This document shows positions 1 through 64,000 of a stretch of 64,000 nucleotides of DNA, piece after piece (the first letter of the stretch is position 1; every line of letters starts with the position of its first letter). A program made the translations under genes and the position numbers. The stretch is from positions 62,001 to 126,000 of the forward strand of contig JACMKX010000160.1 of the NCBI GenBank assembly GCA_014379905.1, read 5' to 3'. Origin of the DNA: Ferruginibacter sp. GTDB taxonomy: Bacteria > Bacteroidota > Bacteroidia > Chitinophagales > Chitinophagaceae. The notes beneath the pieces were generated by a model that made no database searches, was not told the DNA's origin, and saw only the letters and a program-made list of their open reading frames with translations.

Positions 1-295
1 GCAGGTTGACCAGGTGAATGAATGGATCAGGCTCACCATAAGTGAAAGAAACAGGTTGAAAAACAACTTGCTCAAATTTTCGTTTGTGAAAAAAGTATAC
101 GAAAGCGATGCCAATTTTTTATTGGTGAAATTCATTAATGCCGGGGAGGTATACCAATATCTCGCCACCAATAAAATTGTAGTTAGAAACCGAAGTCATG
201 AGTCGGGTTGCGAAGATTGCCTTCGCATAACAATAGGAACTGCCGGGGAAAATAAGCAACTCATCCACTTACTAAATCAATACAATGGGAAATAA
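1..295 (+). CDS. hisC: Histidinol-phosphate aminotransferase, C-terminal fragment
   Basis: The reading frame is open from base 2 and runs off the left edge, so only about the last 97 residues are present; the ATG at 14 is internal. The end shows the C-terminal pattern of PLP-dependent HisC, with CLRITIGTAGEN holding the conserved substrate-binding arginine. HisC converts imidazole acetol phosphate to histidinol phosphate. The frame overlaps the hisB start by 11 bases, implying translational coupling inside the his operon. The identification rests on this tail and on the his genes that follow. Confidence 0.85.
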   Translation, partial: QVDQVNEWIRLTISERNRLKNNLLKFSFVKKVYESDANFLLVKFINAGEVYQYLATNKIVVRNRSHESGCEDCLRITIGTAGENKQLIHLLNQYNGK

Positions 296-1448
296 AAATA
301 ATAAAGCCAGGCGGGTACTGTTTATTGACAGGGACGGAACGCTTATTAAAGAAGCGGCACCCAGTTACCAGCTTGATTCTTTTGATAAACTGGAATTTTA
401 CCCGCATGCCTTTGAATATTTGACAAAGATTGCAGCAGAACTAGATTATGAACTGGTGATGGTTACCAACCAGGATGGCATGGGTACGGATGCTTTTCCT
501 GAAAATACTTTTTGGCCCCTGCATAATTTTGTGATGAAAAGTTTTGAAAACGAGGGAGTGATATTTTCAAAAGTATTTATTGACAGAACTTACCCGCATG
601 AAAATATTGCTACCCGTAAACCCGGTACAGGTATGTTGCTGGAATACCTCAACAACGAAGCTTACGATATCACTCATTCCTTTGTGATAGGGGATCGTAT
701 AACGGATGTTCAGCTGGCTAAAAATCTTGGATGTAAAGCAATCTGGCTAAACCTGGATGAACAGTTGGGCGCAGCAGAGATCAATAATACATTGGATGAG
801 CTAAGAGCGGGTACCATTGCATTGACTACGCCCGACTGGGAGAATATATACAGGTTTTTAAAACTACCCCAACGTGTCATCCGGCATGAAAGAAATACGA
901 AAGAAACAAAAATTTCTATTTTGCTGGACCTGGATGGAACCGGTAAGGCTGCTATTAAAACCGGCCTGAATTTTTTTGATCATATGCTTGAACAGCTGGC
1001 AAAACACAGCGGTATGGATCTGGGTATTGTTTGCAATGGCGACCTTGAAATTGACGAACACCATACCATAGAAGATACAGCCATAGCATTGGGCGAAGCC
1101 GTTGCAAAAGCATTGGGAGATAAAATGGGCCTGGAACGTTACGGATTTTTATTGCCTATGGATGACAGTCTTGCAAAAGTTGCCATTGACTTTGGCGGAA
1201 GATCGTGGCTCCTGTGGAAGGTTAAATTTAAAAGAAATAAAATTGGAGATGTGCCCACAGAAATGTTTGAACATTTTTTTAAATCCTTTAGCGATGCTGC
1301 GAAATGCAACATCAATATTCAGTGCAAGGGAAAAAATGAGCACCATAAAATTGAGTCCATTTTTAAAGCATTTGCAAAATCCATTAAAATGGCTATAAAG
1401 CGGGATATTAAAAATAACAATCTTCCAACCACCAAAGGAATACTATAA
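285..1448 (+). CDS. hisB: Bifunctional histidinol-phosphatase / imidazoleglycerol-phosphate dehydratase
   Basis: A two-domain enzyme of 387 residues covering two steps of histidine synthesis. The N-terminal HAD phosphatase has the DxDxT motif at FIDRDGT (Asp15, Asp17) and a late HAD acidic motif GDRITD near residue 136. The dehydratase domain begins near residue 197 and shows FFDHMLEQLAKHSGMDL and the two manganese-binding His clusters DEHHTIED (about 257) and NEHHKIES (about 351). The length is normal for fused HisB. It overlaps hisC by 11 bases, and its stop codon directly abuts the ATG of hisH. Confidence 0.97.
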   Translation: MGNKNNKARRVLFIDRDGTLIKEAAPSYQLDSFDKLEFYPHAFEYLTKIAAELDYELVMVTNQDGMGTDAFPENTFWPLHNFVMKSFENEGVIFSKVFIDRTYPHENIATRKPGTGMLLEYLNNEAYDITHSFVIGDRITDVQLAKNLGCKAIWLNLDEQLGAAEINNTLDELRAGTIALTTPDWENIYRFLKLPQRVIRHERNTKETKISILLDLDGTGKAAIKTGLNFFDHMLEQLAKHSGMDLGIVCNGDLEIDEHHTIEDTAIALGEAVAKALGDKMGLERYGFLLPMDDSLAKVAIDFGGRSWLLWKVKFKRNKIGDVPTEMFEHFFKSFSDAAKCNINIQCKGKNEHHKIESIFKAFAKSIKMAIKRDIKNNNLPTTKGIL

Positions 1449-2036
1449 ATGAATATTGCAATTGTAAAATACAATGCCGGTAATGTGAAGAGCGTAATGT
1501 ATGCATTAAATCGCCTGGGATTTTCAGCAATTGTTACAGATGATGAAAAGGAATTGAGAAAGGCAGATAGAGTTATTTTACCCGGGGTAGGAAATGCAGG
1601 TGCTGCTATGCAAAGTTTGAAAGAGAAAAACCTCGACAAAATTATTTCATCGTTAACACAACCGGTATTAGGTATTTGTGTTGGTATGCAATTGTTGTGC
1701 AATCATTCTGAAGAAGGTAATACCCAGTGCCTGGGTATTATTGATACAGCCGTAAAAAAATTTACAGCACAGGATAATTTAAAAGTGCCGCAAATGGGAT
1801 GGAATAATTTGTATGATTACAAATCAGCACTATTGGATGGACTGCCTGAGAATGCTTTTGTTTATTATGTGCACAGCTATTATGCAGAGGTAGGCAATAC
1901 TACCGTAGCAACAACACACTACACATTACCTTATAGCGCAATTATACAAAAGAACAATTTTTATGGGGTACAATTTCATACAGAAAAATCCGCAGATACC
2001 GGAGACAGGATATTACTAAACTTTCTTAATCTTTAA
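1449..2036 (+). CDS. hisH: Imidazole glycerol phosphate synthase, glutaminase subunit
   Basis: A class I glutamine amidotransferase of 195 residues that releases ammonia from glutamine and passes it to HisF. The triad is visible: nucleophile Cys77 in GICVGMQ, and His177 and Glu179 in VQFHTEKS. The N-terminal region with NAGNVKSV and LPGVGNAG is typical of HisH. The ATG follows the hisB stop with no gap, and the TTG of hisA lies two bases after its stop, so the genes are cotranscribed and probably coupled. The partner HisF is two genes downstream. Confidence 0.97.
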   Translation: MNIAIVKYNAGNVKSVMYALNRLGFSAIVTDDEKELRKADRVILPGVGNAGAAMQSLKEKNLDKIISSLTQPVLGICVGMQLLCNHSEEGNTQCLGIIDTAVKKFTAQDNLKVPQMGWNNLYDYKSALLDGLPENAFVYYVHSYYAEVGNTTVATTHYTLPYSAIIQKNNFYGVQFHTEKSADTGDRILLNFLNL

Positions 2037-2037
2037 A

Positions 2038-2814
2038 TTGAAAGCAGGCGAACCAAATATTAAGCGGGAGCATTTTGTCATTCCGGCAATAGATATCATC
2101 AATGGCAAAGCCGTGCGGTTAACGCAGGGCGATTATGCGCAACAAAAAATTTATAATGAAGATCCGCTGGAAGTGGCAAAAGCATTCGAGGACGCAGGCT
2201 TGAATCGGCTTCACCTGGTTGATTTAGATGGAGCAAAGGCCGGGAGCATTCAAAACAGGAAAGTGCTGGAAAATATTTCAGCAAATACCAGGCTGCACAT
2301 AGATTTTGGAGGGGGGATAAAAACGATTGAAGATGTACGATCAGTTTTAAATGCCGGAGCAAAAATTATTACTATCGGAAGTCTTGCCGTTAAACAGCCG
2401 GAATTATTGGCTGAATGGATGGAGACTTTTGGCACCGGCCGGTTTTTTATTGGTGCAGATGTATATGAGGAGAAAATTAAGATCAATGGCTGGTTACAGG
2501 ATGGCGGCATGGATGTCTACACGTTTTTACAAAACATGACCGCTATTGGCATCACTGATTTTTTTTGTACCGACATAAAAATGGATGGAGCATTGCAGGG
2601 CACTTCACTGGAACTGTATAAAAAAATTATCGCGAAATTTCCCGGTATTTTATTAACAGCCAGTGGCGGTGTTGCAAGTATAACAGATGTAATTGCTGCA
2701 AGGGAAGCAGGTTGCAGCGGCGTTATTATAGGGAAAGCAATTTATGAAGGATTGATTAGTTTGAAAGATTTAGAAAAATTAAATAACCCCGGAAACTGTA
2801 ATTATGCTTTGTAA
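2038..2814 (+). CDS. hisA: ProFAR isomerase HisA, TTG start
   Basis: A (beta/alpha)8 barrel of 258 residues that isomerises ProFAR to PRFAR. Catalytic Asp19 lies in IPAID and Asp141 in IGADVYEEK; the phosphate loops DFGGGIKT and TASGGV are present. The only credible start is TTG at 2038, one base after the hisH stop, because no in-frame ATG lies between it and the conserved VIPAID strand. This gives about 11 extra residues before the usual HisA beginning. The gene overlaps hisF by 11 bases. Confidence 0.95.
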
Positions 2815-3562
2815 ACGAATCATACCATGCCTGGATATTAAAGATGGCCGCACAGTGAAGGGGGTAAACTTCTGTTCATTAAAAGATGCAGGCGATCCGG
2901 TAGCACTGGCTGTTCAATATGCTAAACAGGGAGCAGATGAATTGGTTTTGCTGGATATAACCGCAACGGTAGAACGCAGAAAAACTTTTGCATCACTGGT
3001 AAATGACATTGCTTCTTCCATCAACATTCCTTTTACCGTTGGTGGTGGTATAAGAACCGTAGCCGATGTGGAGTTGTTATTAAAAAATGGTGCAGATAAA
3101 ATTTCTGTTAATTCAGCAGCATTTAAACAGCCGTCTGTTATAAAGGAAATGTGTGCCGCTTTTGGCAGTCAGTGCGTGGTGCTTGCTATTGATACAAAAA
3201 AGGAGGAGAATGGTGACTGGTACGTTTATTTAAACGGGGGGACCATAAAAACAACCGTCAAAACAATTGATTGGGCAAGGCAGGCAGTAGACCTGGGAGC
3301 CGGGGAAATATTACTGACAAGCATGAACAACGATGGAACCAAAAATGGTTTCGCACTCGATATTACCCGGGCACTGGCAGCAGGTTTACCTGTTCCCATC
3401 ATTGCATCAGGCGGTGCCGGCAGTCCTGAACATTTTAAAGAAGTATTTGAGTTTGCCAACGCAGACGCAGCCCTGGCAGCCAGCGTTTTTCACTATGGAG
3501 AAATTTTAATTCCGGAGCTGAAAAAATATTTGCAGCAGGAAAATATTACGGTAAGAATATAG
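2804..3562 (+). CDS. hisF: Imidazole glycerol phosphate synthase, cyclase subunit
   Basis: A half-barrel-duplicated TIM barrel of 252 residues that makes imidazole glycerol phosphate and AICAR from PRFAR and HisH-derived ammonia. Asp11 in PCLDIKDG and Asp130 in VLAIDTKKE match the catalytic pair; FTVGGGIRT and [12 protein letters not shown] form the phosphate sites. It starts within the last codons of hisA (11-base overlap), the same geometry as hisC/hisB. A 51-base gap separates it from hisIE. Confidence 0.97.
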
Positions 3563-3613
3563 TGTACTGTATTACAAGTGACCAACAATAATTGATAACA
3601 TTAAGCACCATAA

Positions 3614-4249
3614 ATGACGAACGAACTAAACTTTTACCCCGGTGAACCGCAAGGGCCCGATTTTAATAAGTATGCTGATGGACTTTTGCCTTGCATAATA
3701 CAAGATCACAACACCAATAAAGTTTTAATGCTGGGCTTTATGAATGAAGCCGCTTTGCAAAAAACCATTGAATTAAAACAGGTTACTTTCTTTAGCCGCA
3801 GCAAACAAAGGCTCTGGACAAAAGGAGAAACGTCCGGCAATTTTCTAACACCGGTAGATTTCATTCCTGATTGTGACAATGATACCCTTCTTATAAAAGC
3901 CGTTCCATCCGGGCCCATCTGCCATAAAGGTTCAGATACCTGTTTTGGAGAAGAAAATAAAAGCAGCGACTTTTTGATTGAGTTGGAAGCGCTGATTGAT
4001 GACAGGATATTAAATCCCGTGGAAGGATCTTATATCAACAAGCTTTTTTCCAGGGGAATTAATAAAATTGCGCAAAAGGTAGGAGAGGAAGCTGTGGAAT
4101 TAGTAATAGAAGCAAAGGATAACAATGATGAGTTGTTTAAAGAAGAAGCCGCAGATCTTTTATTTCATTATCTCTTATTGTTGAAAACGAAAAAGGTTGG
4201 TCTCCAGGATATAAAAGAGGTATTGAAACAAAGACACAAGATAAACTAG
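3614..4249 (+). CDS. hisI: Bifunctional phosphoribosyl-AMP cyclohydrolase / phosphoribosyl-ATP pyrophosphatase
   Basis: HisIE fusion of 211 residues carrying out the second and third steps of histidine synthesis. The N-terminal cyclohydrolase shows LGFMNEAAL, FFSRSKQRLWTKGETSGN, the acidic metal site DCDNDTLL, and cysteines in PICHKGSDTC. The C-terminal pyrophosphatase is MazG-like, with GEEAVELVIEAK and EEAADLLFHYLLLL. It is the last gene of the operon here; hisG and hisD would be expected upstream of the window. A GC-containing imperfect hairpin near 4297-4316 could end transcription but has no clear T run. Confidence 0.96.
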   Translation: MTNELNFYPGEPQGPDFNKYADGLLPCIIQDHNTNKVLMLGFMNEAALQKTIELKQVTFFSRSKQRLWTKGETSGNFLTPVDFIPDCDNDTLLIKAVPSGPICHKGSDTCFGEENKSSDFLIELEALIDDRILNPVEGSYINKLFSRGINKIAQKVGEEAVELVIEAKDNNDELFKEEAADLLFHYLLLLKTKKVGLQDIKEVLKQRHKIN

Positions 4250-4385
4250 GGTATTAACTTTGTTCTTTGTAGTAAAAGAGTGTTGCCGGTGGTTAAAAAA
4301 AACCGGGCTTTCATATTCCTAATAGTATGTAATATTTAAAGTTTGAGATGTGCCACCAACAGGATGCAATAGGAAAAACACCGGA

Positions 4386-4412
4386 ACAAAAAATCCGGCG
4401 ATTAAGCCGGAT
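4386..4412 (-). terminator. Rho-independent terminator after the small membrane gene
   Basis: A perfect 7-base stem (ATCCGGC 4393-4399 with GCCGGAT 4406-4412) has a 6-base loop. Read on the minus strand it is followed by TTTTTG. It lies just after the stop codon of the gene at 4421-4606. Confidence 0.75.
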
Positions 4413-4420
4413 CAATATTT

Positions 4421-4606
4421 TTAGACCGAACCAATTGATCCGCCCCAGATTCCAAATACCCGCAGTAGCCATATAATAACGACAATTACTACTACTACGT
4501 TTAAAATAGATTTAATGGAACTGGCCATTGGAATAAAACGGTTGATCAGCCATAAGATAAGGCCTACAATGATCAGGGTTACTACTACTGTAATGAGCGT
4601 GTTCAT
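4421..4606 (-). CDS. Small two-helix membrane protein, Thivi_2564 type
   Basis: Only 61 residues, with two hydrophobic helices (about 4-23 and 35-52) joined by a short loop containing NRFIPM. The order TLIIVGLILWLINRFIPM, then SIKSILNVVVVIVVIIW, matches the small inner-membrane family named Thivi_2564 (recognised from memory of the family). Function is unknown. It is a single-gene unit on the opposite strand to its neighbours with its own terminator. The opposing strand holds no competing gene, which supports it as real despite its size. Confidence 0.75.
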   Translation of the reverse strand: MNTLITVVVTLIIVGLILWLINRFIPMASSIKSILNVVVVIVVIIWLLRVFGIWGGSIGSV

Positions 4607-4710
4607 ATTGCTTGTTTTAGTTGGTTGATGTTATGGTATCAAAAAATCATACCAATTTTTAAAAGCAGGTCGTACCCGGCATAAAAAAATTTTGAAGTCA
4701 GCATGATTAT

Positions 4711-5316
4711 ATGGACTTTCGCAGCATGACACCGGAACGCAGCAAAAGACTCAACGATGTATTGGATAAACGCCAGCCTGGCTTAACTGTAGTATTGGAA
4801 AATGTAACAGATCCTCACAACATTTCTGCGGTGATGCGTACCTGTGATGCAGTAGGGATACAGGACATATATATATTAAATACGCATATCCCTAACCATG
4901 AAAAATGGGGGGTAAGAAGTTCCTCCAGTGCTGCCAAATGGTTAAGTGTTCACCAGCATACAGATGCTGCCACCTGTTTTAGAGAACTACGCAAAGGTTT
5001 TGATAAAATATACACAACACATCTCAGTAGTGATGCAATTGGCCTGCATGAAATTGATTTTGCTCAGAAAATTGCCCTGGTTTTTGGTAATGAGCATGGA
5101 GGTGTAAGCCAGGAAACAATCGCCTTATCCGATGGGAATTTTATTATTCCGCAGGTAGGCATCATCAAATCTCTTAACATTTCCGTAGCTTGTGCTGTGT
5201 CGGTTTATGAAGGGTACCGCCAAAAACACCTGGCTGGCCATTATGATAAACCTCAATTAACCAACGATATAAGAGTAAATTTGGCCAGAAGTTGGGGTTT
5301 TATGGATGAAGAATAA
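4711..5316 (+). CDS. trmH: tRNA (guanosine-18-2'-O)-methyltransferase, SPOUT family
   Basis: A knotted SPOUT methyltransferase of 201 residues using S-adenosylmethionine to 2'-O-methylate tRNA (Gm18 expected). All three SpoU motifs are visible: motif 1 NISAVMRTCDAVG (about 37-49), motif 2 LVFGNEHGG (about 127-135) and motif 3 IPQVGIIKSLNISVACAVSV (about 148-167). The N-terminal MTPERSKRLNDVLDKRQP resembles TrmH rather than the rRNA enzyme RlmB, which has an extra N-terminal domain. It appears to be a single-gene unit. Confidence 0.88.
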   Translation: MDFRSMTPERSKRLNDVLDKRQPGLTVVLENVTDPHNISAVMRTCDAVGIQDIYILNTHIPNHEKWGVRSSSSAAKWLSVHQHTDAATCFRELRKGFDKIYTTHLSSDAIGLHEIDFAQKIALVFGNEHGGVSQETIALSDGNFIIPQVGIIKSLNISVACAVSVYEGYRQKHLAGHYDKPQLTNDIRVNLARSWGFMDEE

Positions 5317-5414
5317 TAAACAGTGCTTACATTTTTCCACACTTTTCAAAATATACCACTTTTACGGCTTTAACATTTGCGGCATATCGTTTGAAATTAT
5401 AGAGTAATTAAATT

Positions 5415-6308
5415 ATGTTCAGCAAAATATCCTATATCCGGTTATGTATTGGTTTATACCTGCTTGCAGTTATCTTTTCGGCGTGTAACAATGATCTTTC
5501 TTCTAAAAATGGCCTCATTCCAAAGGATGCAGAAGCTTCAAAATTCAAAGATTCTGAATTCTATAATTTTTCTCAACCCTATCTTATCAATCTTCCGCCC
5601 ACGCTGGATGAAATTTCTGGCATAGCTTATTATGCAAAAGATACCAGTGTATTTGCCATCATTGATGAAGACGCATTACTATACAAAATTCCATTAAACG
5701 ATGCTGCCAATATTCAGCAATGGGCATTTGGTAAACCAGGCGACTATGAAGACATCGTTTTAAAAGACAGTGTTTTCTATATACTGGTGAGCAACGGCGG
5801 TATCAGGTCGCTTCAGTTTAATGGTAAAGACATAAAAACCGGTAAATACGATTTTGTTACCGGCGAAAAAAAGAGCAAAAATGAATTTGAATCAATGTAT
5901 GTTGATTCGGGAGACATCATCATTTTGTGTAAAGATTGCGATGCCGACAAAAAAATAAAGACTTCCCGGTTTGCGTTGAATATTGCTGCATCCCAATACC
6001 ATGAAATGGCTCCATTGAATAACGGAGCGGTAGCCAATTTAATTGAAGATAAAAAAGTTAAGTTAAGGGCTTCCGCCGCAGCTATTAATCCTGTTACCAA
6101 TGAACTCTATGTGATCAGTGCCGTAAATAAAACCATCTATATTTTTGATTCGGAATTAAATCCCAAAGAATTTTTTGAGTTAAATCCTAAAATATACAAA
6201 CAACCTGAAGGGCTTGCTTTTACGCCAGAGGGAGACCTTATCATTTCCAATGAAGTGTACCTGGAGGGCAATCCTAATTTACTGGTACTAAAAAATAAAA
6301 AGAAATAA
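5415..6308 (+). CDS. SdiA-regulated-type beta-propeller lipoprotein
   Basis: A lipoprotein of 297 residues: a hydrophobic signal ends in the lipobox VIFSAC (Cys about 23), predicting lipid attachment. The body, starting LPPTLDEISGIAYYAKD and ending LNPKIYKQPEGLAFTPEGDLIISNE, has the blade pattern of the SdiA-regulated family (PF06977), a propeller fold also seen in phytase-like proteins. No catalytic residues can be assigned. Its stop is followed after one base by the start of the metallophosphoesterase fusion, so it heads the operon 5415-15043. Confidence 0.8.
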   Translation: MFSKISYIRLCIGLYLLAVIFSACNNDLSSKNGLIPKDAEASKFKDSEFYNFSQPYLINLPPTLDEISGIAYYAKDTSVFAIIDEDALLYKIPLNDAANIQQWAFGKPGDYEDIVLKDSVFYILVSNGGIRSLQFNGKDIKTGKYDFVTGEKKSKNEFESMYVDSGDIIILCKDCDADKKIKTSRFALNIAASQYHEMAPLNNGAVANLIEDKKVKLRASAAAINPVTNELYVISAVNKTIYIFDSELNPKEFFELNPKIYKQPEGLAFTPEGDLIISNEVYLEGNPNLLVLKNKKK

Positions 6309-6309
6309 C

Positions 6310-9300
6310 ATGAGACTAAAAGCGTGGCTATTTACCTGCCTGGTAATATTTTTTACAAACGCTATTGCGCAGCAGGATACCATCCAGGCTACTATCGTTT
6401 TGATTGGTGATGCGGGCGAACTTACAAATGGAAAACATCCTGTTGTGGACGCTGCAAAAAAAACAGTGAAGATGGATGAGAAAACGACTGTGTTGTACCT
6501 GGGCGATAATTTATACAAAACAGGCTTACCCGATGACGCTGTTCCCAATTTTGCCATTGCAAAAGCACCTTTAGATTCACAAATACATATTACCAGGGGC
6601 AACACCAAAACAAAGGTTTATTTCATCCCCGGTAATCATGATTGGGCAAACGGAGGTAAAAACGGCTACCAGTCTATATTGCGTGTGCAGGATTATATTG
6701 ACATCTTAGGAAATGAAATGGTGAAAATGTTGCCAAGAGATGGATGCGGCGGGCCGGAGGAGGTAAAAATAAATGATGACATTACTTTGGTGATGATGGA
6801 TAGCCAGTGGTGGATCCATGAATACGATAAACCAGGTGTGGAATCTGATTGTCCTTTTAAAACAAAAGCAGAAATGCTCACCGAACTGGATGAAATACTT
6901 GCAAAGAATTCCAAGAAGCTTATACTATTTGCCACGCATCATCCTTTTAAAAGTTACGGACCACACGGTGGATACTTCACTTTAAAACAACACATTTTTC
7001 CTTTCACCGATGCAAAGCCCAATTTATATATTCCCCTGCCCGTATTAGGTTCTGTATATCCTTTAACGAGGGCGGTATTTGGTACTGCACAGGATATCCA
7101 GCACCCGTTTTATCAAAGTATGATACGTGACATCAGCGATGTAATAAAAGGAAATCCTAACGTGGTATACCTGGCCGGACATGAACATGGACTTCAGATG
7201 ATACAGGATAGCAGCTATAATTATATTGTAAGCGGTGGAGGTTGTAAAATGAGCCGGGTATCAAAATCGAAGAATACAAAATATGCAAAAGAGAGTACTG
7301 GCTTTGTTACGCTCCAGGTATCAACAAATAAAAATGTCAAAGTAAATTTCTATGAAGTAAACGGAGATTCTGTTAAAAAAGCCTACACGCAAAACATCCT
7401 GGATTTTTCCAAAATACCGGAATTACCTAAGGATACATTAAGAGATGTGGAATTTGTTTACAAGGATACAGTTGTAATTTCTGCCTCTGATGAATTCAAA
7501 CATCCAAGAGGGTTTAGGAAATTCATGATTGGGGAAAATTACAGAAAAACATGGAATGAACCCGTGAGTTTCAAGATATTTAATATCAATAAAGAACAGG
7601 GTGGATTTATAATAAAAAGCCTGGGTGGCGGCAAACAGACCAAGTCATTGAAATTGGAAGATAAAAACGGGAAAGAATGGTCTTTGCGAACTTTGGAAAA
7701 AGATCCGGAAAAAGCATTGCCCGTTAACCTCCGGGGCACATTAGCCCAGGATGTGGTAAAAGATGCTATCAGTGCAAGTGATCCCTATTCGCCATTAGCG
7801 GTTGCCGTATTGGCCAAAGCCGCAGGCATTCCCGCAGCCGCTCCCAAATTCTTTTTCGTGCCCGATGATCCGTCCCTCGGTTATTACAGGCCTTTATTTG
7901 CTAACAAAGTAGTAACCCTGGAAGACAGGGATCCGGTACCGGATGGCGACACAAAAAGTACCTACTCAGTCTTAAATAAATTATACGAGGACAATGATGA
8001 TAAAATTGATCAGCCGGCTTTACTGAATGCGAGGATGCTTGATATACTTGTGGCAGACTTTGATCGTCATGCTGATCAGTGGAAATGGGGTACAAAAGAT
8101 ACCGGCAAGGGAAAATTATATTACCCCGTGCCCCGGGACCGGGACCAGGCGTTTTTTAAATCAGATGGTTTGCTAATCGGTTATCTTTCAAGAAGAAGAA
8201 TGGCTTTCCTTAAAGGATTTACCAAAAAAATAAAAAAGATCAACGCATTCGGTTTTGCCTCAAGAGATTTCGACCGTTCTTTCCTGAACGCTGTTGACGA
8301 AAAAAAATGGAAAGAAGTAGCAGAAGCTTTTGTAGCTAAAATGACCGACGATGTAATCGTAGAAGCCGGTAATGCTTATCCACCGGAAATTAAACCACTA
8401 AGAACAGCAAAAGTAATAGAAACCCTCAAAAGGAGAAGGGAACAGTTAGTGGAGCAATCACTCAAATATTACAGGTTCATATCCAGGGATGTGGTAATAC
8501 ATGGAAGCAATGACGCTGAATTTTTTCATCTAAGTAATGATAGTGGAGAGGTAAATGTAAAAGTTTATAAGATCAGTAAAGAAAAGCGTGACACTACCTA
8601 TCTTTTATATAACCGGAATTTCACCAAAAAGGTAACAGACGAATTAAGACTATTTGGTTTGAACGGCAATGATAAATTTTACATAGACGAAGATGTAGAC
8701 AGCCGGATAAAAGTAAGGATAATAGGGGGTAAGGGGTTGGATACTTTTGATATACAGGGATCAAACAGAACGCATATCTATGATTTTAATGCTGAGAAAA
8801 ATGTAGTGCTTGAATCAAGCCGAACCAACAATCATTTTTCTTCCGATGTAAATGTAAATAGCTTTAATGATAGCCGGTATCAATACGACCGGGTGCATAT
8901 TCCACGGGTGAATGCAGGGTTTAACGCAGAAGACGGCATATTGTTAGGGGTAGGTTTCTGGATTCGCCGGTTCGGGTTTCGGAAAGATCCATATGCTTAT
9001 GATCATAAATTTGGAGCATTGATAGCGCCCTCTAAAAATGCGGCTTACCAGTTTAAATATCGTGGTGAAATGAACCAGCTGTTTGCTAAAAAAGACCTGA
9101 TCATTAATGCAGAATTTGTGAATCCTACGCTGAATTCATTTTTTGGAATAGGCAACAAAACAGAATTTGATAAAGATAAAGGGGTTGATTTTTACCGCGT
9201 GCGTTACAAGTATATAAGCGGTGATGTGTTGTTGAGAGGTAGGCCCATTGATTTTTTACAACTCTCTGCCGGCCCTACATTTTACCACTACTGGAATGAT

Positions 9301-9960
9301 TATCGTGATAATGAATCCAAAATTCTTGCTAATATTGCAGGTTCCAGCCTGAACGATTCACTCAGGATATTTTCCAATAAAATGTATGCGGGCCTGCGTG
9401 CAAGAATGGATATTGATTATACCAATAGCGAACTTTTTCCCACAAGGGGTGTGCGCTGGATAACTGACTTTAGCCGCCTGTATGCTTTAAATGAAAAAAG
9501 CTATAGCCTGACTAAGATCACAACAGATATGACAATTTATGCAAAAGTGTCGGACATTAGTAAATTCTCCAGTGTATTGAGAGTAGGTGCAGGACACATT
9601 TTCAACGAGAATTATGATTTTTTCCAGGCGGTAAACCTGGGGTCCAATAACTTCCTGCGGGGATTCCGTAAGAACAGGTTTTCCGGGAAAACAATGTTCT
9701 ATGCGGGTACTGATCTTAAGTATTCTCTTTTCCGGGCAAAATCGAAATTACTCTCAGGAGATGTGGGGATGATTGGTTTTTATGAATTGGGACGTGTTTG
9801 GGCAAAAGGACTGCCCAACGGCAGTTTTCATCATTCCTACGGTGGCGGTCTTTATTTTGCGCCATTCGACTTATTATTAATTTCCGCCACAGTAGGCTTT
9901 TCAGAAGAAAGCGTTTTATTTAATTTTACACTCGGAACAAAATTCAACCTAACATTCTGA
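6310..9960 (+). CDS. Metallophosphoesterase fused to an outer-membrane beta-barrel
   Basis: A 1216-residue secreted protein in three parts. After a signal peptide ending NAIAQ (about 20), residues 28-350 are a calcineurin-like phosphoesterase with GDAGE, YLGDNLY, IPGNHDW, FATHHPF and LAGHEHG supplying the metal ligands. Residues about 380-760 form a region with LVADFDRHADQWKWG and PRDRDQAFF, acidic motifs recalling atypical kinases such as CotH (weak inference). The last 350 or so residues are an Omp85/BamA-like barrel with ELFPTRGVRW and NFLRGFRKNRF, ending in Phe. The phosphatase is thus probably anchored at the outer membrane. The gene is one base after the lipoprotein gene and 12 before the HD-PycTM gene. 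Confidence 0.85.
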   Translation: MRLKAWLFTCLVIFFTNAIAQQDTIQATIVLIGDAGELTNGKHPVVDAAKKTVKMDEKTTVLYLGDNLYKTGLPDDAVPNFAIAKAPLDSQIHITRGNTKTKVYFIPGNHDWANGGKNGYQSILRVQDYIDILGNEMVKMLPRDGCGGPEEVKINDDITLVMMDSQWWIHEYDKPGVESDCPFKTKAEMLTELDEILAKNSKKLILFATHHPFKSYGPHGGYFTLKQHIFPFTDAKPNLYIPLPVLGSVYPLTRAVFGTAQDIQHPFYQSMIRDISDVIKGNPNVVYLAGHEHGLQMIQDSSYNYIVSGGGCKMSRVSKSKNTKYAKESTGFVTLQVSTNKNVKVNFYEVNGDSVKKAYTQNILDFSKIPELPKDTLRDVEFVYKDTVVISASDEFKHPRGFRKFMIGENYRKTWNEPVSFKIFNINKEQGGFIIKSLGGGKQTKSLKLEDKNGKEWSLRTLEKDPEKALPVNLRGTLAQDVVKDAISASDPYSPLAVAVLAKAAGIPAAAPKFFFVPDDPSLGYYRPLFANKVVTLEDRDPVPDGDTKSTYSVLNKLYEDNDDKIDQPALLNARMLDILVADFDRHADQWKWGTKDTGKGKLYYPVPRDRDQAFFKSDGLLIGYLSRRRMAFLKGFTKKIKKINAFGFASRDFDRSFLNAVDEKKWKEVAEAFVAKMTDDVIVEAGNAYPPEIKPLRTAKVIETLKRRREQLVEQSLKYYRFISRDVVIHGSNDAEFFHLSNDSGEVNVKVYKISKEKRDTTYLLYNRNFTKKVTDELRLFGLNGNDKFYIDEDVDSRIKVRIIGGKGLDTFDIQGSNRTHIYDFNAEKNVVLESSRTNNHFSSDVNVNSFNDSRYQYDRVHIPRVNAGFNAEDGILLGVGFWIRRFGFRKDPYAYDHKFGALIAPSKNAAYQFKYRGEMNQLFAKKDLIINAEFVNPTLNSFFGIGNKTEFDKDKGVDFYRVRYKYISGDVLLRGRPIDFLQLSAGPTFYHYWNDYRDNESKILANIAGSSLNDSLRIFSNKMYAGLRARMDIDYTNSELFPTRGVRWITDFSRLYALNEKSYSLTKITTDMTIYAKVSDISKFSSVLRVGAGHIFNENYDFFQAVNLGSNNFLRGFRKNRFSGKTMFYAGTDLKYSLFRAKSKLLSGDVGMIGFYELGRVWAKGLPNGSFHHSYGGGLYFAPFDLLLISATVGFSEESVLFNFTLGTKFNLTF

Positions 9961-9972
9961 TCAGTTTTTAAA

Positions 9973-11211
9973 ATGAAAGATTACACGCAAATATTAAAAT
10001 TAACAGAAGAATATGTTTCTTCCTTGTATGAAGAACATACATCAAACTGTTTGATTTTTCATAACCTTGCCCATACCAAAGAGGTAGTTAAACGCTCCAA
10101 CGAGATTGCCGGGCATTATCAATTGTCGGAAAATGAGTCACTTATTTTATTTGTAGCGGCCTGGTTTCATGACACTGGATATCTTTTTGTATCACCCCAT
10201 TTGCACGAAGAAAAAAGTGTGCAATTGCTGAAAGAGTTTGCCGCAAAAATCAGTTTAAATGAAACTGATCTAGAAGGCATTACAGCCTGTATTATGGCCA
10301 CTAAAGCACCCAGGGATCCTGTAGGTAAACTACAGAAAATTATGTGTGATGCCGATACTTACCACCTGGGTACAAAGGATTTTAAAAAGCACAATAAAAA
10401 CATAAGGAAGGAATTAAGCTGCACCTCCGGAGGTAAATTCAATCTTGCTGCCTTCAACGCCCGCACCATCAGTTTTTTTGAAGAACACGAATTTTATACC
10501 AGCTATTGCAGGGACCTGCTAAATGAACAAAAAAAGAAGAACATGAAAAAATTATCTAAAAAGATAAAGGAAGATGATCATTCTATTAAAGTACCGGTAC
10601 TTGATGCAGAACCGGGCCGGGGGATAGAAAAGCGTGGTGGAACCAAAGGCGTGCAAACCATGCTGCGGCTCACTTCTTCCAATCATATCCAGTTAAGCGA
10701 AATGGCAGATAGTAAAGCAAATATTCTTATCTCTGTAAATGCCATTATCATTTCAGTAATACTAACGGTGATGTTGCGAAAATTGCAAACCGATCCATAT
10801 TTAACCATCCCGTCTTTTTTGTTCCTTGCATTTTCTGTAGCAACCATTGTTACCGCTATACTGGCCACCAGGCCAAAGTTAAGCTCTGGTATATTTATGG
10901 AAGATGACGTTCAGAATAAAAAAACAAACCTTTTGTTCTTTGGTAATTTCCATAAAATGCAGGCCGATCAATATGATAAAGCTATGCGAAGCATGATGCA
11001 GGACCCAGATTATCTATACAGCTCTATGATACAGGATATTTATTACCTGGGTGCTGTACTGGGAAAAAAGTATCGCCTTGTTCGTATTGCGTATAATATA
11101 TTCATGATAGGAATAATTTTGTCTGTTGCAGCCTTTGCCATAGCGGCTTTAATAAATGCCGGTACCACAACAGCCGGCACCGTAACCAATAGTACAGGCT
11201 CACCATTTTAA
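9973..11211 (+). CDS. HD-domain phosphohydrolase fused to a PycTM-type membrane effector domain
   Basis: A 412-residue protein. Residues 1-150 are an HD phosphohydrolase: His30/His34, the HD pair His66-Asp67 in AAWFHDTGYLF, and Asp126/Asp128 in MCDADTYHLG. After a lysine-rich linker, residues 235-395 carry three predicted membrane helices (about 252-270, 280-298, 374-394) starting with EMADSKANILISVNAIIIS, the signature I associate with DUF5706/PycTM, the membrane effector of Pycsar antiphage systems. Such HD fusions also occur as ordinary chromosomal genes in Bacteroidota. The gene lies 7 bases before ppk, and a cyclase gene follows ppk, so HD, effector-like domain and cyclase are cotranscribed. 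Confidence 0.8.
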   Translation: MKDYTQILKLTEEYVSSLYEEHTSNCLIFHNLAHTKEVVKRSNEIAGHYQLSENESLILFVAAWFHDTGYLFVSPHLHEEKSVQLLKEFAAKISLNETDLEGITACIMATKAPRDPVGKLQKIMCDADTYHLGTKDFKKHNKNIRKELSCTSGGKFNLAAFNARTISFFEEHEFYTSYCRDLLNEQKKKNMKKLSKKIKEDDHSIKVPVLDAEPGRGIEKRGGTKGVQTMLRLTSSNHIQLSEMADSKANILISVNAIIISVILTVMLRKLQTDPYLTIPSFLFLAFSVATIVTAILATRPKLSSGIFMEDDVQNKKTNLLFFGNFHKMQADQYDKAMRSMMQDPDYLYSSMIQDIYYLGAVLGKKYRLVRIAYNIFMIGIILSVAAFAIAALINAGTTTAGTVTNSTGSPF

Positions 11212-11218
11212 AATTATC

Positions 11219-13270
11219 ATGTATTTAAACAGAGATATCAGCTGGCTTTCATTTAATGAACGGGTTTTGCAGGAAGCACATGATGGCACCGTGCCTTTAT
11301 ACGAACGTTTAAAATTCCTGGGAATTTTTTCGTCTAATCTGGATGAATTTTTCAGGGTGCGTTACCCGGTCATTGTAGCACTTAGCAAACTAGATAAAAA
11401 AACCAGGCACAGATCAAATCTGATGAACAAGGCGGATGTACAGGAACTCGTGCATATCACCATTAACCACCAGCTTAACCGCTTTGGCAAAGTATTATGT
11501 GATGAACTGATACCGGAGCTAAAACAAAAAGGAATTTATTTTTATTACAATGAATCCATACAGGATGCGCACGTTGCAGAAGTAAAAGAAATTTTCCTGG
11601 CTAATGTACTGTCATTTATTCAACCCGTATACCTGGCGGCAGACACAGGCAATAAATTTTTACCCGAAAACAACCAGCTCTATTTTATTGTTTCCCTGCG
11701 CATGAAAGATGGAGAAGGCTTAAAACATGTTGCCATCAATATTCCTACCACGAAGCTGCAGCGTTTTTTTGAACTTAAACAAATAAATGGAGTAAATTAT
11801 GTCATCTTTATTGATGATATAGTACGACAGAATATAAAGCTGCTTTTTCCCGGCAACGAGATAGAATCGGTTTATAGCATTAAATTTAACAGGGATGCAG
11901 AACTGTCGTTAGACAATGACTATGCAGGCGGATTGTTGGAAAAGCTTGAAAAAAAGATTGCTAAAAGAAATGATGGAAAAGCCACCAGGTTATTGGCAGA
12001 AGCCGGCATGCCTGCCAATCTTTTACTTTTTCTCTCCAGTCTCTTTAATGTAGAAACCTCCGATCTTTTTGAAGGTGGCCGGTACCACAACCTCAGTGAT
12101 CTTATGAATTTTCCTGTATTTGATAAAGACCTGCTGTATAAAAAACAGCCCCCCATAGCTTATCCGCCTATCAGCAGTACAGAAGACCTTTTTTCGGTGA
12201 TACAGGAAAAAGATATATTGCTTCACCTTCCTTACCACGCTTATTCACCGGTGCTTAGTTTTTTTAACCAGGCTGCCATTAACCCGGATGTAACAGAAAT
12301 CTATATTACTTTATACCGGGTGGCAAGGGAGTCGCATATCGTAAATGCCCTGATAAGTGCTGCAAAAAATGGAAAAAAGGTTACTGCTTTTATAGAATTA
12401 AAGGCCCGTTTTGATGAAGAGAATAATATTAAGTGGAGCAGGGTTATGAAACAGGCCGGGGTAAAACTTGTATACAGCGAAGCCGCTGTAAAAGTGCACT
12501 CTAAAATTGCACTGGTGAAAAAAAAGACTGAAAACGGGACACGGAATTTTTCTGTAATCAGCACAGGCAACTTTAATGAAACTACTTCCACCTTCTATAC
12601 AGATCACGTTTTAATGACAGCTAAGGAAGGTATCGGCAATGAGATAAACAGCCTTTTCGAAGAATTATCTGCCGGTAAAAAAACGGATTCAGTATCTGCA
12701 TTAAAATTCAGGGAATTGTATGTCACTAAAATAAACCTGACCGATAAATTTGAAAAATTTATCGGGAATGAAATAAAACGACAGAAGCAAGGCGGTAAAG
12801 GGCTGATAAGAATTAAAGTGAATAACCTCGAAGATCCGCACTTTATCGATCTGCTGTACAAAGCATCACAGGCCGGAGTTACAGTAAATTTAATAGTAAG
12901 AAGTATTTGCTGCCTCGTGCCCGGCATTGAAGGATTGAGCGAAAATATTACCGTAAAAAGATTGGTGGATAAATACCTTGAGCATTCCCGCCTTTTGATT
13001 TTTGGGGATAATGATGATACGGCTGTTATAACAATGGGATCTTCAGATTTAATGAGCAGGAACCTGCACAGGCGTATTGAAGTGTGTGCAGCTATTAAAG
13101 ACCCCAACAGCAGGAAAGAATTGCTTTATTATTTTGATACGCAATGGAACGACAATACAAAAGCCGGTACAATAACTGCCACCAATGAACTCATAAGGGC
13201 ATTACCGGCAGGCGAAGCAGTAAATGCGCAAACTGCTATTTACGATTATCTAAAAACAGCGCATGCTTAA
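11219..13270 (+). CDS. ppk1: Polyphosphate kinase 1
   Basis: 683 residues, the normal length of PPK1, which reversibly polymerises ATP gamma-phosphate into polyphosphate. The N-terminal domain begins RDISWLSFNERVLQEA with SSNLDEFFRVR. The catalytic domains carry the phospho-accepting His427 in VKVHSKIAL and the second conserved His589 in YLEHSRLLIFG, followed by SSDLMSRNLHRRIEV. All key residues are intact. It is linked to HD-PycTM upstream by 7 bases and overlaps the cyclase gene by 8 bases, implying coupled expression of polyphosphate synthesis and nucleotide signalling. Confidence 0.95.
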   Translation: MYLNRDISWLSFNERVLQEAHDGTVPLYERLKFLGIFSSNLDEFFRVRYPVIVALSKLDKKTRHRSNLMNKADVQELVHITINHQLNRFGKVLCDELIPELKQKGIYFYYNESIQDAHVAEVKEIFLANVLSFIQPVYLAADTGNKFLPENNQLYFIVSLRMKDGEGLKHVAINIPTTKLQRFFELKQINGVNYVIFIDDIVRQNIKLLFPGNEIESVYSIKFNRDAELSLDNDYAGGLLEKLEKKIAKRNDGKATRLLAEAGMPANLLLFLSSLFNVETSDLFEGGRYHNLSDLMNFPVFDKDLLYKKQPPIAYPPISSTEDLFSVIQEKDILLHLPYHAYSPVLSFFNQAAINPDVTEIYITLYRVARESHIVNALISAAKNGKKVTAFIELKARFDEENNIKWSRVMKQAGVKLVYSEAAVKVHSKIALVKKKTENGTRNFSVISTGNFNETTSTFYTDHVLMTAKEGIGNEINSLFEELSAGKKTDSVSALKFRELYVTKINLTDKFEKFIGNEIKRQKQGGKGLIRIKVNNLEDPHFIDLLYKASQAGVTVNLIVRSICCLVPGIEGLSENITVKRLVDKYLEHSRLLIFGDNDDTAVITMGSSDLMSRNLHRRIEVCAAIKDPNSRKELLYYFDTQWNDNTKAGTITATNELIRALPAGEAVNAQTAIYDYLKTAHA

Positions 13271-14336
13271 GCTATCATCTGAAAAAAAGTGGTTATCCGG
13301 CTTATACAGGCTTAGGTTTACAAGAGTAATATACATTGGTCTCTGCTGGTCGCTTATTGACCTTATTGTTTCTTTCTTTTATTATTACGGCCACCGGCAA
13401 ATGGAAGAGATCATTGCTATCCGGTTTGCTATTGCCCTCCTGCTGAGTGTATTGTTCGGTTATGTTTTTATCTTTGGTTATAGAAATTTTTTAACAAAAC
13501 ATCCTTTGGTTACAGGACTGTTGATCAAGGGCGTTTTATTGGTTGTAGGAGCAGTATGCATTACGTTGCTGATATTTACAATAGAGACTTTTTTCTTAAC
13601 TGAGTATAAATATGCTGACCTTGAAAATATTTTTTTTAATGATCAAAAACGACCCTGGCTTTTTTTTAAAAGAACTTTATATTGGCTGATCGTTTTCCTT
13701 GCTACCAAATTATTTGTTGAGATCAACGATAAATATTCCCCCGGCGTGTTTATTGATTTTCTTAGGGGAAGCTACCGCCAGGCAAAAAACGAAGACAGGA
13801 TCATTATGTTCATTGACCTGAAAGATTCAACCCCTATTGCAGAAAAGCTGGGGCATGAGCATTACTTCGGCTTTATAAGGGAATTTATCAAAATGATTTC
13901 CCTGGCAATCATCGATCACCAGGGATTGATTTATCAATATGTAGGCGATGAGATCGTGGTATCATGGCTCACCTCCCAAAAAAATTGCAATAAAGCCCTG
14001 GCAACGGTGGTGGATGCAAGAAAAAATATTCAAAAAAGAGGCGAGTGGTTTAGAAGAAAATATGACATAGTGCCCGAGTTCAGGGTTGGTATACATACCG
14101 GGAATGTTACAATAGGTGAAATAGGAGTTGTAAAAAAAGACCTTGCCATGAGTGGCGATACCATGAATACTTCCGCCCGTATAAGAAGTGCCTGCAACGA
14201 ACTGAATCAAAAATTCCTGGTGTCAAAGGAGTTTGTAGAATGTGCCGGTTTGCAGCCAATGCATGCAGAATACCTGGGCGATTTTGAACTGAAAGGGAAA
14301 TCCGAACATGTAGCGCTCTATTCTCTCAAAATTTAA
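13263..14336 (+). CDS. Membrane-bound class III nucleotide cyclase
   Basis: 357 residues. Residues 20-155 hold about four membrane helices; the C-terminal half is a class III cyclase domain. Metal-binding Asp185 (MFIDLKDST) and Asp229 (YVGDEIVV), and the transition-state pair Asn302 and Arg306 (MNTSARI), are present, so catalysis is plausible. The residues that read the base are non-canonical: Gln225 where adenylate cyclases have Lys, and Ala295 where they have Asp or Thr. cAMP is the default guess, but the product cannot be fixed from sequence. It overlaps ppk by 8 bases and is 14 bases before the PAP2 gene. Confidence 0.88.
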   Translation: MLKLSSEKKWLSGLYRLRFTRVIYIGLCWSLIDLIVSFFYYYGHRQMEEIIAIRFAIALLLSVLFGYVFIFGYRNFLTKHPLVTGLLIKGVLLVVGAVCITLLIFTIETFFLTEYKYADLENIFFNDQKRPWLFFKRTLYWLIVFLATKLFVEINDKYSPGVFIDFLRGSYRQAKNEDRIIMFIDLKDSTPIAEKLGHEHYFGFIREFIKMISLAIIDHQGLIYQYVGDEIVVSWLTSQKNCNKALATVVDARKNIQKRGEWFRRKYDIVPEFRVGIHTGNVTIGEIGVVKKDLAMSGDTMNTSARIRSACNELNQKFLVSKEFVECAGLQPMHAEYLGDFELKGKSEHVALYSLKI

Positions 14337-14350
14337 ATTATCTTTCAAAC

Positions 14351-15043
14351 ATGATTGATGAAAAAAAGAAATGGAGCGGGCGGCTCAAGATTCTCGGCCT
14401 CGATCTTAGTATTATACTTCTATCTTTTATTGCATCTGTAATTATAATGATCCTGCTGGTAAAATTGGTTTTTTTTGAAACAGCCAACCATTACGATGTG
14501 GCCGCCTTCAACCTGGTAGGAAGGTATGTATCAGACAGGAATACAGCTATCATGGAGTTTTTTACATTGCTTGGCTCTCATCGGTTTTTGGTGCCGGCTA
14601 ATTTGCTGCTGATTGCCTATGCAATTTTTATTCAAAAAAATACCTGGCTGGCAATAAAAGTTGGCGCCATTGGTGTAAGCAGCCTTATCCTTATGTTTAG
14701 CCTTAAAGCCTTGTTCAACAGGCCAAGACCTGAAACCCCTTTGCTCTACGAAGTACCGGGCCTGAGCTTCCCCAGCGGCCATGCATTTATGAGTTTTACT
14801 TTTTTTGGTTTACTTATATATCTTACGCTAAAGCAGGTCATCAATCCTTTGCTTAAATACGGCCTGAGTTTAATTTTATTCATAACGATAGTATTCATCG
14901 GTCTTAGCCGGATTTACTTACGTGTACATTATGTAACTGATGTGGCTGCAGGCTTTTCACTGGGTATGATATGGCTGGTGATATCGCTGTATAGTATTCA
15001 AATGATTGAAAAGAATAAAGCGAAATTGCCACCCGTAGATTAA
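14351..15043 (+). CDS. PAP2-family membrane phosphatase
   Basis: A six-helix integral membrane phosphatase of 230 residues. All three PAP2 signature motifs are present: KALFNRPRP (Lys119-Arg124-Pro), FPSGHAF (PSGH 141-144) and SRIYLRVHYVTD (Arg187, His193, Asp197). Family members remove phosphate from phosphatidic acid, undecaprenyl pyrophosphate or lipid A; the substrate cannot be told here. It is the last gene of the 5415-15043 operon, which is rich in phosphate-ester enzymes. A 65-base gap precedes the next gene. Confidence 0.92.
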   Translation: MIDEKKKWSGRLKILGLDLSIILLSFIASVIIMILLVKLVFFETANHYDVAAFNLVGRYVSDRNTAIMEFFTLLGSHRFLVPANLLLIAYAIFIQKNTWLAIKVGAIGVSSLILMFSLKALFNRPRPETPLLYEVPGLSFPSGHAFMSFTFFGLLIYLTLKQVINPLLKYGLSLILFITIVFIGLSRIYLRVHYVTDVAAGFSLGMIWLVISLYSIQMIEKNKAKLPPVD

Positions 15044-15108
15044 GCCCTTCCAAATCAGCTTTTTTCTGCCGTTTCCTATAACTTTAAGCAAATAATAAAA
15101 CACGACTA

Positions 15109-18081
15109 ATGAGCAAATTATTGCTGCCACTATTGTTGCTGGCTTCCAATGTTCTGTTGGCGCAGGATAAAAAACCACTCACACATGATGTTTATGATGG
15201 CTGGAAATCAATAGGCGAAAGAACCATCAGCAATGATGGAAATTATATTGTATACGCTGTCAATCCACAGGAAGGCGATGGAGATATGGTTGTACAAAAT
15301 GTAACAACAGGCTATAAAAAAATAATAGCAAGAGGATATAACAGCGTGATTACAGAAGATAGCCGGTATGCCATTTTTAAGATAAAACCTGGCTTTCAGG
15401 ATACAAGACAGGCAAAAATAAAGAAGAAAAAGCCGGACGAAATGCCAAAAGATTCGTTGGCAATCCTGTTACTGGGAACCGACAGCATGGTCAAAATAAC
15501 CCGGGTAAAGTCCTACAAAACACCGGAAAAGGGATCGGGCTGGCTGATATATCACTTAGACAAACCCCTGCCGGATTCAGTTAAGAAAAAAGCATCACCA
15601 GATTCATTGAAATTAAAAATAGATAAACTGGCAAAACTTGCAGACTCCCTTATCCGTAAATCGCTGGATTCTGTAAAAGGAAATATAGAAAAAGAAGAAC
15701 TTATTAAGGCGGCCAACAAAGCCGTAAAGGAGATCTATAAAAAAGCGGATGAACTGGAAACTGCAATAGCCGATGCAGAAGGAGACGACACGCCGGGAAG
15801 CGGAGCTACTACCGAAGGAACAGAACTCATTGCAAGGAAACTCAACGGGCCGGGCGAAAAATCTTTCAAACTCGTCAATAAATATGTGCTGGATGAAAAA
15901 GGGAAAAAATTATTAATTGAAACAACAAAAAATAGTAAGGATACCAACAGTAAGGCATATGTTTTATTGTACAACCTGGAGTCAGGAAAAACGGATACCA
16001 TACTTCGAAGTTTTAATGATGCGAAAAATTTTGCTTTTGATGAAGCCGGAGAACAGTTGGTTTTTGTTGCCGAAAGAGATAGCAGCAGTAAATCGTTGCA
16101 AAAATTCTACAAGCTCTGGTATTTTAAACCCGGTATGGATAGCGCCACTTTATTGGCTGACAAAAATACCATCGGAATGCGGCTGGGCTTTTCCGTAAGT
16201 GAAAATGCCAATATACGTTTTAGCAAGGATGGGCAAAAAATATTTTTTGGTACCGCACCCGTTCAGCCTGCGAAAGATACCACGCTGGTTGATTTTGAAC
16301 TGGCCCGCCTGGATATATGGACGTATAAAGATGATTACCTTCAGCCACAACAATTAAAACAATTAACGCAGGAGCAACGGAGGAGTTACCTGGCAGTAAC
16401 AAGGCCGGGTACAAAAGAAATAGTACAGCTGGGCAGCGAAGACATGGAGAATGTAAGCCTGGTAGATGAAGGCAATGCCAATTGGGTATTGGCGCAAACT
16501 TCTAAAGGCAACCGGGTGTCCGCGCAGTGGGAAGGAAGATCAAAAGCAACTGCATACATTGTAAATACTACTACTGCCGCTAAAACAAAGATCAATAATA
16601 ACAGCTATGGTTTTTACAGTGCTTCCCCCAACGGCAAGTATGTGTATTGGTATGATCCGGCAGCTAAAAACTACTTTAGTTATAATGTGGTAACTGCAGC
16701 CATCAATAACATGTCGGCTAAAATTAAAGAACCCTTGTATGATACGGAAAATGATGTGCCCGATTATCCGTCTGCAGCCGGCAATATCAGCTGGGTAGGG
16801 AGTGACCAGTATTTTTTGATCAAAGATGAATTTGATATCTGGCAGGTTGATCCCAACGGTGAGGAACTGCCGAAAAATATCAGCAACGGTTATGGCAGAA
16901 AGAAGAAAACTGAATTCAGTTATGTGAGACTTGATCCGGAAAAAAGATTCCTGGAGCCGGGAGAAACCATCCTGTTACAATCGTTAAATAAGGAAAGTAA
17001 ATTTGCAGGGTATTTCACTAAAAAAATTGATATCATCAGTGATCCAGTTAAAATTTCGGAGGGCGCTTTCGCCAATGGAGCAGTACTTAAAGCAAAAGAT
17101 GCTTCACAATATATTGCTATGCGTTCAACCCCTGCTGCGGCTGAATTGTATTCAGGTGCAAGCCTTGATAACCTTACTGCCGTTACTCATTTAGCAGATC
17201 AGCAAAAAGATTACAACTGGTTAAAAGCAGAACTGGTAAAATGGAAAATGTTTGATGGTAAAATGAGTGAAGGGATTTTATTCAAGCCAGAAAATTTTGA
17301 TCCTAAGAAAAAATATCCCGTGGTTTTTTATTTTTATGAAAGAGATGCAGATGGGTTGTATAGCTATCGTTCGCCGGCTCCCAGTGCATCAACCATTAAC
17401 ATCGCTTATTTTGTAAGCAACGGCTACCTGGTATTTGATCCTAACATTTATTATAAAACCGGGGAGCCCGGGCAAAGCGCTTATAACAGCGTGGTGAGTG
17501 CTGCTAAATATTTATCAACCATGCCATTTGTTGATAGTACTAAAATGGGTATCCAGGGTCAAAGCTGGGGAGGATACCAGGTGGCTTATCTCGTCACCAA
17601 AACAAATATGTTTCGTGCTGCGGGAGCTGGTGCGCCGGTGGCAAACATGACAAGTGCTTATGGCGGTATTCGCTGGGGCACCGGGGTAAACAGGCAATTC
17701 CAGTACGAAAAAACACAAAGCAGAATAGGTGCTACCTTATGGCAACGCCCAGATCTTTACATAAAAAATTCCCCCTTGTTTACAGCCGATAAAATTAAAA
17801 CGCCTTTGCTTATTATGCACAATGATGCCGATGGCGCTGTACCCTGGTACCAGGGAATTGAGTTATTCACCGCTTTAAAAAGACTCGATAAAAAAGTATG
17901 GCTGCTTCAGTACAATGGTGAAGATCATAACCTGGTTGAAAGAAAAAACAGGAAAGACCTGTCTGTGCGCCTGGGCCAGTTCTTTGATCATTATTTAAAA
18001 GGAGCAAAGCCGGCCAAATGGATGACAGATGGTTTGCCTGCAATAGATAAGGGAAGAGACTGGGGATTTGATCTGCAGTGA
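15109..18081 (+). CDS. Secreted S9 prolyl-oligopeptidase-family peptidase
   Basis: 990 residues with a signal peptide ending VLLAQ (about 19). The long middle is a degenerate propeller/WD40-like domain, preceded by a lysine-rich charged stretch (about 105-220). The C-terminal alpha/beta-hydrolase domain has the triad Ser819 (GQSWGGYQ), Asp908 (DADGAVPW) and His940 (GEDHNL), as in dipeptidyl-peptidase and acylaminoacyl-peptidase relatives. It would cleave peptides in the periplasm or outside. Two hairpins follow the stop codon, one a clear terminator. Confidence 0.92.
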   Translation: MSKLLLPLLLLASNVLLAQDKKPLTHDVYDGWKSIGERTISNDGNYIVYAVNPQEGDGDMVVQNVTTGYKKIIARGYNSVITEDSRYAIFKIKPGFQDTRQAKIKKKKPDEMPKDSLAILLLGTDSMVKITRVKSYKTPEKGSGWLIYHLDKPLPDSVKKKASPDSLKLKIDKLAKLADSLIRKSLDSVKGNIEKEELIKAANKAVKEIYKKADELETAIADAEGDDTPGSGATTEGTELIARKLNGPGEKSFKLVNKYVLDEKGKKLLIETTKNSKDTNSKAYVLLYNLESGKTDTILRSFNDAKNFAFDEAGEQLVFVAERDSSSKSLQKFYKLWYFKPGMDSATLLADKNTIGMRLGFSVSENANIRFSKDGQKIFFGTAPVQPAKDTTLVDFELARLDIWTYKDDYLQPQQLKQLTQEQRRSYLAVTRPGTKEIVQLGSEDMENVSLVDEGNANWVLAQTSKGNRVSAQWEGRSKATAYIVNTTTAAKTKINNNSYGFYSASPNGKYVYWYDPAAKNYFSYNVVTAAINNMSAKIKEPLYDTENDVPDYPSAAGNISWVGSDQYFLIKDEFDIWQVDPNGEELPKNISNGYGRKKKTEFSYVRLDPEKRFLEPGETILLQSLNKESKFAGYFTKKIDIISDPVKISEGAFANGAVLKAKDASQYIAMRSTPAAAELYSGASLDNLTAVTHLADQQKDYNWLKAELVKWKMFDGKMSEGILFKPENFDPKKKYPVVFYFYERDADGLYSYRSPAPSASTINIAYFVSNGYLVFDPNIYYKTGEPGQSAYNSVVSAAKYLSTMPFVDSTKMGIQGQSWGGYQVAYLVTKTNMFRAAGAGAPVANMTSAYGGIRWGTGVNRQFQYEKTQSRIGATLWQRPDLYIKNSPLFTADKIKTPLLIMHNDADGAVPWYQGIELFTALKRLDKKVWLLQYNGEDHNLVERKNRKDLSVRLGQFFDHYLKGAKPAKWMTDGLPAIDKGRDWGFDLQ

Positions 18082-18130
18082 AAAGTAGGGTGGGTCACCT
18101 GAAAAAACTGACTCACCCGGGTTCGGGGGA

Positions 18131-18180
18131 TTTCCGTACAGGCCGATCACCTTTCATAAGGTGGTCGACCTGTACGGAAA
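18131..18180 (+). other. Long perfect-geometry hairpin, 23-base arms
   Basis: Arms 18131-18153 and 18158-18180 are reverse complements except for one C/A mismatch and one G-U wobble, around a 4-base loop TCAT. The outer 12 bases, TTTCCGTACAGG and CCTGTACGGAAA, match exactly. It lies 49 bases after the S9 peptidase stop and directly before a conventional terminator. It has no T run of its own, so it is more than a simple terminator; an RNA-stability element or palindromic repeat unit is possible. Confidence 0.7.
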
Positions 18181-18184
18181 CAAA

Positions 18185-18212
18185 AAAAAGAAGCTTACGG
18201 GCTTCTTTTTTA
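18185..18212 (+). terminator. Rho-independent terminator after the S9 peptidase
   Basis: The stem AAAAAGAAGC (18185-18194) pairs with GCTTCTTTTT (18201-18210) around a 6-base loop. A-rich and T-rich flanks make it usable in both directions. Confidence 0.8.
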
Positions 18213-18496
18213 TACCGGTCATAAAATCATTATAACCGGCGTATATCCTGACATCTTAAAAAGCACCAGGTTGTCCTGTAACCTGCATATAGCCTGCACA
18301 ATCAAAAACCTGGTGCCCTATAGATGTATCTGCTGTTGTACGAGCTAAAAGTAAAGATCGTTTTTACTAACTCATAGTTTTTACAGTTAGAGTTTTGCAC
18401 ATTTTTGAAAGGTTTTAAACATTAAATGTGCCTTTACGTGTTGCGAGTTCCGTGTTATGGGTTGTATCGCATAATCCGAAACCCTCAACCCGAACT
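18211..18496. other. Non-coding spacer with competing inverted repeats
   Basis: No gene is seen here. GCACCAGGTT (18263-18272) can pair with AACCTGGTGC (18307-18316), or its CAGGTT core can pair with the nearer AACCTG (18280-18285), giving mutually exclusive hairpins. CTAACT/AGTTAG (18367-18390) form another small stem. Bases 18435-18490 are word-like repeats of the kind found in other spacers. Whether the structured part is transcribed is unknown. Confidence 0.4.
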
Positions 18497-18943
18497 TCAT
18501 TTATTTTTAAATAATTTCCATTCTGTTGCTGTCATTTCAAATTTTGTTTCGTTCTTATGAACGGTGCCGGTGGCTGTCAAGCCATGGTTGGCATAAAATA
18601 TTTCCGCCTTTGTTCCCGGCGATGTACCGAGCCATACATGCTGCTTGTTTTGCGTAAAATACCAATCCATCATCAGGCAATGCAGTTGTTTCCCGATCCC
18701 CTTTCCTTCAAATACCGGGTCAACAAACAATGCCCAGATATTATCCTCTTTCAGATCAGCGATGGCAAATCCAACAACGGTGTCATTAGTAATGCAAACC
18801 CATCCTTTGCCCCTGTCCATCATAAATTCTTCGCAATCGGCATCGCTTACCAATGCGGGGTTGCTAAGCCTATTTTCTTTTACAGCATTTCTTACTACCT
18901 GTATTTGCGGTATATCGCTAACCCTTGCTTCCCTGAATATCAT
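18497..18943 (-). CDS. GNAT-family N-acetyltransferase
   Basis: 148 residues with the GNAT fold order: IFREARVSDIPQIQVVRNAV at the start, a central strand WALFVDPVFEGKGIGKQLH that includes the acetyl-CoA pyrophosphate-binding GKGIGKQL loop (motif A), and a C-terminal YANHGLTATGTVHKNE segment. The acceptor (small molecule or protein) cannot be inferred. It is a single gene on the minus strand between plus-strand genes. Confidence 0.85.
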   Translation of the reverse strand: MIFREARVSDIPQIQVVRNAVKENRLSNPALVSDADCEEFMMDRGKGWVCITNDTVVGFAIADLKEDNIWALFVDPVFEGKGIGKQLHCLMMDWYFTQNKQHVWLGTSPGTKAEIFYANHGLTATGTVHKNETKFEMTATEWKLFKNK

Positions 18944-19058
18944 ACAATAAAATTAATAATTTTTGAACCGGGCAAAAGTTCAAACCGGTTTATTTGATCA
19001 ATATCAATTACATTCTCAGTTTGCTTTTGTAAATTACCCTTACTTAAAACAACTGTCT

Positions 19059-20369
19059 ATGCTCAAACGAACTTTATTCCTCCTGCTTATTTTGCCATCT
19101 GTTGCGCTCCGTGCGCAGGAAAAACCAATTGCCTTCAAAGGTGCGCTTATTTACACTGCTGCCGGCGAGCCTGTAGCCGGCGGCGTATTAATTGTTCAGC
19201 AAGGTAAAATTATAAGCATCGGCGGGGCCGGAACAAACATCCCTGCCAATGCAACGGTTGTTGATGTTAGCGGCAAAGTGATCATGCCCGGCCTTGTAGA
19301 CAGTCATTCACATCTGGGCGGGCCGGAAGGAGGAGATGCTTCAGCAGCATTGAACCCGGACGCAAGAGCCATGGACGCAGTAAATCCAACCAGCGACGGA
19401 TTTAAAAAAGCCCTGGCCGGTGGTATCACTACCATCAATATAATGCCGGGCAGCGGACACCTCATAAGCGGGCAAACTATTTATGTAAAGATGAGGGATG
19501 GAAAAGTCATCGAAGATCTTTTGCTTACCAATGAAAAAGGATTGTATGGCGGTTTAAAAATGGCCAATGGCACCAATCCTATAAGAACTACTGCAGGAGT
19601 ATTTCCCGGCACAAGAGCAAAAAGTGCAGCCATGGCCCGCGAACTTTTTACAAAAGCTGTAGAATATAAAAAGAAAATAGAAAAGGCCGGTAAAGATTCT
19701 TTCAAATTCCCGGAAAGAGACCTGCGCATGGAACCACTGGTAGAAGTATTGCAGGGAAAAAGAGTAGTACACTTTCATACACACAAGGCCAATGATATAT
19801 TAACTGCTATCAGGATAGGCAAAGAGTTTGGTTTTAAGCCTGTGTTGCACCATGTATCCGAAGGATGGAAAGTGGCCGGTGAAATTGCAGCAGTTGGATT
19901 GAGTTGCTCTATCATAACCATTGAAGCGCCTGGTGGGAAGATGGAAGCTATGGATCTGTCGCTGAAAACAGGCGCTATACTGGAAAAGGCCGGTGTGCTG
20001 GTAGGTTTTCATACAGATGATGGTATTACAGATTCCCGGCTTTTTATACGCTCGGCTGCATTGATGGTACGAGAAGGAATGAGCAGGAACAAAGCCATTG
20101 AGGCATTAACCATTGCAGGTGCCCGTATGCTGGATCTCAGCAGCCGGGTAGGATCCATTGAAAAAGGAAAAGATGCTGATTTTATTATATTGAGCGGCGA
20201 CCCATTCAGCGTGTATACAAAACTGGAGCAAACATGGGTTGAAGGACAAAAGCGATGGGACATTACCAATCCTGCAGACAAAGCATTTTTACTGGGAGGA
20301 TATGGTGTGTATTCAAACGACAGGGGAGAATTTCATCATCATGGCAATGACGGAAATGACGCTAACTAA
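19059..20369 (+). CDS. Secreted amidohydrolase, metal ligands intact
   Basis: I start this gene at ATG 19059 because it gives a clean signal peptide (MLKRTLFLLLILPSVALRAQ); the frame is open upstream only to a TTG at 18963 with no signal features. The protein has 436 residues. The amidohydrolase barrel shows His83 and His85 in PGLVDSHSHLGG, further histidines in VVHFHTHKAND and VLHHVSEG, and an Asp in GFHTDDG, the expected metal ligands. The closing GSIEKGKDADFIILSGDPF strand is typical of imidazolonepropionase-like amidohydrolases. The substrate is unknown. It is followed after 20 bases by a paralogue lacking these ligands. Confidence 0.88.
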   Translation: MLKRTLFLLLILPSVALRAQEKPIAFKGALIYTAAGEPVAGGVLIVQQGKIISIGGAGTNIPANATVVDVSGKVIMPGLVDSHSHLGGPEGGDASAALNPDARAMDAVNPTSDGFKKALAGGITTINIMPGSGHLISGQTIYVKMRDGKVIEDLLLTNEKGLYGGLKMANGTNPIRTTAGVFPGTRAKSAAMARELFTKAVEYKKKIEKAGKDSFKFPERDLRMEPLVEVLQGKRVVHFHTHKANDILTAIRIGKEFGFKPVLHHVSEGWKVAGEIAAVGLSCSIITIEAPGGKMEAMDLSLKTGAILEKAGVLVGFHTDDGITDSRLFIRSAALMVREGMSRNKAIEALTIAGARMLDLSSRVGSIEKGKDADFIILSGDPFSVYTKLEQTWVEGQKRWDITNPADKAFLLGGYGVYSNDRGEFHHHGNDGNDAN

Positions 20370-20389
20370 TCATCTATTAAAAAACTAAA

Positions 20390-21589
20390 ATGAAAAAAAT
20401 AGTTACAACGCTCACTTTTTTGTCGGCACTCTTTTTTACAAAAGCGCAGGTAGCCATTAAAGGCGAGATCGTTTACACAGTCTCAGGTAGTCCTGTTCAA
20501 AATGGAGTAGTATTAATAAACAATGGTAAGATCGAAAATGTAGGCGCCAATCTTGTTATTCCTGCAGGGTATAAAATATATGAAGCAAAGGTAGTAACAC
20601 CCGGGCTGGTAGATGCAAGAAGCCTGGTGGGTATTTCAGGAGCAATGAATATCCCTGTAGACCAGGACCAGTTAGAAAAGTCAAGCCCTGTTCAGCCAGA
20701 CCTGCGCGCTATTGATGCATACAATCCTGAAGAGAGTTTGATAAAAGTGGTAAGAGACAATGGTGTTACCACTATCCATACCGGCCATGGTATTGGCGCA
20801 TTGGTTAGCGGACAAACCATGATAGCAAAAACAAAAAATGGTACGGTGGAAGATGTAACCATTAAACCGCTCGCAATGCTTGCCATGACACTGGGGCCTT
20901 CTGTATCCGGCAATTTTCCTTCACCGGGAACCAAAGCAAAGCAGGTGGCAATGATCCGTACAGAATTGTTGAAAGCGCAGGCTTACGCAAAAAAGCAACT
21001 GGATAAAGATAGCAGCAAGCGCCCGCCGGAAGATATTAAAACGGATGTATTGGTTAAGTTACTGAAAGGAGAAATAAAGGCACTCATCACTGTCAATAGC
21101 AGTACAGATATCATGAATGCCATTCGTCTTGCTAAAGAATTTAATTTAAAACTGGTATTGGATGGTGCCGCAGAAGCCTATCGCCTCATCCCGCAAATAA
21201 AAGAAGCAAAGGCAGAAATTGTATTACACGCTACAATGGCCCGCAACGGAGGCGATATGGTAAATATGTCAAGAGAAAGCGCAGCACTGTTAACCGCTGC
21301 AGGGATAAGCGTCAGCATTGAGACAGGCTATGAAGGATATGTTCCTAAAACGAGAATATTGTTATTTGAAGCTGCACAAGCCATTCCTTATGGATTAAGT
21401 TTTACAGATGCTTTAAAATGTATTACCATCAACCCGGCAACATTGCTTGGCCTGGAAAAAAGAATAGGTACCATTGAAAAAGGAAAAGATGCAGATATTG
21501 TTTTATACAATGGCGACCCTTTTGAATATCTTACGAAAGTTTGTGTCGTTTTTATAAACGGGGAACCGGTAAAAGAAGATTGTAAATAA
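20390..21589 (+). CDS. Amidohydrolase paralogue lacking the metal site (pseudoenzyme)
   Basis: 399 residues with a signal peptide ending FTKAQ, aligning along its length with the upstream amidohydrolase (shared SGQT, AIR.AKEF, IG.IEKGKDADI and GDPF segments). Every metal ligand is replaced: HSH becomes RSL, the HFHTH segment becomes LITVN, VLHHVSEG becomes VLDGAAEA and GFHTDDG becomes SIETGYEG. The fold is clearly kept, so it probably has a structural, binding or regulatory role, perhaps as partner of the active enzyme in the same transcript. It is followed after 13 bases by the DUF2157 gene. Confidence 0.85.
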   Translation: MKKIVTTLTFLSALFFTKAQVAIKGEIVYTVSGSPVQNGVVLINNGKIENVGANLVIPAGYKIYEAKVVTPGLVDARSLVGISGAMNIPVDQDQLEKSSPVQPDLRAIDAYNPEESLIKVVRDNGVTTIHTGHGIGALVSGQTMIAKTKNGTVEDVTIKPLAMLAMTLGPSVSGNFPSPGTKAKQVAMIRTELLKAQAYAKKQLDKDSSKRPPEDIKTDVLVKLLKGEIKALITVNSSTDIMNAIRLAKEFNLKLVLDGAAEAYRLIPQIKEAKAEIVLHATMARNGGDMVNMSRESAALLTAAGISVSIETGYEGYVPKTRILLFEAAQAIPYGLSFTDALKCITINPATLLGLEKRIGTIEKGKDADIVLYNGDPFEYLTKVCVVFINGEPVKEDCK

Positions 21590-21602
21590 TTATAATAGCT
21601 GA

Positions 21603-22910
21603 ATGTCTAAACATATTTTAAAGGAACTTCCCGAACTGGTGAAAGCCGGTGTTATCACGGATGATATATCCGATAAGATCGAAAATTTTTACCGGCAAAA
21701 ACAAAGAGCGCAACCCGATGGCAGGATCAATACTTTATTTGCCATCATTGGTACCATACTGGTTAGCCTCGGTATCATCTTAATTGTTGCCCATAACTGG
21801 GATCAGTTCTCCCGGCCGGTAAAATTATTCTTCTCCTTTATGCCGCTGGTCATTGGCCAGGCTCTATGTGGTTATACATTATATACAAAAATGGATAACA
21901 CGGGTTTCCGGGAAAGTAGTGCCACTTTTTTATTCTTTGCTTTCGGTGCATGTCTTTCATTGGTAAGCCAGTTGTACCATATTAGCGGCACTATTCAGGA
22001 GCTGATATTTACCTGGATGCTGGTTAGTTTCCCATTGATCTATATCATGCGTTCCTCCATGGTTTCCTTATTATACATATGCGGAATAACGGTTTATGCC
22101 ATGTATGACAGCTATGGATACAACACAAAAGAATGGCACCATTACTGGTGGATGTTGTTGCTGGCGCTGCCGCATTACCGGTTGCTGTTTAAAAACAGGC
22201 CGCAGGGCAATTTTACTTATTTCCATCACTGGTTTATCCCGTTAACACTTACTATTTGCCTGCCAACGATAGGATCCCATGTTTCTGAACTAATATTTAT
22301 AGCCTATATGAGCATGTTTAGCGCTTTTTATTTATTAGGAACCTCGGCAACCTTTTACAATAAAAGGATTTTTAGCAATGGGTATATTGTGATTGGCTCA
22401 CTTGGTACGGTGATACTTTTATTGCTCGCCAGTTTTCGTTTCTTTTGGGATGAGTTTAAAGATCTGCGGCAATATGTATCGGGAAAACATAATTTTTCCA
22501 GCGTACCTGAAACAATCGCTGCAGCTGTATGGTTTTTTATTGCCAGCATTTTACTCATCAATCATTTACGTAGAAGAGAAAGTAAACCGGTGAATTTTAT
22601 GGGCTTTATCTACGTCGTTTTTGCAGCTATATTTATTATCGGTATTGCTAACCCTTCAACCGCGGCCATTATAGTAAATATATTGGTCTTAGGAGTAGCT
22701 GTTTTCATCATAGCCCGGGGAAATTACCTGGATCATTTAGGGATATTAAATTATGGATTGCTTGTAATAACAGCACTGGTCATTTGCCGCTTTTTTGATA
22801 CCAATATTTCATTCGTCATCAGGGGGGTTATGTTCATAGGTGTGGGCGCAGGATTTTTTATTGCCAATAGCAGGCTGATCAAAAAAAGAAAATCATACAA
22901 TGAAAAATAA
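21603..22910 (+). CDS. DUF2157 membrane protein
   Basis: 435 residues. The soluble N-terminus LPELVKAGVITDDISDKIENFYRQ and the following first helices (GTILVSLGIILIVAHNWDQ) are the DUF2157 signature; about 11 or 12 membrane helices follow. The biochemical role is unknown. It overlaps the next gene by 11 bases, and DUF2157 and GDYXXLXY proteins are commonly paired, so the two likely form a membrane complex. Transcription probably continues from the amidohydrolase pair through to osmC. Confidence 0.85.
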   Translation: MSKHILKELPELVKAGVITDDISDKIENFYRQKQRAQPDGRINTLFAIIGTILVSLGIILIVAHNWDQFSRPVKLFFSFMPLVIGQALCGYTLYTKMDNTGFRESSATFLFFAFGACLSLVSQLYHISGTIQELIFTWMLVSFPLIYIMRSSMVSLLYICGITVYAMYDSYGYNTKEWHHYWWMLLLALPHYRLLFKNRPQGNFTYFHHWFIPLTLTICLPTIGSHVSELIFIAYMSMFSAFYLLGTSATFYNKRIFSNGYIVIGSLGTVILLLLASFRFFWDEFKDLRQYVSGKHNFSSVPETIAAAVWFFIASILLINHLRRRESKPVNFMGFIYVVFAAIFIIGIANPSTAAIIVNILVLGVAVFIIARGNYLDHLGILNYGLLVITALVICRFFDTNISFVIRGVMFIGVGAGFFIANSRLIKKRKSYNEK

Positions 22911-23472
22911 AAATAAAATAATTATATGGCTGGCGTTTGCATTACTGGTATTGCTGCAGTTGTGGGTACCCGCTTCCGTTATCCGTAAAAAAGAAGATAT
23001 ACTCTCAACCGGTACAGCGTTTAAATTCCGAACGGCTCCCCGTGATCCCAATGACTACCTGAGAGGGAAATACGTGTTTCTTAATTTTAATGAAACTGCT
23101 TATACAATAACCAATGGAAAAAATTTTGAGAATGGCCAGCTTATTTATGTAACCGTGGGCACAGATTCGGCCGGTTTTGCAAAGATCATTGCCGTTTCAG
23201 ATAATGAAAAAGATGCGCCTGAAAATCATATCAAAACGTTGGTGAATTATACTGATTATGCTGATCCTAAAAAAATATTTGTACAGTGGCCATTTGAGAG
23301 ATTTTATATGGAAGAATCAAAAGCCCCGCTGGCAGAAGAAGCCTATAACGAAACCAGGGTAGATAGCAGCATTATTAGTTATGCCCTCGTAAAAGTAAAA
23401 TATGGCGATGCCGTATTAGAAAATGTTTACATCGATAACAAGCCAATTGATGAATATATAAAGAAGAAATAA
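22900..23472 (+). CDS. GDYXXLXY-family membrane-anchored protein
   Basis: 190 residues with one N-terminal helix (about 5-25) and a periplasmic domain. The family motif appears as NDYLRGKYVFLNF (about 46-58), Asn replacing the first Gly of GDYxxLxY. Function is unknown, but family members typically sit beside DUF2157 genes as here. The start lies inside the last codons of the upstream gene and its stop overlaps the osmC start by one base (TAATG). Confidence 0.85.
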   Translation: MKNKNKIIIWLAFALLVLLQLWVPASVIRKKEDILSTGTAFKFRTAPRDPNDYLRGKYVFLNFNETAYTITNGKNFENGQLIYVTVGTDSAGFAKIIAVSDNEKDAPENHIKTLVNYTDYADPKKIFVQWPFERFYMEESKAPLAEEAYNETRVDSSIISYALVKVKYGDAVLENVYIDNKPIDEYIKKK

Positions 23473-23936
23473 TGGCAAAGCAACATCATTATAAAACTTT
23501 GATTACCTGGACGGGAAACAGGGGAGAAGGTACATCAGGTTACCGCAACTATGATCGGGCGCATATTATCCAGGTTGAAAATAAGGAAATCATCAGGGCC
23601 TCGTCTGATCCTGCTTTTCTTGGTGATCCTTCCGCCCATAACCCCGAAGACTTGCTGCTGGCGTCGCTGTCCTCCTGTCATATGCTTTGGTACCTGCATT
23701 TATGTGCCGACAATGGGGTGGTAGTTTTATCCTACTCCGATAATGCAGCTGGTATCATGGAAGAAAACCCGAACGGCGGAAAATTTATAGAAGTGACCCT
23801 GCATCCTGTGGTAAAAGTGGCGCATCCTTCTATAATCGGTATAGCAACTGCTTTACATGCCCAAGCCCATAAAAAATGTTTTATAGCCAACTCCTGTAAT
23901 TTTCCTGTAAAACACGAAGTAAATATTTTAGTTTAG
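23472..23936 (+). CDS. OsmC-family peroxidase-like protein
   Basis: 154 residues. The OsmC core HNPEDLLLASLSSCHMLWYL carries the first redox cysteine and HKKCFIANSC the second, so thiol-dependent reduction of organic hydroperoxides is expected. It starts on the overlapping TAATG of the preceding gene and ends convergently with the META lipoprotein gene, with eight bases between the stops. Confidence 0.88.
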   Translation: MAKQHHYKTLITWTGNRGEGTSGYRNYDRAHIIQVENKEIIRASSDPAFLGDPSAHNPEDLLLASLSSCHMLWYLHLCADNGVVVLSYSDNAAGIMEENPNGGKFIEVTLHPVVKVAHPSIIGIATALHAQAHKKCFIANSCNFPVKHEVNILV

Positions 23937-23944
23937 AGCAGCAG

Positions 23945-24718
23945 TTAATTTTTCTTAAAAGCAATAGTGCTGTCGTCATTGAGGTATAATACCAACTGCC
24001 CGTTACTGAAATAATAAGTAACTACCTGGCTGCTTAGTTTATGTAAAAACTCGTTTTCTTTTTTATTGCCCGGGCAAGCCATTTTAGTGCCAGCCAGTGC
24101 AGAAAATTTTATCCTGCTGCCCTGCACTTCTATGCTGCCATTAACGTGGTTGCAACCATCATGACCACTTATACTTCCGCCGGAAAGATCAAAGGATAAT
24201 TCAGGCAATCCTTTGCTAAAATCAGCTGCAAGAACGGCGATGCTGCTAACCTTTTCCAGTATCCATTTGCCGTTAAGCGTTTCGTTAACCAGGTATTGCC
24301 CGCAACCTTCGTAGCGTTTTCCATCTACGTCTACTGTAACTTTTTTGTTGAATTTGTCCCCACTCAATGCATCGGTACACCCGTCGTTTAAAAGAGTGAT
24401 GACCATGTTTCCCATGCCGGCTCTTGTGGTAAAAGTGGCGGTATTGTTGCCTGTATATACAGGGTTTACAGCTGTACTTTTATAGTCAGCTCCATCCAGT
24501 GACCTGAAACGGATGATCTTATCAAAATCTATTTCCAATGTCCAGCTGGAAGGAACAGAACCCCTGGCAAAAAGATCAATACCCTCTGCCTGTTTTTGCT
24601 GCATGCTTTCAACGAATGTAGCCTGTTTTTTTTCATCTTCTTTTTTTGCTGTGGAATTTTTAGTTGTATTGCAGGCTGCAACAGCAATACTAAATAAGAA
24701 AATGATAAAGTTCTTCAT
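23945..24718 (-). CDS. META-domain (HslJ-like) lipoprotein
   Basis: 257 residues with lipobox SIAVAAC (Cys16), so a lipoprotein. Residues 50-145 form a COG3650-like segment with RGSVPSSWTLEIDFDKIIRF. The C-terminal META/HslJ domain starts LNGKWILEKVSSI and holds GHDGCNHVNGS and AGTKMACPGN, the characteristic cysteine pair. Family members are linked to stress or antibiotic tolerance, but no enzymatic function is known. Single gene on the minus strand. Confidence 0.85.
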   Translation of the reverse strand: MKNFIIFLFSIAVAACNTTKNSTAKKEDEKKQATFVESMQQKQAEGIDLFARGSVPSSWTLEIDFDKIIRFRSLDGADYKSTAVNPVYTGNNTATFTTRAGMGNMVITLLNDGCTDALSGDKFNKKVTVDVDGKRYEGCGQYLVNETLNGKWILEKVSSIAVLAADFSKGLPELSFDLSGGSISGHDGCNHVNGSIEVQGSRIKFSALAGTKMACPGNKKENEFLHKLSSQVVTYYFSNGQLVLYLNDDSTIAFKKN

Positions 24719-24778
24719 AAAATAAAGATAGCAAAGTTCAGAGGTTCAAAAATTTCGGTAATCAACGTTAAGTTTTTT

Positions 24779-24857
24779 TTAACCGCAGAGAACCAGAGGA
24801 AGAAAGTTTACGCAGATATTCTCTGCGAGATCTCTGCAACTCTTTTCTCTGCGTTGA
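24779..24857. repeat. CTCTGCG word repeat, imperfect inverted
   Basis: Copies of CGCAGAGAA and its complement TTCTCTGCG occur at both ends and in the middle, so the stretch can fold on itself. A related element lies at 47968-48059. No reading frame covers it. Confidence 0.6.
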
Positions 24858-24908
24858 CCAACTCATAGTCCGTAATGTTGAATAGAATTGCTTCAGCTAT
24901 TAACAAAT

Positions 24909-24940
24909 AAAAAGAAGCTTTGAAACAAAGCTTCTTTTTA
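24909..24940 (-). terminator. Bidirectional terminator after the E2 gene
   Basis: A perfect stem AAAAAGAAGCTTTG (24909-24922) with CAAAGCTTCTTTTT (24926-24939) closes on a 3-base loop. On the minus strand it lies 20 bases after the stop of the E2 gene and ends in a T run. Confidence 0.85.
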
Positions 24941-24958
24941 TAAAAAATGAATTGAATA

Positions 24959-26290
24959 TTAAATTGAACGGTTACCATCAAAATTCTCCAGTTCCTTGCT
25001 CACTGCATTCAGGAAGGTAGAACCCAATGCTCCATCAATTACACGATGATCATAACTCAGCGAAATATACATCATATGGCGGATGCCGATTGTATCGCCT
25101 TGTGCAGTTTCAATAACCATCGGCCTTTTTTTAATGGCACCCACTGCCATAATTGCCACCTGTGGCTGGTTTATAATTGGCGTACCCATTATACTGCCAA
25201 ATGTTCCTACATTGGTGAGCGTAAAAGTGCCGCCCGTGGTATCATCGGGTTTTAATTTACCGGTTCTTGCAGCATTCGCAAGGCCATTCACCTGTTTGGT
25301 CAAACCTACAAGATTTAACTGGTCTGCATTTTTAATAACAGGCACAATTAAATTACCACTGGGTAATGCGGTGGCCATACCAATGTTAAGGTCTTTTTTT
25401 ACAATGATCTTATCGCCGTCAACAGAACTGCTCAGCCAGGGATATTTTTTCAGGCATTTTACAATGGCTTCGACAAAGAGGGGCGTAAAAGTTATTTTTT
25501 CTCCTTCTCTTTTTTCAAAATCCTTCTTCACTTTTTCTCTCCACAACACCAGGTTGGTAACATCACATTCTGCAAAACTGGTTACATGCGGGCTGGTGTG
25601 TTTGCTGTCAACCATGTGTTTGGCAATCAGCTTCCGCATCCTGTCCATTTCAATGATCTCAACATTACCGCTGTAGTTTGCAGGGGCCGGTTGAGAACTG
25701 GCAACTACTACCTGTTGGTTAGGCGTTTCAACAACTGTTGCCGGCTGGCTTATAGCTGTTGGCTGATGGCTAACAGCTTTCCCTGCCACATAATTCAATA
25801 TATCTTTTTTACTTACCCGGCCATCCAGCCCGGTGCCCGGAATATTTTCCAGTTCACTCATGCTGATGCCTTCGCTTTGAGCAATATTTAAAACAAGCGG
25901 GGAATAAAAACGGGGGCCGGCTGTATTTGCGGGAGCAGCATTGGTGGCGGCCGGCTGGTAAGGAATGTCTTCCACTACTTTCGCTTCTTCATATTCAGGT
26001 TTTGATGCCGCTGAAGCAGTTGCCTGTGGCGTAGCTGCTATTGAACCGCCTTCTGTATTGATGCGTGCTATCACTGTTCCGATAGGAACTACATCATTTT
26101 CATTGAATAAAATTTCTGCAATGGTACCTTCGGCTGTAGATGGAACTTCACTGTCTACTTTATCTGTGGCAATGTCGAGAATGGTTTCATCCTGGGCAAC
26201 TTTATCACCGGCTTTTTTATGCCACTTTAAAATGGTGGCTTCCATGATGCTTTCACCCAGTTTCGGCATTACCAGATCTACTAAACTCAT
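24959..26290 (-). CDS. 2-oxo acid dehydrogenase complex E2 (dihydrolipoyl acyltransferase)
   Basis: 443 residues in the E2 order. A lipoyl domain carries the lipoylated Lys44 in IATDKVDSEVPS. A Pro/Ala-rich linker is followed by a peripheral-subunit-binding domain (GPRFYSPLVLNIAQSEGIS, about 126-170) and a second linker. The acyltransferase core has His415 and Asp419 in SYDHRVIDGALG. The N-terminus VDLVMPKLGESIMEATILKW resembles the branched-chain or 2-oxoglutarate type more than pyruvate E2; I cannot decide between them. No E1 gene is adjacent; an E3 lies about 21 kb away at 46496-47884. Confidence 0.92.
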   Translation of the reverse strand: MSLVDLVMPKLGESIMEATILKWHKKAGDKVAQDETILDIATDKVDSEVPSTAEGTIAEILFNENDVVPIGTVIARINTEGGSIAATPQATASAASKPEYEEAKVVEDIPYQPAATNAAPANTAGPRFYSPLVLNIAQSEGISMSELENIPGTGLDGRVSKKDILNYVAGKAVSHQPTAISQPATVVETPNQQVVVASSQPAPANYSGNVEIIEMDRMRKLIAKHMVDSKHTSPHVTSFAECDVTNLVLWREKVKKDFEKREGEKITFTPLFVEAIVKCLKKYPWLSSSVDGDKIIVKKDLNIGMATALPSGNLIVPVIKNADQLNLVGLTKQVNGLANAARTGKLKPDDTTGGTFTLTNVGTFGSIMGTPIINQPQVAIMAVGAIKKRPMVIETAQGDTIGIRHMMYISLSYDHRVIDGALGSTFLNAVSKELENFDGNRSI

Positions 26291-26328
26291 ATGGCTTTAT
26301 TTATTTATAGATATGTTATTGTGAAGCG

Positions 26329-26336
26329 CAAATGTA
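26329..26336 (-). promoter_or_regulatory. Candidate -7 element (TACATTTG) of the E2 gene
   Basis: It fits the Bacteroidota TAnnTTTG consensus on the minus strand, about 38 bases before the E2 start. No TTG sits at the proper distance upstream. Confidence 0.4.
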
Positions 26337-26340
26337 AGTT

Positions 26341-26416
26341 GAATTACACGAATTATGGAGACCCGTTACACGAATTATAGAGACGAATTGCACTAATTAC
26401 ACGAATTGCACGAATT
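26341..26416. repeat. CACGAATT word repeat
   Basis: Copies of ACACGAATT begin at 26346, 26368 and 26399, with variants GACGAATT (26382) and GCACGAATT (26408). Related runs lie at 37937-37992, 48716-48748 and 60477-60506. Confidence 0.7.
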
Positions 26417-26610
26417 CTTTGTGCGCTTTATGCTTTATTTGCCCCTGCAGTTCGGTTAAAAAAAAGTTATTGCACAAGTTTTTAGTTATCAATCAGGCAG
26501 CGTTTTGTTACACAATTTTACCGCGTACCATTGGGTGGCATAAAGCATTTGAGTACCTTAATATTCTGCTCTATTCAGTAAACCTTCCATCCATCATACA
26601 GGTCTATTGA

Positions 26611-27867
26611 CTATTGACCCTCGTCGTCCAACACAAACTTCCTCATCATATTCAACGCATTGATAGCTGTAAAATGAATATTCCTTTGCCTGTCAAACCT
26701 AAAATTAAATTGTTGAGCAATTTGCTTTTCGACATTCCCAACGGCTATCCACACTGTTCCAACGGGCTTTGCTTCGCTGCCACCATCCGGGCCCATGATG
26801 CCGGAAACTGCAAGGCCATAATCTGTATCCATCGTTTTTAAAACAGCCTTTACCATTTGCAAAACTACCGGTTCACTCACCGCACCTTCTGTAGTAAGCA
26901 CTTCAGGTGGCACTCCCAGGAGGGATGATTTAGTTTCATTGGAATAAGTCACTATGGAGCCATTATAAAAAGCTGAGGAACCGGGCATAACAGTCATAAG
27001 GTGAGCGATGTATCCGCCGGTACAACTCTCTGCAGTAGCAAGGGTTTTATTTTTTTGTAATAATAATTTACCCAAAACTTTTTCCATTGGTTCGTCGGTA
27101 TTGGTTACTATAAATTCTTTAACCAGCTCCTGTAATTGTGCAAATTTTGTATCAATTAATTTTTCTGTTTCTACGGCGTCGGGCCCACTGGCCGTAAGTC
27201 TCAACCTTACCATTCCAGAGTTGGGCAGGTAGGCCAGTTTGATGTTGGCAGGTAAGGTTTCCTCAAATTCCTGTATCATGTCAGCGAGCATGGATTCACC
27301 TATGCCAAAAGTGAGTAAGGTTCTGTGACTGATCTGCCCCGGGCTAAATTCTGTTATCAAAAGCGGGATCACATCATTCGTCATCATACCCTGCATTTCA
27401 TGCGGTACACCCGGCATGCTTACAAAAACTTTTCCTTCTTTGCGAAATAACATGCCCGGTGCTGTGCCCCTTTTGTTTTGTATCACGGTGCATACATCCG
27501 GAACTTCCCCCTGTTTTATATTTCGATCGGTGAGCGGTCGTTTAAAGATGCTTTCAAAAAGGTAGCGTACATTTTCAAGCGCAGCGGAATCTGTTACCAA
27601 TGTGCCTCCGAAATATTTGCACAGCAAAGGTTTTGTAATATCGTCTGCTGTGGGGCCAAGACCACCGGTGATGAGTATTACATCTGCATTGACAGCTTCT
27701 TCATCGAGCGCTTTCCATATTTCATCCCATACATCCCCCACTGCTACCCGTCGTTTTACACGAATGCCAGCCTTGTTGAGTTCCTGTGCCATCCAGGCAC
27801 TGTTGGTGTCTATAACCTGTCCTATCAGTAATTCATCGCCGATGGTGATGATGGAAACGTTGACCAT
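26611..27867 (-). CDS. cinA: CinA-family nicotinamide-nucleotide amidohydrolase
   Basis: 418 residues. The N-terminal MoCF-like/COG1058 domain starts SIITIGDELLIGQVIDTNSA and has ITGGLGPTADDITK. The C-terminal NMN deamidase domain contains ATAESCTGGYIAH and SGIMGPDGG. Full-length CinA is an ADP-ribose pyrophosphatase/NMN deamidase in NAD salvage in characterised members. It lies 11 bases after the Uma2-type gene, so the two are probably cotranscribed. Confidence 0.92.
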   Translation of the reverse strand: MVNVSIITIGDELLIGQVIDTNSAWMAQELNKAGIRVKRRVAVGDVWDEIWKALDEEAVNADVILITGGLGPTADDITKPLLCKYFGGTLVTDSAALENVRYLFESIFKRPLTDRNIKQGEVPDVCTVIQNKRGTAPGMLFRKEGKVFVSMPGVPHEMQGMMTNDVIPLLITEFSPGQISHRTLLTFGIGESMLADMIQEFEETLPANIKLAYLPNSGMVRLRLTASGPDAVETEKLIDTKFAQLQELVKEFIVTNTDEPMEKVLGKLLLQKNKTLATAESCTGGYIAHLMTVMPGSSAFYNGSIVTYSNETKSSLLGVPPEVLTTEGAVSEPVVLQMVKAVLKTMDTDYGLAVSGIMGPDGGSEAKPVGTVWIAVGNVEKQIAQQFNFRFDRQRNIHFTAINALNMMRKFVLDDEGQ

Positions 27868-27878
27868 TGAAAATTATT

Positions 27879-28466
27879 TTAGAAAGAAATGCCGTCGTAA
27901 ATAGCTGTTAAGGCAATGGAGATTTGAACAGATTCAATATTGAGTTGTTCATTTATATTTTTTATTTCAGAAAGCAGCCAGGTATTATCCGGCTGTCTTG
28001 TGTGCTTTTCAACATACATATTTTCTGAATCTATTAAAATATATTCTTTGAGTGTCGGGATATCCCTGTATAACTTAAATTTAATTCCCATATCATAATT
28101 GCGGGTAGCGGGGGATAGTATTTCAATTATCACTGTTGGATTTGTGGCAGTATCGAAATGATTATCGGTTAACTCAGGCTTTCCACAAATGATGGATAAA
28201 TCGGGATAGGCGTATAATATATTGGGTGGAATATGCGTGCAGAGACCACTTCCATACGGTTGGCAGGATTTTCCTTGTAATTTATTACCAATAGCGATAG
28301 TTAAATTCCTGGCGATTATAACATGCTCGAGGGATGTACCACTCATTGCAAACACTTCTCCCTGGTAATATTCGTGTTTTTCAAAGGCACCTCTTTCCTG
28401 CTCCAGGTATTCTTCTGCAGTAATAAAATTGTATTTGGGTGCGGGCTCTTTCACTTCGTTTTCCAT
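27879..28466 (-). CDS. Uma2-family (DUF820) putative endonuclease
   Basis: 195 residues with the PD-(D/E)xK-like Uma2 core: the start FITAEEYLEQER, the metal-site strand YPDLSIICG, and NPTVIIEILSPATRNYDMGIKFKLYRD with the acidic and Lys residues in order, followed by LKEYILID. The family is structurally nuclease-like, but biological roles are unproven. It heads a two-gene unit with cinA and diverges from the PBP4-type gene, with 38 bases between the starts. Confidence 0.85.
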   Translation of the reverse strand: MENEVKEPAPKYNFITAEEYLEQERGAFEKHEYYQGEVFAMSGTSLEHVIIARNLTIAIGNKLQGKSCQPYGSGLCTHIPPNILYAYPDLSIICGKPELTDNHFDTATNPTVIIEILSPATRNYDMGIKFKLYRDIPTLKEYILIDSENMYVEKHTRQPDNTWLLSEIKNINEQLNIESVQISIALTAIYDGISF

Positions 28467-28470
28467 ATAT

Positions 28471-28478
28471 CAAATTTA
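28471..28478 (-). promoter_or_regulatory. Candidate -7 element (TAAATTTG) for uma2-cinA
   Basis: It matches TAnnTTTG on the minus strand, four bases before the start codon, which would give an almost leaderless transcript. No clear -33 TTG is seen. Confidence 0.3.
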
Positions 28479-28484
28479 ATCTTT

Positions 28485-28492
28485 TAGATTTG
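28485..28492 (+). promoter_or_regulatory. Candidate -7 element (TAGATTTG) for the PBP4-type gene
   Basis: It matches TAnnTTTG 12 bases before the ATG at 28505, predicting a very short leader. It lies back to back with the minus-strand box at 28471-28478. Confidence 0.35.
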
Positions 28493-28504
28493 GAAACTAA
28501 ATAA

Positions 28505-29920
28505 ATGATGATGAAGTTTTTCCCTCTTTTGCTGCTATTTATTTTACCAATATTGCTGCAGGCGCAAATGATAGAAGATAAATTAAAAGCGGCGGTGGCG
28601 GCAATGGAAAAAGACGACCAGTTTGCCCATGCGTCCATTGGGTTTTACGTGGTTAACAGTAATACCGGGGCCGTGCTTTTTGATAAGAATTCCCAACTGG
28701 GTTTAGTGCCTGCCAGCACTTTAAAAGTAGTGACCAGTGCCAGTGCGTACGAAATGCTGGGAAAAGATTTTATGTATAAATCTGCAATAGGTTATAACGG
28801 AATGATAGAAAATGGCATATTGAACGGAAGCCTGATCTTCACTGGTTCGGGTGACCCTACACTGGGAAGCTGGCGCTGGCAACAAACCAATGAAAATGCT
28901 TTTAAAGAAAAATTTCTGGCATCGTTAAAAATAAATAAGATCGACTCGGTAACCGGCGACGTTTTAGTAAATGAAACAATTTTTGAGAGCCAGGCTACAC
29001 CTAATGGCTGGACCTGGGAAGATATCGGCAATTATTATGGCGCTGCTGCGTGGGGCGCTAACTGGTACGAAAACCAGTACGATGCATTTTTTCGCCCAGG
29101 GAAAAATGTTGGCGATCCCGTTGAATTTTTATCAACAGAACCCAAAATTGCTGGTGTAACTTTTATAAACGAATTGAAAACAGGGAAAGCGGGAAGCGGG
29201 GATAACAGTATTATTTATTTGCCGGAAAATGGCGTTGTGGCTACCATCAGGGGTACGCTTCCCGCTGGTGCTGCCAGGTTTAAAGTGTCAGGCTCTATTC
29301 CCAACGCACCTCATCAAATGACAATGGTAATAATGAATGTGTTGAAAAAAGCAGGTATAAATATTTCGGGAAGATCGTTAACGGGCATAGGAGAAAAATT
29401 AAACGGAAAAAAAATACCATCAGCCGGCACCCATCTTGCTGATTTTTATTCACCCACATTTGACTCTATCAATTACTGGTTCCTGCGGGAAAGTGTGAAT
29501 CTTTTTGGAGAGGCGTTGGTAAAAACAATTGCATTAACTAAGAAAGGAATAGGAACCACTTCAGATGGACTTGATCTTATAAAAGAATACTGGAAATCGA
29601 AAGGAATTGATAATGGGGAGATGAAAATAAAAGATGGAAGCGGTTTATCGCCGGCCAACAGGATAACCCCGCATGCTTTGGTAACAGTCATGCAATATGC
29701 AGGAAAGCAGGAATGGTTCTCCTCTTTTTATCATTCATTGCCTTTGCAAAATAATATTAAAATGAAAAGTGGTTATATCGGCGGCGTAAGAAGTTATACC
29801 GGTTATATAAAAAGCAAGAACGGGGAAGAATATACTTTTGCCTTCATCATCAATAATTTCGACGGTAGCCCGGGAGCAGTGCGGGAGAAAATGTGGAAGT
29901 TGCTTGACATACTTAAGTAA
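28505..29920 (+). CDS. dacB: D-alanyl-D-alanine carboxypeptidase/endopeptidase (PBP4, S13 family)
   Basis: 471 residues with signal peptide ending LLQAQ (about 21). The penicillin-binding motifs are in order: SxxK as PASTLK (Ser71, Lys74), SxN as GSGLSPANR and the KTG-like MKSGYIGG. The insertion between the first two motifs is typical of PBP4/DacB. It trims or cuts peptidoglycan peptides in the periplasm. The start is one of several consecutive ATG codons (28505-28513 region); the choice changes only one or two residues. Confidence 0.92.
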   Translation: MMMKFFPLLLLFILPILLQAQMIEDKLKAAVAAMEKDDQFAHASIGFYVVNSNTGAVLFDKNSQLGLVPASTLKVVTSASAYEMLGKDFMYKSAIGYNGMIENGILNGSLIFTGSGDPTLGSWRWQQTNENAFKEKFLASLKINKIDSVTGDVLVNETIFESQATPNGWTWEDIGNYYGAAAWGANWYENQYDAFFRPGKNVGDPVEFLSTEPKIAGVTFINELKTGKAGSGDNSIIYLPENGVVATIRGTLPAGAARFKVSGSIPNAPHQMTMVIMNVLKKAGINISGRSLTGIGEKLNGKKIPSAGTHLADFYSPTFDSINYWFLRESVNLFGEALVKTIALTKKGIGTTSDGLDLIKEYWKSKGIDNGEMKIKDGSGLSPANRITPHALVTVMQYAGKQEWFSSFYHSLPLQNNIKMKSGYIGGVRSYTGYIKSKNGEEYTFAFIINNFDGSPGAVREKMWKLLDILK

Positions 29921-29929
29921 ATGGATAAA

Positions 29930-30018
29930 TATCGAATGGATAATGGATAATTTTTCAATGTAAGAAATTTGTGAATTAATAACGATCTTTCCATTCGAGG
30001 CATTATTAATTATTCATT
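29930..30018. repeat. ATGGATAAT / AATTATT word repeat
   Basis: AATGGATAATGGATAATTTTT at the left is echoed in inverse form by TTATTAATTATTCATTTTT at the right. It directly follows the dacB stop codon. A related AATAATTATTAAT run occurs at 30473-30492. Confidence 0.5.
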
Positions 30019-30037
30019 TTTAAATCCCATTAAACTC

Positions 30038-30472
30038 ATGGCAGAACAAAATTTTAAAAATCATATCCGGCTTGTACCGCTGCATATTTTCGGGTATGTA
30101 TTGGCATTCTCCGCTTTTGGACTTGCGTTGCTTAAACTCTGGCGTAGTTACAACACTGGTATATCGGGAATTTTGGTTCCTGCAATATTGGTTTTTAATG
30201 CAGTTGCATTGATCATAGCCTTGTGGTATGGCCGCTCGTTTGCGTTAAAGGCGCATGACAAAGCCATACGTGCCGAAGAGAATCTTCGCTATTTTGCTAT
30301 CACCGGAAAATTGATGGATAGTAAATTGAGAATGGGACAGATCGTCGCCCTTCGCTTTGCACCCAACAATGAGTTTGTTGACCTGGCGCACAGGGCCGTG
30401 GAAGAAAATTTGTCCGGAAAACAAATAAAGCAGGCGATTCAGCACTGGAAAGCGGATTATAAGAGGGTGTGA
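30038..30472 (+). CDS. DUF6526 family membrane protein
   Basis: 144 residues, with two membrane helices (about 14-33 and 44-63) after the start AEQNFKNHIRLVPLHIFGYV, then a cytosolic tail ending KQIKQAIQHWKADYKRV. This matches DUF6526, conserved in Bacteroidota and of unknown function. It converges on the thioesterase gene with four bases between the stops, inside an AT-rich word repeat. Confidence 0.8.
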   Translation: MAEQNFKNHIRLVPLHIFGYVLAFSAFGLALLKLWRSYNTGISGILVPAILVFNAVALIIALWYGRSFALKAHDKAIRAEENLRYFAITGKLMDSKLRMGQIVALRFAPNNEFVDLAHRAVEENLSGKQIKQAIQHWKADYKRV

Positions 30473-30492
30473 ATAATTAATAATTATTAATC
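30473..30492. repeat. AATAATTATTAAT repeat at a convergent gene junction
   Basis: An AT palindromic run that follows the DUF6526 stop codon and encodes the last residues (INNY) and stop of the opposing thioesterase gene. Confidence 0.5.
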
Positions 30493-30899
30493 GGAAAATA
30501 ATGCTGCAACTTATCCTTTAGCGCCTCCGGCATATTACATCGTTTCATCGTTTTGGCATCCATAAAGTAAAGCGTAACATCGCCCACATTCAATAATTCA
30601 TCTGCTTCATTGTAGATCTCCGAATGAAAAATAATTTTGTGCTGTATTGGTAATTCTTTCAAAGTGGTTTTAACAGTGATCAGGTCATCGTACCTGGCAG
30701 GCCGCAAAAATTTACTATGTATATCAACTACAGGCATAATAATACCCATGGCTTCAATGTCTTTATAGGTATAACCCAACACTCTTATAGATTCCCCTCT
30801 TCCTATTTCATAAAACTGGGCATAATGGCCATGGTAAAAAATCCCCATCTGGTCAGTGAGGGCATAGTGAATACGGATCTGTGTTTCGGTGCTGTACAT
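30477..30899 (-). CDS. Acyl-CoA thioesterase, 4-hydroxybenzoyl-CoA thioesterase family
   Basis: A hot-dog-fold protein of 140 residues. The active-site region is ALTDQMGIFYHGHYAQFYEIGRGE with the conserved Asp, followed by SKFLRPARYDDLITV, as in YbgC/FadM-type thioesterases. It hydrolyses acyl-CoA; chain length cannot be told. The C-terminal PINNY lies inside an AT-rich intergenic repeat. It is preceded upstream by a strong word-repeat hairpin that separates it from the doxX-like gene. Confidence 0.9.
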   Translation of the reverse strand: MYSTETQIRIHYALTDQMGIFYHGHYAQFYEIGRGESIRVLGYTYKDIEAMGIIMPVVDIHSKFLRPARYDDLITVKTTLKELPIQHKIIFHSEIYNEADELLNVGDVTLYFMDAKTMKRCNMPEALKDKLQHYFPINNY

Positions 30900-30906
30900 A
30901 AATTTA

Positions 30907-30997
30907 GTTCATAGTTGATCGTCCATAGATCATAGTTCATAGATCATGGTTGATAGTTCATGGCTAATCTATGAACCATGAACTATCAACTATGATC
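30907..30997. repeat. ATAGTTCATGG word repeat forming a 22-base hairpin
   Basis: Arms 30942-30963 and 30976-30997 are reverse complements with one G-U type difference, around a 12-base loop; partial copies extend to 30907. The TGA stop of the DoxX-like gene (30996-30998) overlaps its right arm. Partial copies lie at 54626-54665 and 61022-61056. Confidence 0.75.
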
Positions 30998-31403
30998 ATT
31001 TCCCCATCATTCCATCTACGCTTATTTTACCAGGACCAATGAAAAGTAAACTTAGATACCCTGCCAGGTATAAGGTAGCCATTTCGCCTTCGCCTAAAAA
31101 ATCTGCATTATGCGATTTAAACAAAGCCACACACATAACAATTATCAAAGGAATGGTAGCGAGCCGGGTAAATAACCCTATTAAAATGAACAGCGCACAA
31201 AAGAATTCTGCGAAAATAACCAAAGAGAGAGAGAGGCTTTGTCCCATTCCCAAAAAGTTCATGAATTGAGTTTTGTACTGACTAAAATGAATCAGTTTAT
31301 CATATCCATGTTTCATCATAAGTCCGCCCAGTGCCAATCGCAGCATGAGCATGCCTGCATTAAATGCGCCAGTTGTGTAAGAAGTGGATGTTAGTTTTCC
31401 CAT
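30996..31403 (-). CDS. DoxX-family membrane protein
   Basis: 135 residues with four helices. The family features are GMLMLRLALGGLMMKHGYDKL at the start, a helix with SLVIFAEFFCALFILIGLFTRLATIPL, and the last helix GYLSLLFIGPGKISVDG. DoxX relatives are quinone- or redox-associated membrane proteins, but the specific role is unknown. Single gene; its stop codon lies in a word-repeat hairpin. Confidence 0.87.
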   Translation of the reverse strand: MGKLTSTSYTTGAFNAGMLMLRLALGGLMMKHGYDKLIHFSQYKTQFMNFLGMGQSLSLSLVIFAEFFCALFILIGLFTRLATIPLIIVMCVALFKSHNADFLGEGEMATLYLAGYLSLLFIGPGKISVDGMMGK

Positions 31404-31616
31404 AATAAAATATTAGTTTTTGTAAAAATAATTAAACTCCATCAATTAGAAATCCACAGGTCTGTATAAGTTGTTTTGCCTTTTATCAATCCTTTAACAG
31501 GCAAATAGCATTAGTTTCGTTTAGTTACATAGGTTAAAACATTTTTCTTTGGAATAATGTTTGCTTAAGGTGCAGGAACAAACATAAGCGCCGGAATTTC
31601 ATTCAATTAACCCACA

Positions 31617-34600
31617 ATGAATCAAAAAATTTTCTCCCTGCTGTTTTCAGCAATCATCAGCGGTGCAGCCATTGCGCAACCAACCCATACGATTACAGAC
31701 CCCGAAAAAAAATACAAAGCTGCCAAAGAGTTTTTTGTAAAAGAACAATATGCTTTTGCTTACCCGCTGGTAAAGGAGTTGAAACAGCAATATCCTGCCA
31801 ACACCGCATCGGATCATAATTATATAAACGATGACGTAAATTATTACTATATCGCCTGCGAATTAAAACTCCTGCAGCCGGTAGGAGAAAGCGATGCAGT
31901 GGAATACATCGGTAGCACTACCAACGAGCCAAGAGTACAGGTGATGAGTTTTCATTTGGCTCATTACTATTTTCTTAAAGATAATTTTGGAAATGCCATA
32001 GAATATTTTGATAAAGCCGGTTACGATAACCTGAGCAATGAACAGATCGCAGATTCAAAATTTGAAAAAGCATATGCTCATTTTAATTTAAAACAATTTG
32101 CGGCGGCAAAACCGTTGTTCAACGAAATTCACCAGCTGCCCGACAATAAATATTTTATTCCTGCAAATTACTATTATGGCTTTATTAGTTATTACGACCG
32201 CCAGTACGAAGAAGCTTTAAAAGCTTTTAAACTCGTAGAAACACACGAAGATTATAAAGGAGTTGTGCCTTATTACATTGCTGAAATTTATTATTTCCAG
32301 GGCAAAAAGGACCTGGCATTGTCTTATGGCGAATCTGTATTAAGTAGGGGCGGAGGTTTATATTATGAAAAACAATTGAAGTTACTCATAGGCCAGTTGT
32401 ATTTTGAGAAGAAGGATTATAAAAAAGCCCTGCCTTTACTGGAGGATTATGTGAATAAAGCTGATAAGGTTAGTAAGGAAGTTTTGTATGAACTCAGTTT
32501 TTCCTATTACAAGGAAAACCAGCCCCGCAAAGCCATTGAGGGCTTTAAACAACTAAGTAATGAAAAAGACTCCATGGGACAGAATAGCATGTACCTGCTC
32601 GGCGATCTTTATTTACAAACTGGTGAAAAAGCCAATGCCCGCAATGCATTTCAATACAGTGCCTTTAATAGCAGCAATGCCTTGCAACAAAAAGTATCCC
32701 GTTTTAATTATGCAAAACTTTCCTATGAATTAGGTTACCAGGATGTGGCGTTGAAGGAAATGAAAGCTTACCTCAAAGATTATCCCGGTTCTGAATATGA
32801 TGTAGAGGCGAAGGAAATTTTAGTGAGCCTGCTTACGAACACCAATAATTTCCAGGAGGCCCTCGCATTGTATGAAAGTTTTGGAACACCTACTGCTTCC
32901 ATGCAAAGAGCCTATCCACGTATTTTATATGGAAGAGCCATAGAAATGATCAATGACCAGCAATTAACAGGAGCCGATGAGCTGATGAGCCGTGTAATTA
33001 CCAATCAATACTCAGCAGGATTGGTTCCTTATGCTAACTTCTGGAAAAGTGAAATTGCTTTCAGGATGCAGCGTTATGATGATGCTATTCGTTTTGGTAA
33101 TGTATATATCCAAAATGGGGCTGTGGCACAGGGTGAGGCAACCCCCGCAGCAGCAAGATACAATGTAGGCTATAGCTGGTTGCACAAAGAAAATTACCAG
33201 AATGCGCTTGCTTCATTCGAAGGCATTACTAAAACAGTTTCATCTTCCTCATCAGCCATGGTTCAGGATGCATATGTACGCAGCGCTGATGGTTATTATA
33301 TGCTCAGGGATTTTGCAAAGGCCAATAGCATGTACGACCAGGTCATCAATAATGCTTTGCTGCAGTCAGATTATGCTACCTACCAAAAAGCCATGATTGC
33401 AGGGGTGAAGAACAGTGCCGAAAAGATCCGCCTCCTTAACAGCATTTCAAAAAATTATCCGTCCAGTAACCTGTTACAGGAAGTAAATATGGAAATTGCA
33501 CTGACTTATATTTCTGATGAAAAATTTAAAGATGCGATCCCTTTCCTCAATAACATTGTTCAGTCGAGGGACAATGGATTAAAACCAAGAGCGTACCTCA
33601 AACTTGGGTTGTGTCATTACAACAGCAACAACAATGCAGCCGCTTTAATCAACTACGAAGCGCTGATAAATAAATACCCACAGTCGCCGGAAGCCGATGA
33701 AGCTATGGGGATCATCAGGGATATATACGTGGAAGAGGGACGGCCCAATGATTATGTAGCGCTGATGCAAAAAAATGGAAAAGTTGTTTCTGTGAGTGAA
33801 GCAGATTCGTTGAATTATTCTGCTGCTATTTTAAAATACAATAACAATAACTGCGCAGCCGCAATTACCAGTTTTGCAAATTATCTTAACCAATACCCTG
33901 AAGGGGCTTATGCAATTGAAGCAAATTACTTACGCAGTACCTGCTATCAAAAAAATAAGGACTGGGCCAATGCATTAAAAGGATACGACTTTGTGACCAC
34001 TAAAGGCTTAAATAAGTATTACGAAAAAGCTACACTGGAAGCCGCCCGTATCAGCTATTTTGAATTGAAGGATTATGCCAATGCAAAAAAATATTTTGAA
34101 CTGTTGCGCAGCAACGGGGTAAACCAGGATAACCTCTTGGAAGCTTTGCGGGGCCTTGTAAGAAGTCATTATTTGTTGAAAGATTATACCGAAGCAAATT
34201 CTGCTGCTAAAGACCTGTTGACCCAAAAAGGAATTAGTACAGATGATAAAGCAATAGCCAACCTGGTATTGGGTAAATCGCAACAGGTGTCCAATGATTG
34301 CAATGCAGCCATAACGGCGTTCAAAGCAGCCGCAGCTATTAATAAATCTTCCTGGGGGGCCGAAGCCCGGTATGAAATTGCCAATTGCTATTACCTACTT
34401 AATAATCTGACAGCGGCTGAAAAAGCTGCCATGGCAGTTATTAAAGAAACAGGATCATATGATGAATGGGTAACAAAATCTTATATTTTGCTGGGCGACA
34501 TTTTCATGCAGCAGAAAGATTATTTCAACGCTAAAGCTACTTATGAAAGCGTGGCAAAAAATGCGGCTATAGCCACACTAAAAGCAGAAGCACAGCAAAA

Positions 34601-34652
34601 ACTGGACAAGGCTGTTGCCGCAGAAAAAAAATCATCAAAGATTAGCAATTAA
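31617..34652 (+). CDS. Secreted tetratricopeptide-repeat protein
   Basis: 1011 residues with signal peptide ending GAAIAQ (about 21), followed by TPR-type helical pairs over almost the whole length (for example EKAYAHFNLKQFAAAKPLFNEI, LKLGLCHYNSNNNAAALINYE). Such periplasmic TPR solenoids bind partner proteins. No catalytic motif is seen. A plug-less outer-membrane barrel gene follows after 55 bases and an HU-CCDC81-like membrane protein after that, so a trans-envelope assembly is plausible. Confidence 0.85.
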   Translation: MNQKIFSLLFSAIISGAAIAQPTHTITDPEKKYKAAKEFFVKEQYAFAYPLVKELKQQYPANTASDHNYINDDVNYYYIACELKLLQPVGESDAVEYIGSTTNEPRVQVMSFHLAHYYFLKDNFGNAIEYFDKAGYDNLSNEQIADSKFEKAYAHFNLKQFAAAKPLFNEIHQLPDNKYFIPANYYYGFISYYDRQYEEALKAFKLVETHEDYKGVVPYYIAEIYYFQGKKDLALSYGESVLSRGGGLYYEKQLKLLIGQLYFEKKDYKKALPLLEDYVNKADKVSKEVLYELSFSYYKENQPRKAIEGFKQLSNEKDSMGQNSMYLLGDLYLQTGEKANARNAFQYSAFNSSNALQQKVSRFNYAKLSYELGYQDVALKEMKAYLKDYPGSEYDVEAKEILVSLLTNTNNFQEALALYESFGTPTASMQRAYPRILYGRAIEMINDQQLTGADELMSRVITNQYSAGLVPYANFWKSEIAFRMQRYDDAIRFGNVYIQNGAVAQGEATPAAARYNVGYSWLHKENYQNALASFEGITKTVSSSSSAMVQDAYVRSADGYYMLRDFAKANSMYDQVINNALLQSDYATYQKAMIAGVKNSAEKIRLLNSISKNYPSSNLLQEVNMEIALTYISDEKFKDAIPFLNNIVQSRDNGLKPRAYLKLGLCHYNSNNNAAALINYEALINKYPQSPEADEAMGIIRDIYVEEGRPNDYVALMQKNGKVVSVSEADSLNYSAAILKYNNNNCAAAITSFANYLNQYPEGAYAIEANYLRSTCYQKNKDWANALKGYDFVTTKGLNKYYEKATLEAARISYFELKDYANAKKYFELLRSNGVNQDNLLEALRGLVRSHYLLKDYTEANSAAKDLLTQKGISTDDKAIANLVLGKSQQVSNDCNAAITAFKAAAAINKSSWGAEARYEIANCYYLLNNLTAAEKAAMAVIKETGSYDEWVTKSYILLGDIFMQQKDYFNAKATYESVAKNAAIATLKAEAQQKLDKAVAAEKKSSKISN

Positions 34653-34707
34653 TTAAAAACAAAAAGTAAAAAGCAGGACCAAATCGTTTTTTATTAATCA
34701 TAACAAC

Positions 34708-36342
34708 ATGAACAAAGTATTTCCAATAATTATTATTGCAGGCCTGGGTTTTTTTAATGCCTCCGCACAAAAGGATACGACCAAACAGGCGATCGATATT
34801 ACTTCTTCTTTTAAACCTGTACTGCGCAATGCCGTAAAAATTAATTTTTACGGCTCACAGCTACAGGCTGATAGCAGCAGGCCTGCGCTCAATTATAATA
34901 TTCCTTCACAAAACCTGTTTTACGCCTATCAGCCTATTTCTTTAAGACCCCTTGCGCTGGCGCAGGATACTAACCTATACCTGGGCGGAAGGAATTTTTT
35001 AAAAGCGGGTTTTGGTACTTACAGCACTCCTTATCTGGCTGCAGGCTTTAGTTTTGGCGATGGCCGCAAAAGTTTAGTGAATATTTATGCAGATTATATT
35101 GGCTCCAAAGGAAAAGATATTGAATACCAGGATTATTCCCTGTTGAATGTAAAAGCAACCGGAAGTGTTTTTACCGCAAAGAATGAAGTATACGCATCGG
35201 CGTCCATTAGCAGGAGAGATTATAATTTATACGGCTACGATCATGCTGCAATTTCGTATAGCAAAGATGATGTACGCCAGCAGTTACAGGATATTGAAAT
35301 TGCTGCCGGTATTCGTAATATCACAGGTAATGATCTTAATATTAAATACAATCCTTCCATACAGGCCAACTTCTTTACTAACAAAGACCAGTTGAATGAA
35401 ACTACCATTACTTTAAATGCCCCGGTAGAAAAAAAGATAGGGGATGAACTTACTATTATGGCGGCCTTTAACGGCGAGTTTGCTAATTACAGCACCCAGC
35501 ATTTTAATCCCGGCAATATCAAATTGACCAATAATCTTATCCAGGTTTCGCCAGCTGTGGAGTATAAAACAAAGCTGGTAAAAATTCATGGGGGTATTAC
35601 ACCTGTATGGAACAATGGAGAATTTGAATGGCTGCCCGATATTTACGCAGAAGCGCAATTGCAGGAAAAAGTATTTATGCTGCACGGTGGCTGGGTAGGG
35701 CGCTACATACAGAATACCTATCGCAACCTTTCGGCTATCAATCCTTACATTTTACCAATAACGAAGTATAACAACACCAAAGAAGTAGAATATTATGGTG
35801 GTATTAAAGCAACCATCGGCAGGCATTTTAATTTCAATGCAAAAGCAGGATTGGTTCGTTACACTGACCTTCCACTATTTATCAATGATACTGCTACAGA
35901 CGACAAAGGTTTTATAGTAAGCAACGAACGGAATATAAATAATTTCAGGGTACATGGCGACCTGTCTTACATTAACCAGGATAAATTTACCGTAACCACA
36001 GGTCTTACTTTTAACGGTTACACGGGTATGAAGGACAATGATAAAGCCTGGCACACTATCCCCATGGAATTTACCAGTTCAATCCGCTGGTGGGCATTTG
36101 AACGCTTCCTGCTAAAAGGCGATTTTTACTTCTTTAACGGAGGCAAATACCTTACAAAAGGAAACGGGAGCAAGGCGCTGGATGGTGGAACAGACCTGAG
36201 TGCCGGGGCAGAATATAAGATCAACAAACAATTCAGCGCCTGGATGAACATCAATAATATCCTGAATGATAAATATGAACGCTGGCACAATTACCAGGTG
36301 TATGGATTGAACTTTACCGGTGGTATTTTAATTCATTTTTAA
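34708..36342 (+). CDS. TonB-receptor-like outer-membrane barrel without a plug domain
   Basis: 544 residues with signal peptide ending NASAQ (about 20). The mature part begins with a short region ending NLYLGGRNFLKAGFGTYSTP and continues as amphipathic beta-strands. The C-terminus FSAWMNINNILNDKYERW and the closing ILIHF are as in TonB-dependent receptors. There is no plug or TonB box, so it is not a classical transporter. It is cotranscribed with the TPR gene, which may be its periplasmic partner. Confidence 0.78.
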   Translation: MNKVFPIIIIAGLGFFNASAQKDTTKQAIDITSSFKPVLRNAVKINFYGSQLQADSSRPALNYNIPSQNLFYAYQPISLRPLALAQDTNLYLGGRNFLKAGFGTYSTPYLAAGFSFGDGRKSLVNIYADYIGSKGKDIEYQDYSLLNVKATGSVFTAKNEVYASASISRRDYNLYGYDHAAISYSKDDVRQQLQDIEIAAGIRNITGNDLNIKYNPSIQANFFTNKDQLNETTITLNAPVEKKIGDELTIMAAFNGEFANYSTQHFNPGNIKLTNNLIQVSPAVEYKTKLVKIHGGITPVWNNGEFEWLPDIYAEAQLQEKVFMLHGGWVGRYIQNTYRNLSAINPYILPITKYNNTKEVEYYGGIKATIGRHFNFNAKAGLVRYTDLPLFINDTATDDKGFIVSNERNINNFRVHGDLSYINQDKFTVTTGLTFNGYTGMKDNDKAWHTIPMEFTSSIRWWAFERFLLKGDFYFFNGGKYLTKGNGSKALDGGTDLSAGAEYKINKQFSAWMNINNILNDKYERWHNYQVYGLNFTGGILIHF

Positions 36343-36346
36343 CCGC

Positions 36347-36354
36347 TACTTTTG
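36347..36354 (+). promoter_or_regulatory. Candidate -7 element (TACTTTTG), possibly leaderless start
   Basis: It matches TAnnTTTG six bases before the ATG at 36360, so transcription from it would start at or near the start codon. No good -33 element is seen. Confidence 0.4.
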
Positions 36355-36359
36355 CCCGG

Positions 36360-37001
36360 ATGGAAAAATTGCTCACATCTTATTTGTATAGCTTTAAGGC
36401 ATGCCCGCTGCCAACAGTAGGCTCGTTAATTATTCAGCCGGGTGCTGCCATTGCTGAGCAGAGCGAAAGAAAACTGATGGCACCTGTGCCTCACATACAG
36501 TTTGTTTCAAAAGAAATAAATGCGGAGGGGTTATTACAATACATTTCGCTCAAAAAAAATATAGATATTCAGCAGGCATCTGATGAACTAAGCAGCTATT
36601 GCGACAGGCTGCAACAAATGCAACCTTATGAAGAAATAAACCTGGATGCTGCAGGTACTTTTTATACCACTGAAGAGGGGGAATTGCATTTTAAATATAC
36701 CCTTGTACCCGCCGCGTTTTTACCGGAAGTGCCTGCTGAACGGGTAATACACCCGGATGCTTCTCATAGTATGCTGGTAGGAGATACGCAAACCAATACT
36801 ACCACCATGGCAGAATTACTGGACAGTCAGGAAACTTCCCATCGCCCCAAATGGATATGGGCAGCCATTGGCCTGGGAGTAGCAGGATTACTGGCCATCA
36901 CTTTTTATTACATGAATCGCCAGCCGGGTAGCAACTTTGGAAATAGTGCTACCATAAAAGCAACCAACGTGCCTGCCAGCTATCAATACCCGGGAAAGTA
37001 A
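36360..37001 (+). CDS. HU-CCDC81-like domain protein with one membrane helix
   Basis: 213 residues. The N-terminal half has the pattern of the tandem bacterial HU/CCDC81-like domains (LYSFKACPLPTVGSLIIQPGAA, then LLQYISLKKNIDIQQASDEL and INLDAAGTFYTTEEGELHF). A single helix (about 168-186, WIWAAIGLGVAGLLAITFYY) follows. Family members usually end in a SPOR peptidoglycan-binding domain, which is missing here; the C-terminal tail is only about 27 residues. This suggests a cytoplasmic nucleoid- or cytoskeleton-side anchor at the inner membrane. Confidence 0.65.
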   Translation: MEKLLTSYLYSFKACPLPTVGSLIIQPGAAIAEQSERKLMAPVPHIQFVSKEINAEGLLQYISLKKNIDIQQASDELSSYCDRLQQMQPYEEINLDAAGTFYTTEEGELHFKYTLVPAAFLPEVPAERVIHPDASHSMLVGDTQTNTTTMAELLDSQETSHRPKWIWAAIGLGVAGLLAITFYYMNRQPGSNFGNSATIKATNVPASYQYPGK

Positions 37002-37039
37002 ATTAAATTGGTTTTCTTTGCAGCCTCAAATTTATTGGA

Positions 37040-37933
37040 ATGATCCATTATGACCATTGTCCTGTTTGCAGGAAAAAAAATATCGCCGACAGGTTCGTTG
37101 TAAAAGACTACACTGTTTCGGGAGAAGAATATATGTTGCAGCAATGCAACAACTGCAGTTTTGTTTTTACCCAGGACATTCCTTCGCAGGAAAAGATTGG
37201 TGCCTACTATGCTTCTCAAAATTATATCTCCCATAGCAATACTAAAAAAGGGTTTATTAATAATCTTTATCATAAAGTAAGAAAGATAACGCTCGCGTCT
37301 AAACAAAAAATGATAGTGGCGGAAACCGCCGTATCAAAAGGAAATTTGCTGGACATAGGTTGTGGTACCGGTGCTTTTTTGAACGAAATGAAATCAGCCG
37401 GATGGGGTATTACAGGTCTTGAGCCCGATGAAACCGCCAGGAAAAATGCACAGGAGCTGTTTGGTATTCATCCGCAGCCATCGCCAGAGTTATTTAATCT
37501 TACTGAAGGAACTTATGATGCCATTACCATGTGGCATGTTATGGAGCATGTGCACCAGCTGCACGAATACGTGGAGCAATTAAAAATTTTATTAAAACCT
37601 GGTGGAAGGATAATGATCGCTGTACCTAATTATACCTCACATGATGCTGCGCATTACCAACGTTTCTGGGCAGCCTATGATGTGCCCCGTCACTTGTATC
37701 ATTTTTCACCGGCAAGTATGCGCGAAATGATGCAGCTGCATGGATTAAAGGTGCTGAAAACAAGACCCATGTGGTTTGATAGTTTTTATGTGAGCATGCT
37801 GAGTGAACAATATAAAAATGAGGGAAAGGGAAATATTGTTGCTGCATTTTTTACAGGACTTGTTTCAAATATGAAAGCATTATTCAATAAGGACCGTTGT
37901 AGTTCGCTAATTTATATAATAGGGAAAAAGTAA
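37040..37933 (+). CDS. Class I SAM-dependent methyltransferase with N-terminal zinc ribbon
   Basis: 297 residues. An N-terminal CPVC...CNNC ribbon (about 6-42) precedes a Rossmann methyltransferase with motif I LLDIGCGTGAFL (about 104-115), an acidic residue in ITGLEPDE and MWHVMEHV. The later NYTSHDAAHYQRFWAAYDVPRHLYHF is typical of methyltransferases near surface-polysaccharide genes, but none is adjacent here. The substrate is unknown. Confidence 0.87.
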   Translation: MIHYDHCPVCRKKNIADRFVVKDYTVSGEEYMLQQCNNCSFVFTQDIPSQEKIGAYYASQNYISHSNTKKGFINNLYHKVRKITLASKQKMIVAETAVSKGNLLDIGCGTGAFLNEMKSAGWGITGLEPDETARKNAQELFGIHPQPSPELFNLTEGTYDAITMWHVMEHVHQLHEYVEQLKILLKPGGRIMIAVPNYTSHDAAHYQRFWAAYDVPRHLYHFSPASMREMMQLHGLKVLKTRPMWFDSFYVSMLSEQYKNEGKGNIVAAFFTGLVSNMKALFNKDRCSSLIYIIGKK

Positions 37934-37936
37934 GAG

Positions 37937-37992
37937 TAATTACACGAATGTTGCTTCACGAATTGTTCGAATTACAGGAATTTGTTTGTGCG
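37937..37992. repeat. CACGAATT word repeat between convergent genes
   Basis: TTACACGAAT, TTCACGAATT and a diverged copy, ending in AATTTGTTTGTGCG. The same TTTGTGCG ending follows the run at 26341-26425, and a variant, AATTCATTTGTGCG, lies near 43540. Confidence 0.6.
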
Positions 37993-38075
37993 AACCTGTA
38001 GCAATTATCTGATTTTAAATAGCATCTCCGTTCAATTAAAACATCCGTAAATCCTCACATTCATAAATCCCAATC

Positions 38076-38891
38076 CTAATTTAATTTTACTTCAAACATC
38101 TTACTCCATCTTTTACCTGTAAGAAAAAATGATTTGCTGGTGCTGTCATATGCAATACCGTTGAGTACATCTGCCCGGCCCGGGTATTTTGCATCCTGTT
38201 CCGCCCTAAAATTTGCAGGAAAATCTAACCTGCCGATAACATTACCGGTTGCAGGATCAATCTTGATGATAATATTGCTTTGATAAACGTTTGCATAAAT
38301 TACCCCACCAACAAATTCCAGCTCATTAATGCTATCAACAGGACCTTTGTCTGTTTTAACGCTGATCACACGCTTTACTTTAAAATCTTCAGGGTTTACA
38401 AAGTAAATATTCGAACTGCCATCACTTACAATTAGGTCTGTACTATCATGAGTAAGGCCCCACCCATCATAGGGCCAGTTAAAAGTTTTAACAGGCTTGT
38501 TGATATCATTGACATCATACACATAAACTATATTGCTTTCCCAGGTCAGCTGGTATAGTTTTCCTTTAAAAATGGTAATGCCTTCGCCAAATATTTCCTC
38601 TGTACCCATGGCATGCTTCTGTTCTACCTTACCGGTTTTATGATCGGTGATGCGTAGGGTAGAATTCTTAAAATCTCCCGTAGATTCATACATTTTGCCA
38701 TTATACAATTCCAGGCCCTGGGTATAAGCACTGGTATCATGGGGGAATTCCGAGATAATAGAAAAACCGATAGCGGCCGGGGCCGGAATAGATGGGGTTA
38801 TACCGGTAACAGGCTCATCAATAGCTGGTTTATCATTGTTATTGCAGGAAACTGCGGCGGCTAACAAACAAAGGGTAAAAAAACGGTTCAT
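38076..38891 (-). CDS. Glutaminyl-peptide cyclotransferase, lipoprotein
   Basis: 271 residues with lipobox AAAVSC (Cys16). The body is the beta-propeller glutamine cyclotransferase family (PF05096): FPHDTSAYTQGLELYNGKMYESTG at the start, IFGEGITIFKGKLYQLTW, GWGLTHDSTDLIVSDGS, INELEFVGGVIYANVY and VLNGIAYDSTSKSFFLTGKRW. It converts N-terminal Gln to pyroglutamate, a modification reported for many exported Bacteroidota proteins. Single gene on the minus strand. Confidence 0.9.
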   Translation of the reverse strand: MNRFFTLCLLAAAVSCNNNDKPAIDEPVTGITPSIPAPAAIGFSIISEFPHDTSAYTQGLELYNGKMYESTGDFKNSTLRITDHKTGKVEQKHAMGTEEIFGEGITIFKGKLYQLTWESNIVYVYDVNDINKPVKTFNWPYDGWGLTHDSTDLIVSDGSSNIYFVNPEDFKVKRVISVKTDKGPVDSINELEFVGGVIYANVYQSNIIIKIDPATGNVIGRLDFPANFRAEQDAKYPGRADVLNGIAYDSTSKSFFLTGKRWSKMFEVKLN

Positions 38892-38908
38892 TCAGTTATT
38901 TTATACGG

Positions 38909-38916
38909 CAAAAATA
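38909..38916 (-). promoter_or_regulatory. Candidate -7 element (TATTTTTG) of the glutaminyl cyclase gene
   Basis: It matches TAnnTTTG on the minus strand, 17 bases before the start codon. A properly spaced TTG is not seen. Confidence 0.4.
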
Positions 38917-38965
38917 GGGAACAACGGCAGGCAGAATATTTTTTTTAATTGTTTTCGTACAAAAA

Positions 38966-38996
38966 TTTGTTATAAATAAATTAAGTTCTATATTTG
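38966..38996 (+). promoter_or_regulatory. Consensus Bacteroidota promoter of the M43 protease gene
   Basis: TTTG (38966-38969), 19-base spacer, then TATATTTG (38989-38996): an exact fit to the sigma-ABfr-type consensus. The predicted start near 39003 leaves a 5' leader of roughly 155 bases before the ATG at 39160, in which I see no obvious structure. Confidence 0.65.
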
Positions 38997-39159
38997 GTCT
39001 ACCTCTGAGCTGATATTTACCACAAGTTTCCTCAACTGGATAAATGCTGCTTTCAACAATTCAATTCCTTGTATACAGGTCTCCTGTTAAAGAAATTCCT
39101 AAACCTTAGCGTTTAATATCCTCGAAAAGATCATTTCTGTTTACTTACAACACAAAGAA

Positions 39160-40404
39160 ATGAGACTTTACCTTATTATCATGTTTATACTGAACAGTTT
39201 TTGTATTACTGCTCAGCGTGTATGCGACATTGACAGCTACACAAAAAATAATTTCAACAGCCAGGTATTGGAAAGGGGAGAGACACCTTCAGGCCCGGCA
39301 AGGGATACTGCTGTCAATGAAATCATTACAATACCTGTTGTTATCCACGTGCTTTTTAATTCTGCTACAGAAAATATAACCGATGCACAAGTATTATCAC
39401 AAATAGAAGTACTTAACAGGGATTTCCGTTTACTGAATGCTGACAAAGCGAATATACCAGTTGCTTTTAAACCAAAAGCCGGCGATGCAAGGATCATGTT
39501 CTGCCTTGCACAGGTAGATCCGCAGGGAAGACCCACTACAGGTATTCTTCGCCGGTATACAACCCTGCCTATTTTCAAAGTGGCGGATGATATGAAATTT
39601 AAATCGAAGGGCGGAAGTGATGCATGGGACTCAAAATCATACCTCAATATATGGGTGTGCTCAATGCTGGGTCGTACCATGGGCTATGCAACGCCGCCCG
39701 GCGGAGATCCTTCGAAAGATGGCGTAGTAATAAACTATGATGTGTTTGGAGATAAGGGTAGAGTGCGCGGGGATTTTGACAAAGGCCGTACCGGCACACA
39801 TGAAATAGCACATTGGCTGGGACTTAAACATATCTGGGGTGATGAAGACTGTGGTGATGACGAAGTAGGAGATACACCTACACAATTGAGCTATAATTTT
39901 GGCTGCCCGTCTTTTCCCCGCAAATCTTATTGCAGCAATGGTGACAGCAATGGCGATATGTACATGAACTTTATGGATCTTACCAACGATGCCTGCATGA
40001 ATATGTTTACCATTGGGCAAAAAAATAAAATGCGTGCACAGTTTGCATTGGGTAAACCAAGAAACAGCTTTCTAAGATCTTACAGGTGCGACGGATCATT
40101 CGCCAGCGGGGCGCCACTGCCACAGGATACTTTGCCGGTAAAACTGGTTGTAGTTAAAAAGGAAGACCCTATACAAATTTATCCTAACCCGGTGCAAAAT
40201 GATCTCTACATCCAGGCAAAGGAAACAGCGACCTTAAGTGGAAAAACGGCCATCGTTTACAACAATTTGGGCGTAGTAGTGCTTAGGGTTATTTTAAAAT
40301 CAAACAAAACAACCATCCCGATGCAAAATTTAGTGCCGGGTGTTTATATGCTCAAAATTGGGGAAGCGTCCGATCGGAAAGTATTTAAGCTGGTGAAACT
40401 TTGA
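39160..40404 (+). CDS. Secreted M43 (pappalysin-type) metalloprotease with type IX sorting domain
   Basis: 414 residues with a signal peptide ending CITAQ (about 19). The extended zinc motif HEIAHWLGLKH (His214-His224) and the downstream Met-turn in YMNFMDLTNDACMNMF define the M43 family, with cysteines in MEROPS-like positions. The last 75 or so residues (IYPNPVQNDLYIQ onward, ending VYMLKIGEASDRKVFKLVKL) are a type A Por/T9SS C-terminal sorting domain, so it should cross the outer membrane by T9SS. A strong consensus promoter lies upstream. Confidence 0.93.
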   Translation: MRLYLIIMFILNSFCITAQRVCDIDSYTKNNFNSQVLERGETPSGPARDTAVNEIITIPVVIHVLFNSATENITDAQVLSQIEVLNRDFRLLNADKANIPVAFKPKAGDARIMFCLAQVDPQGRPTTGILRRYTTLPIFKVADDMKFKSKGGSDAWDSKSYLNIWVCSMLGRTMGYATPPGGDPSKDGVVINYDVFGDKGRVRGDFDKGRTGTHEIAHWLGLKHIWGDEDCGDDEVGDTPTQLSYNFGCPSFPRKSYCSNGDSNGDMYMNFMDLTNDACMNMFTIGQKNKMRAQFALGKPRNSFLRSYRCDGSFASGAPLPQDTLPVKLVVVKKEDPIQIYPNPVQNDLYIQAKETATLSGKTAIVYNNLGVVVLRVILKSNKTTIPMQNLVPGVYMLKIGEASDRKVFKLVKL

Positions 40405-40442
40405 TGCAGCTGGTTTTGGTAAGTAAATTATCGGTTAACCAT

Positions 40443-41567
40443 TTATTGATCAATCTTCTTATTCCACTTTACGTTTCTTTCCTGGAGATAGTTAAGTACA
40501 AATTCAAAGCAATTTTTGTGTTTACCTACCAGTTCCGGCGGGAATACTCCTTTATCACTGAATAATTTTTTTGCAATAAGATTCACCGCTGCAGTGCAGG
40601 TATAACCTGTTGTACGGCTCATAGAGGCAGTTTGAGTAACTTCATCATATTCATCGTATAAAAAGTATTCAATAGTTGCTGCTTCGCCGTTTTTATTTCC
40701 CTTTATTACAACTGTCATGATAGTGAACTCCGCTTCGCCGGGTTGCAGTTTCCAGGAATCAAATAAAATTTTTGAAGTAAATTCTAAGGGCGAAATTTTA
40801 TTGCCATTCATTTCTATTTCCTTTTCGTCAAAAAAACCGGCCTGTTTTAAAGCTTGTATCAAAGCGATATGCCCGGGAAAACGAAGTGTCTTTTCTTTCA
40901 TATCCGGTATATGGCTCATGGTGAATAAAATGCTGCGCAGGCCGTCAGTATTAAAGGCTTCCAGTGTTCCGGCGTGTTCAAAATGGATTAATGCTGCATC
41001 ACTTAATGCAGGCTTTGTAACGATATGCCCGTTCTCCACATAGCGTGCCGGCCTTGTATATTCTTCAATAACATCAATGGGAGAAAAAGGTGCTTTGTAT
41101 TCAAAAGGTTTTACCCTTATTTTGGGCAGGCCACCAACCATACAGTCAAAACTTTTGATCTCCATTTCTTCATTGTACCTGCCCAGTATAAAATTGCTCA
41201 TGCCGGGGGCAACACCACAGTCAACGATAGCCGTTACATTTTTTTCTTTGGCCAGATCATCCAGTTCCAGTGCATTTTCAGGAAAAAAGGAAATATCTAC
41301 TACATTTTTTCCTGCACTAATAATGGCTTGTAAAGCTTTGTAGCCCATAAACCCGGGAACGGCACAAACAACGAGGTCGAAACCTTGCAAGAAGATGCTG
41401 TAGTTACCAAAGTCTCCAAGATCAGCTTTTGTAATTTTTATAAATTTACTTTTCAGTAAGGCAAGGTTTGCTTCGCTGATATCAAATGAAGTAATATTGA
41501 ATTGGGAAGAAAGGTCTTCAGCGATGGTTCGGCCAACCATGCCGGCACCTAATACTGCAATATTCAT
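40443..41567 (-). CDS. Saccharopine-dehydrogenase-family protein
   Basis: 374 residues with an N-terminal Rossmann fold (VLGAGMVGRTIAEDL), a catalytic-domain segment VDCGVAPGMSNFILG and a late MSRTTGYTCTAAVNLIAKKLF. This matches the saccharopine dehydrogenase/homospermidine or lysine 6-dehydrogenase group. The substrate cannot be decided; no lysine-degradation or polyamine genes are adjacent. The cysteine and glycine pattern is intact, so an active enzyme is likely. Confidence 0.87.
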   Translation of the reverse strand: MNIAVLGAGMVGRTIAEDLSSQFNITSFDISEANLALLKSKFIKITKADLGDFGNYSIFLQGFDLVVCAVPGFMGYKALQAIISAGKNVVDISFFPENALELDDLAKEKNVTAIVDCGVAPGMSNFILGRYNEEMEIKSFDCMVGGLPKIRVKPFEYKAPFSPIDVIEEYTRPARYVENGHIVTKPALSDAALIHFEHAGTLEAFNTDGLRSILFTMSHIPDMKEKTLRFPGHIALIQALKQAGFFDEKEIEMNGNKISPLEFTSKILFDSWKLQPGEAEFTIMTVVIKGNKNGEAATIEYFLYDEYDEVTQTASMSRTTGYTCTAAVNLIAKKLFSDKGVFPPELVGKHKNCFEFVLNYLQERNVKWNKKIDQ

Positions 41568-41642
41568 ATATCATTTACTTTAAGGAGGGGCCAAACTAAT
41601 GAATTTAATGCAATTTTAACCCCATATTCACTTGTTTACCGG

Positions 41643-41650
41643 TAGATTTG
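41643..41650 (+). promoter_or_regulatory. Candidate -7 element (TAGATTTG) of the DUF4197 gene
   Basis: It matches TAnnTTTG 24 bases before the ATG at 41675. No TTG at the right spacing is seen. Confidence 0.4.
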
Positions 41651-41674
41651 TCTTCTAAAAGCTAAAACCTCTAT

Positions 41675-42430
41675 ATGAAAAAATTTACCATTGTAACTTT
41701 ATCTCTCTTAATCATCGTTGCAGGACAGGCCCAGGGCATTCTTGGAAAATTAAATAAGGCCGTTAAAGGCGATAGTTCCAAAACAGGATCCATATTAAAC
41801 AAGGCATTGGGTTCAAAAGGATCTTCTTTAAGTAATGATGAGATTATCCGGGGATTAAAAGAAGCCTTGACCATTGGTACAGATAGTAGCGCCAAACGCC
41901 TCAATAAAGCGGATGGTTTTTTTGCCAATGCCGCTATAAAAATATTAATGCCGGAGGAAGCCAAAAAAGCAGAAAAAACACTCAGGAGTGTGGGTATGGG
42001 TTCGCTGGTTGACAAAGCCATTCTTTCTATGAACCGGGCCGCAGAAGATGCTGCAGGCGGAATATCTGCTATTTTCTGGGATGCAATAAAAGGAATGACA
42101 TTAACCGACGGTCTTTCTATTTTACGGGGTGGCGATTTTGCCGCAACCGATTATTTAAAGAAAAATACCACCACACAATTAACAGAAAAGATGCGCCCTG
42201 TTATTGAAGCGTCATTAGCAAAAGTAAACGCTACCAGTTATTGGAAAGATGTATTTACAGCCTACAATAAATTTAGCAAAACATCCGTAAATACTGACCT
42301 TTCTGCTTATGTTACGGAAAGATCCATGAGTGGGATATTTTATTCAGTGGGGCAGGAGGAACAAAAGATCCGTAAAGATCCGGCAGCGCAGGTTACGGGA
42401 TTATTGAAAAAAGTATTTGGAGGGAAATAA
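41675..42430 (+). CDS. DUF4197 exported protein
   Basis: 251 residues with an N-terminal hydrophobic signal (KKFTIVTLSLLIIVAGQAQ). The DUF4197 domain fills the rest: EIIRGLKEALTIGTDSSAKRL, ILMPEEAKKAEKTLRSVGMG, FWDAIKGMTLTDGLSILRG and DYLKKNTTTQLTEKMRPVIE. Function is unknown; it is a widespread family in Proteobacteria and Bacteroidota. A clear terminator follows, so it is a single-gene unit. Confidence 0.9.
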   Translation: MKKFTIVTLSLLIIVAGQAQGILGKLNKAVKGDSSKTGSILNKALGSKGSSLSNDEIIRGLKEALTIGTDSSAKRLNKADGFFANAAIKILMPEEAKKAEKTLRSVGMGSLVDKAILSMNRAAEDAAGGISAIFWDAIKGMTLTDGLSILRGGDFAATDYLKKNTTTQLTEKMRPVIEASLAKVNATSYWKDVFTAYNKFSKTSVNTDLSAYVTERSMSGIFYSVGQEEQKIRKDPAAQVTGLLKKVFGGK

Positions 42431-42450
42431 TTTACTATACATAAAATAGA

Positions 42451-42480
42451 AAAATGGCTGACAGTGTTCAGCTATTTTTT
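42451..42480 (+). terminator. Terminator of the DUF4197 gene
   Basis: An 11-base stem (42451-42461 with 4268-type partner 42468-42478, one G-U pair) with a 6-base loop runs into a T tract. Confidence 0.8.
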
Positions 42481-42532
42481 TTAATTTTCGGCCAATAAAA
42501 ACGATACGGCTACGTTATCACAAAAAAATCCA

Positions 42533-43402
42533 ATGAAAAAATACCTGCTTTTCCTGTTGACGGTCTTCTTCATATCCTGCTCAAAAGATGAACCGGCACC
42601 GGTTCCACCTGTTGAAGAACCTACCCTGGTAACAAAGCTGATCGTTGTAGATACAACCAAAACAGCACCCAATGATACTTTAGCGATGACTACCTATGAG
42701 TATGATGCTTTAAAAAGGATTACAAAACAAACATTGTATCTCTACAATCCTGCTAGTCAAACCTATGCTTACCGCTATAATTTTGATTATGGCTATAACG
42801 GTACGGAAACATTAGCAAGCACTATGTTTGAAAATTACCCTACGCCTTCTGTGAACATAAGGTGGAAACATTTTTTTAGCCATAATGCTGCCGGTCAGCT
42901 GGTAGCAGATAGTTCGCATGATGTAACTGTTGGCGCAAGCACAGATTCAATGGTGTACACAAAAATATATACCTATACCGCCTCAGAATACCAGGAGACA
43001 CGCAATGATTACTACCCGGTAGCAGGTACCACTACGTATGCTGCAATTAAATTTCAACGGGATGCAGGCAATAATATAGTAAGTTTGGGAGATGCATCTG
43101 TTCGAAGTTTTTTTGCGTACGATAACAAAATCAATCCACTAACAAAATCTTTCCCTGTTAATGCGCCTTATCTGAATTCAGTAGACTTTCCATGTGTTTA
43201 TACGAACCTGATGGAACAATACAGTAATTTTTATAAAATATTCACCAACACTTATGATGGTTCAGGTACTGTGCTTAGTTCTGTTTTAACAAGAGAATTT
43301 ATTACCATTTACGGTGCAAATAATTTGCCGCAGACCACTAGGATCAGAAACTACCCTGCGACTACAACAGATAAAAATAAATATATTTTTCTCTATCAAT
43401 AA
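42533..43402 (+). CDS. Lipoprotein of unknown function
   Basis: 289 residues with lipobox VFFISC (Cys16), then a proline-rich linker (APVPPVEEPT). The body holds YD/RHS-like strand segments (TYEYDALKRITKQTLYLYN, KIYTYTASEYQETRNDYY, FQRDAGNNIVSLG) spaced as in beta-rich Bacteroidota lipoproteins of the DUF4595 kind. No toxin or peptidase motif is seen, so I do not call it an RHS element. Function is unknown. Confidence 0.7.
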   Translation: MKKYLLFLLTVFFISCSKDEPAPVPPVEEPTLVTKLIVVDTTKTAPNDTLAMTTYEYDALKRITKQTLYLYNPASQTYAYRYNFDYGYNGTETLASTMFENYPTPSVNIRWKHFFSHNAAGQLVADSSHDVTVGASTDSMVYTKIYTYTASEYQETRNDYYPVAGTTTYAAIKFQRDAGNNIVSLGDASVRSFFAYDNKINPLTKSFPVNAPYLNSVDFPCVYTNLMEQYSNFYKIFTNTYDGSGTVLSSVLTREFITIYGANNLPQTTRIRNYPATTTDKNKYIFLYQ

Positions 43403-43426
43403 TGTAATGAAAACTTAATTTGAAAA

Positions 43427-43447
43427 GGCGCCGTTAATTACGGCGCC
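43427..43447. terminator. Perfect GC-rich hairpin between convergent genes
   Basis: GGCGCCGT (43427-43434) pairs with ACGGCGCC (43440-43447) around a 5-base loop. It is preceded by AAAA and followed by CTTTG, so it may stop transcription from both sides. Confidence 0.6.
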
Positions 43448-43591
43448 CTTTGTATAATATTTGATGTATTACTGTTTGCTTAATTAATATACTGCCAGGA
43501 GCGGCGGTGTTCAGCCAACAGAAATATCTGCAAACAAATTCATTTGTGCGAGTGTTAAAGGGAAAGCACCCTCTCTACCCGGCAATTAATT

Positions 43592-46294
43592 TTATCTATT
43601 GGTTAGCAATAAGGTTTCCAGTTTATCAATGCGTTTTTTTAATTCTTCATTTTGCGAACTTAGTTCCTGCACAGCTTTTACCAGCGGCATTACAAACTGG
43701 CTGTAAGTAATGCTGTAAGTATCTGTGTTATTTTGAGGCGCATTCACCCCATCAAATTTATATCCCAAAGCCTTCGCTGTTTTTTCCACTTCCTGCGCAA
43801 TAAAACCAGTTTGTAAATGATCGGCCTGGCTGTCGTTAGTCGTAGCACGCAGGTGTTTTTGTTTTACTGAATCCGGCATTTGCTGCATGATATGTTCTTC
43901 CAGCATTTTGGTATTGATATGATAAGTTACGGGCTGTAACTTGTTGATGAAAGCCAGGCCCGGTACATTGTCTTTCACATCTTCTTTAAACCTGCCATCA
44001 CTTAAATTGCTCCAGCCTGCATAACCGCCAATGACCATGCCTGCTACGTTGCGGCCAATTACAACTTTGTTGCTTGCATTCACGAGTGAATAAGCTCCTA
44101 ATGCTGTAGCAAAGGAGAGATTGCCGGTGGATACATCGGCACCCATACCAAATCCGGTATTGTAATTGCCTGTGATATTTGCAAACAATGAACCTTGCCC
44201 GCCGGCAGTATTATCATGACCGGTCGTGTTGTTAAAAAGAGCGTAATAACCGCTTGCTGTATTCAATTCACCTGTAGTGGTTCTATATAATGATTGATAA
44301 CCGTATGCGGTATTGTAGTTTCCGGTGGTATTTTGTAAGAGCGAGTAGTAACCGGTGGCCGTATTGCCTTCTCCTGTTTGATTATCTATCATTGCAAAAT
44401 GGCCTATTGCTGTATTTCTGAGGCTGATGATACTGCCTGATAAGGCTCCCCGGCCGATAGCAACATTTTCACCACCGATGCTGTTCACTGCAAGCGCATT
44501 AAATCCAATGGCTATATTATTGTTCCCTGCAGTATTGTCGCCGAGCGCACCTGCGCCCATCGCTGCATTGGCGACTCCTGTAGTATTACTTTTGAGTGCA
44601 TCGGTTCCATTGGCGGTATTACTATTACCTGTTGTGTTAGCATGAAGGGAATTGGCCCCGGTAGCAGTATTGCCTCCGCCTGTAGTATTGCTGTAAAGTG
44701 CTATGTAGCCGTTGGCTGTATTATAATTGCCAATAGTATTAAGAAACAGGGCATGAGCGCCATTTCCCAGATTCCCCAGTCCTGAAGTATTAGAATACAA
44801 GGAAAAACTTCCACTGGCTACGTTGCCATTTCCGGTTGTATTGTTCAGGAGTGCATTCATGCCTGTAGCAGTATTTTCTTGCCCGGTAGTATTGCTCACA
44901 AGGGCAGAGTATCCCGTGGCTGTGTTACGAATACCCGTTGAGTTGCTGTAAAGTGCATAGGCACCATTGGCAGTATTTAACTCACCCGTGGTATTGGTTA
45001 ATAATGCCAGGTTCCCGTTGGCGGTATTGTAGTTGCCGGTTGTATTGCTCAGCAATGCATTCATTCCACTAGCCGAATTACCTTCCCCGGTTGTATTGTT
45101 TAACAACGCATTGGTGCCGCTTGCAGTATTGTTGTTGCCCGTGGTATTGTTTTGCAGGGCCGAACTTCCACTGGCAGTGTTGCGAAGCCCGGTCGTATTG
45201 CTTTTGAGAGCGGAGAAGCCGGAGGCAGTATTGTAATTTCCGGTTGTATTCCCGTACAACGCATCTGCACCTGTGGCCGTATTTTGAAACCCGGTAGTAT
45301 TGCTGTATAGTGCATAGCTTCCGGACGCTAAATTTTGTGCGCCTGTGGTATTAAAATATAATGCACGGGAGCCACTGGCGGTGTTAAGATTACCGGTTGC
45401 ATTTCTATTAAGTGCCTGGTAGCCGATGCCCGTGTTTTGCGTACCGGTTGTATTACTTAGAAGTGTACTGAAACCATTGGCTGTGTTAAGACTTCCTGTA
45501 GTGTTAAGAGCCAGTGCATTGCTGCCATTGGCTGTATTTTCAAAGCCGGTGGTATTGGCATTCAGCGCAAAGTCGCCATTAGCCGTGTTGGAGTTTCCTG
45601 TAAGATTAGCACGAAGTGCGCCTCTTCCTGTAGCCGTATTTCTTTCACCTGATGTATTACTATAAAGTGACAAAGCACCATTGGCAGTGTTATGAAATCC
45701 CGTTGTATTGCTGTAAAGGGCAGTCATGCCGTAGGCAGTGTTGCCATCACCGGTAGTATTGAGGTGTAGCGCATAAGTTCCGACGGCAGTATTGTTCCAG
45801 GCTGTTGTGTTATTGCTTAGCGCATAAGCGCCGATGGCCGTGCTATTCCTTCCGGTTGTCAGGGGATTAAGTGCCTGGAATCCTACAGATGTACCTGCTG
45901 ACACAGAATCAATAAAACCTGCCCGCAAATTTTTTATCTTAAATACCAGTGGAGCCGCATCAGTATTGCCAATAAAATTTGTTGCCGGATTGGTACCTGA
46001 ATTTCCTGTAAGTCCCCAGTTATTCGCTGCTATAGCGATATCGGACCAACTGCTCCCATTGTAAAACCAAAAGCTGTTGGTATCGTTATCGAACACAAGC
46101 AAACCCTTAGTGGGAGACAGAATGCCTGTGCGTTGCGTGCTGTTCATGCGGGGAACCAGCATTCCTTTCGTGGTGCTGCTTATATCCAGCTGGGCGCTGG
46201 CATTGGGCGTTGTGGTACCTATACCTACATTTTGTGCAACGAGATCAAATGTGGTTAACAGCAATAGAGTACAGGCTACATATAATTTTTTCAT
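43592..46294 (-). CDS. Repetitive surface protein with S74 tail-fibre chaperone domain
   Basis: 900 residues with signal peptide ending FDLVAQ (about 21). An N-terminal region has ASAQLDISSTTKGMLVPRM. About residues 150-715 are roughly 30 copies of a 17-residue unit with consensus NTTGxxNTAxGxxALxS, resembling YadA/Hep-Hag head repeats that stack into a beta-roll. The C-terminus is a Peptidase_S74 intramolecular chaperone (SDGRFKEDVKDN, HLQTGFIAQEVEKT) plus a short coiled coil. It is likely a trimeric surface fibre or adhesin whose last part is auto-cleaved. The 51-base coding periodicity also opens false frames on the other strand. Confidence 0.9.
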   Translation of the reverse strand: MKKLYVACTLLLLTTFDLVAQNVGIGTTTPNASAQLDISSTTKGMLVPRMNSTQRTGILSPTKGLLVFDNDTNSFWFYNGSSWSDIAIAANNWGLTGNSGTNPATNFIGNTDAAPLVFKIKNLRAGFIDSVSAGTSVGFQALNPLTTGRNSTAIGAYALSNNTTAWNNTAVGTYALHLNTTGDGNTAYGMTALYSNTTGFHNTANGALSLYSNTSGERNTATGRGALRANLTGNSNTANGDFALNANTTGFENTANGSNALALNTTGSLNTANGFSTLLSNTTGTQNTGIGYQALNRNATGNLNTASGSRALYFNTTGAQNLASGSYALYSNTTGFQNTATGADALYGNTTGNYNTASGFSALKSNTTGLRNTASGSSALQNNTTGNNNTASGTNALLNNTTGEGNSASGMNALLSNTTGNYNTANGNLALLTNTTGELNTANGAYALYSNSTGIRNTATGYSALVSNTTGQENTATGMNALLNNTTGNGNVASGSFSLYSNTSGLGNLGNGAHALFLNTIGNYNTANGYIALYSNTTGGGNTATGANSLHANTTGNSNTANGTDALKSNTTGVANAAMGAGALGDNTAGNNNIAIGFNALAVNSIGGENVAIGRGALSGSIISLRNTAIGHFAMIDNQTGEGNTATGYYSLLQNTTGNYNTAYGYQSLYRTTTGELNTASGYYALFNNTTGHDNTAGGQGSLFANITGNYNTGFGMGADVSTGNLSFATALGAYSLVNASNKVVIGRNVAGMVIGGYAGWSNLSDGRFKEDVKDNVPGLAFINKLQPVTYHINTKMLEEHIMQQMPDSVKQKHLRATTNDSQADHLQTGFIAQEVEKTAKALGYKFDGVNAPQNNTDTYSITYSQFVMPLVKAVQELSSQNEELKKRIDKLETLLLTNR

Positions 46295-46441
46295 TTCTAC
46301 TTTTTACAAAGTGATGTTGACTATAAAATTCCTCCATCAAATTTCAAAGTAAAATTATAAACTGCCTATTCCCCTTTTGGGTAGCATAAGAGCGAAAAGG
46401 CAATCCTCCATCCGCCAAACACAGATAAATTGATTGAAAGC

Positions 46442-46472
46442 AAAAAGCCTGTTATCAAATAACAGGCTTTTT
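46442..46472 (-). terminator. Bidirectional terminator after lpd
   Basis: A perfect 14-base stem AAAAAGCCTGTTAT (46442-46455) with ATAACAGGCTTTTT (46459-46472) and 3-base loop. It sits 24 bases after the lpd stop on the minus strand. Confidence 0.85.
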
Positions 46473-46495
46473 TATTGTGTTTGTAATTTGTATAA

Positions 46496-47884
46496 TTAAA
46501 TATCCGTTGCTTCACCATAAGCCATAGCTGTTGCTTCTTTCATTGCTTCACTCATGGTAGGGTGAGGATGCACAGCCGTTAAAATTTCATGACCGGTTGT
46601 TTCAAGTTTACGGGCCACTACTGCTTCTGCAATCATTTCTGTTACGTTCATACCAATCATATGACAACCTAAAAATTCGCCGTATTTGGCATCGTAAATA
46701 ACTTTTACAAAACCTTCCAAAGCCCCGGCAGCACTTGCTTTACCGCTGGCCATGAACGGGAACTTACCCACCTTTACCTCAAAGCCTGCTTCTTTGGCTG
46801 CTTTTTCTGTGTAACCAACACTGGCAATTTCCGGAACACAATAAGTACAACCAGGGATATTGTTGTAATCCATTGGAGTTATTTTATGTCCTGCCAAATG
46901 CTCTGCAGCATTGATGCCCTCACGGGAAGCTACATGTGCCAAAGCCTGGCCGGGCGTGCAATCGCCAATGGCATAAACACCCGGGACATTTGTTTGCTGG
47001 TTGATATCAACAATGATTTTTCCTTTTTCTGTTTTAATACCCAGTTCTTCCAGGCCAGCATTTTCAATATTGGCCACCACACCTACGGCGCTTAACAAAA
47101 CATCGGCTTCCAGTGTTACTTCACCACTGGCGGTTTTTACAGTAGCTTTTACGCCATTACCGGAAGTATCAACTTTCAGTACTTCACTGTTTGTCATGAT
47201 TTCAATGCCTTGCTTCTTAAATTGTTTCTCCAGTTCTTTGCTGATGTCTTCATCTTCTACAGGAACTATGCGTGGCATAAACTCAACGATGGTACATTTG
47301 GTTCCCATGCTGTTGTAGAAATAGGCAAATTCACTTCCAATGGCGCCACTGCCACAAACGATCATGCTCTTTGGCTGCTCTGGTAAAACCATTGCTTCCC
47401 TGTAGCCAATGATTTTTTTACCATCAATCGGCATAGTTGGCAACTGGCGTGCACGGCCACCTGTAGCAATAATAATATTTTTTGCTTCCACCACTTGTTT
47501 TGTTCCATCGGCAGCAGTTACTTCCAGTTTATTGGCAGCTATCAGTTTGCCCGAACCCATAATTACATCAATCTTATTTTTCTTCATCAGGTACTGGATA
47601 CCCTTGCTCATTTTATCTGCTACACCACGACTACGTTTTATCACGCCTCCAAAATCTGTTGAGGGATTGGCCACGTTGATGCCATAATCTGCCGCATGCT
47701 TTGCATATTCATATACCTGCGCACTTTTTAATAAAGCTTTGGTTGGAATACATCCCCAGTTAAGGCAGATGCCACCCAGGCTTTCTCTTTCCACAATCGC
47801 TACTTTTTTTCCTAACTGACTTGACCTGATTGCCGCAGGATAACCGCCCGGGCCACTTCCTAAAACTATTACGTCGTATGCCAT
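46496..47884 (-). CDS. lpdA: Dihydrolipoyl dehydrogenase (E3)
   Basis: I start at ATG 47884, where AYDVIVLGSGPGGYPAA begins the FAD-binding fold; the longer open frame to 48010 adds 42 residues unlike any E3 and would run across the promoter. 462 residues: redox pair Cys40/Cys45 in GGICLNWGCIPTKAL, NAD-binding GSGAIGSEFA, a second FAD motif YAIGDCTPG and the active-site His in HPHPTMSEAMKEA. It reoxidises dihydrolipoamide of the 2-oxoacid dehydrogenase and glycine cleavage complexes. Single gene with its own promoter and terminator. Confidence 0.95.
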   Translation of the reverse strand: MAYDVIVLGSGPGGYPAAIRSSQLGKKVAIVERESLGGICLNWGCIPTKALLKSAQVYEYAKHAADYGINVANPSTDFGGVIKRSRGVADKMSKGIQYLMKKNKIDVIMGSGKLIAANKLEVTAADGTKQVVEAKNIIIATGGRARQLPTMPIDGKKIIGYREAMVLPEQPKSMIVCGSGAIGSEFAYFYNSMGTKCTIVEFMPRIVPVEDEDISKELEKQFKKQGIEIMTNSEVLKVDTSGNGVKATVKTASGEVTLEADVLLSAVGVVANIENAGLEELGIKTEKGKIIVDINQQTNVPGVYAIGDCTPGQALAHVASREGINAAEHLAGHKITPMDYNNIPGCTYCVPEIASVGYTEKAAKEAGFEVKVGKFPFMASGKASAAGALEGFVKVIYDAKYGEFLGCHMIGMNVTEMIAEAVVARKLETTGHEILTAVHPHPTMSEAMKEATAMAYGEATDI

Positions 47885-47918
47885 AAAAATCTCGAATTTT
47901 AATGATTGAAATGAGTGG

Positions 47919-47950
47919 CAAAAGTAGTTTGAAATAGGGGATTTGCCAAA
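47919..47950 (-). promoter_or_regulatory. Consensus promoter of lpd
   Basis: On the minus strand TTTG (47950-47947), a 20-base spacer and TACTTTTG (47926-47919) match the Bacteroidota consensus. The predicted start near 47912 gives a leader of about 28 bases to ATG 47884. Confidence 0.65.
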
Positions 47951-47967
47951 TCGTGCGTTATGGTACA

Positions 47968-48059
47968 TTTTAACCACATAGAAGTACAGAGAAATACACA
48001 CGGAGTACACTGAGTCTCTGCGATCTCCGTGTTACACTCCGTATTCTCGGTGGTTAAAA
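47968..48059. repeat. CTCTGCG-type inverted word repeat in a divergent promoter region
   Basis: Exact 10-base ends TTTTAACCAC (47968-47977) and GTGGTTAAAA (48050-48059) enclose partly complementary runs with TACAGAGAA, CACGGAGTACACTGAG, TCTCTGCG and CTCCGTG. The whole 92 bases can fold as one long imperfect hairpin. It is related to 24779-24857. Confidence 0.7.
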
Positions 48060-48118
48060 TAAATAGAAGGTTCAATTAAACAATATTTCCGGTATTTAAC
48101 AATCCTTAACTTTACTTA

Positions 48119-48610
48119 ATGAAAAAAATCATACTCAGCATAAGTCTTGTTTTTAGTATTATATCTTTTTCCATTGCTCAAACCAATATCCCCAAATGGA
48201 AAATAACCGATATAGAAAAATACATGAACAGTGGAAAAGAAGAGGTGCTTGTCATTAATTTCTGGGCAACATTTTGCAAACCCTGCGTAGCAGAAATCCC
48301 TTCTTTTATCGAAGTAACGAATAAGTACAAAGATCAACATGTGAAGCTGTTGCTCGTAAGCCTTGATCTTCCTTCTTTTTATCCAAACAAAATTGCTGAT
48401 TTTGCCAGGAAGCATAATTTCAATACCCATATTGTCTGGCTGGATGAAACCAATGCGGATTATTTCTGCCCGAAAATAGATGTGAAATGGAGTGGTTCCA
48501 TTCCTGCTACGCTGATATTAAATCCTAAAACAGGCTACAGGAAATTTTTTGAAGAAGAGATAGAAAAAGATAAGTTTGAAGCGGCGGTGAAAGAGGCGAT
48601 GGGGAAGTAG
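48119..48610 (+). CDS. TlpA-like periplasmic thioredoxin
   Basis: 163 residues with signal peptide ending SFSIAQ (about 21) and a thioredoxin fold with the redox motif FWATFCKPCVAEIPSF (CKPC). The later WSGSIPATLILNPKTG holds the cis-proline. It probably acts as a periplasmic thiol-disulfide reductase; the partner is not known. Single gene, convergent with the DUF3089 gene. Confidence 0.88.
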   Translation: MKKIILSISLVFSIISFSIAQTNIPKWKITDIEKYMNSGKEEVLVINFWATFCKPCVAEIPSFIEVTNKYKDQHVKLLLVSLDLPSFYPNKIADFARKHNFNTHIVWLDETNADYFCPKIDVKWSGSIPATLILNPKTGYRKFFEEEIEKDKFEAAVKEAMGK

Positions 48611-48715
48611 ATGCTGGATGCTGGCAAAATAGTTCCGCAAGATATAAAATGATCTGACAATATAGCGACTCCTGCCGGGAACGGGTTTCTAGTACCTGAT
48701 TCCTTTCTTTTTATA

Positions 48716-48748
48716 ACACGAATTCCAGGCACGAATTCCACGAATTAG
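48716..48748. repeat. CACGAATT word repeat
   Basis: Three copies (ACACGAATT, GCACGAATT, CCACGAATT) within 33 bases, between the convergent TlpA-like and DUF3089 genes. Confidence 0.65.
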
Positions 48749-48793
48749 AATCTGCTGATTAGATGTAATACTTAATCTGTAAATAGAATAATT

Positions 48794-48822
48794 CCACCTT
48801 TCTTATTCCTTATTTTATGTTT
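48794..48822. repeat. TTCTTATTCC word repeat
   Basis: CTTTCTTATTCCTTATT is repeated exactly in inverse orientation at 60330-60347, where it supplies the stop of an outer-membrane protein gene. Confidence 0.5.
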
Positions 48823-48831
48823 CTTATTTTC

Positions 48832-49848
48832 TTATCCCTTCCAATATAACCCAATCCTCCTCCGCACGTCTTCCCTGATATTTAAATAGAACAGGTTGAT
48901 ATCACCAATATGGTAATTCTTACTTTTCAAAAACATACTACCAAAGAACTTTGGCTTGCTCGTCCACAAAATGTTTTCATGCACCTGCGCATCTACCGGC
49001 TTACTTATTTTATTGAACTTTATAAGAATGGTTCCTTTGTTTAAACTTTTAGGTGCATAGCTGTTGTTGGTTGTCCAGGTAAGCGGGTTGGTAACGATGC
49101 TTTTAAAGTCTTCTTTTAAAATATAATCCGCTCCTTCATATCCTTTTTTAAAACTCCGCCATCCTACAAAACAAGTGGTGCTTAATGAATCGCGGCAGGG
49201 TTGTAACACAGCAAAATAATTTTCAGGTGTCGGCATGCCAATAATGTATGCACACACCAGCTTATTCATCAACACTTTTCCTTCAAAAAATTCTTTAATT
49301 AATCTCCCGGCATGTTGTGTGCCCTGGCTGTGAGCTGCAATAATAATGGGCCTGCCTCCATTGTAATGTTGCAGGTAAAATTCAAATGCTTTTTTTACAT
49401 CGCCGTAGGCAAGGTTGAAGGCATTGCTGGAACGAATGGTATCGGCAGTTACATAGTTTCCATAATGCGCCTGCCGGTACCTTGGGGCAAATACCCGGCT
49501 CTGTTCATTGAACACACTTGCCTGCAATAAAATGGAGGAGTAATCAGTTCTATGATTAAGGTTAACATCATCTATATCTGCATTGGCGCTGCTGTCCTTT
49601 TTATTGGTAAGGGTAGTAGGATGGATAAAAAATACATCAACAACACTATCCCTGTATACACTGTTTCTTAAAGGCTTTGGAATGCTGTCTGCCGGGTCCC
49701 ATTTCCATGGATGTGCAGCCCAATCGTTTAAGTTAGCATAATCGGGTATTCTTTTTTGTAAAGGAACCAGCTGCGCAATTTTTTTGCTACTGCTGCAACC
49801 GGCTACTGTAAATAGTACAACAAAGAATAAAAATGAATAAATTCTCAT
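48832..49848 (-). CDS. DUF3089 alpha/beta-hydrolase lipoprotein
   Basis: I start at ATG 49848 because it gives a lipoprotein signal (RIYSFLFFVVLFTVAGC, Cys19); the longer frame to 50043 runs through spacer repeats. 338 residues. DUF3089 features are VFFIHPTT, NEQSRVFAPRYRQAHYGNYV, then IIAAHSQGTQHAGRLIKEFF with the probable nucleophilic Ser in AHSQG, and YIIGMPTP. A secreted esterase or lipase is likely, with unknown substrate. Confidence 0.85.
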   Translation of the reverse strand: MRIYSFLFFVVLFTVAGCSSSKKIAQLVPLQKRIPDYANLNDWAAHPWKWDPADSIPKPLRNSVYRDSVVDVFFIHPTTLTNKKDSSANADIDDVNLNHRTDYSSILLQASVFNEQSRVFAPRYRQAHYGNYVTADTIRSSNAFNLAYGDVKKAFEFYLQHYNGGRPIIIAAHSQGTQHAGRLIKEFFEGKVLMNKLVCAYIIGMPTPENYFAVLQPCRDSLSTTCFVGWRSFKKGYEGADYILKEDFKSIVTNPLTWTTNNSYAPKSLNKGTILIKFNKISKPVDAQVHENILWTSKPKFFGSMFLKSKNYHIGDINLFYLNIREDVRRRIGLYWKG

Positions 49849-49933
49849 GAATGATAAAGATAGTGATTTGATCGGGTGGATAGGATGGAGGGCACAAATT
49901 CCATCATCCAATGATCTTGTAATCCCAATAAAA

Positions 49934-49955
49934 AACCGGCCCTCGCAGACCGGTT
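49934..49955 (-). terminator. Terminator after the thioredoxin-family gene
   Basis: AACCGG (49934-49939) and CCGGTT (49950-49955) form the stem; on the minus strand it is followed by TTTTTATT. It lies about 100 bases after the stop at 50052. Confidence 0.55.
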
Positions 49956-50005
49956 CTTTGTTATAGGCTATACTAATTTTTTGCGGGTTACAGATCAGGC
50001 GCGTG

Positions 50006-50050
50006 GCTTCAATCCCATCATCCTTAAATCCGGCGAATCCCAATCCTGAT
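50006..50050. repeat. AATCCCAATCC word repeat
   Basis: AATCCCATCATCCTTAAATCC and GAATCCCAATCCT words; a related run ATAAATCCCAATCCT lies at 38062-38079. Both occupy the space right after minus-strand genes. Confidence 0.45.
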
Positions 50051-50051
50051 A

Positions 50052-50663
50052 CTATTTATTCCGTTTAATAGTGCAACCCACACTACGGCTTTCCTTTACA
50101 GTAATATCTTTTCCGCCTGATAATTCATTAATGGCTTCTTTTAAATGATACCTGGTAATTGCTGCAGCGTCAGATGGATTGTCATCAATAGCACCATGAT
50201 AAACCAGTGTCATGGTTTTATCAAACAAAAAACATTCGGGAGTACGGTTAGCACCAAAAGCATCTGCTACTTCATGGTCTTTATCAACTACATAACTCCA
50301 GGCGTATTTCTGACTTTTTGCATAAGCCTGCATGGCTTCAAAACTGTCATCGGAGCTACGCTGGGCTTCATTGCTGTTCAAAACAATCACACCCAGTTTC
50401 ATTTTATACGCATGCCTGGCTATTTCATTGGTGCGCTCCTGGTTTTTAATAACGTAGGGACAGGTATTGCAACTGAACATTACCAATACTCCATTTTCTC
50501 CGGCTACGTCTTTCATACTGATGTCTTTGCCGGAAACATCTTTCATTTTTACTGTTGCTTTTGGCATTTTACTTCCAATGGTTAACGGATCCGCCATTGT
50601 AAATGCCATACCAGCTGCAACAGCTAAAGGCGCAAGGATAAAAAATATTTTTTTCATGATCAT
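50052..50663 (-). CDS. Thioredoxin-family (redoxin) exported protein
   Basis: About 203 residues with a signal peptide (KKIFFILAPLAVAAGMAFTMA). The redoxin fold shows VLVMFSCNTCPYVIKNQERT with a CNTC pair, and later DKDHEVADAFGANRTPECFLFDKT with the cis-proline. This CxxCPYV class is common in Bacteroidota and is related to AhpC/TSA proteins. It probably mediates peroxide or disulfide reduction in the periplasm. Two close ATGs (50663 and 50657) are possible starts. Confidence 0.85.
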   Translation of the reverse strand: MIMKKIFFILAPLAVAAGMAFTMADPLTIGSKMPKATVKMKDVSGKDISMKDVAGENGVLVMFSCNTCPYVIKNQERTNEIARHAYKMKLGVIVLNSNEAQRSSDDSFEAMQAYAKSQKYAWSYVVDKDHEVADAFGANRTPECFLFDKTMTLVYHGAIDDNPSDAAAITRYHLKEAINELSGGKDITVKESRSVGCTIKRNK

Positions 50664-50734
50664 AAATTTTTAGTTGAAAGTTGAACTTAAAGTTAGTGCA
50701 GGAAATGCGGGAATGTATCACGTTAAATAATAAA

Positions 50735-51724
50735 TTATTTGAACGGTGTGTCATCAGGCTGATATTTACCGGCCTCCATTGCATGCTTCTGTTCCATTTC
50801 TTTTTGTAAGGCCGCAGCTTTAAGAGAGCGGATACTCACATTTAATTCAAAGCCAACTAATAATGCAAGGGAATTAATAAATATGAGTGCCATCACCATC
50901 ATGATGGTACCAATGGAACCGTAGAGCGCATTGTACCTGCCGAAGTTGCCCACAAATGCCGCAAAACCCACAGAAGCCAAAATGCTGAGAATAGTAGTGA
51001 GTATAGAACCGGGGGATATAAGTTTCCAGCGTTTGGAAACAGCGGGTGCATATTTAAAAATAAAACCTACAATTAGAAAAAGTAAAATGACGATCATTCC
51101 CCAGCGGAAATAAGTGATAAAATTTTGCCATGATTTATCTACCACGATCATTTTGAGAAGGGCGCCCTGCATAATGAGCAGCAAAAGATAAGTGAGCAAT
51201 AAGGAAAAAATGAGGATCGTGAGTTTAATAGCCCTCCATCGTTTTTCCAAACCATTTATTTTTTCGAAGCCCACGTATTTCCTGTTGAAACTGCGGATAA
51301 TGCCCATCATAGCATTACTGGCAAAGAAAAGAGACAGGATAAGCCCAAACGATAAGAGCCCGATACGGGAATCGTCTAAAAAACTGTCTACAAAACTCAT
51401 CACCCCACGATTGTATTCCGGAGAAGGAATAATATCGCGGATAATATTATGCAATTGTATTTTAATGCTGCGTTTGGATATAAAAGGCAGGTTGGGTACC
51501 AAAGTAAAAATAAACAATAAGGATGGCGGAATGGCCATGATAAAATTATAGGAAATGGCAGCGGCCCTTTCTGAAAAGCCCTGCGTTTTTAACTGGGCGA
51601 GCAAAAATTTAACGGTATCGTGCAAGGAGATGCCTTCAAAGCCCGGTAACTTCCAGCCTTTGCTTTTTCTTATCAGGAATGCAAGCGGGGTTTTAGTGAT
51701 CAGTATCCGTTGAACTTTCAGCAA
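50735..51724 (-). CDS. YihY/virulence factor BrkB family membrane protein
   Basis: 329 residues with about six membrane helices. Family features are FSERAAAISYNFIMAIPPSLLFIFT, LLSFGLILSLFFASNAMMGIIRSFN, WKLISPGSILTTILSILASVGFAAFVGNF and YGSIGTIMMVMALIFINSLALLVGFELN. The function of the family is unsettled (formerly misnamed RNase BN). It is separated by 10 bases from mltG upstream, so the pair is cotranscribed. Confidence 0.9.
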   Translation of the reverse strand: MLKVQRILITKTPLAFLIRKSKGWKLPGFEGISLHDTVKFLLAQLKTQGFSERAAAISYNFIMAIPPSLLFIFTLVPNLPFISKRSIKIQLHNIIRDIIPSPEYNRGVMSFVDSFLDDSRIGLLSFGLILSLFFASNAMMGIIRSFNRKYVGFEKINGLEKRWRAIKLTILIFSLLLTYLLLLIMQGALLKMIVVDKSWQNFITYFRWGMIVILLFLIVGFIFKYAPAVSKRWKLISPGSILTTILSILASVGFAAFVGNFGRYNALYGSIGTIMMVMALIFINSLALLVGFELNVSIRSLKAAALQKEMEQKHAMEAGKYQPDDTPFK

Positions 51725-51734
51725 CAGGGAATAT

Positions 51735-52763
51735 TTAGTTGTTTTGTTGTTGTTTCTTTTTTAAAAAATCATCCAGCCATACCTGGTATTCTTTTGCGAA
51801 TTTAAGATGCTCGGGGTAAGTAGCCGCAAAATTGGAATAACCGTCCAGCCCGGGTTTGGCCACAAAGAAAATATAATCTGTCTGTGGGGCATCTAATACG
51901 GCGTCTATAGTTTCAGCAGAGGGCGTGCAGATTGGACCCGGGGGCAAACCCGTGTTCTGGTAAGTATTGTAAGGGGAAGGGTATTTGAGGTGACCGAATA
52001 AAATTCTTTTTAAACCAAAATCCCGCATAGCATATTTTACAGTGGGATCTGCCTCCAGTTTCATTCCTTTATTAATACGGTTGATGTACACACTCGCAAT
52101 AAGTCCTTTGTCTTTCAATTTATTGGTTTCTTCTTCTACAATACTGGCCATATTATACACCTGCTTAGCTGTCATATCCTTTGCCGCTGCCTTTGCTTTG
52201 CGTTCACTGTTCCAGAATTTATCTTCTTCCGCTTTCAGGCGGGTAAATAATTTTGAAAAAGAACTGTTCCAGTTTAACAGGTAGGTATTGGGAATTACAG
52301 CTGTCATAGCAGTGTTCGTGTCCAGCTTATATTTATTCAAAGAATCATTGCTGTATAAAAAGCGAAGGGCGTCAGCTTCAGTGCATTCAAACATACTGCC
52401 TAGTTTTTTTGCCAGGTCTTCTTTAGTGCGGAGTTTATTGATGACCAGTCTCACCGGCGATTGCCTGCCGGCTTTCAGCATACGGATGAGGTTGTATAAA
52501 CTCATCCCATCTTTTATTTCGTACCTGCCGGCTTTTACTTTTTCATTGTAACCAGCCTGGCCGGCCAGCTTATCAAAAAAGAAAGTTCCGCCAATGATTT
52601 GCTGATCCGCTAAAGATGTTTTTACATCATTATAAGATGCGCCCGTTTTTATATAGAAAAATTTATCCGCAGGTGCATTTACCGTGGGGCCAAATACTTT
52701 CCAGGCCGACCAACTTCCAACGATCAGCACAACCACCAATGTTATCAGTAATATTTTTTTCAT
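51735..52763 (-). CDS. mltG: Endolytic murein transglycosylase
   Basis: 342 residues with an N-terminal membrane anchor (about 4-20) and the YceG/MltG fold. The catalytic segment is MASIVEEETNKLKDKGLIASVYINRI with the conserved Glu, followed by LEADPTVKYAMRD and YNTYQNTGLPPGPICTPS. It cuts nascent glycan strands, ending their elongation. A LysM-like N-terminal region (YFYIKTGASYNDVKTSL) is present. First gene of a unit with the YihY-type gene; a terminator separates it from secG upstream. Confidence 0.93.
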   Translation of the reverse strand: MKKILLITLVVVLIVGSWSAWKVFGPTVNAPADKFFYIKTGASYNDVKTSLADQQIIGGTFFFDKLAGQAGYNEKVKAGRYEIKDGMSLYNLIRMLKAGRQSPVRLVINKLRTKEDLAKKLGSMFECTEADALRFLYSNDSLNKYKLDTNTAMTAVIPNTYLLNWNSSFSKLFTRLKAEEDKFWNSERKAKAAAKDMTAKQVYNMASIVEEETNKLKDKGLIASVYINRINKGMKLEADPTVKYAMRDFGLKRILFGHLKYPSPYNTYQNTGLPPGPICTPSAETIDAVLDAPQTDYIFFVAKPGLDGYSNFAATYPEHLKFAKEYQVWLDDFLKKKQQQNN

Positions 52764-52802
52764 TCAATTGATTTAAACCTTCCCTGCAACAAAGTAAAAT
52801 AA

Positions 52803-52829
52803 AAAACCCCGCCCGGAAGAGGCAGGGTT
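52803..52829 (-). terminator. Terminator after secG
   Basis: On the minus strand AACCCTGCC and GGCGGGGTT form a GC-rich stem (one mismatch) around a 7-base loop, followed by TTTTATTTT. It lies about 20 bases after the secG stop codon. Confidence 0.8.
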
Positions 52830-52848
52830 ATAAAATTTTTGATAATAA

Positions 52849-53205
52849 TTATTTTCCTGTGTCTGCAGGAGCAGGTGCAGGAAGAGAAGTTGAATTAGTT
52901 GGAGCAGCCGGGTTCGTTCTAGGTGCCGATACAGGAACATCATTCAACAGCTTATCATTAGCGGAAGAAGAACTGCCATCTTTTGGAATAAAAGCAGGAG
53001 ACATAAGGCAAAGAAGCCCTACAACAGCCGCAAAAATCCAGGTACCTTTTTCAAGTACGTCTGTACTTTGTTTTACGCCCATGAGCTGATTACCAAAACC
53101 ACTCAATGAACCTGATAAACCGCCACCTTTTGGATTCTGGATCAAAACGATCAGTCCCAATACAACAGAAGCAATGATAATTAATACGCCGAATAAAGCT
53201 AACAT
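52849..53205 (-). CDS. secG: Preprotein translocase subunit SecG
   Basis: 118 residues with two membrane helices (about 2-22 and 55-73) separated by the conserved loop VLIQNPKGGGLSGSLSGFGNQLMGVKQSTDVLEKGTW-type segment (QNPKGGGLSG visible). A Ser/Pro/Ala-rich tail (about 80-118) is longer than in E. coli. It is part of the SecYEG channel. Thirteen bases separate it from the TPR gene upstream, and a terminator follows. Confidence 0.92.
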   Translation of the reverse strand: MLALFGVLIIIASVVLGLIVLIQNPKGGGLSGSLSGFGNQLMGVKQSTDVLEKGTWIFAAVVGLLCLMSPAFIPKDGSSSSANDKLLNDVPVSAPRTNPAAPTNSTSLPAPAPADTGK

Positions 53206-53218
53206 GTCTATTTAATTT

Positions 53219-54094
53219 TTATTGAATTTCGTTTAATTTGGCTGCAAAGTAAGCGTTTTTGGAAGGATTGAGCAAACTTAATTTTTCATATATTTCTTTA
53301 GCCTTATTTGTTTTGCCTTGCTGAAGATAAACGATTGCCATTGACTCTGTTAAGACTTCTTCATCCTTGTTGCTTTTTTCTGCCAGTTTTTGTACGGAGG
53401 GATCAATAAAACCATCCACACCAGCTTTTTCTTTTAGCCCGTCCGGGTGAACTTTTTTCATGGTTTTAAGCCATTCCGTAAAGCTTTTCATTTGCCGGCC
53501 CATCTTATCACCGGGCTGTACTGTTTCGCTTAGCTTAATACCCTGCGATGCAAAATAATCGGTGGTATGAAGTGGTTCAAATAACAGGGGCGGATTATTT
53601 TCGGCTCCTAGATTTTCAGTAACTATATTTTCTTTCACAGGCTCCGGCTTTGCGATGCTTTCTGTTATGGCAACAGGTTCAGCTGCCCATTCAGTTATGG
53701 GCTCATCCACTACTTCAACCCAGTGTTCAAAATTATTAGCTGCCCCGTCATCCCCAGGTTGAGCCGCTGCTATTGCATCTGCAACAGATGCTGTAATAGG
53801 CTGGTCATTTATTTCCGGCAGTTGATCAATGTTGACACCTGGCAGTTCATTGACCGGTTCAGCGGGTATTTTTAGTTCTATGCTGTCTTTGCTGGTTAGC
53901 TGATGGTTCAATAAATAGGGATTGGCAAAATGCAGGGCGGTTTTTGCGGCAATAGTGGGGTAGCCATCTGCTTCCGGCGGTGTTTGTTGCAACAGGAAAA
54001 AATGTGCAGCCGAAAAATAGGGGTATGCTCCCGCTATCTTTTGAAGGTCTGCATCTGGTCCAAATACAGCTGTATGTAAAGATTGAAAAGACAT
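53219..54094 (-). CDS. TPR-ending protein of unknown function
   Basis: 291 residues, no signal peptide. The N-terminal 60 residues (LQKIAGAYPYFSAAHFFLLQQ) and an acidic Pro/Glu-rich middle precede the region MGRQMKSFTEWLKTMKKVHPD. The C-terminal 60 residues form one or two TPR-like helix pairs (ESMAIVYLQQGKTNKAKEIYEKLSLLNP). It is conserved in position between lptE and secG in related genomes, as far as I recall. Function is unknown. Confidence 0.75.
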   Translation of the reverse strand: MSFQSLHTAVFGPDADLQKIAGAYPYFSAAHFFLLQQTPPEADGYPTIAAKTALHFANPYLLNHQLTSKDSIELKIPAEPVNELPGVNIDQLPEINDQPITASVADAIAAAQPGDDGAANNFEHWVEVVDEPITEWAAEPVAITESIAKPEPVKENIVTENLGAENNPPLLFEPLHTTDYFASQGIKLSETVQPGDKMGRQMKSFTEWLKTMKKVHPDGLKEKAGVDGFIDPSVQKLAEKSNKDEEVLTESMAIVYLQQGKTNKAKEIYEKLSLLNPSKNAYFAAKLNEIQ

Positions 54095-54103
54095 GAGGAT
54101 AAT

Positions 54104-54625
54104 TTACCAGTTGGAAAATATTTTATTAAAGATCTCATCTACCAGGTTTTTAACGATCTCTTCGTTCAATGTTCTTTCTGCATCTGCCAGGGATTGTGAA
54201 GCAGGGAAATCGAAAGTACGGTTAAGGTCAGCTTCAAAATTTTTGGTATCATCCAATGTATTCCTGAACACTAAATGAAAGCCAACATTAAGCCTGTTAC
54301 CGCTACTGGTATTATTGCTAATGGCAATAGTGGTGGCATAATACTGCGATATAAAACCACTGATATCATAATGTGCATCATCATTGTTTGTTTGTCTTAA
54401 CCTGGTAGTACCGATAATTTTTTGTTTCAAACGCTCGGTCAGTTGCGGACTTAATTGTGTATTCACATACTGCGCCTTATTTTCAAGGTAATTTACCCTG
54501 AAACTTTTTACGTCGGCCGGGATAGGCGCTACGTCCTTAAATCCATACTTGCAGGTAGCAAAATTAAATGTAGCTGCGAGGAGCAGTAGTATAACAAAAA
54601 GCCTTATTCTTTTAATATTGTTCAT
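54104..54625 (-). CDS. lptE: LPS-assembly lipoprotein LptE
   Basis: About 173 residues with lipobox ATFNFATC. The mature part starts KYGFKDVAPIPADVKSFRVNYLENKA and shows FRNTLDDTKNFEADLNRTFDF and LNEEIVKNLVDEIFNKIFSNW, as in Bacteroidota LptE, partner of LptD in placing LPS in the outer membrane. I choose ATG 54625; upstream in-frame ATGs (54631, 54658) lie inside an ATAGTTCATGG word repeat, which would otherwise add 11 repeat-encoded residues. Nine bases separate it from the TPR gene. Confidence 0.82.
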   Translation of the reverse strand: MNNIKRIRLFVILLLLAATFNFATCKYGFKDVAPIPADVKSFRVNYLENKAQYVNTQLSPQLTERLKQKIIGTTRLRQTNNDDAHYDISGFISQYYATTIAISNNTSSGNRLNVGFHLVFRNTLDDTKNFEADLNRTFDFPASQSLADAERTLNEEIVKNLVDEIFNKIFSNW

Positions 54626-54665
54626 AGTCATGGTTGATAGTTCATGGTTCATGGGCAAAGATTCA
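54626..54665. repeat. ATAGTTCATGG word repeat at the lptE start
   Basis: CATGGTTGATAGTTCATGG matches the left arm of the hairpin at 30942-30963. It lies directly upstream of, and in frame with, lptE. Confidence 0.6.
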
Positions 54666-54708
54666 TAGATGATTGATCCAGGTAAGGCGTCCGGCTTTTT
54701 ATTGCGGG

Positions 54709-54748
54709 CCCATTATCACATTAGCATATTAGCTAATTATCAAATTAA
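54709..54748. repeat. GCTAATGTG word repeat upstream of lptE
   Basis: CCCATTATCACATTAGCA (54709-54726) is the exact reverse complement of 63961-63978. More words (ATTAGCTAATTATCAAATT) follow to the stop of the sigma-54 activator gene. Confidence 0.65.
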
Positions 54749-56002
54749 TTAAAGGTCTTCAATATCATACTCCTTCAGTTTCCTGTACAATGTTCTCTCA
54801 CTAATACCCAGGTCCAAAGAAGCATCCCTTCTTTTGCCCCGGTGTTTTTTCAGGGCCTTAATGATGAGTTCTTTTTCTTTATCAACAATGCTTAAAGATT
54901 CTTCCACATCTTCATGATGATGAATATCGTTGTTACCTGCATTGTGCAATATAACAGGTGAGCCCGGTTGCGTGTAATTTCCATTGGCGGCTGCATTGTT
55001 GGTATTCAATTGCCCGATATTATTGCTGCTGTCACTGGTAAATACAGGTGCATGCTGTGCCATAGAAGGGTTCTGTAAAAGATCAAAGAACATTTTCTTA
55101 AGTTCATTTACATCCTTTTTCATGTCAAAGAAAAGTTTGTATAAGATCTCTCTTTCATTGGCAAATTCAGCATGACTTACATTCCCTGTTCCTCCGGATA
55201 AAACGGGCAGGTTGGAGTATTGATGATCCGGTAAATAGCTGCGCATTTGTTCTGCTGAAATGTTTTTATCCTTACTCAATACAGAAATCTGTTCTGCAAT
55301 ATTTTTCAGTTCCCGGATGTTACCCGGCCAGGTATAATTAACCAATACATTTCTCGCATCTTCACTTAACTGGATGGGAACAGCTTTATATTTATCAGCA
55401 AAATCGCTGGTGAATTTGCGGAATAACAGCAGCACATCTTCTTTGCGGTCTCTCAATGCCGGAACTCTTATAGGTACTGTATTTAAACGATAATATAAAT
55501 CTTCCCTGAAACGGCCGTTGTAGGTAAATTCCAACAGGTCTTTATTGGTGGCAGCTATTACCCTAACATCTGTTTTTTGCACTTTACTGCTGCCCACTTT
55601 AATGTATTCGCCTGCTTCCAGTACACGTAATAAACGGGCCTGTGTGCCCAGTGGCATTTCACCTATTTCATCCAGGAAAATAGTACCGCCATTTACCGTT
55701 TCAAAGTAGCCTTTACGGCTGTCGACAGCACCGGTGAAAGAGCCTTTTTCATGACCAAATAATTCAGAGTCAATAGTTCCCTCCGGTATGGCGCCACAGT
55801 TTACAGCGATAAAAGGATTGTGTTTTCTTGCACTCAATGCATGAATGATCTGCGAAAAAACTTCTTTACCTACACCACTTTCGCCATTGATCAGCACACT
55901 GAGGTCAGTATTGGCCACCTGCACTGCCACGTTCATAGCATGGTTCAATTCCGGGGAATTACCAATGATGCCAAAACGATTTTTTATTGCTTGAATATCC
56001 AT
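54749..56002 (-). CDS. Sigma-54-dependent transcriptional activator without sensor domain
   Basis: 417 residues: the AAA+ domain starts near residue 10 with no receiver, GAF or PAS domain. Walker A is GESGVGKE (40-47), the sigma-54-contact loop GSFTGA (87-92, Ser for the usual Ala), Walker B GGTIFLDEIGEM, and arginine-finger GRFREDLYYRLN. A C-terminal Fis-type helix-turn-helix (RDASLDLGISERTLYRKLKEYD) binds DNA. With no sensor, control must come from a partner or from its level. It lies between miaB and lptE, which may be targets or merely neighbours. Confidence 0.92.
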   Translation of the reverse strand: MDIQAIKNRFGIIGNSPELNHAMNVAVQVANTDLSVLINGESGVGKEVFSQIIHALSARKHNPFIAVNCGAIPEGTIDSELFGHEKGSFTGAVDSRKGYFETVNGGTIFLDEIGEMPLGTQARLLRVLEAGEYIKVGSSKVQKTDVRVIAATNKDLLEFTYNGRFREDLYYRLNTVPIRVPALRDRKEDVLLLFRKFTSDFADKYKAVPIQLSEDARNVLVNYTWPGNIRELKNIAEQISVLSKDKNISAEQMRSYLPDHQYSNLPVLSGGTGNVSHAEFANEREILYKLFFDMKKDVNELKKMFFDLLQNPSMAQHAPVFTSDSSNNIGQLNTNNAAANGNYTQPGSPVILHNAGNNDIHHHEDVEESLSIVDKEKELIIKALKKHRGKRRDASLDLGISERTLYRKLKEYDIEDL

Positions 56003-56009
56003 ATATCCT

Positions 56010-56160
56010 TACCCCCTCTGCCCCCTGAAGGGGGAACCGGGAGCCTCCAATTTTATTAGTTAATAATTTTTATCCATTTCTTTCCTGTTATTTCCCCAGG
56101 CCATACAGGCTTGTCCGCAATCCTCCTTCAGGGGGTTAGGGGGGTTCCAAACAGCGTACC
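56010..56160. repeat. Paired C-run/G-run palindromic elements between the activator gene and miaB
   Basis: The left unit (56011-56034) reads CCCCCTCTGCCCCCTGAAGG and continues with a G run; the right unit (56118-56148) is its near reverse complement (CTTCAGGGGGTTAGGGGGG). The two flank about 80 bases. The right unit supplies the last codons (TPLTP) and stop of miaB. A third copy lies inside miaB. Confidence 0.7.
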
Positions 56161-57645
56161 CGATGTACAACGATCAATTAATACTTTTATATAATCAGCT
56201 TTTTTCAAATTTCCTTTTGGAAAGATCACCACTTTATTGTGATCTGTTCTTCCGTACAACTCTTCTTCATTTTTTTTTGAAACGCCTTCTACCAACACCT
56301 TAAATGTTTTACCAACATCTTTTTGCATGCTTTTTAAAGTTTGCAAACGATGAAGACTGACCATTTCCTGCAACCTGCGTTTTTTTGTTTCCAACGGAAC
56401 ATCATCTTTAAATCTTCTTGCTGCCAGTGTTCCCGGCCTTTCAGAATAAAAATACATGTAAGCCAGGTCGTATTTACAATATTCCATCAGGCTTAACGAT
56501 TCTTTGTGTTCTTCTTCTGTTTCGGTGCAAAAGCCGGTGATCATGTCGGTAGATAAACCACAATCGGGCAATAGCTCACGGATGCGGTTTACTTTGGCCA
56601 TGTACCATTCACGGCTATAGGTTCGGTTCATCATTTGCAACACGCGGCTGCTGCCGCTTTGTACAGGAAGATGAATGTAGTTACAAATATTTTCGTACTG
56701 CTGCATTACAAATAATACGTCATCTGTAATGTCTTTCGGGTGGGAGGTAGAAAAACGAACTCTTAACAAGGGAGATATCTGTGCGACCATTTCCATGAGC
56801 AAAGCGAAGGTGACCGCCCCTGCCCCCTCTATCTCCGCCAGGGGGCGAGGAAACGGAGAAGAACTTAGTGGAGATATACTGCCGTTATTTTCTTTGTTAG
56901 AAACATCCACAATCCTTCCTTTGGGGGGTGGGGGGGCAAAGTAATAACTATCTACATTCTGACCCAGTAAAGTCACTTCCCTGTAACCATCATTAAACAA
57001 AGCTTCGCATTCTTTTACAATGCTATAGGCATCCCGGCTGCGCTCCCGCCCGCGGGTAAACGGCACTACGCAAAAGGAACACATATTATTACAGCCACGC
57101 ATGATGCTTACAAATGCCGTAACGCCATTGCTGTTTAAACGGATAGGTGCAATGTCTGCATATGTTTCATCCCGGCTCAGTAAAACATTCACTCCTTTTT
57201 GTCCGCCGCTGGCTTCTTCTATCAAACCGGGCAGGCTGCGGTAAGCATCCGGGCCTACCACTATATCAACCAGTTTTTCTTCTTCTAAAAATTTTGATTT
57301 CAATCTTTCCGCCATGCAGCCCAACACACCCACCACCACACCGGGATTTAATTTTTTATACTGGCGAAAAACGGTGAGCCTTTGTCTTACGGTTTGTTCT
57401 GCCTTTTCACGAATGGAACAGGTATTTACCAGGATAAGGTCGGCCAGTTCAGTTTGTGTAGTAGCTGCATATCCATGCTCCTGCAAAATAGACGCAACCA
57501 CCTCGCTGTCGGCAAAATTCATTGCACAACCATAACTCTCTATGTAAAAATGTTTGCGTACCGAAATGGTTTCCACAGGTGCTGCCATAAATGCTTCACC
57601 CTGCCTTGCCTCGTCATGTATTTTATCCAAAAGGAGCGTTTCCAT
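56128..57645 (-). CDS. miaB: tRNA-2-methylthio-N6-dimethylallyladenosine synthase with repeat-derived insert
   Basis: 505 residues, longer than usual. The UPF0004 domain provides the auxiliary cluster cysteines Cys40 ([12 protein letters not shown]), Cys76 (NTCSIRE) and Cys110 (VLGCMAE). The radical-SAM triad is Cys185, Cys189 and Cys192 in [15 protein letters not shown] domain closes the protein. It methylthiolates A37 of tRNAs. Between VDSYYF and [12 protein letters not shown], residues 237-277 are a low-complexity Pro/Ser/Asn insert encoded by a palindromic intergenic-type repeat, and the C-terminal TPLTP is repeat-encoded too. All catalytic residues remain. Confidence 0.95.
56815..56937. 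repeat. Palindromic repeat inserted in frame in miaB
   Basis: 123 bases with C-run/G-run ends (TTGGGGGGTGGGGGGGC near 56935 and CCCCTGCCCCCTCTATC near 56820), related to the elements at 56010-56160. It adds 41 codons with no stop. Confidence 0.7.
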
Positions 57646-57669
57646 TTACCTCGTTAAAATTTAAGAGGG

Positions 57670-57677
57670 CAAAGATA
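57670..57677 (-). promoter_or_regulatory. Candidate -7 element (TATCTTTG) of miaB
   Basis: It matches TAnnTTTG on the minus strand, 24 bases before the miaB start codon. No well-spaced TTG is seen. Confidence 0.4.
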
Positions 57678-57885
57678 CATAAAAGCATGGAATTGTGACA
57701 GGATGGCAGGGGAGAAGGCAAGTTTTTGGATACCGGTACTGGTTTCTGGTTGGGAGTCTATATACTTTTTTAGCTGTGATTATATTTTCCATTTTCTAAA
57801 TTGCCTGACCCCATTTGCCACTCGCCACTTACTATTCCCCAACTATTTGCGTTTTTGTGCGGGGATACTGTTTGCAATTATGCCT

Positions 57886-57893
57886 TAGTTTTG
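57886..57893 (+). promoter_or_regulatory. Candidate -7 element (TAGTTTTG) supporting the TTG start at 57914
   Basis: It matches TAnnTTTG. Transcription would start near 57900, downstream of the earlier in-frame ATG (57815), so only the TTG at 57914 would be available. Confidence 0.45.
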
Positions 57894-57913
57894 CGGGAAA
57901 CCACTACTTCCCG

Positions 57914-60337
57914 TTGAAATCAGTATGCTCTCTTTTTTTATTTTTTCTATCGCTCAACAGCTATGCCCAAACTGTTAAAGGGGTAGTGGCAGGTAATTTG
58001 CTGGACGCAGACAATAGTAAATCAATAGCCGGGGCAACCATTTCTTTAAAAAACATCGGGGACACCACCGCCTTTTTTTCCCTGGTAACCGATGAAGAGG
58101 GTGGTTTTCAGTTTGACCAGCTGCTGCATGGTTATTATAGCATGCAAATAAAAATGCTTGGCTATTCACCCTTACGTATTGATAGCATTAACATAAGAGA
58201 AGAAAGAACAGATTTTAACCTGGCAGATACTAAAATGAACCGGTCCGCAAGTGATATGGAATCGGTTATTATTTACGCCGAAAAACCTTTGATAGAAAAT
58301 AAGGATGGGAAGATCACTTTTAATACCAGCGAATCGGCCCTGAGTAACAGTTCCAATGCAACAGAATTATTAAAACAAACACCACTGGTTACTACTGATA
58401 ACGATGGCAAATTGTTGATGAAGGGAAAAGAAGTAAAGATTTTGATAGATGATAAGCCGGTAGAAATGGATGCCCGCCAGTTGCAGGATCTTTTAGAAAG
58501 TATGCCGGGCAGTATGATAGAAAAAATAGAAGTACTCACCACGCCGCCGCCACAATATGCCAATGAAAGAGGTGGCGTAATTAATATCGTTACAAAAAAA
58601 GGCAAGGTGGGTAAAAGCGGGAGACTCAATATAAACTACGGAACAAGAGGTGAAGCCGGTGCCAGTGCAAGTTTCAGCTATCGAAAAAATAAAATTTCTT
58701 TTAATACATCCGCAGGTTATTCCTACAACTTTTATAAAGGAGAAAGTTATAGTATACGAGAGAATGTGTATGCCGACAGCTCAAATTTTTTTAGAACAGA
58801 CGGCAATAATTCCAGTATTAACAACCGCCCCAATGGCCGTGCATCGCTTGATTACGAATTGAATAAAATGAACAACTTCAATATTACGGCAACCCTTAAC
58901 AGCAGCGATAATGAAGGGGAGAGTGGAACCGAGTACAGGAACATTAACCAGTACGATGTATTGTACAGGGTAAGCAACAGGAAAGTGGGAAGTGGTTTTA
59001 ATGCGGTAAATCCTTCGGGCAGCGCTAGCTATACACATAAATGGAAGAACCCGGGTGAAGTATTGCGGGTTATTGGCAATATCGCTTTTAGCAGCAACAG
59101 GAATACAAGAGATTTTTACCAGCGCTTTCTGCAACCTGACGGAACCTTTAATGGCGATGATTCTGCACAGCGGCAGCAAACCCGGTCCAACAACCATACA
59201 CTGGCTTTACGCATCAATTATGACAAACCCCTAAAAGACAAAAAGACGATATTGAATTTTGGATCTACGGTCAATCGTTATAAACTACACAATGAACTCA
59301 CCACATCTTTTTTAAAAAAGCCGGATAGCATCATGGTCGTAAATGATCTGCTTAGCAACAACTTTGAATTTTATCAAACAGTGTATACCATCCGGGCAGC
59401 TATCCGTTACCAGTTTTTCACCAACTTTTTTACCAATGTAGGTGTACAACAGGAATACGCGGTTACTTCTTTTGATATCTTAGGAGACAGCAATCACTAT
59501 CCTAACAACTATTACAGCACATTGCCTTTTGCCAACATAACCCGCAAATGGGAAAACGGGTACAGCCTAACGGCAAGCTATAAACGCAGTGTACAGCGGC
59601 CGGGCATGAATAACCTGAATCCTTCGGTTGATTACAGTGATCCCTACAATACCCGTTTTGGCAATCCTTACCTGCAGCCTTACTATGCTGATAATTTTGA
59701 TTTTGGCGGAGGATACTGGAAAAAGAAATTCAATATCAATGCCTCGGTTGGTTACAATTCACTGCAGCATATTTACAGCGCATTAAGAACGTTGACAACC
59801 GACGGAAAAACAATCACCAGCTGGTATAACCTGAGTGGGCGAAAAGAATATGAAGCCAGCATGTTTGGCGGTGTTAACATAGGAAAGAAACTGAAGCTCA
59901 ATGCCAGCGGATCTTATACTTACAATGTATACAGTGATCATGATCAAAAGGTAAACCGGTACCGCAATGCAGGTTCCCTGAATTCTTCTATGAATGGTAA
60001 TTACCAATGGAGCAGTATTATGAATTTTACCGGCAATTTTACCTTCAATCGTTTTGCCAACCCACAAGGAACGGTGCGCAACAGGCTTAGTATGAGTGTG
60101 GGGGTTCAAAGAAAATTCTTCGATAAAAACCTGAGCGTGAGTTTGAATATGGTAGATCCTTTCAGCCAGCAGCAGAATACTAATTTTATTTATGCACCCA
60201 ATTATAACCTGGAAACTTATAGTATGAGTAATAGCAGGAATTTTAGGGTAGCAGCGGCGTATACTTTTAAGAAGAAGATGAAGAAGAGGGTTTTGGTGAA
60301 GAAGAAGGTGGCGGGGGGTGTACAGAATAAGGAATAA
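57914..60337 (+). CDS. Outer-membrane beta-barrel protein, TonB-receptor-like
   Basis: I start at TTG 57914, giving MKSVCSLFLFFLSLNSYAQ, a proper signal peptide; the ATG at 57815 would put 33 unrelated residues before it. 807 residues. An N-terminal carboxypeptidase-regulatory-like domain (VKGVVAGNLLDADNSKSIAGATI, about 22-105) is followed by a plug-like region (LLKQTPLVTTDNDGKLLMKG, IEKIEVLTTPPPQYANERGG) and an OMP_b-brl_3 barrel. Cargo unknown. The lysine-rich tail ends NKE, encoded by a GGAATAAG word repeat that also supplies the stop. Confidence 0.85.
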   Translation: MKSVCSLFLFFLSLNSYAQTVKGVVAGNLLDADNSKSIAGATISLKNIGDTTAFFSLVTDEEGGFQFDQLLHGYYSMQIKMLGYSPLRIDSINIREERTDFNLADTKMNRSASDMESVIIYAEKPLIENKDGKITFNTSESALSNSSNATELLKQTPLVTTDNDGKLLMKGKEVKILIDDKPVEMDARQLQDLLESMPGSMIEKIEVLTTPPPQYANERGGVINIVTKKGKVGKSGRLNINYGTRGEAGASASFSYRKNKISFNTSAGYSYNFYKGESYSIRENVYADSSNFFRTDGNNSSINNRPNGRASLDYELNKMNNFNITATLNSSDNEGESGTEYRNINQYDVLYRVSNRKVGSGFNAVNPSGSASYTHKWKNPGEVLRVIGNIAFSSNRNTRDFYQRFLQPDGTFNGDDSAQRQQTRSNNHTLALRINYDKPLKDKKTILNFGSTVNRYKLHNELTTSFLKKPDSIMVVNDLLSNNFEFYQTVYTIRAAIRYQFFTNFFTNVGVQQEYAVTSFDILGDSNHYPNNYYSTLPFANITRKWENGYSLTASYKRSVQRPGMNNLNPSVDYSDPYNTRFGNPYLQPYYADNFDFGGGYWKKKFNINASVGYNSLQHIYSALRTLTTDGKTITSWYNLSGRKEYEASMFGGVNIGKKLKLNASGSYTYNVYSDHDQKVNRYRNAGSLNSSMNGNYQWSSIMNFTGNFTFNRFANPQGTVRNRLSMSVGVQRKFFDKNLSVSLNMVDPFSQQQNTNFIYAPNYNLETYSMSNSRNFRVAAAYTFKKKMKKRVLVKKKVAGGVQNKE

Positions 60338-60347
60338 GGAATAAGAA
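60318..60347. repeat. GGAATAAG word repeat at a gene end
   Basis: AATAAGGAATAAGGAATAAG provides the last codons and TAA stop of the barrel gene. It matches the inverse of 48798-48814. Confidence 0.5.
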
Positions 60348-60476
60348 AGTTTTCGATCACGGTTGTCTACAGGTAAATACTTCAACTATTTCAGAGGTCA
60401 TTGATAGTGATTTTAATTGTGTAAATTATGTTGCTGTTTCTTATTATCTGTCTGACCTGTGATACCGGTTGGGGAA

Positions 60477-60506
60477 CAATTCGTGTAATTCCCCAAATTC
60501 GTGTAA
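60477..60506. repeat. CACGAATT word repeat (inverse)
   Basis: AATTCGTGTAATT and AAATTCGTGTAAT are the reverse complement of the TTACACGAATT words. The run directly abuts the stop codon of the minus-strand gene at 60507. Confidence 0.6.
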
Positions 60507-61019
60507 TCAATCAGGCTGAATTTTAAATTTCTTAGCCAGCCAACTCTCTCCTGCAGCCACAATCCACTCTGTCTCCAATTGCTTTTTAGTGGTAATGGTA
60601 TTATTGAAATAAAGTGTGTTGCTGTTAACAAACTTATTTTCTATGGCATAAGTGAGTTGTGATAAGGGCAGCATTTCAATTTTATCTTTTAAAATGAAAG
60701 CCAGCAACTGCCTGTCAAAAAGATGGTTGTCAAATTTTTGTTCAATAGATTTTATGAGGCGAACGGAACTGTCAGTACTGCAGCCACTAACGCCTGTGGC
60801 AGATTCATCCGCCATCAGTATTATAAATCTTCCAAAAATCAGCGTTGCAAAACCTTTAACGGGAGTGCCATGGCTGTGCCAGTTGTCGGTAAATTCCTTC
60901 AGCATATCTTCCATCTCAAGCGCTTCGATTATAAAAAACAAACGACTAGCCTGGTAAACCCATACTTTGGAATCGGGGTTGAAATCTTGGGGAAGATGTT
61001 GTTGTATGTTGAGGGTCAT
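60507..61019 (-). CDS. Conserved Bacteroidota protein of unknown function (often mislabelled ABC transporter ATPase)
   Basis: 170 residues, soluble, no signal peptide. The start KVWVYQASRLF, the middle DNWHSHGTPVKGFATLIFGRFIILMADE and the conserved SGCSTDSSVRLIKSIEQ match a family usually labelled ABC transporter ATPase in Bacteroidota genomes. There is no Walker A, signature or Walker B motif, so that name is wrong. Function is unknown; the SGCSxDSSV cysteine/serine patch looks like the key site. Confidence 0.7.
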   Translation of the reverse strand: MTLNIQQHLPQDFNPDSKVWVYQASRLFFIIEALEMEDMLKEFTDNWHSHGTPVKGFATLIFGRFIILMADESATGVSGCSTDSSVRLIKSIEQKFDNHLFDRQLLAFILKDKIEMLPLSQLTYAIENKFVNSNTLYFNNTITTKKQLETEWIVAAGESWLAKKFKIQPD

Positions 61020-61021
61020 TT

Positions 61022-61056
61022 TGATTAATAGTTCATGGTTGATAGTTCATAGATGC
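61022..61056. repeat. ATAGTTCATGG word repeat with GGTATCCGG words
   Basis: AATAGTTCATGGTTGATAGTTCATAGATG matches in part the hairpin at 30942-30963; GCCGGTATCCGGTATCGGGTATCC follows to 61084. It separates the genes at 60507 and 61092. Confidence 0.5.
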
Positions 61057-61091
61057 CGCATGCCGGTATCCGGTATCGGGTATCCTTTCTT

Positions 61092-61868
61092 CTACATGCT
61101 TGCCGCCACCAGCTCCGCAATATCGAGCACCGCTACCTCATTTTCTTTCTCCCTGTTTTTCACACCATCCGTAAGCATGGTATTGCAAAAAGGGCAGGCA
61201 GCGGCTATTACATTGGCGCCGGTATCAATGGCTTCATTGCTGCGTTCTATATTGATGCGGATAGTTCCTTTTTCTTCTTCTTTAAACATTTGGGCACCAC
61301 CGGCACCACAGCAAAGGCCATTGCTTTTGCAGCGCTTCATTTCTACCAGAGCCACATCCATTGCTTCCAGTACTTTACGGGGTGCTTCATAAATATCATT
61401 GGCACGGCCAAGGTAGCAACTGTCATGGTAAGTAATTTTTTTTCCTTTAAAAGCGCCGCCTTCCTTCATGTTTATTTTTCCTTCATCAATCAATTGTTGT
61501 AAAAAAGTTGCATGATGGATCACTTCATAACTACCCCCTAAGGCGGGGTATTCATTTTTAAAAATATTAAAGCAATGCGGGCAGGCTGTCACAATTTTTT
61601 TAATGCCATAACCATCCAGTACCTGGATATTCTGGTAAGCCATCATCTGGAACATGAATTCATTGCCGGCCCTGCGTGCCGGATCACCGGTGCACATTTC
61701 TTCTTTGCCTAAAATGGCGTATTTAATGCCTACTTTATCCAGTATGGTTACAAATGCTTTCGTGATCTTTTGCGCCCGCTGATCAAAGCTGCCGGCGCAT
61801 CCTACCCAAAACAACACTTCGGGTGTTTCGCCTCCTGCCATCATCTCCGCCATGGTTGGTACCTGCAT
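61092..61868 (-). CDS. CCG-domain (Fe-S)-binding oxidoreductase subunit
   Basis: 258 residues with two CCG domains, as in heterodisulfide reductase B, LutA or glycolate oxidase GlcF. The first has WVGCAGSFDQRAQK, MCTGDPARRAGNE and TACPHCFN; the second has HDSCYLGRAN, GLCCGAGGAQMF and AAACPFCNTML. These coordinate an iron-sulfur cluster and transfer electrons. No partner subunit is adjacent. In Bacteroidota it usually pairs with an upstream 4Fe-4S ferredoxin-type protein not seen here. Confidence 0.88.
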   Translation of the reverse strand: MQVPTMAEMMAGGETPEVLFWVGCAGSFDQRAQKITKAFVTILDKVGIKYAILGKEEMCTGDPARRAGNEFMFQMMAYQNIQVLDGYGIKKIVTACPHCFNIFKNEYPALGGSYEVIHHATFLQQLIDEGKINMKEGGAFKGKKITYHDSCYLGRANDIYEAPRKVLEAMDVALVEMKRCKSNGLCCGAGGAQMFKEEEKGTIRINIERSNEAIDTGANVIAAACPFCNTMLTDGVKNREKENEVAVLDIAELVAASM

Positions 61869-61908
61869 AGTTTATATTTATGGTAACAAAGTAAACAAGA
61901 AATCATTA

Positions 61909-61938
61909 TTGATGTTTGTGCAATTGCATTTATTTTTG
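61909..61938 (+). promoter_or_regulatory. Consensus promoter of the ATP-grasp-like gene
   Basis: TTG (61909-61911), a 19-base spacer, TATTTTTG (61931-61938). The predicted start near 61945 leaves about 13 bases before the TTG codon at 61958 and excludes the earlier TTG at 61916. Confidence 0.6.
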
Positions 61939-61957
61939 CAAATTAACTGTAAAGCTA

Positions 61958-63004
61958 TTGGGTAATATCTTCAAAAAGATCAGCAAGTGGGAAACATGGC
62001 CATTTAAACTGATATATGCTCCACTCGTTCCGTTTTGGGTGGGATATATCTTGCGTTCCCGCGCTGTATGGTTTTTTACACCCAGTAATCCTAAACTTAC
62101 ATTCGGTGGTTTGGATGGCGAACCCAAAAAAGAAATGTACAACCTGCTTCCGCCGGCGCTTTACCCTGCTACTTTCAATGTAATGCCTGCAGAAAATTTT
62201 GAGGAAGTTAAGAACAGGATACATGCTAAGCAAATAGCATATCCCATGATCGTTAAACCCGAAGTAGGTTGTGCAGGGGTGTTGTTTCGAAAAATTGATA
62301 CAGAAAAAGACCTGGAAGATTATCACCAACAGGTGCCGGTAGAATATATAGTACAGGAACTGGTAACCTATCCAATGGAAGTGAGTGTTTTTTATATACG
62401 CCATCCCAAAGATAATAAGGGAGCTGTGACAGGTTTTTTACATAAGATACCGATGAGTGTAACAGGTGATGATTTTCATACAGTAGAACAACTCGTGTTG
62501 CTACATCCCAAGGCCGCAAAAAGAGTAGGGGAACTGCATAGCAAGCACAAAGAAAAATGGCATACGGTTTTACGCAAAGGGGAGAGATACATGCTAAGCC
62601 ATGCAGCCAATCATAACCGGGGGGCGCATTTTGTAGATCTTAAGGAACATATTGACGATGAGCTGGTGGTTATTTTTGATGAACTGAGTCACCGCATCAA
62701 TGATTTTTTTTACGGGCGCTACGATATTTTGTGCAACAGTATAGAAGACCTGAAAGCCGGTAAAAATTATTCTATCCTGGAATACAACGGTTGCGGTGCC
62801 GAACCCAATCATATTTATGATACAGGCTATACATTAAAACAGGCTTACAAAGAAATTTTAAAGCATTGGAAAGCCTTGTATGAAGTAAGTACTTACAACA
62901 GGAAAAACGGAATAAAACCATGGCCTTATATGAAAGGATTAAAATTCAGGATGGAAACTAAAAAACATTTTAAATTGCTGAGGGAAGCGGATAGGAGAAT
63001 TTGA
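61958..63004 (+). CDS. ATP-grasp-like protein, D-alanine-ligase type
   Basis: I start at TTG 61958 because the promoter lies between it and the earlier TTG at 61916; this gives 348 residues. An N-terminal hydrophobic stretch (PFKLIYAPLVPFWVGYIL) precedes an ATP-grasp-like core: AYPMIVKPEVGCAGVLFRKI, VEYIVQELV, FFYGRYDILCNSIEDL and YSILEYNGCGAEPNHIYD, the last like the metal-binding region of carboxylate-amine ligases. Substrate is unknown; it is not DdlB. Its stop codon lies inside a word-repeat unit. Confidence 0.72.
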   Translation: MGNIFKKISKWETWPFKLIYAPLVPFWVGYILRSRAVWFFTPSNPKLTFGGLDGEPKKEMYNLLPPALYPATFNVMPAENFEEVKNRIHAKQIAYPMIVKPEVGCAGVLFRKIDTEKDLEDYHQQVPVEYIVQELVTYPMEVSVFYIRHPKDNKGAVTGFLHKIPMSVTGDDFHTVEQLVLLHPKAAKRVGELHSKHKEKWHTVLRKGERYMLSHAANHNRGAHFVDLKEHIDDELVVIFDELSHRINDFFYGRYDILCNSIEDLKAGKNYSILEYNGCGAEPNHIYDTGYTLKQAYKEILKHWKALYEVSTYNRKNGIKPWPYMKGLKFRMETKKHFKLLREADRRI

Positions 63005-63135
63005 TAATTAGCCAATTTGCTAATGTGCTAATGCATGTGCAGATTGGCTAATCCTTTATTATGGGGACATGTTGCGCCAGGGTAATAGAAGAATTTGATA
63101 ATTAGCTAATTCGATAATTTGATAATGAATATGCT
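63005..63135. repeat. GCTAATGTG / GATAATTAGC word repeats
   Basis: Multiple words (TTGCTAATGTGCTAATG, TTGATAATTAGCTAATT, GATAATTTGATAATG). Bases 62991-63017 and 63085-63111 are a 27-base near-perfect direct repeat (two differences), so the gene end itself is duplicated 94 bases downstream. Confidence 0.65.
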
Positions 63136-63248
63136 AACCAAAATCATTAAGCAAATGACCCATTGACTAACAGACCCAATCAACTCTTGAACCGTCGGAC
63201 TTTTGAACCTTTAATCCATCTTTAAATTATAAATCACTTCACCTGTCT
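63136..63248. other. Spacer before the LysE-type gene
   Basis: It holds further words (GACCCATTGACTAACAGACCC, CTTTTGAACC). No promoter of the usual form and no gene are seen. Confidence 0.4.
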
Positions 63249-63938
63249 ATGTCGCCATTGCTGAGGGTTTTTTGTTGGGGATTGCTTATTAGTTTTTTGG
63301 GAACATTGCCCATGGGTACGCTCAATGTAACTGCTATGCAGATCGGTATCCAGGAGAGTATAAAAAATGCGCTGTTATTTGCCCTTGGATCTTTAACGGT
63401 GGAAATGATCTATGTACGTATTTCACTGGTTGGCATTAACTGGGTGCGCAAACAGGAAAGGCTCATGCGGTGGATGCAATGGATCACGCTTTTAATAATT
63501 GTAGTAATGGCTTCGGGTAGTATTATAGCTGCCCTACATCCCGATGAAGATGCGAAGAACGTGGTGTTGCAAAATAATATTCACCGCACTTTACTGGGCA
63601 TGGGTATGTGTGCTATTAATCCCGTGCAGATTCCGTTTTGGTTTGGCTGGAGTACGGTTTTGTTCACAAAAAAAATATTGCAGCCGGTCAACTCACAATA
63701 CAATATTTATATCGTCGGCATCGGCGTGGGAACGTTAATGGGCAATTCTCTTTTTATATTTGGAGGGAGATGGGTCACCGATCGCATCAGCAACAGCGGA
63801 ACTTATTTAAACTGGATCATCGGCGGAATTTTTACAGTTACTGCTATCATCCAGTTGTATAAAATTTTAAACCACAAAGGAGCGGTGGATAAAATTCATG
63901 ATATTAAAGATGAAGAGGTGCTGGAAATGAAAGAATGA
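63249..63938 (+). CDS. LysE-family amino-acid exporter
   Basis: 229 residues with about six membrane helices. The first helix segment GLLISFLGTLPMGTLNVTAMQIGIQESIKNALLFALGSLTVEMIYV is typical of LysE/RhtB exporters, with NPVQIPFWFGWSTVLF in the middle and GTLMGNSLFIFGGRW later. It exports amino acids or similar molecules; substrate unknown. The charged tail (ending LEMKE) is cytosolic. No regulator gene is adjacent in the window. Confidence 0.85.
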   Translation: MSPLLRVFCWGLLISFLGTLPMGTLNVTAMQIGIQESIKNALLFALGSLTVEMIYVRISLVGINWVRKQERLMRWMQWITLLIIVVMASGSIIAALHPDEDAKNVVLQNNIHRTLLGMGMCAINPVQIPFWFGWSTVLFTKKILQPVNSQYNIYIVGIGVGTLMGNSLFIFGGRWVTDRISNSGTYLNWIIGGIFTVTAIIQLYKILNHKGAVDKIHDIKDEEVLEMKE

Positions 63939-63939
63939 T

Positions 63940-63980
63940 CAATGTGATAATATGCTAATTTGCTAATGTGATAATGGGGC
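63940..63980. repeat. GCTAATGTG word repeat after the LysE-type gene
   Basis: TGCTAATGTGATAATGGG (63961-63978) matches the reverse complement of 54709-54726 exactly. It continues to the right edge region, where the next gene is not yet visible. Confidence 0.6.
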
Positions 63981-64000
63981 GCAGTATGAAGGATAGTTTA

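Follow-up and report, generated by a model that had tools for sequence, protein, structure and literature searches.

An HD-PycTM gene neighbourhood of Bacteroidota that may join cyclic nucleotide signalling to envelope phosphate chemistry

Results

The operon and its genes

The window (the whole stretch of Ferruginibacter sp. DNA that was analysed, 64,000 nucleotides) contains a run of six same-strand genes (Table 1). The layout given in the earlier note, including coordinates and gaps, was reproduced, and each of the families that it had named for the six genes was matched by Pfam above the curated cut-offs. A scan of the sequence yielded 37 promoter sites versus 42.7 in shuffled sequences and 21 terminator-like sites versus 14.1 (sd 4.4), and no transcript boundaries could be set from these scans.

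Table 1. Position and supporting evidence of the genes, domains and motifs of the operon
Feature	Position	Strand	Evidence
Six-gene operon	5415-15043	+	all six ORFs open; gaps 1, 12, 7, -8, 14 bases
SdiA-regulated-type lipoprotein, 297 aa	5415-6308	+	PF06977 25.8 bits, cut-off 21
Outer-membrane protein, 1216 aa: signal peptide, calcineurin-like phosphatase, predicted kinase-fold domain, Omp85-type barrel	6310-9960	+	PF00149, PF01103, structure prediction; signal peptide by eye
Calcineurin-like metallophosphatase domain, residues 28-226	6391-6987	+	PF00149 (Metallophos) 27.1 bits
Predicted kinase-fold domain, previously unannotated, residues 386-763 as modelled	7465-8598	+	structure prediction
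Putative kinase catalytic motif ADFDRHADQW, residues 582-591	8053-8082	+	
Putative kinase metal-binding motif PRDRDQAFF, residues 608-616	8131-8157	+	
Omp85-type barrel, residues 927-1212	9088-9945	+	PF01103 31.7 bits
HD-PycTM protein, 412 aa	9973-11211	+	PF18967 122.6 bits, PF01966 25.0 bits
HD phosphohydrolase domain, residues 33-131 per Pfam; first ligand H30 just upstream	10069-10365	+	PF01966 25 bits, cut-off 22
PycTM domain, residues 270-380	10780-11112	+	PF18967 E 1.1e-35, cut-off 27.2 bits; PADLOC PycTM E 1.1e-18
Polyphosphate kinase 1 (PPK1)	11219-13270	+	TIGR03705 639.6 bits, cut-off 465.85, full-length; best Pfam PPK1 domain 220.5 bits
Membrane class III nucleotide cyclase, catalytic part about 13800-14321	13263-14336	+	PF00211 (Guanylate_cyc) 45.4 bits, cut-off 21.9
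PAP2-type membrane phosphatase, peripheral member	14351-15043	+	PF01569 67.4 bits

The translation of the first gene shows, as judged by eye, a lipobox-like motif (IFSA followed by C). The second product had been described as a fusion of a metallophosphoesterase and an outer-membrane barrel; both domains match Pfam, but a third domain between them had been overlooked. For residues of about 386-760, structure prediction suggests a kinase fold of the CtkA/CotH/PI4K type with conserved motifs, for which the PI3K/PI4K motifs provide the background. More specifically, the pattern [DN][FWY]DRHxxQW occurs in 75 of the 85 domain copies and in 54 of the 56 full-length proteins, and in the aligned 85 copies D610 and D612 are conserved to 95% and 93%, respectively (56 of them match the narrower pattern D[RH]D[QN]). 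At a threshold of E<=1 the middle domains of 16 members matched no Pfam kinase family, and a comparison of the kinase profile with the PDB sequences gave CtkA as the best match (E 0.22), which is not significant alone. The analysis has brought up a putative outer-membrane kinase-type domain for which no covering Pfam family was found. In the 56 full-length relatives the phosphatase motifs GDx[GHS], GDNxY and GNHD are found 55, 53 and 52 times, and GH[ED]H only 37 times.

The third gene encodes the HD-PycTM protein, for which 7972 relatives were obtained among 8000 scored candidates; all 120 relatives listed bear the PycTM Pfam domain. The HD metal ligands H30, H66, D67 and D126 are conserved in 95-100% of 64 copies and across all three architectures; among 50 HD-PycTM copies, three lack H34 and two lack H66. 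A PDB sequence search with HD-PycTM alone returned nothing useful. The HD profile, however, matched small HD proteins of the Lin1889 and YedJ type (E 1e-9 to 2e-8; Lin1889 itself 9.5e-10), and more weakly Cas10 (1.5e-5), followed by the class I cNMP phosphodiesterases (about 1e-3). Moreover, gene fusions connect the domains. PycTM is fused to a cyclase in two loci (L086 and L099, by Pfam), and HD is fused to a cyclase in five, three of which were recognized by Pfam (L053, L055 and L058, with the HD match of L055 below the cut-off) and two by purpose-built profiles (L052 and L057).

The PPK1 family assignment was borne out, but the earlier note had overlooked that the genome contains a second PPK1, of which the operon copy is a paralogue that stands apart in the tree. 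In fact, 14 of the 15 PPK1s linked to HD-PycTM group away from the other PPK1 of the window genome, the remaining one (L041) being labelled as linked yet grouping with that other copy; the branch of the 14 also holds a long-branched PPK1 (L151) without a nearby HD-PycTM.

In the cyclase both metal-binding Asp residues are conserved, as are the motifs FIDLKDST and YVGDE and the segment GDTMNTSAR. At the base-recognition positions the cyclase has Q four residues and V two residues before the second Asp, and F two residues before the first. According to the residue rule for adenylate and guanylate cyclases and the published pyrimidine (UTP/CTP) enzymes, this combination matches neither the purine nor the pyrimidine types, although such residues are no proof of substrate. 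The published CTP type has R/Q at the compared positions and the UTP types differ, whereas the F before the first Asp is common to two published UTP-/CTP-specific enzymes and to adenylate-type cyclases. Four of the HD-cyclase fusions (L052, L055, L057 and L058) have the canonical adenylate-cyclase residues, unlike the window cyclase, and L053 has them partly.

Recurrence of the neighbourhood in Bacteroidota

The claim that the genes recur as a unit held: the order from barrel to cyclase is found in six related loci, with most gaps similar. The complete six-gene order with tight gaps is present in one named relative, L033, whose HD-PycTM is 61% identical. Genes 1-5 have the same order in L036, L037, L038 and L040 as well, although in L040 PPK1 is preceded by a gap of 309 bases that contains an ORF on the other strand. 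In L039 the contig begins within the barrel gene, followed by HD-PycTM, PPK1, the cyclase and, after 106 bases, PAP2, which in L033 follows the cyclase after 2 bases. In L096 kinase-barrel, cyclase, PycTM and HD genes are consecutive.

The linkage was quantified with 34 HD-PycTM loci from 148 Bacteroidota genomes and is well above chance. In 25 of the 34 loci (expected 0.23) a gene for the phosphatase/kinase/barrel protein (kinase-barrel gene) is no more than 10 kb away, and in 14 it is within 200 bases; PPK1 lies within 10 kb in 8 (expected 0.22). The expectations were calculated from assumed values for copy number and genome size. Within the same distance the lipoprotein gene is found in 16 loci, PAP2 in 6, and a recognized class III cyclase in only 2, with a third at 12.9 kb; for the small PycTM genes such a cyclase is that close in 16 of 24 loci. 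The commonest neighbours of HD-PycTM are the kinase-barrel protein, a GAF protein and the lipoprotein, and not PPK1. The neighbour counts cover 60 of 63 PycTM places, fetched with their flanks, and the window for one more, the last two places being excluded; some locus stretches stop at contig ends, and L093 was missed by gene calling, though lipoprotein and phosphatase-barrel genes adjoin its PycTM. The labels of the GAF, porin/CotH and SixA-like genes (SixA being the name of a His_Phos_1 protein) derive from clustering, with one or few members of each scanned against Pfam.

Since PAP2, PPK1 and a recognized class III cyclase lie near HD-PycTM in a minority of loci, the six-gene module stands as recurring linkage and not as a fixed set: the six-gene form is a single lineage's version of a larger theme, in which PAP2 is peripheral and the presence of PPK1 and the cyclase depends on the lineage. 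At the level of genomes the kinase-barrel gene is present in 31 of the 32 genomes with HD-PycTM versus 26 of the 116 others (partial matches included), and the GAF protein in 26 of 32 versus 2 of 116, in tests that ignore shared ancestry. Nine HD-PycTM genomes lack PF00211, and in all nine the GAF protein is encoded within 7 kb of HD-PycTM. The GAF protein is a candidate alternative cyclase, with a putative hidden cyclase-like domain in its C-terminal part. This candidate fold was assigned from structure only, because the profile comparisons (hhalign) gave a cyclase probability of 0.8% and 0.3-0.4%, barely above the negative controls (0.3% for HD and 0.1% for the kinase); a PDB search with the C-terminal profile returned nothing useful.

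HD-PycTM is single-copy in 30 of the 32 genomes and present in 13 of the 14 genomes of family f5. In the window's own family (f1), it is found in two of seven genomes (G000 and G033); another (G126) has a small PycTM and four, including the sole genome of the same genus, have no PycTM at all. The module appears to be chromosomal in Bacteroidota and mostly tracks taxonomy, with exceptions in the tree, and HD-PycTM is patchy in the family of the window.

In a tree of PycTM domains, for which seven of 26 genome-contig loci were used (L120, L123, L156 and L046 were omitted as duplicate or broken, and the duplicate L121 was included), HD-PycTM and the small PycTM proteins with phosphatase/kinase/barrel neighbours form one cluster (58 rows at 94/86, or 60 rows at 98/98 with L109 and L110). 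The remaining small PycTM proteins fall outside on long branches of unsure placement.

Discussion

Considered together, the data are best explained by a chromosomal signalling module of Bacteroidota that joins a cyclic nucleotide to the phosphate chemistry of the envelope, a reading to which we assign an even chance of being right. An inner-membrane class III cyclase, or elsewhere probably the GAF protein, would produce a cyclic mononucleotide, which the PycTM domain in the same membrane would sense. The HD domain fused to PycTM would destroy the signal, and a single protein would thus combine the receptor with its off-switch, as suggested by knowledge of the families, by the fusions and by the residues. 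The dedicated second PPK1 could couple the pathway to envelope phosphate chemistry by making polyphosphate, and the phosphatase and kinase-type domains of the outer-membrane protein could remove and add phosphate on a target in the envelope.

The grouping of PycTM, HD and cyclase in one function, as the earlier note had proposed, is supported by the PycTM-cyclase and HD-cyclase fusions and the conserved HD ligands, and these also strengthen the reading of HD-PycTM as a putative receptor plus remover. Another view is that HD serves as an output enzyme rather than as a cyclic-nucleotide phosphodiesterase, and acts on another nucleotide when the signal binds to PycTM. Lin1889, YedJ and Cas10 indeed outrank the class I phosphodiesterases in the profile search; nevertheless, this HD subfamily also occurs joined to cyclases in proteins that lack PycTM, which favours an action on the cyclase product, and we consider an output enzyme rather unlikely. 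The other end of the circuit as noted earlier, the cleavage of phosphate esters at the cell surface, is doubtful, because a soluble region that precedes an Omp85 barrel in the chain normally points into the periplasm. A point against the main reading is that extracytoplasmic kinases must draw their phosphate from some donor, and the periplasm contains little ATP. The patchiness in the window's own family, the small number of HD-PycTM loci with a recognized class III cyclase nearby, the unusual base-recognition residues of the cyclase, the canonical adenylate-cyclase residues of the HD-cyclase fusions and the HD-PycTM copies that lack H34 or H66 also count against it.

It is unlikely that the genes constitute a phosphate-starvation operon, by which phosphate is scavenged and stored and for which the cyclic nucleotide is just one regulator. 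An operon that encodes a phosphatase together with PPK1 and PAP2 would fit such a function, and so would the neighbours of HD-PycTM in L073 (PF08757, PF07396) and, by clustering, in L076, which include CotH, phosphate-porin-like and PAP2 genes. The main neighbours listed above, however, do not include PPK1. Moreover, a term search for pf01103 and pf06977 in the main text of a phosphate-depletion study of Flavobacterium johnsoniae found neither, although this is weak evidence.

Phage defence of the Pycsar type, in which the cyclase would make a cyclic pyrimidine upon infection, PycTM would disrupt the membrane and HD would keep the system silent otherwise, agrees with the PADLOC matches (PycTM, see Table 1; PycC, E 4.5e-15), with the NCBI name 'Pycsar system effector family protein' of some relatives and with the absence of HD-PycTM from five of the seven f1 genomes, defence systems being likewise patchy, but as the main reading it was set aside as quite improbable, on the separate clustering in the tree, the conserved envelope and PPK1 genes alongside a mostly single-copy gene, and cyclase residues that differ from those of the UTP-/CTP-specific enzymes, with the f1 patchiness pointing the other way.

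The module's "anti-phage" member looks more like a part of normal physiology. In fact, the label 'Pycsar effector' is probably misleading for the HD-PycTM branch, because this branch differs from the small Pycsar-like effectors, and genes so labelled may not be defence genes. A bolder version of the signalling module would be a widespread and so far unrecognized trans-envelope phosphorylation circuit of Bacteroidota, in which the kinase-phosphatase-barrel protein may use polyphosphate from the dedicated PPK1 as its phosphate donor, while HD-PycTM reads and destroys the non-canonical cyclic nucleotide by which the circuit is tuned, and in which the Pycsar effector branch derives from, or shares its origin with, a physiological receptor; we regard it as speculative and give it little chance.

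If true, the signalling module would provide a housekeeping role for cyclic mononucleotides in Bacteroidota, with a named receptor, an off-switch and two candidate makers. No description of it was found among titles and abstract openings, in a literature search that left most subscription journals outside. Flavobacterium species carry the GAF partner of HD-PycTM, which makes the claims accessible to work with a laboratory strain.

Relation to known systems

Pycsar systems likewise combine a class III-type cyclase with a PycTM-domain membrane protein, and in the window the cyclase is encoded two genes downstream of HD-PycTM. Pycsar usually has a patchy, mobile, defence-type distribution. In contrast to Pycsar, the window PycTM is fused to HD, lies on a separate branch and has the kinase-phosphatase-barrel protein, the lipoprotein, the GAF protein and PPK1 as its partners, and the cyclase has other base-recognition residues. 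With the class I cyclic-nucleotide phosphodiesterases and the small HD hydrolases (YedJ, Lin1889) the HD domain shares the ligand pattern and profile similarity, which is weak for the phosphodiesterases; it differs in being fused to PycTM or a cyclase and in being far shorter than the eukaryotic phosphodiesterases. The operon PPK1 matches TIGR03705 over its full length like other polyphosphate kinases of its family, whereas it is a second paralogue located beside HD-PycTM. Finally, the middle domain of the outer-membrane protein resembles the atypical kinases of the CtkA/CotH/HipA/FAM20/PI4K group in its predicted fold and in the layout DRHxxQW ... DxD, and is distinguished from these by its position between a calcineurin-like phosphatase and a barrel and by the lack of a match to a Pfam kinase family.

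Conserved linkage around HD-PycTM

The six same-strand reading frames described in the earlier note were confirmed, with gaps of 1, 12, 7, -8 and 14 bases, and each product scored above the curated Pfam cut-off of the family named for it; the fourth was identified as PPK1 by NCBIfam (639.6 bits, cut-off 465.85). The S9-type peptidase gene that follows (see table) may be co-transcribed with the operon; in the related locus L033 such a gene likewise lies 64 bases downstream.

Features with coordinates in the window and in related loci
Location	Strand	Feature
Window 285-4249		Row of presumed histidine-biosynthesis-type genes upstream of the six-gene operon (by-eye reading of the translations)
Window 4430-4610	-	Possible short hydrophobic frame between the histidine genes and a TrmH-like gene (by eye)
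Window 5415-15043	+	Six-gene operon
Window 15109-18081	+	S9-type peptidase (PF00326), starting 65 bases downstream of the operon
L046:10001-11178		Broken HD-PycTM reading frame (metagenome contig)
L073:16089-19052		CotH kinase, phosphate-porin-like and PAP2 genes close to HD-PycTM
L076:3264-6269		As L073
L114:9567-11152		Small PycTM adjoining a cyclase with R-x-Q-G-D
L118:9450-10962		As L114

PycTM (PF18967) was found at 63 places in 56 of 148 genomes of the phylum. Neighbourhoods were counted for 60 of these places, fetched with flanks, and for the window as one more, the last two places falling outside the counts. After omission of L093, lost in gene calling, the 60 classed loci comprised 34 with HD-PycTM, 24 with small PycTM and two PycTM-cyclase fusions. 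Within 10 kb of HD-PycTM, the kinase-barrel gene, which encodes an envelope protein, occurred at 25 of the 34 loci, the GAF protein at 17, the lipoprotein at 16, PPK1 at 8, a SixA-like phosphatase at 7, PAP2 at 6 and the class III cyclase at 2. Chance would yield about 0.2 loci each for the kinase-barrel gene and PPK1 (assumed genome size and copy number), so their linkage to HD-PycTM in the sampled genomes exceeds chance. Around small PycTM the same distance held a cyclase at 16 of the 24 loci and the kinase-barrel gene at 6.

A second set of 16 loci (L033-L048), collected by similarity to the whole HD-PycTM and biased to close relatives, had the barrel gene adjacent to HD-PycTM or one gene off in all cases (one cut by a contig end), and nearby a cyclase in 13, the lipoprotein in 10 and PPK1 in 7. 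Ten further named loci, bringing the total to 26, match the HD part only. Intergenic gaps are similar across L033 and L036-L039; L040 has a 309-base gap ahead of PPK1, holding an opposite-strand frame. In family f21 (L119-L127) the kinase-barrel gene and PPK1 lie 12-15 kb apart in conserved order, with unrelated-looking genes between, and genome G072 has several kinase-domain genes spread over three places (L104, L140, L141).

The PPK1 of the operon looks like a dedicated paralogue, judging from a tree of 29 sequences in which all but one of the linked copies group apart from the genome's other PPK1. The source genome (5.1 Mb, 194 contigs) carries this second copy on a different contig. Fourteen of the 15 HD-PycTM-linked copies cluster (95/94), together with the long-branched PPK1 of L151, a locus lacking HD-PycTM in its vicinity. 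The fifteenth, in L041, pairs with the genome's other PPK1 outside the main cluster.

The cyclic-nucleotide components

Among 64 copies of the HD subfamily, 50 are fused to PycTM, five to a cyclase and nine stand alone, with the residues H30, H66, D67 and D126 conserved in 95-100% of the set. The best profile matches are small HD hydrolases, those to class I cyclic-nucleotide phosphodiesterases being weak. Pfam also revealed PycTM-cyclase fusions (L086, L099) and HD-cyclase fusions (L053, L055, L058; the HD domain of L055, at 19.5, is below the cut-off of 22), and at L096 the kinase-barrel, cyclase, PycTM and HD genes are consecutive. In L055, L057 and L058 a single protein combines HD with a cyclase bearing canonical adenylate-cyclase residues, in L055 and L058 with a response-regulator domain too (Pfam). 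The circuit proposed earlier, in which phosphate esters are cleaved at the surface, phosphate is stored as polyphosphate, and a cyclic nucleotide is read by PycTM and removed by HD, found partial support. The grouping of cyclase, PycTM and HD stood, and PPK1 accompanies HD-PycTM less often than the envelope protein does. How the module works is inferred.

The window cyclase has both metal-binding Asp residues and a Q at a base-recognition position where adenylate cyclases have K. The residues of CTP-type cyclases are R and Q, according to PMC11224242, and both were found in the L114 and L118 cyclases, whose R-x-Q-G-D corresponds to the cytidylate-cyclase pattern published there. By these motifs, the two pairs with small PycTM are likely true Pycsar-like pairs and served as comparison.

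Distribution and relation to Pycsar

HD-PycTM occurs at 34 places in 32 of the 148 genomes. It is near-universal in family f5 (13 of 14 genomes) but present in only two of seven in the window's own family, and neither PycTM nor the kinase-barrel gene was found in the sole same-genus genome of the sample. Considering this patchiness and absence, loss or transfer must have occurred.

In the PycTM tree, HD-PycTM, the small PycTM of f21 and the PycTM-cyclase fusions form one group of 58 rows (94/86), reaching 60 with L109 and L110 (98/98). The remaining small PycTM have long branches and fall outside this group, though the points at which these branches attach may be spurious. Branching mostly tracks taxonomy, but G037 has two copies that lie apart, as do those of G122, and G033, of the window's family, joins G055 (f17) rather than the window. 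Because of this grouping and largely taxonomic branching, the label of Pycsar, the phage-defence system, was set aside for the module, although the principle of its receptor may be shared with Pycsar.
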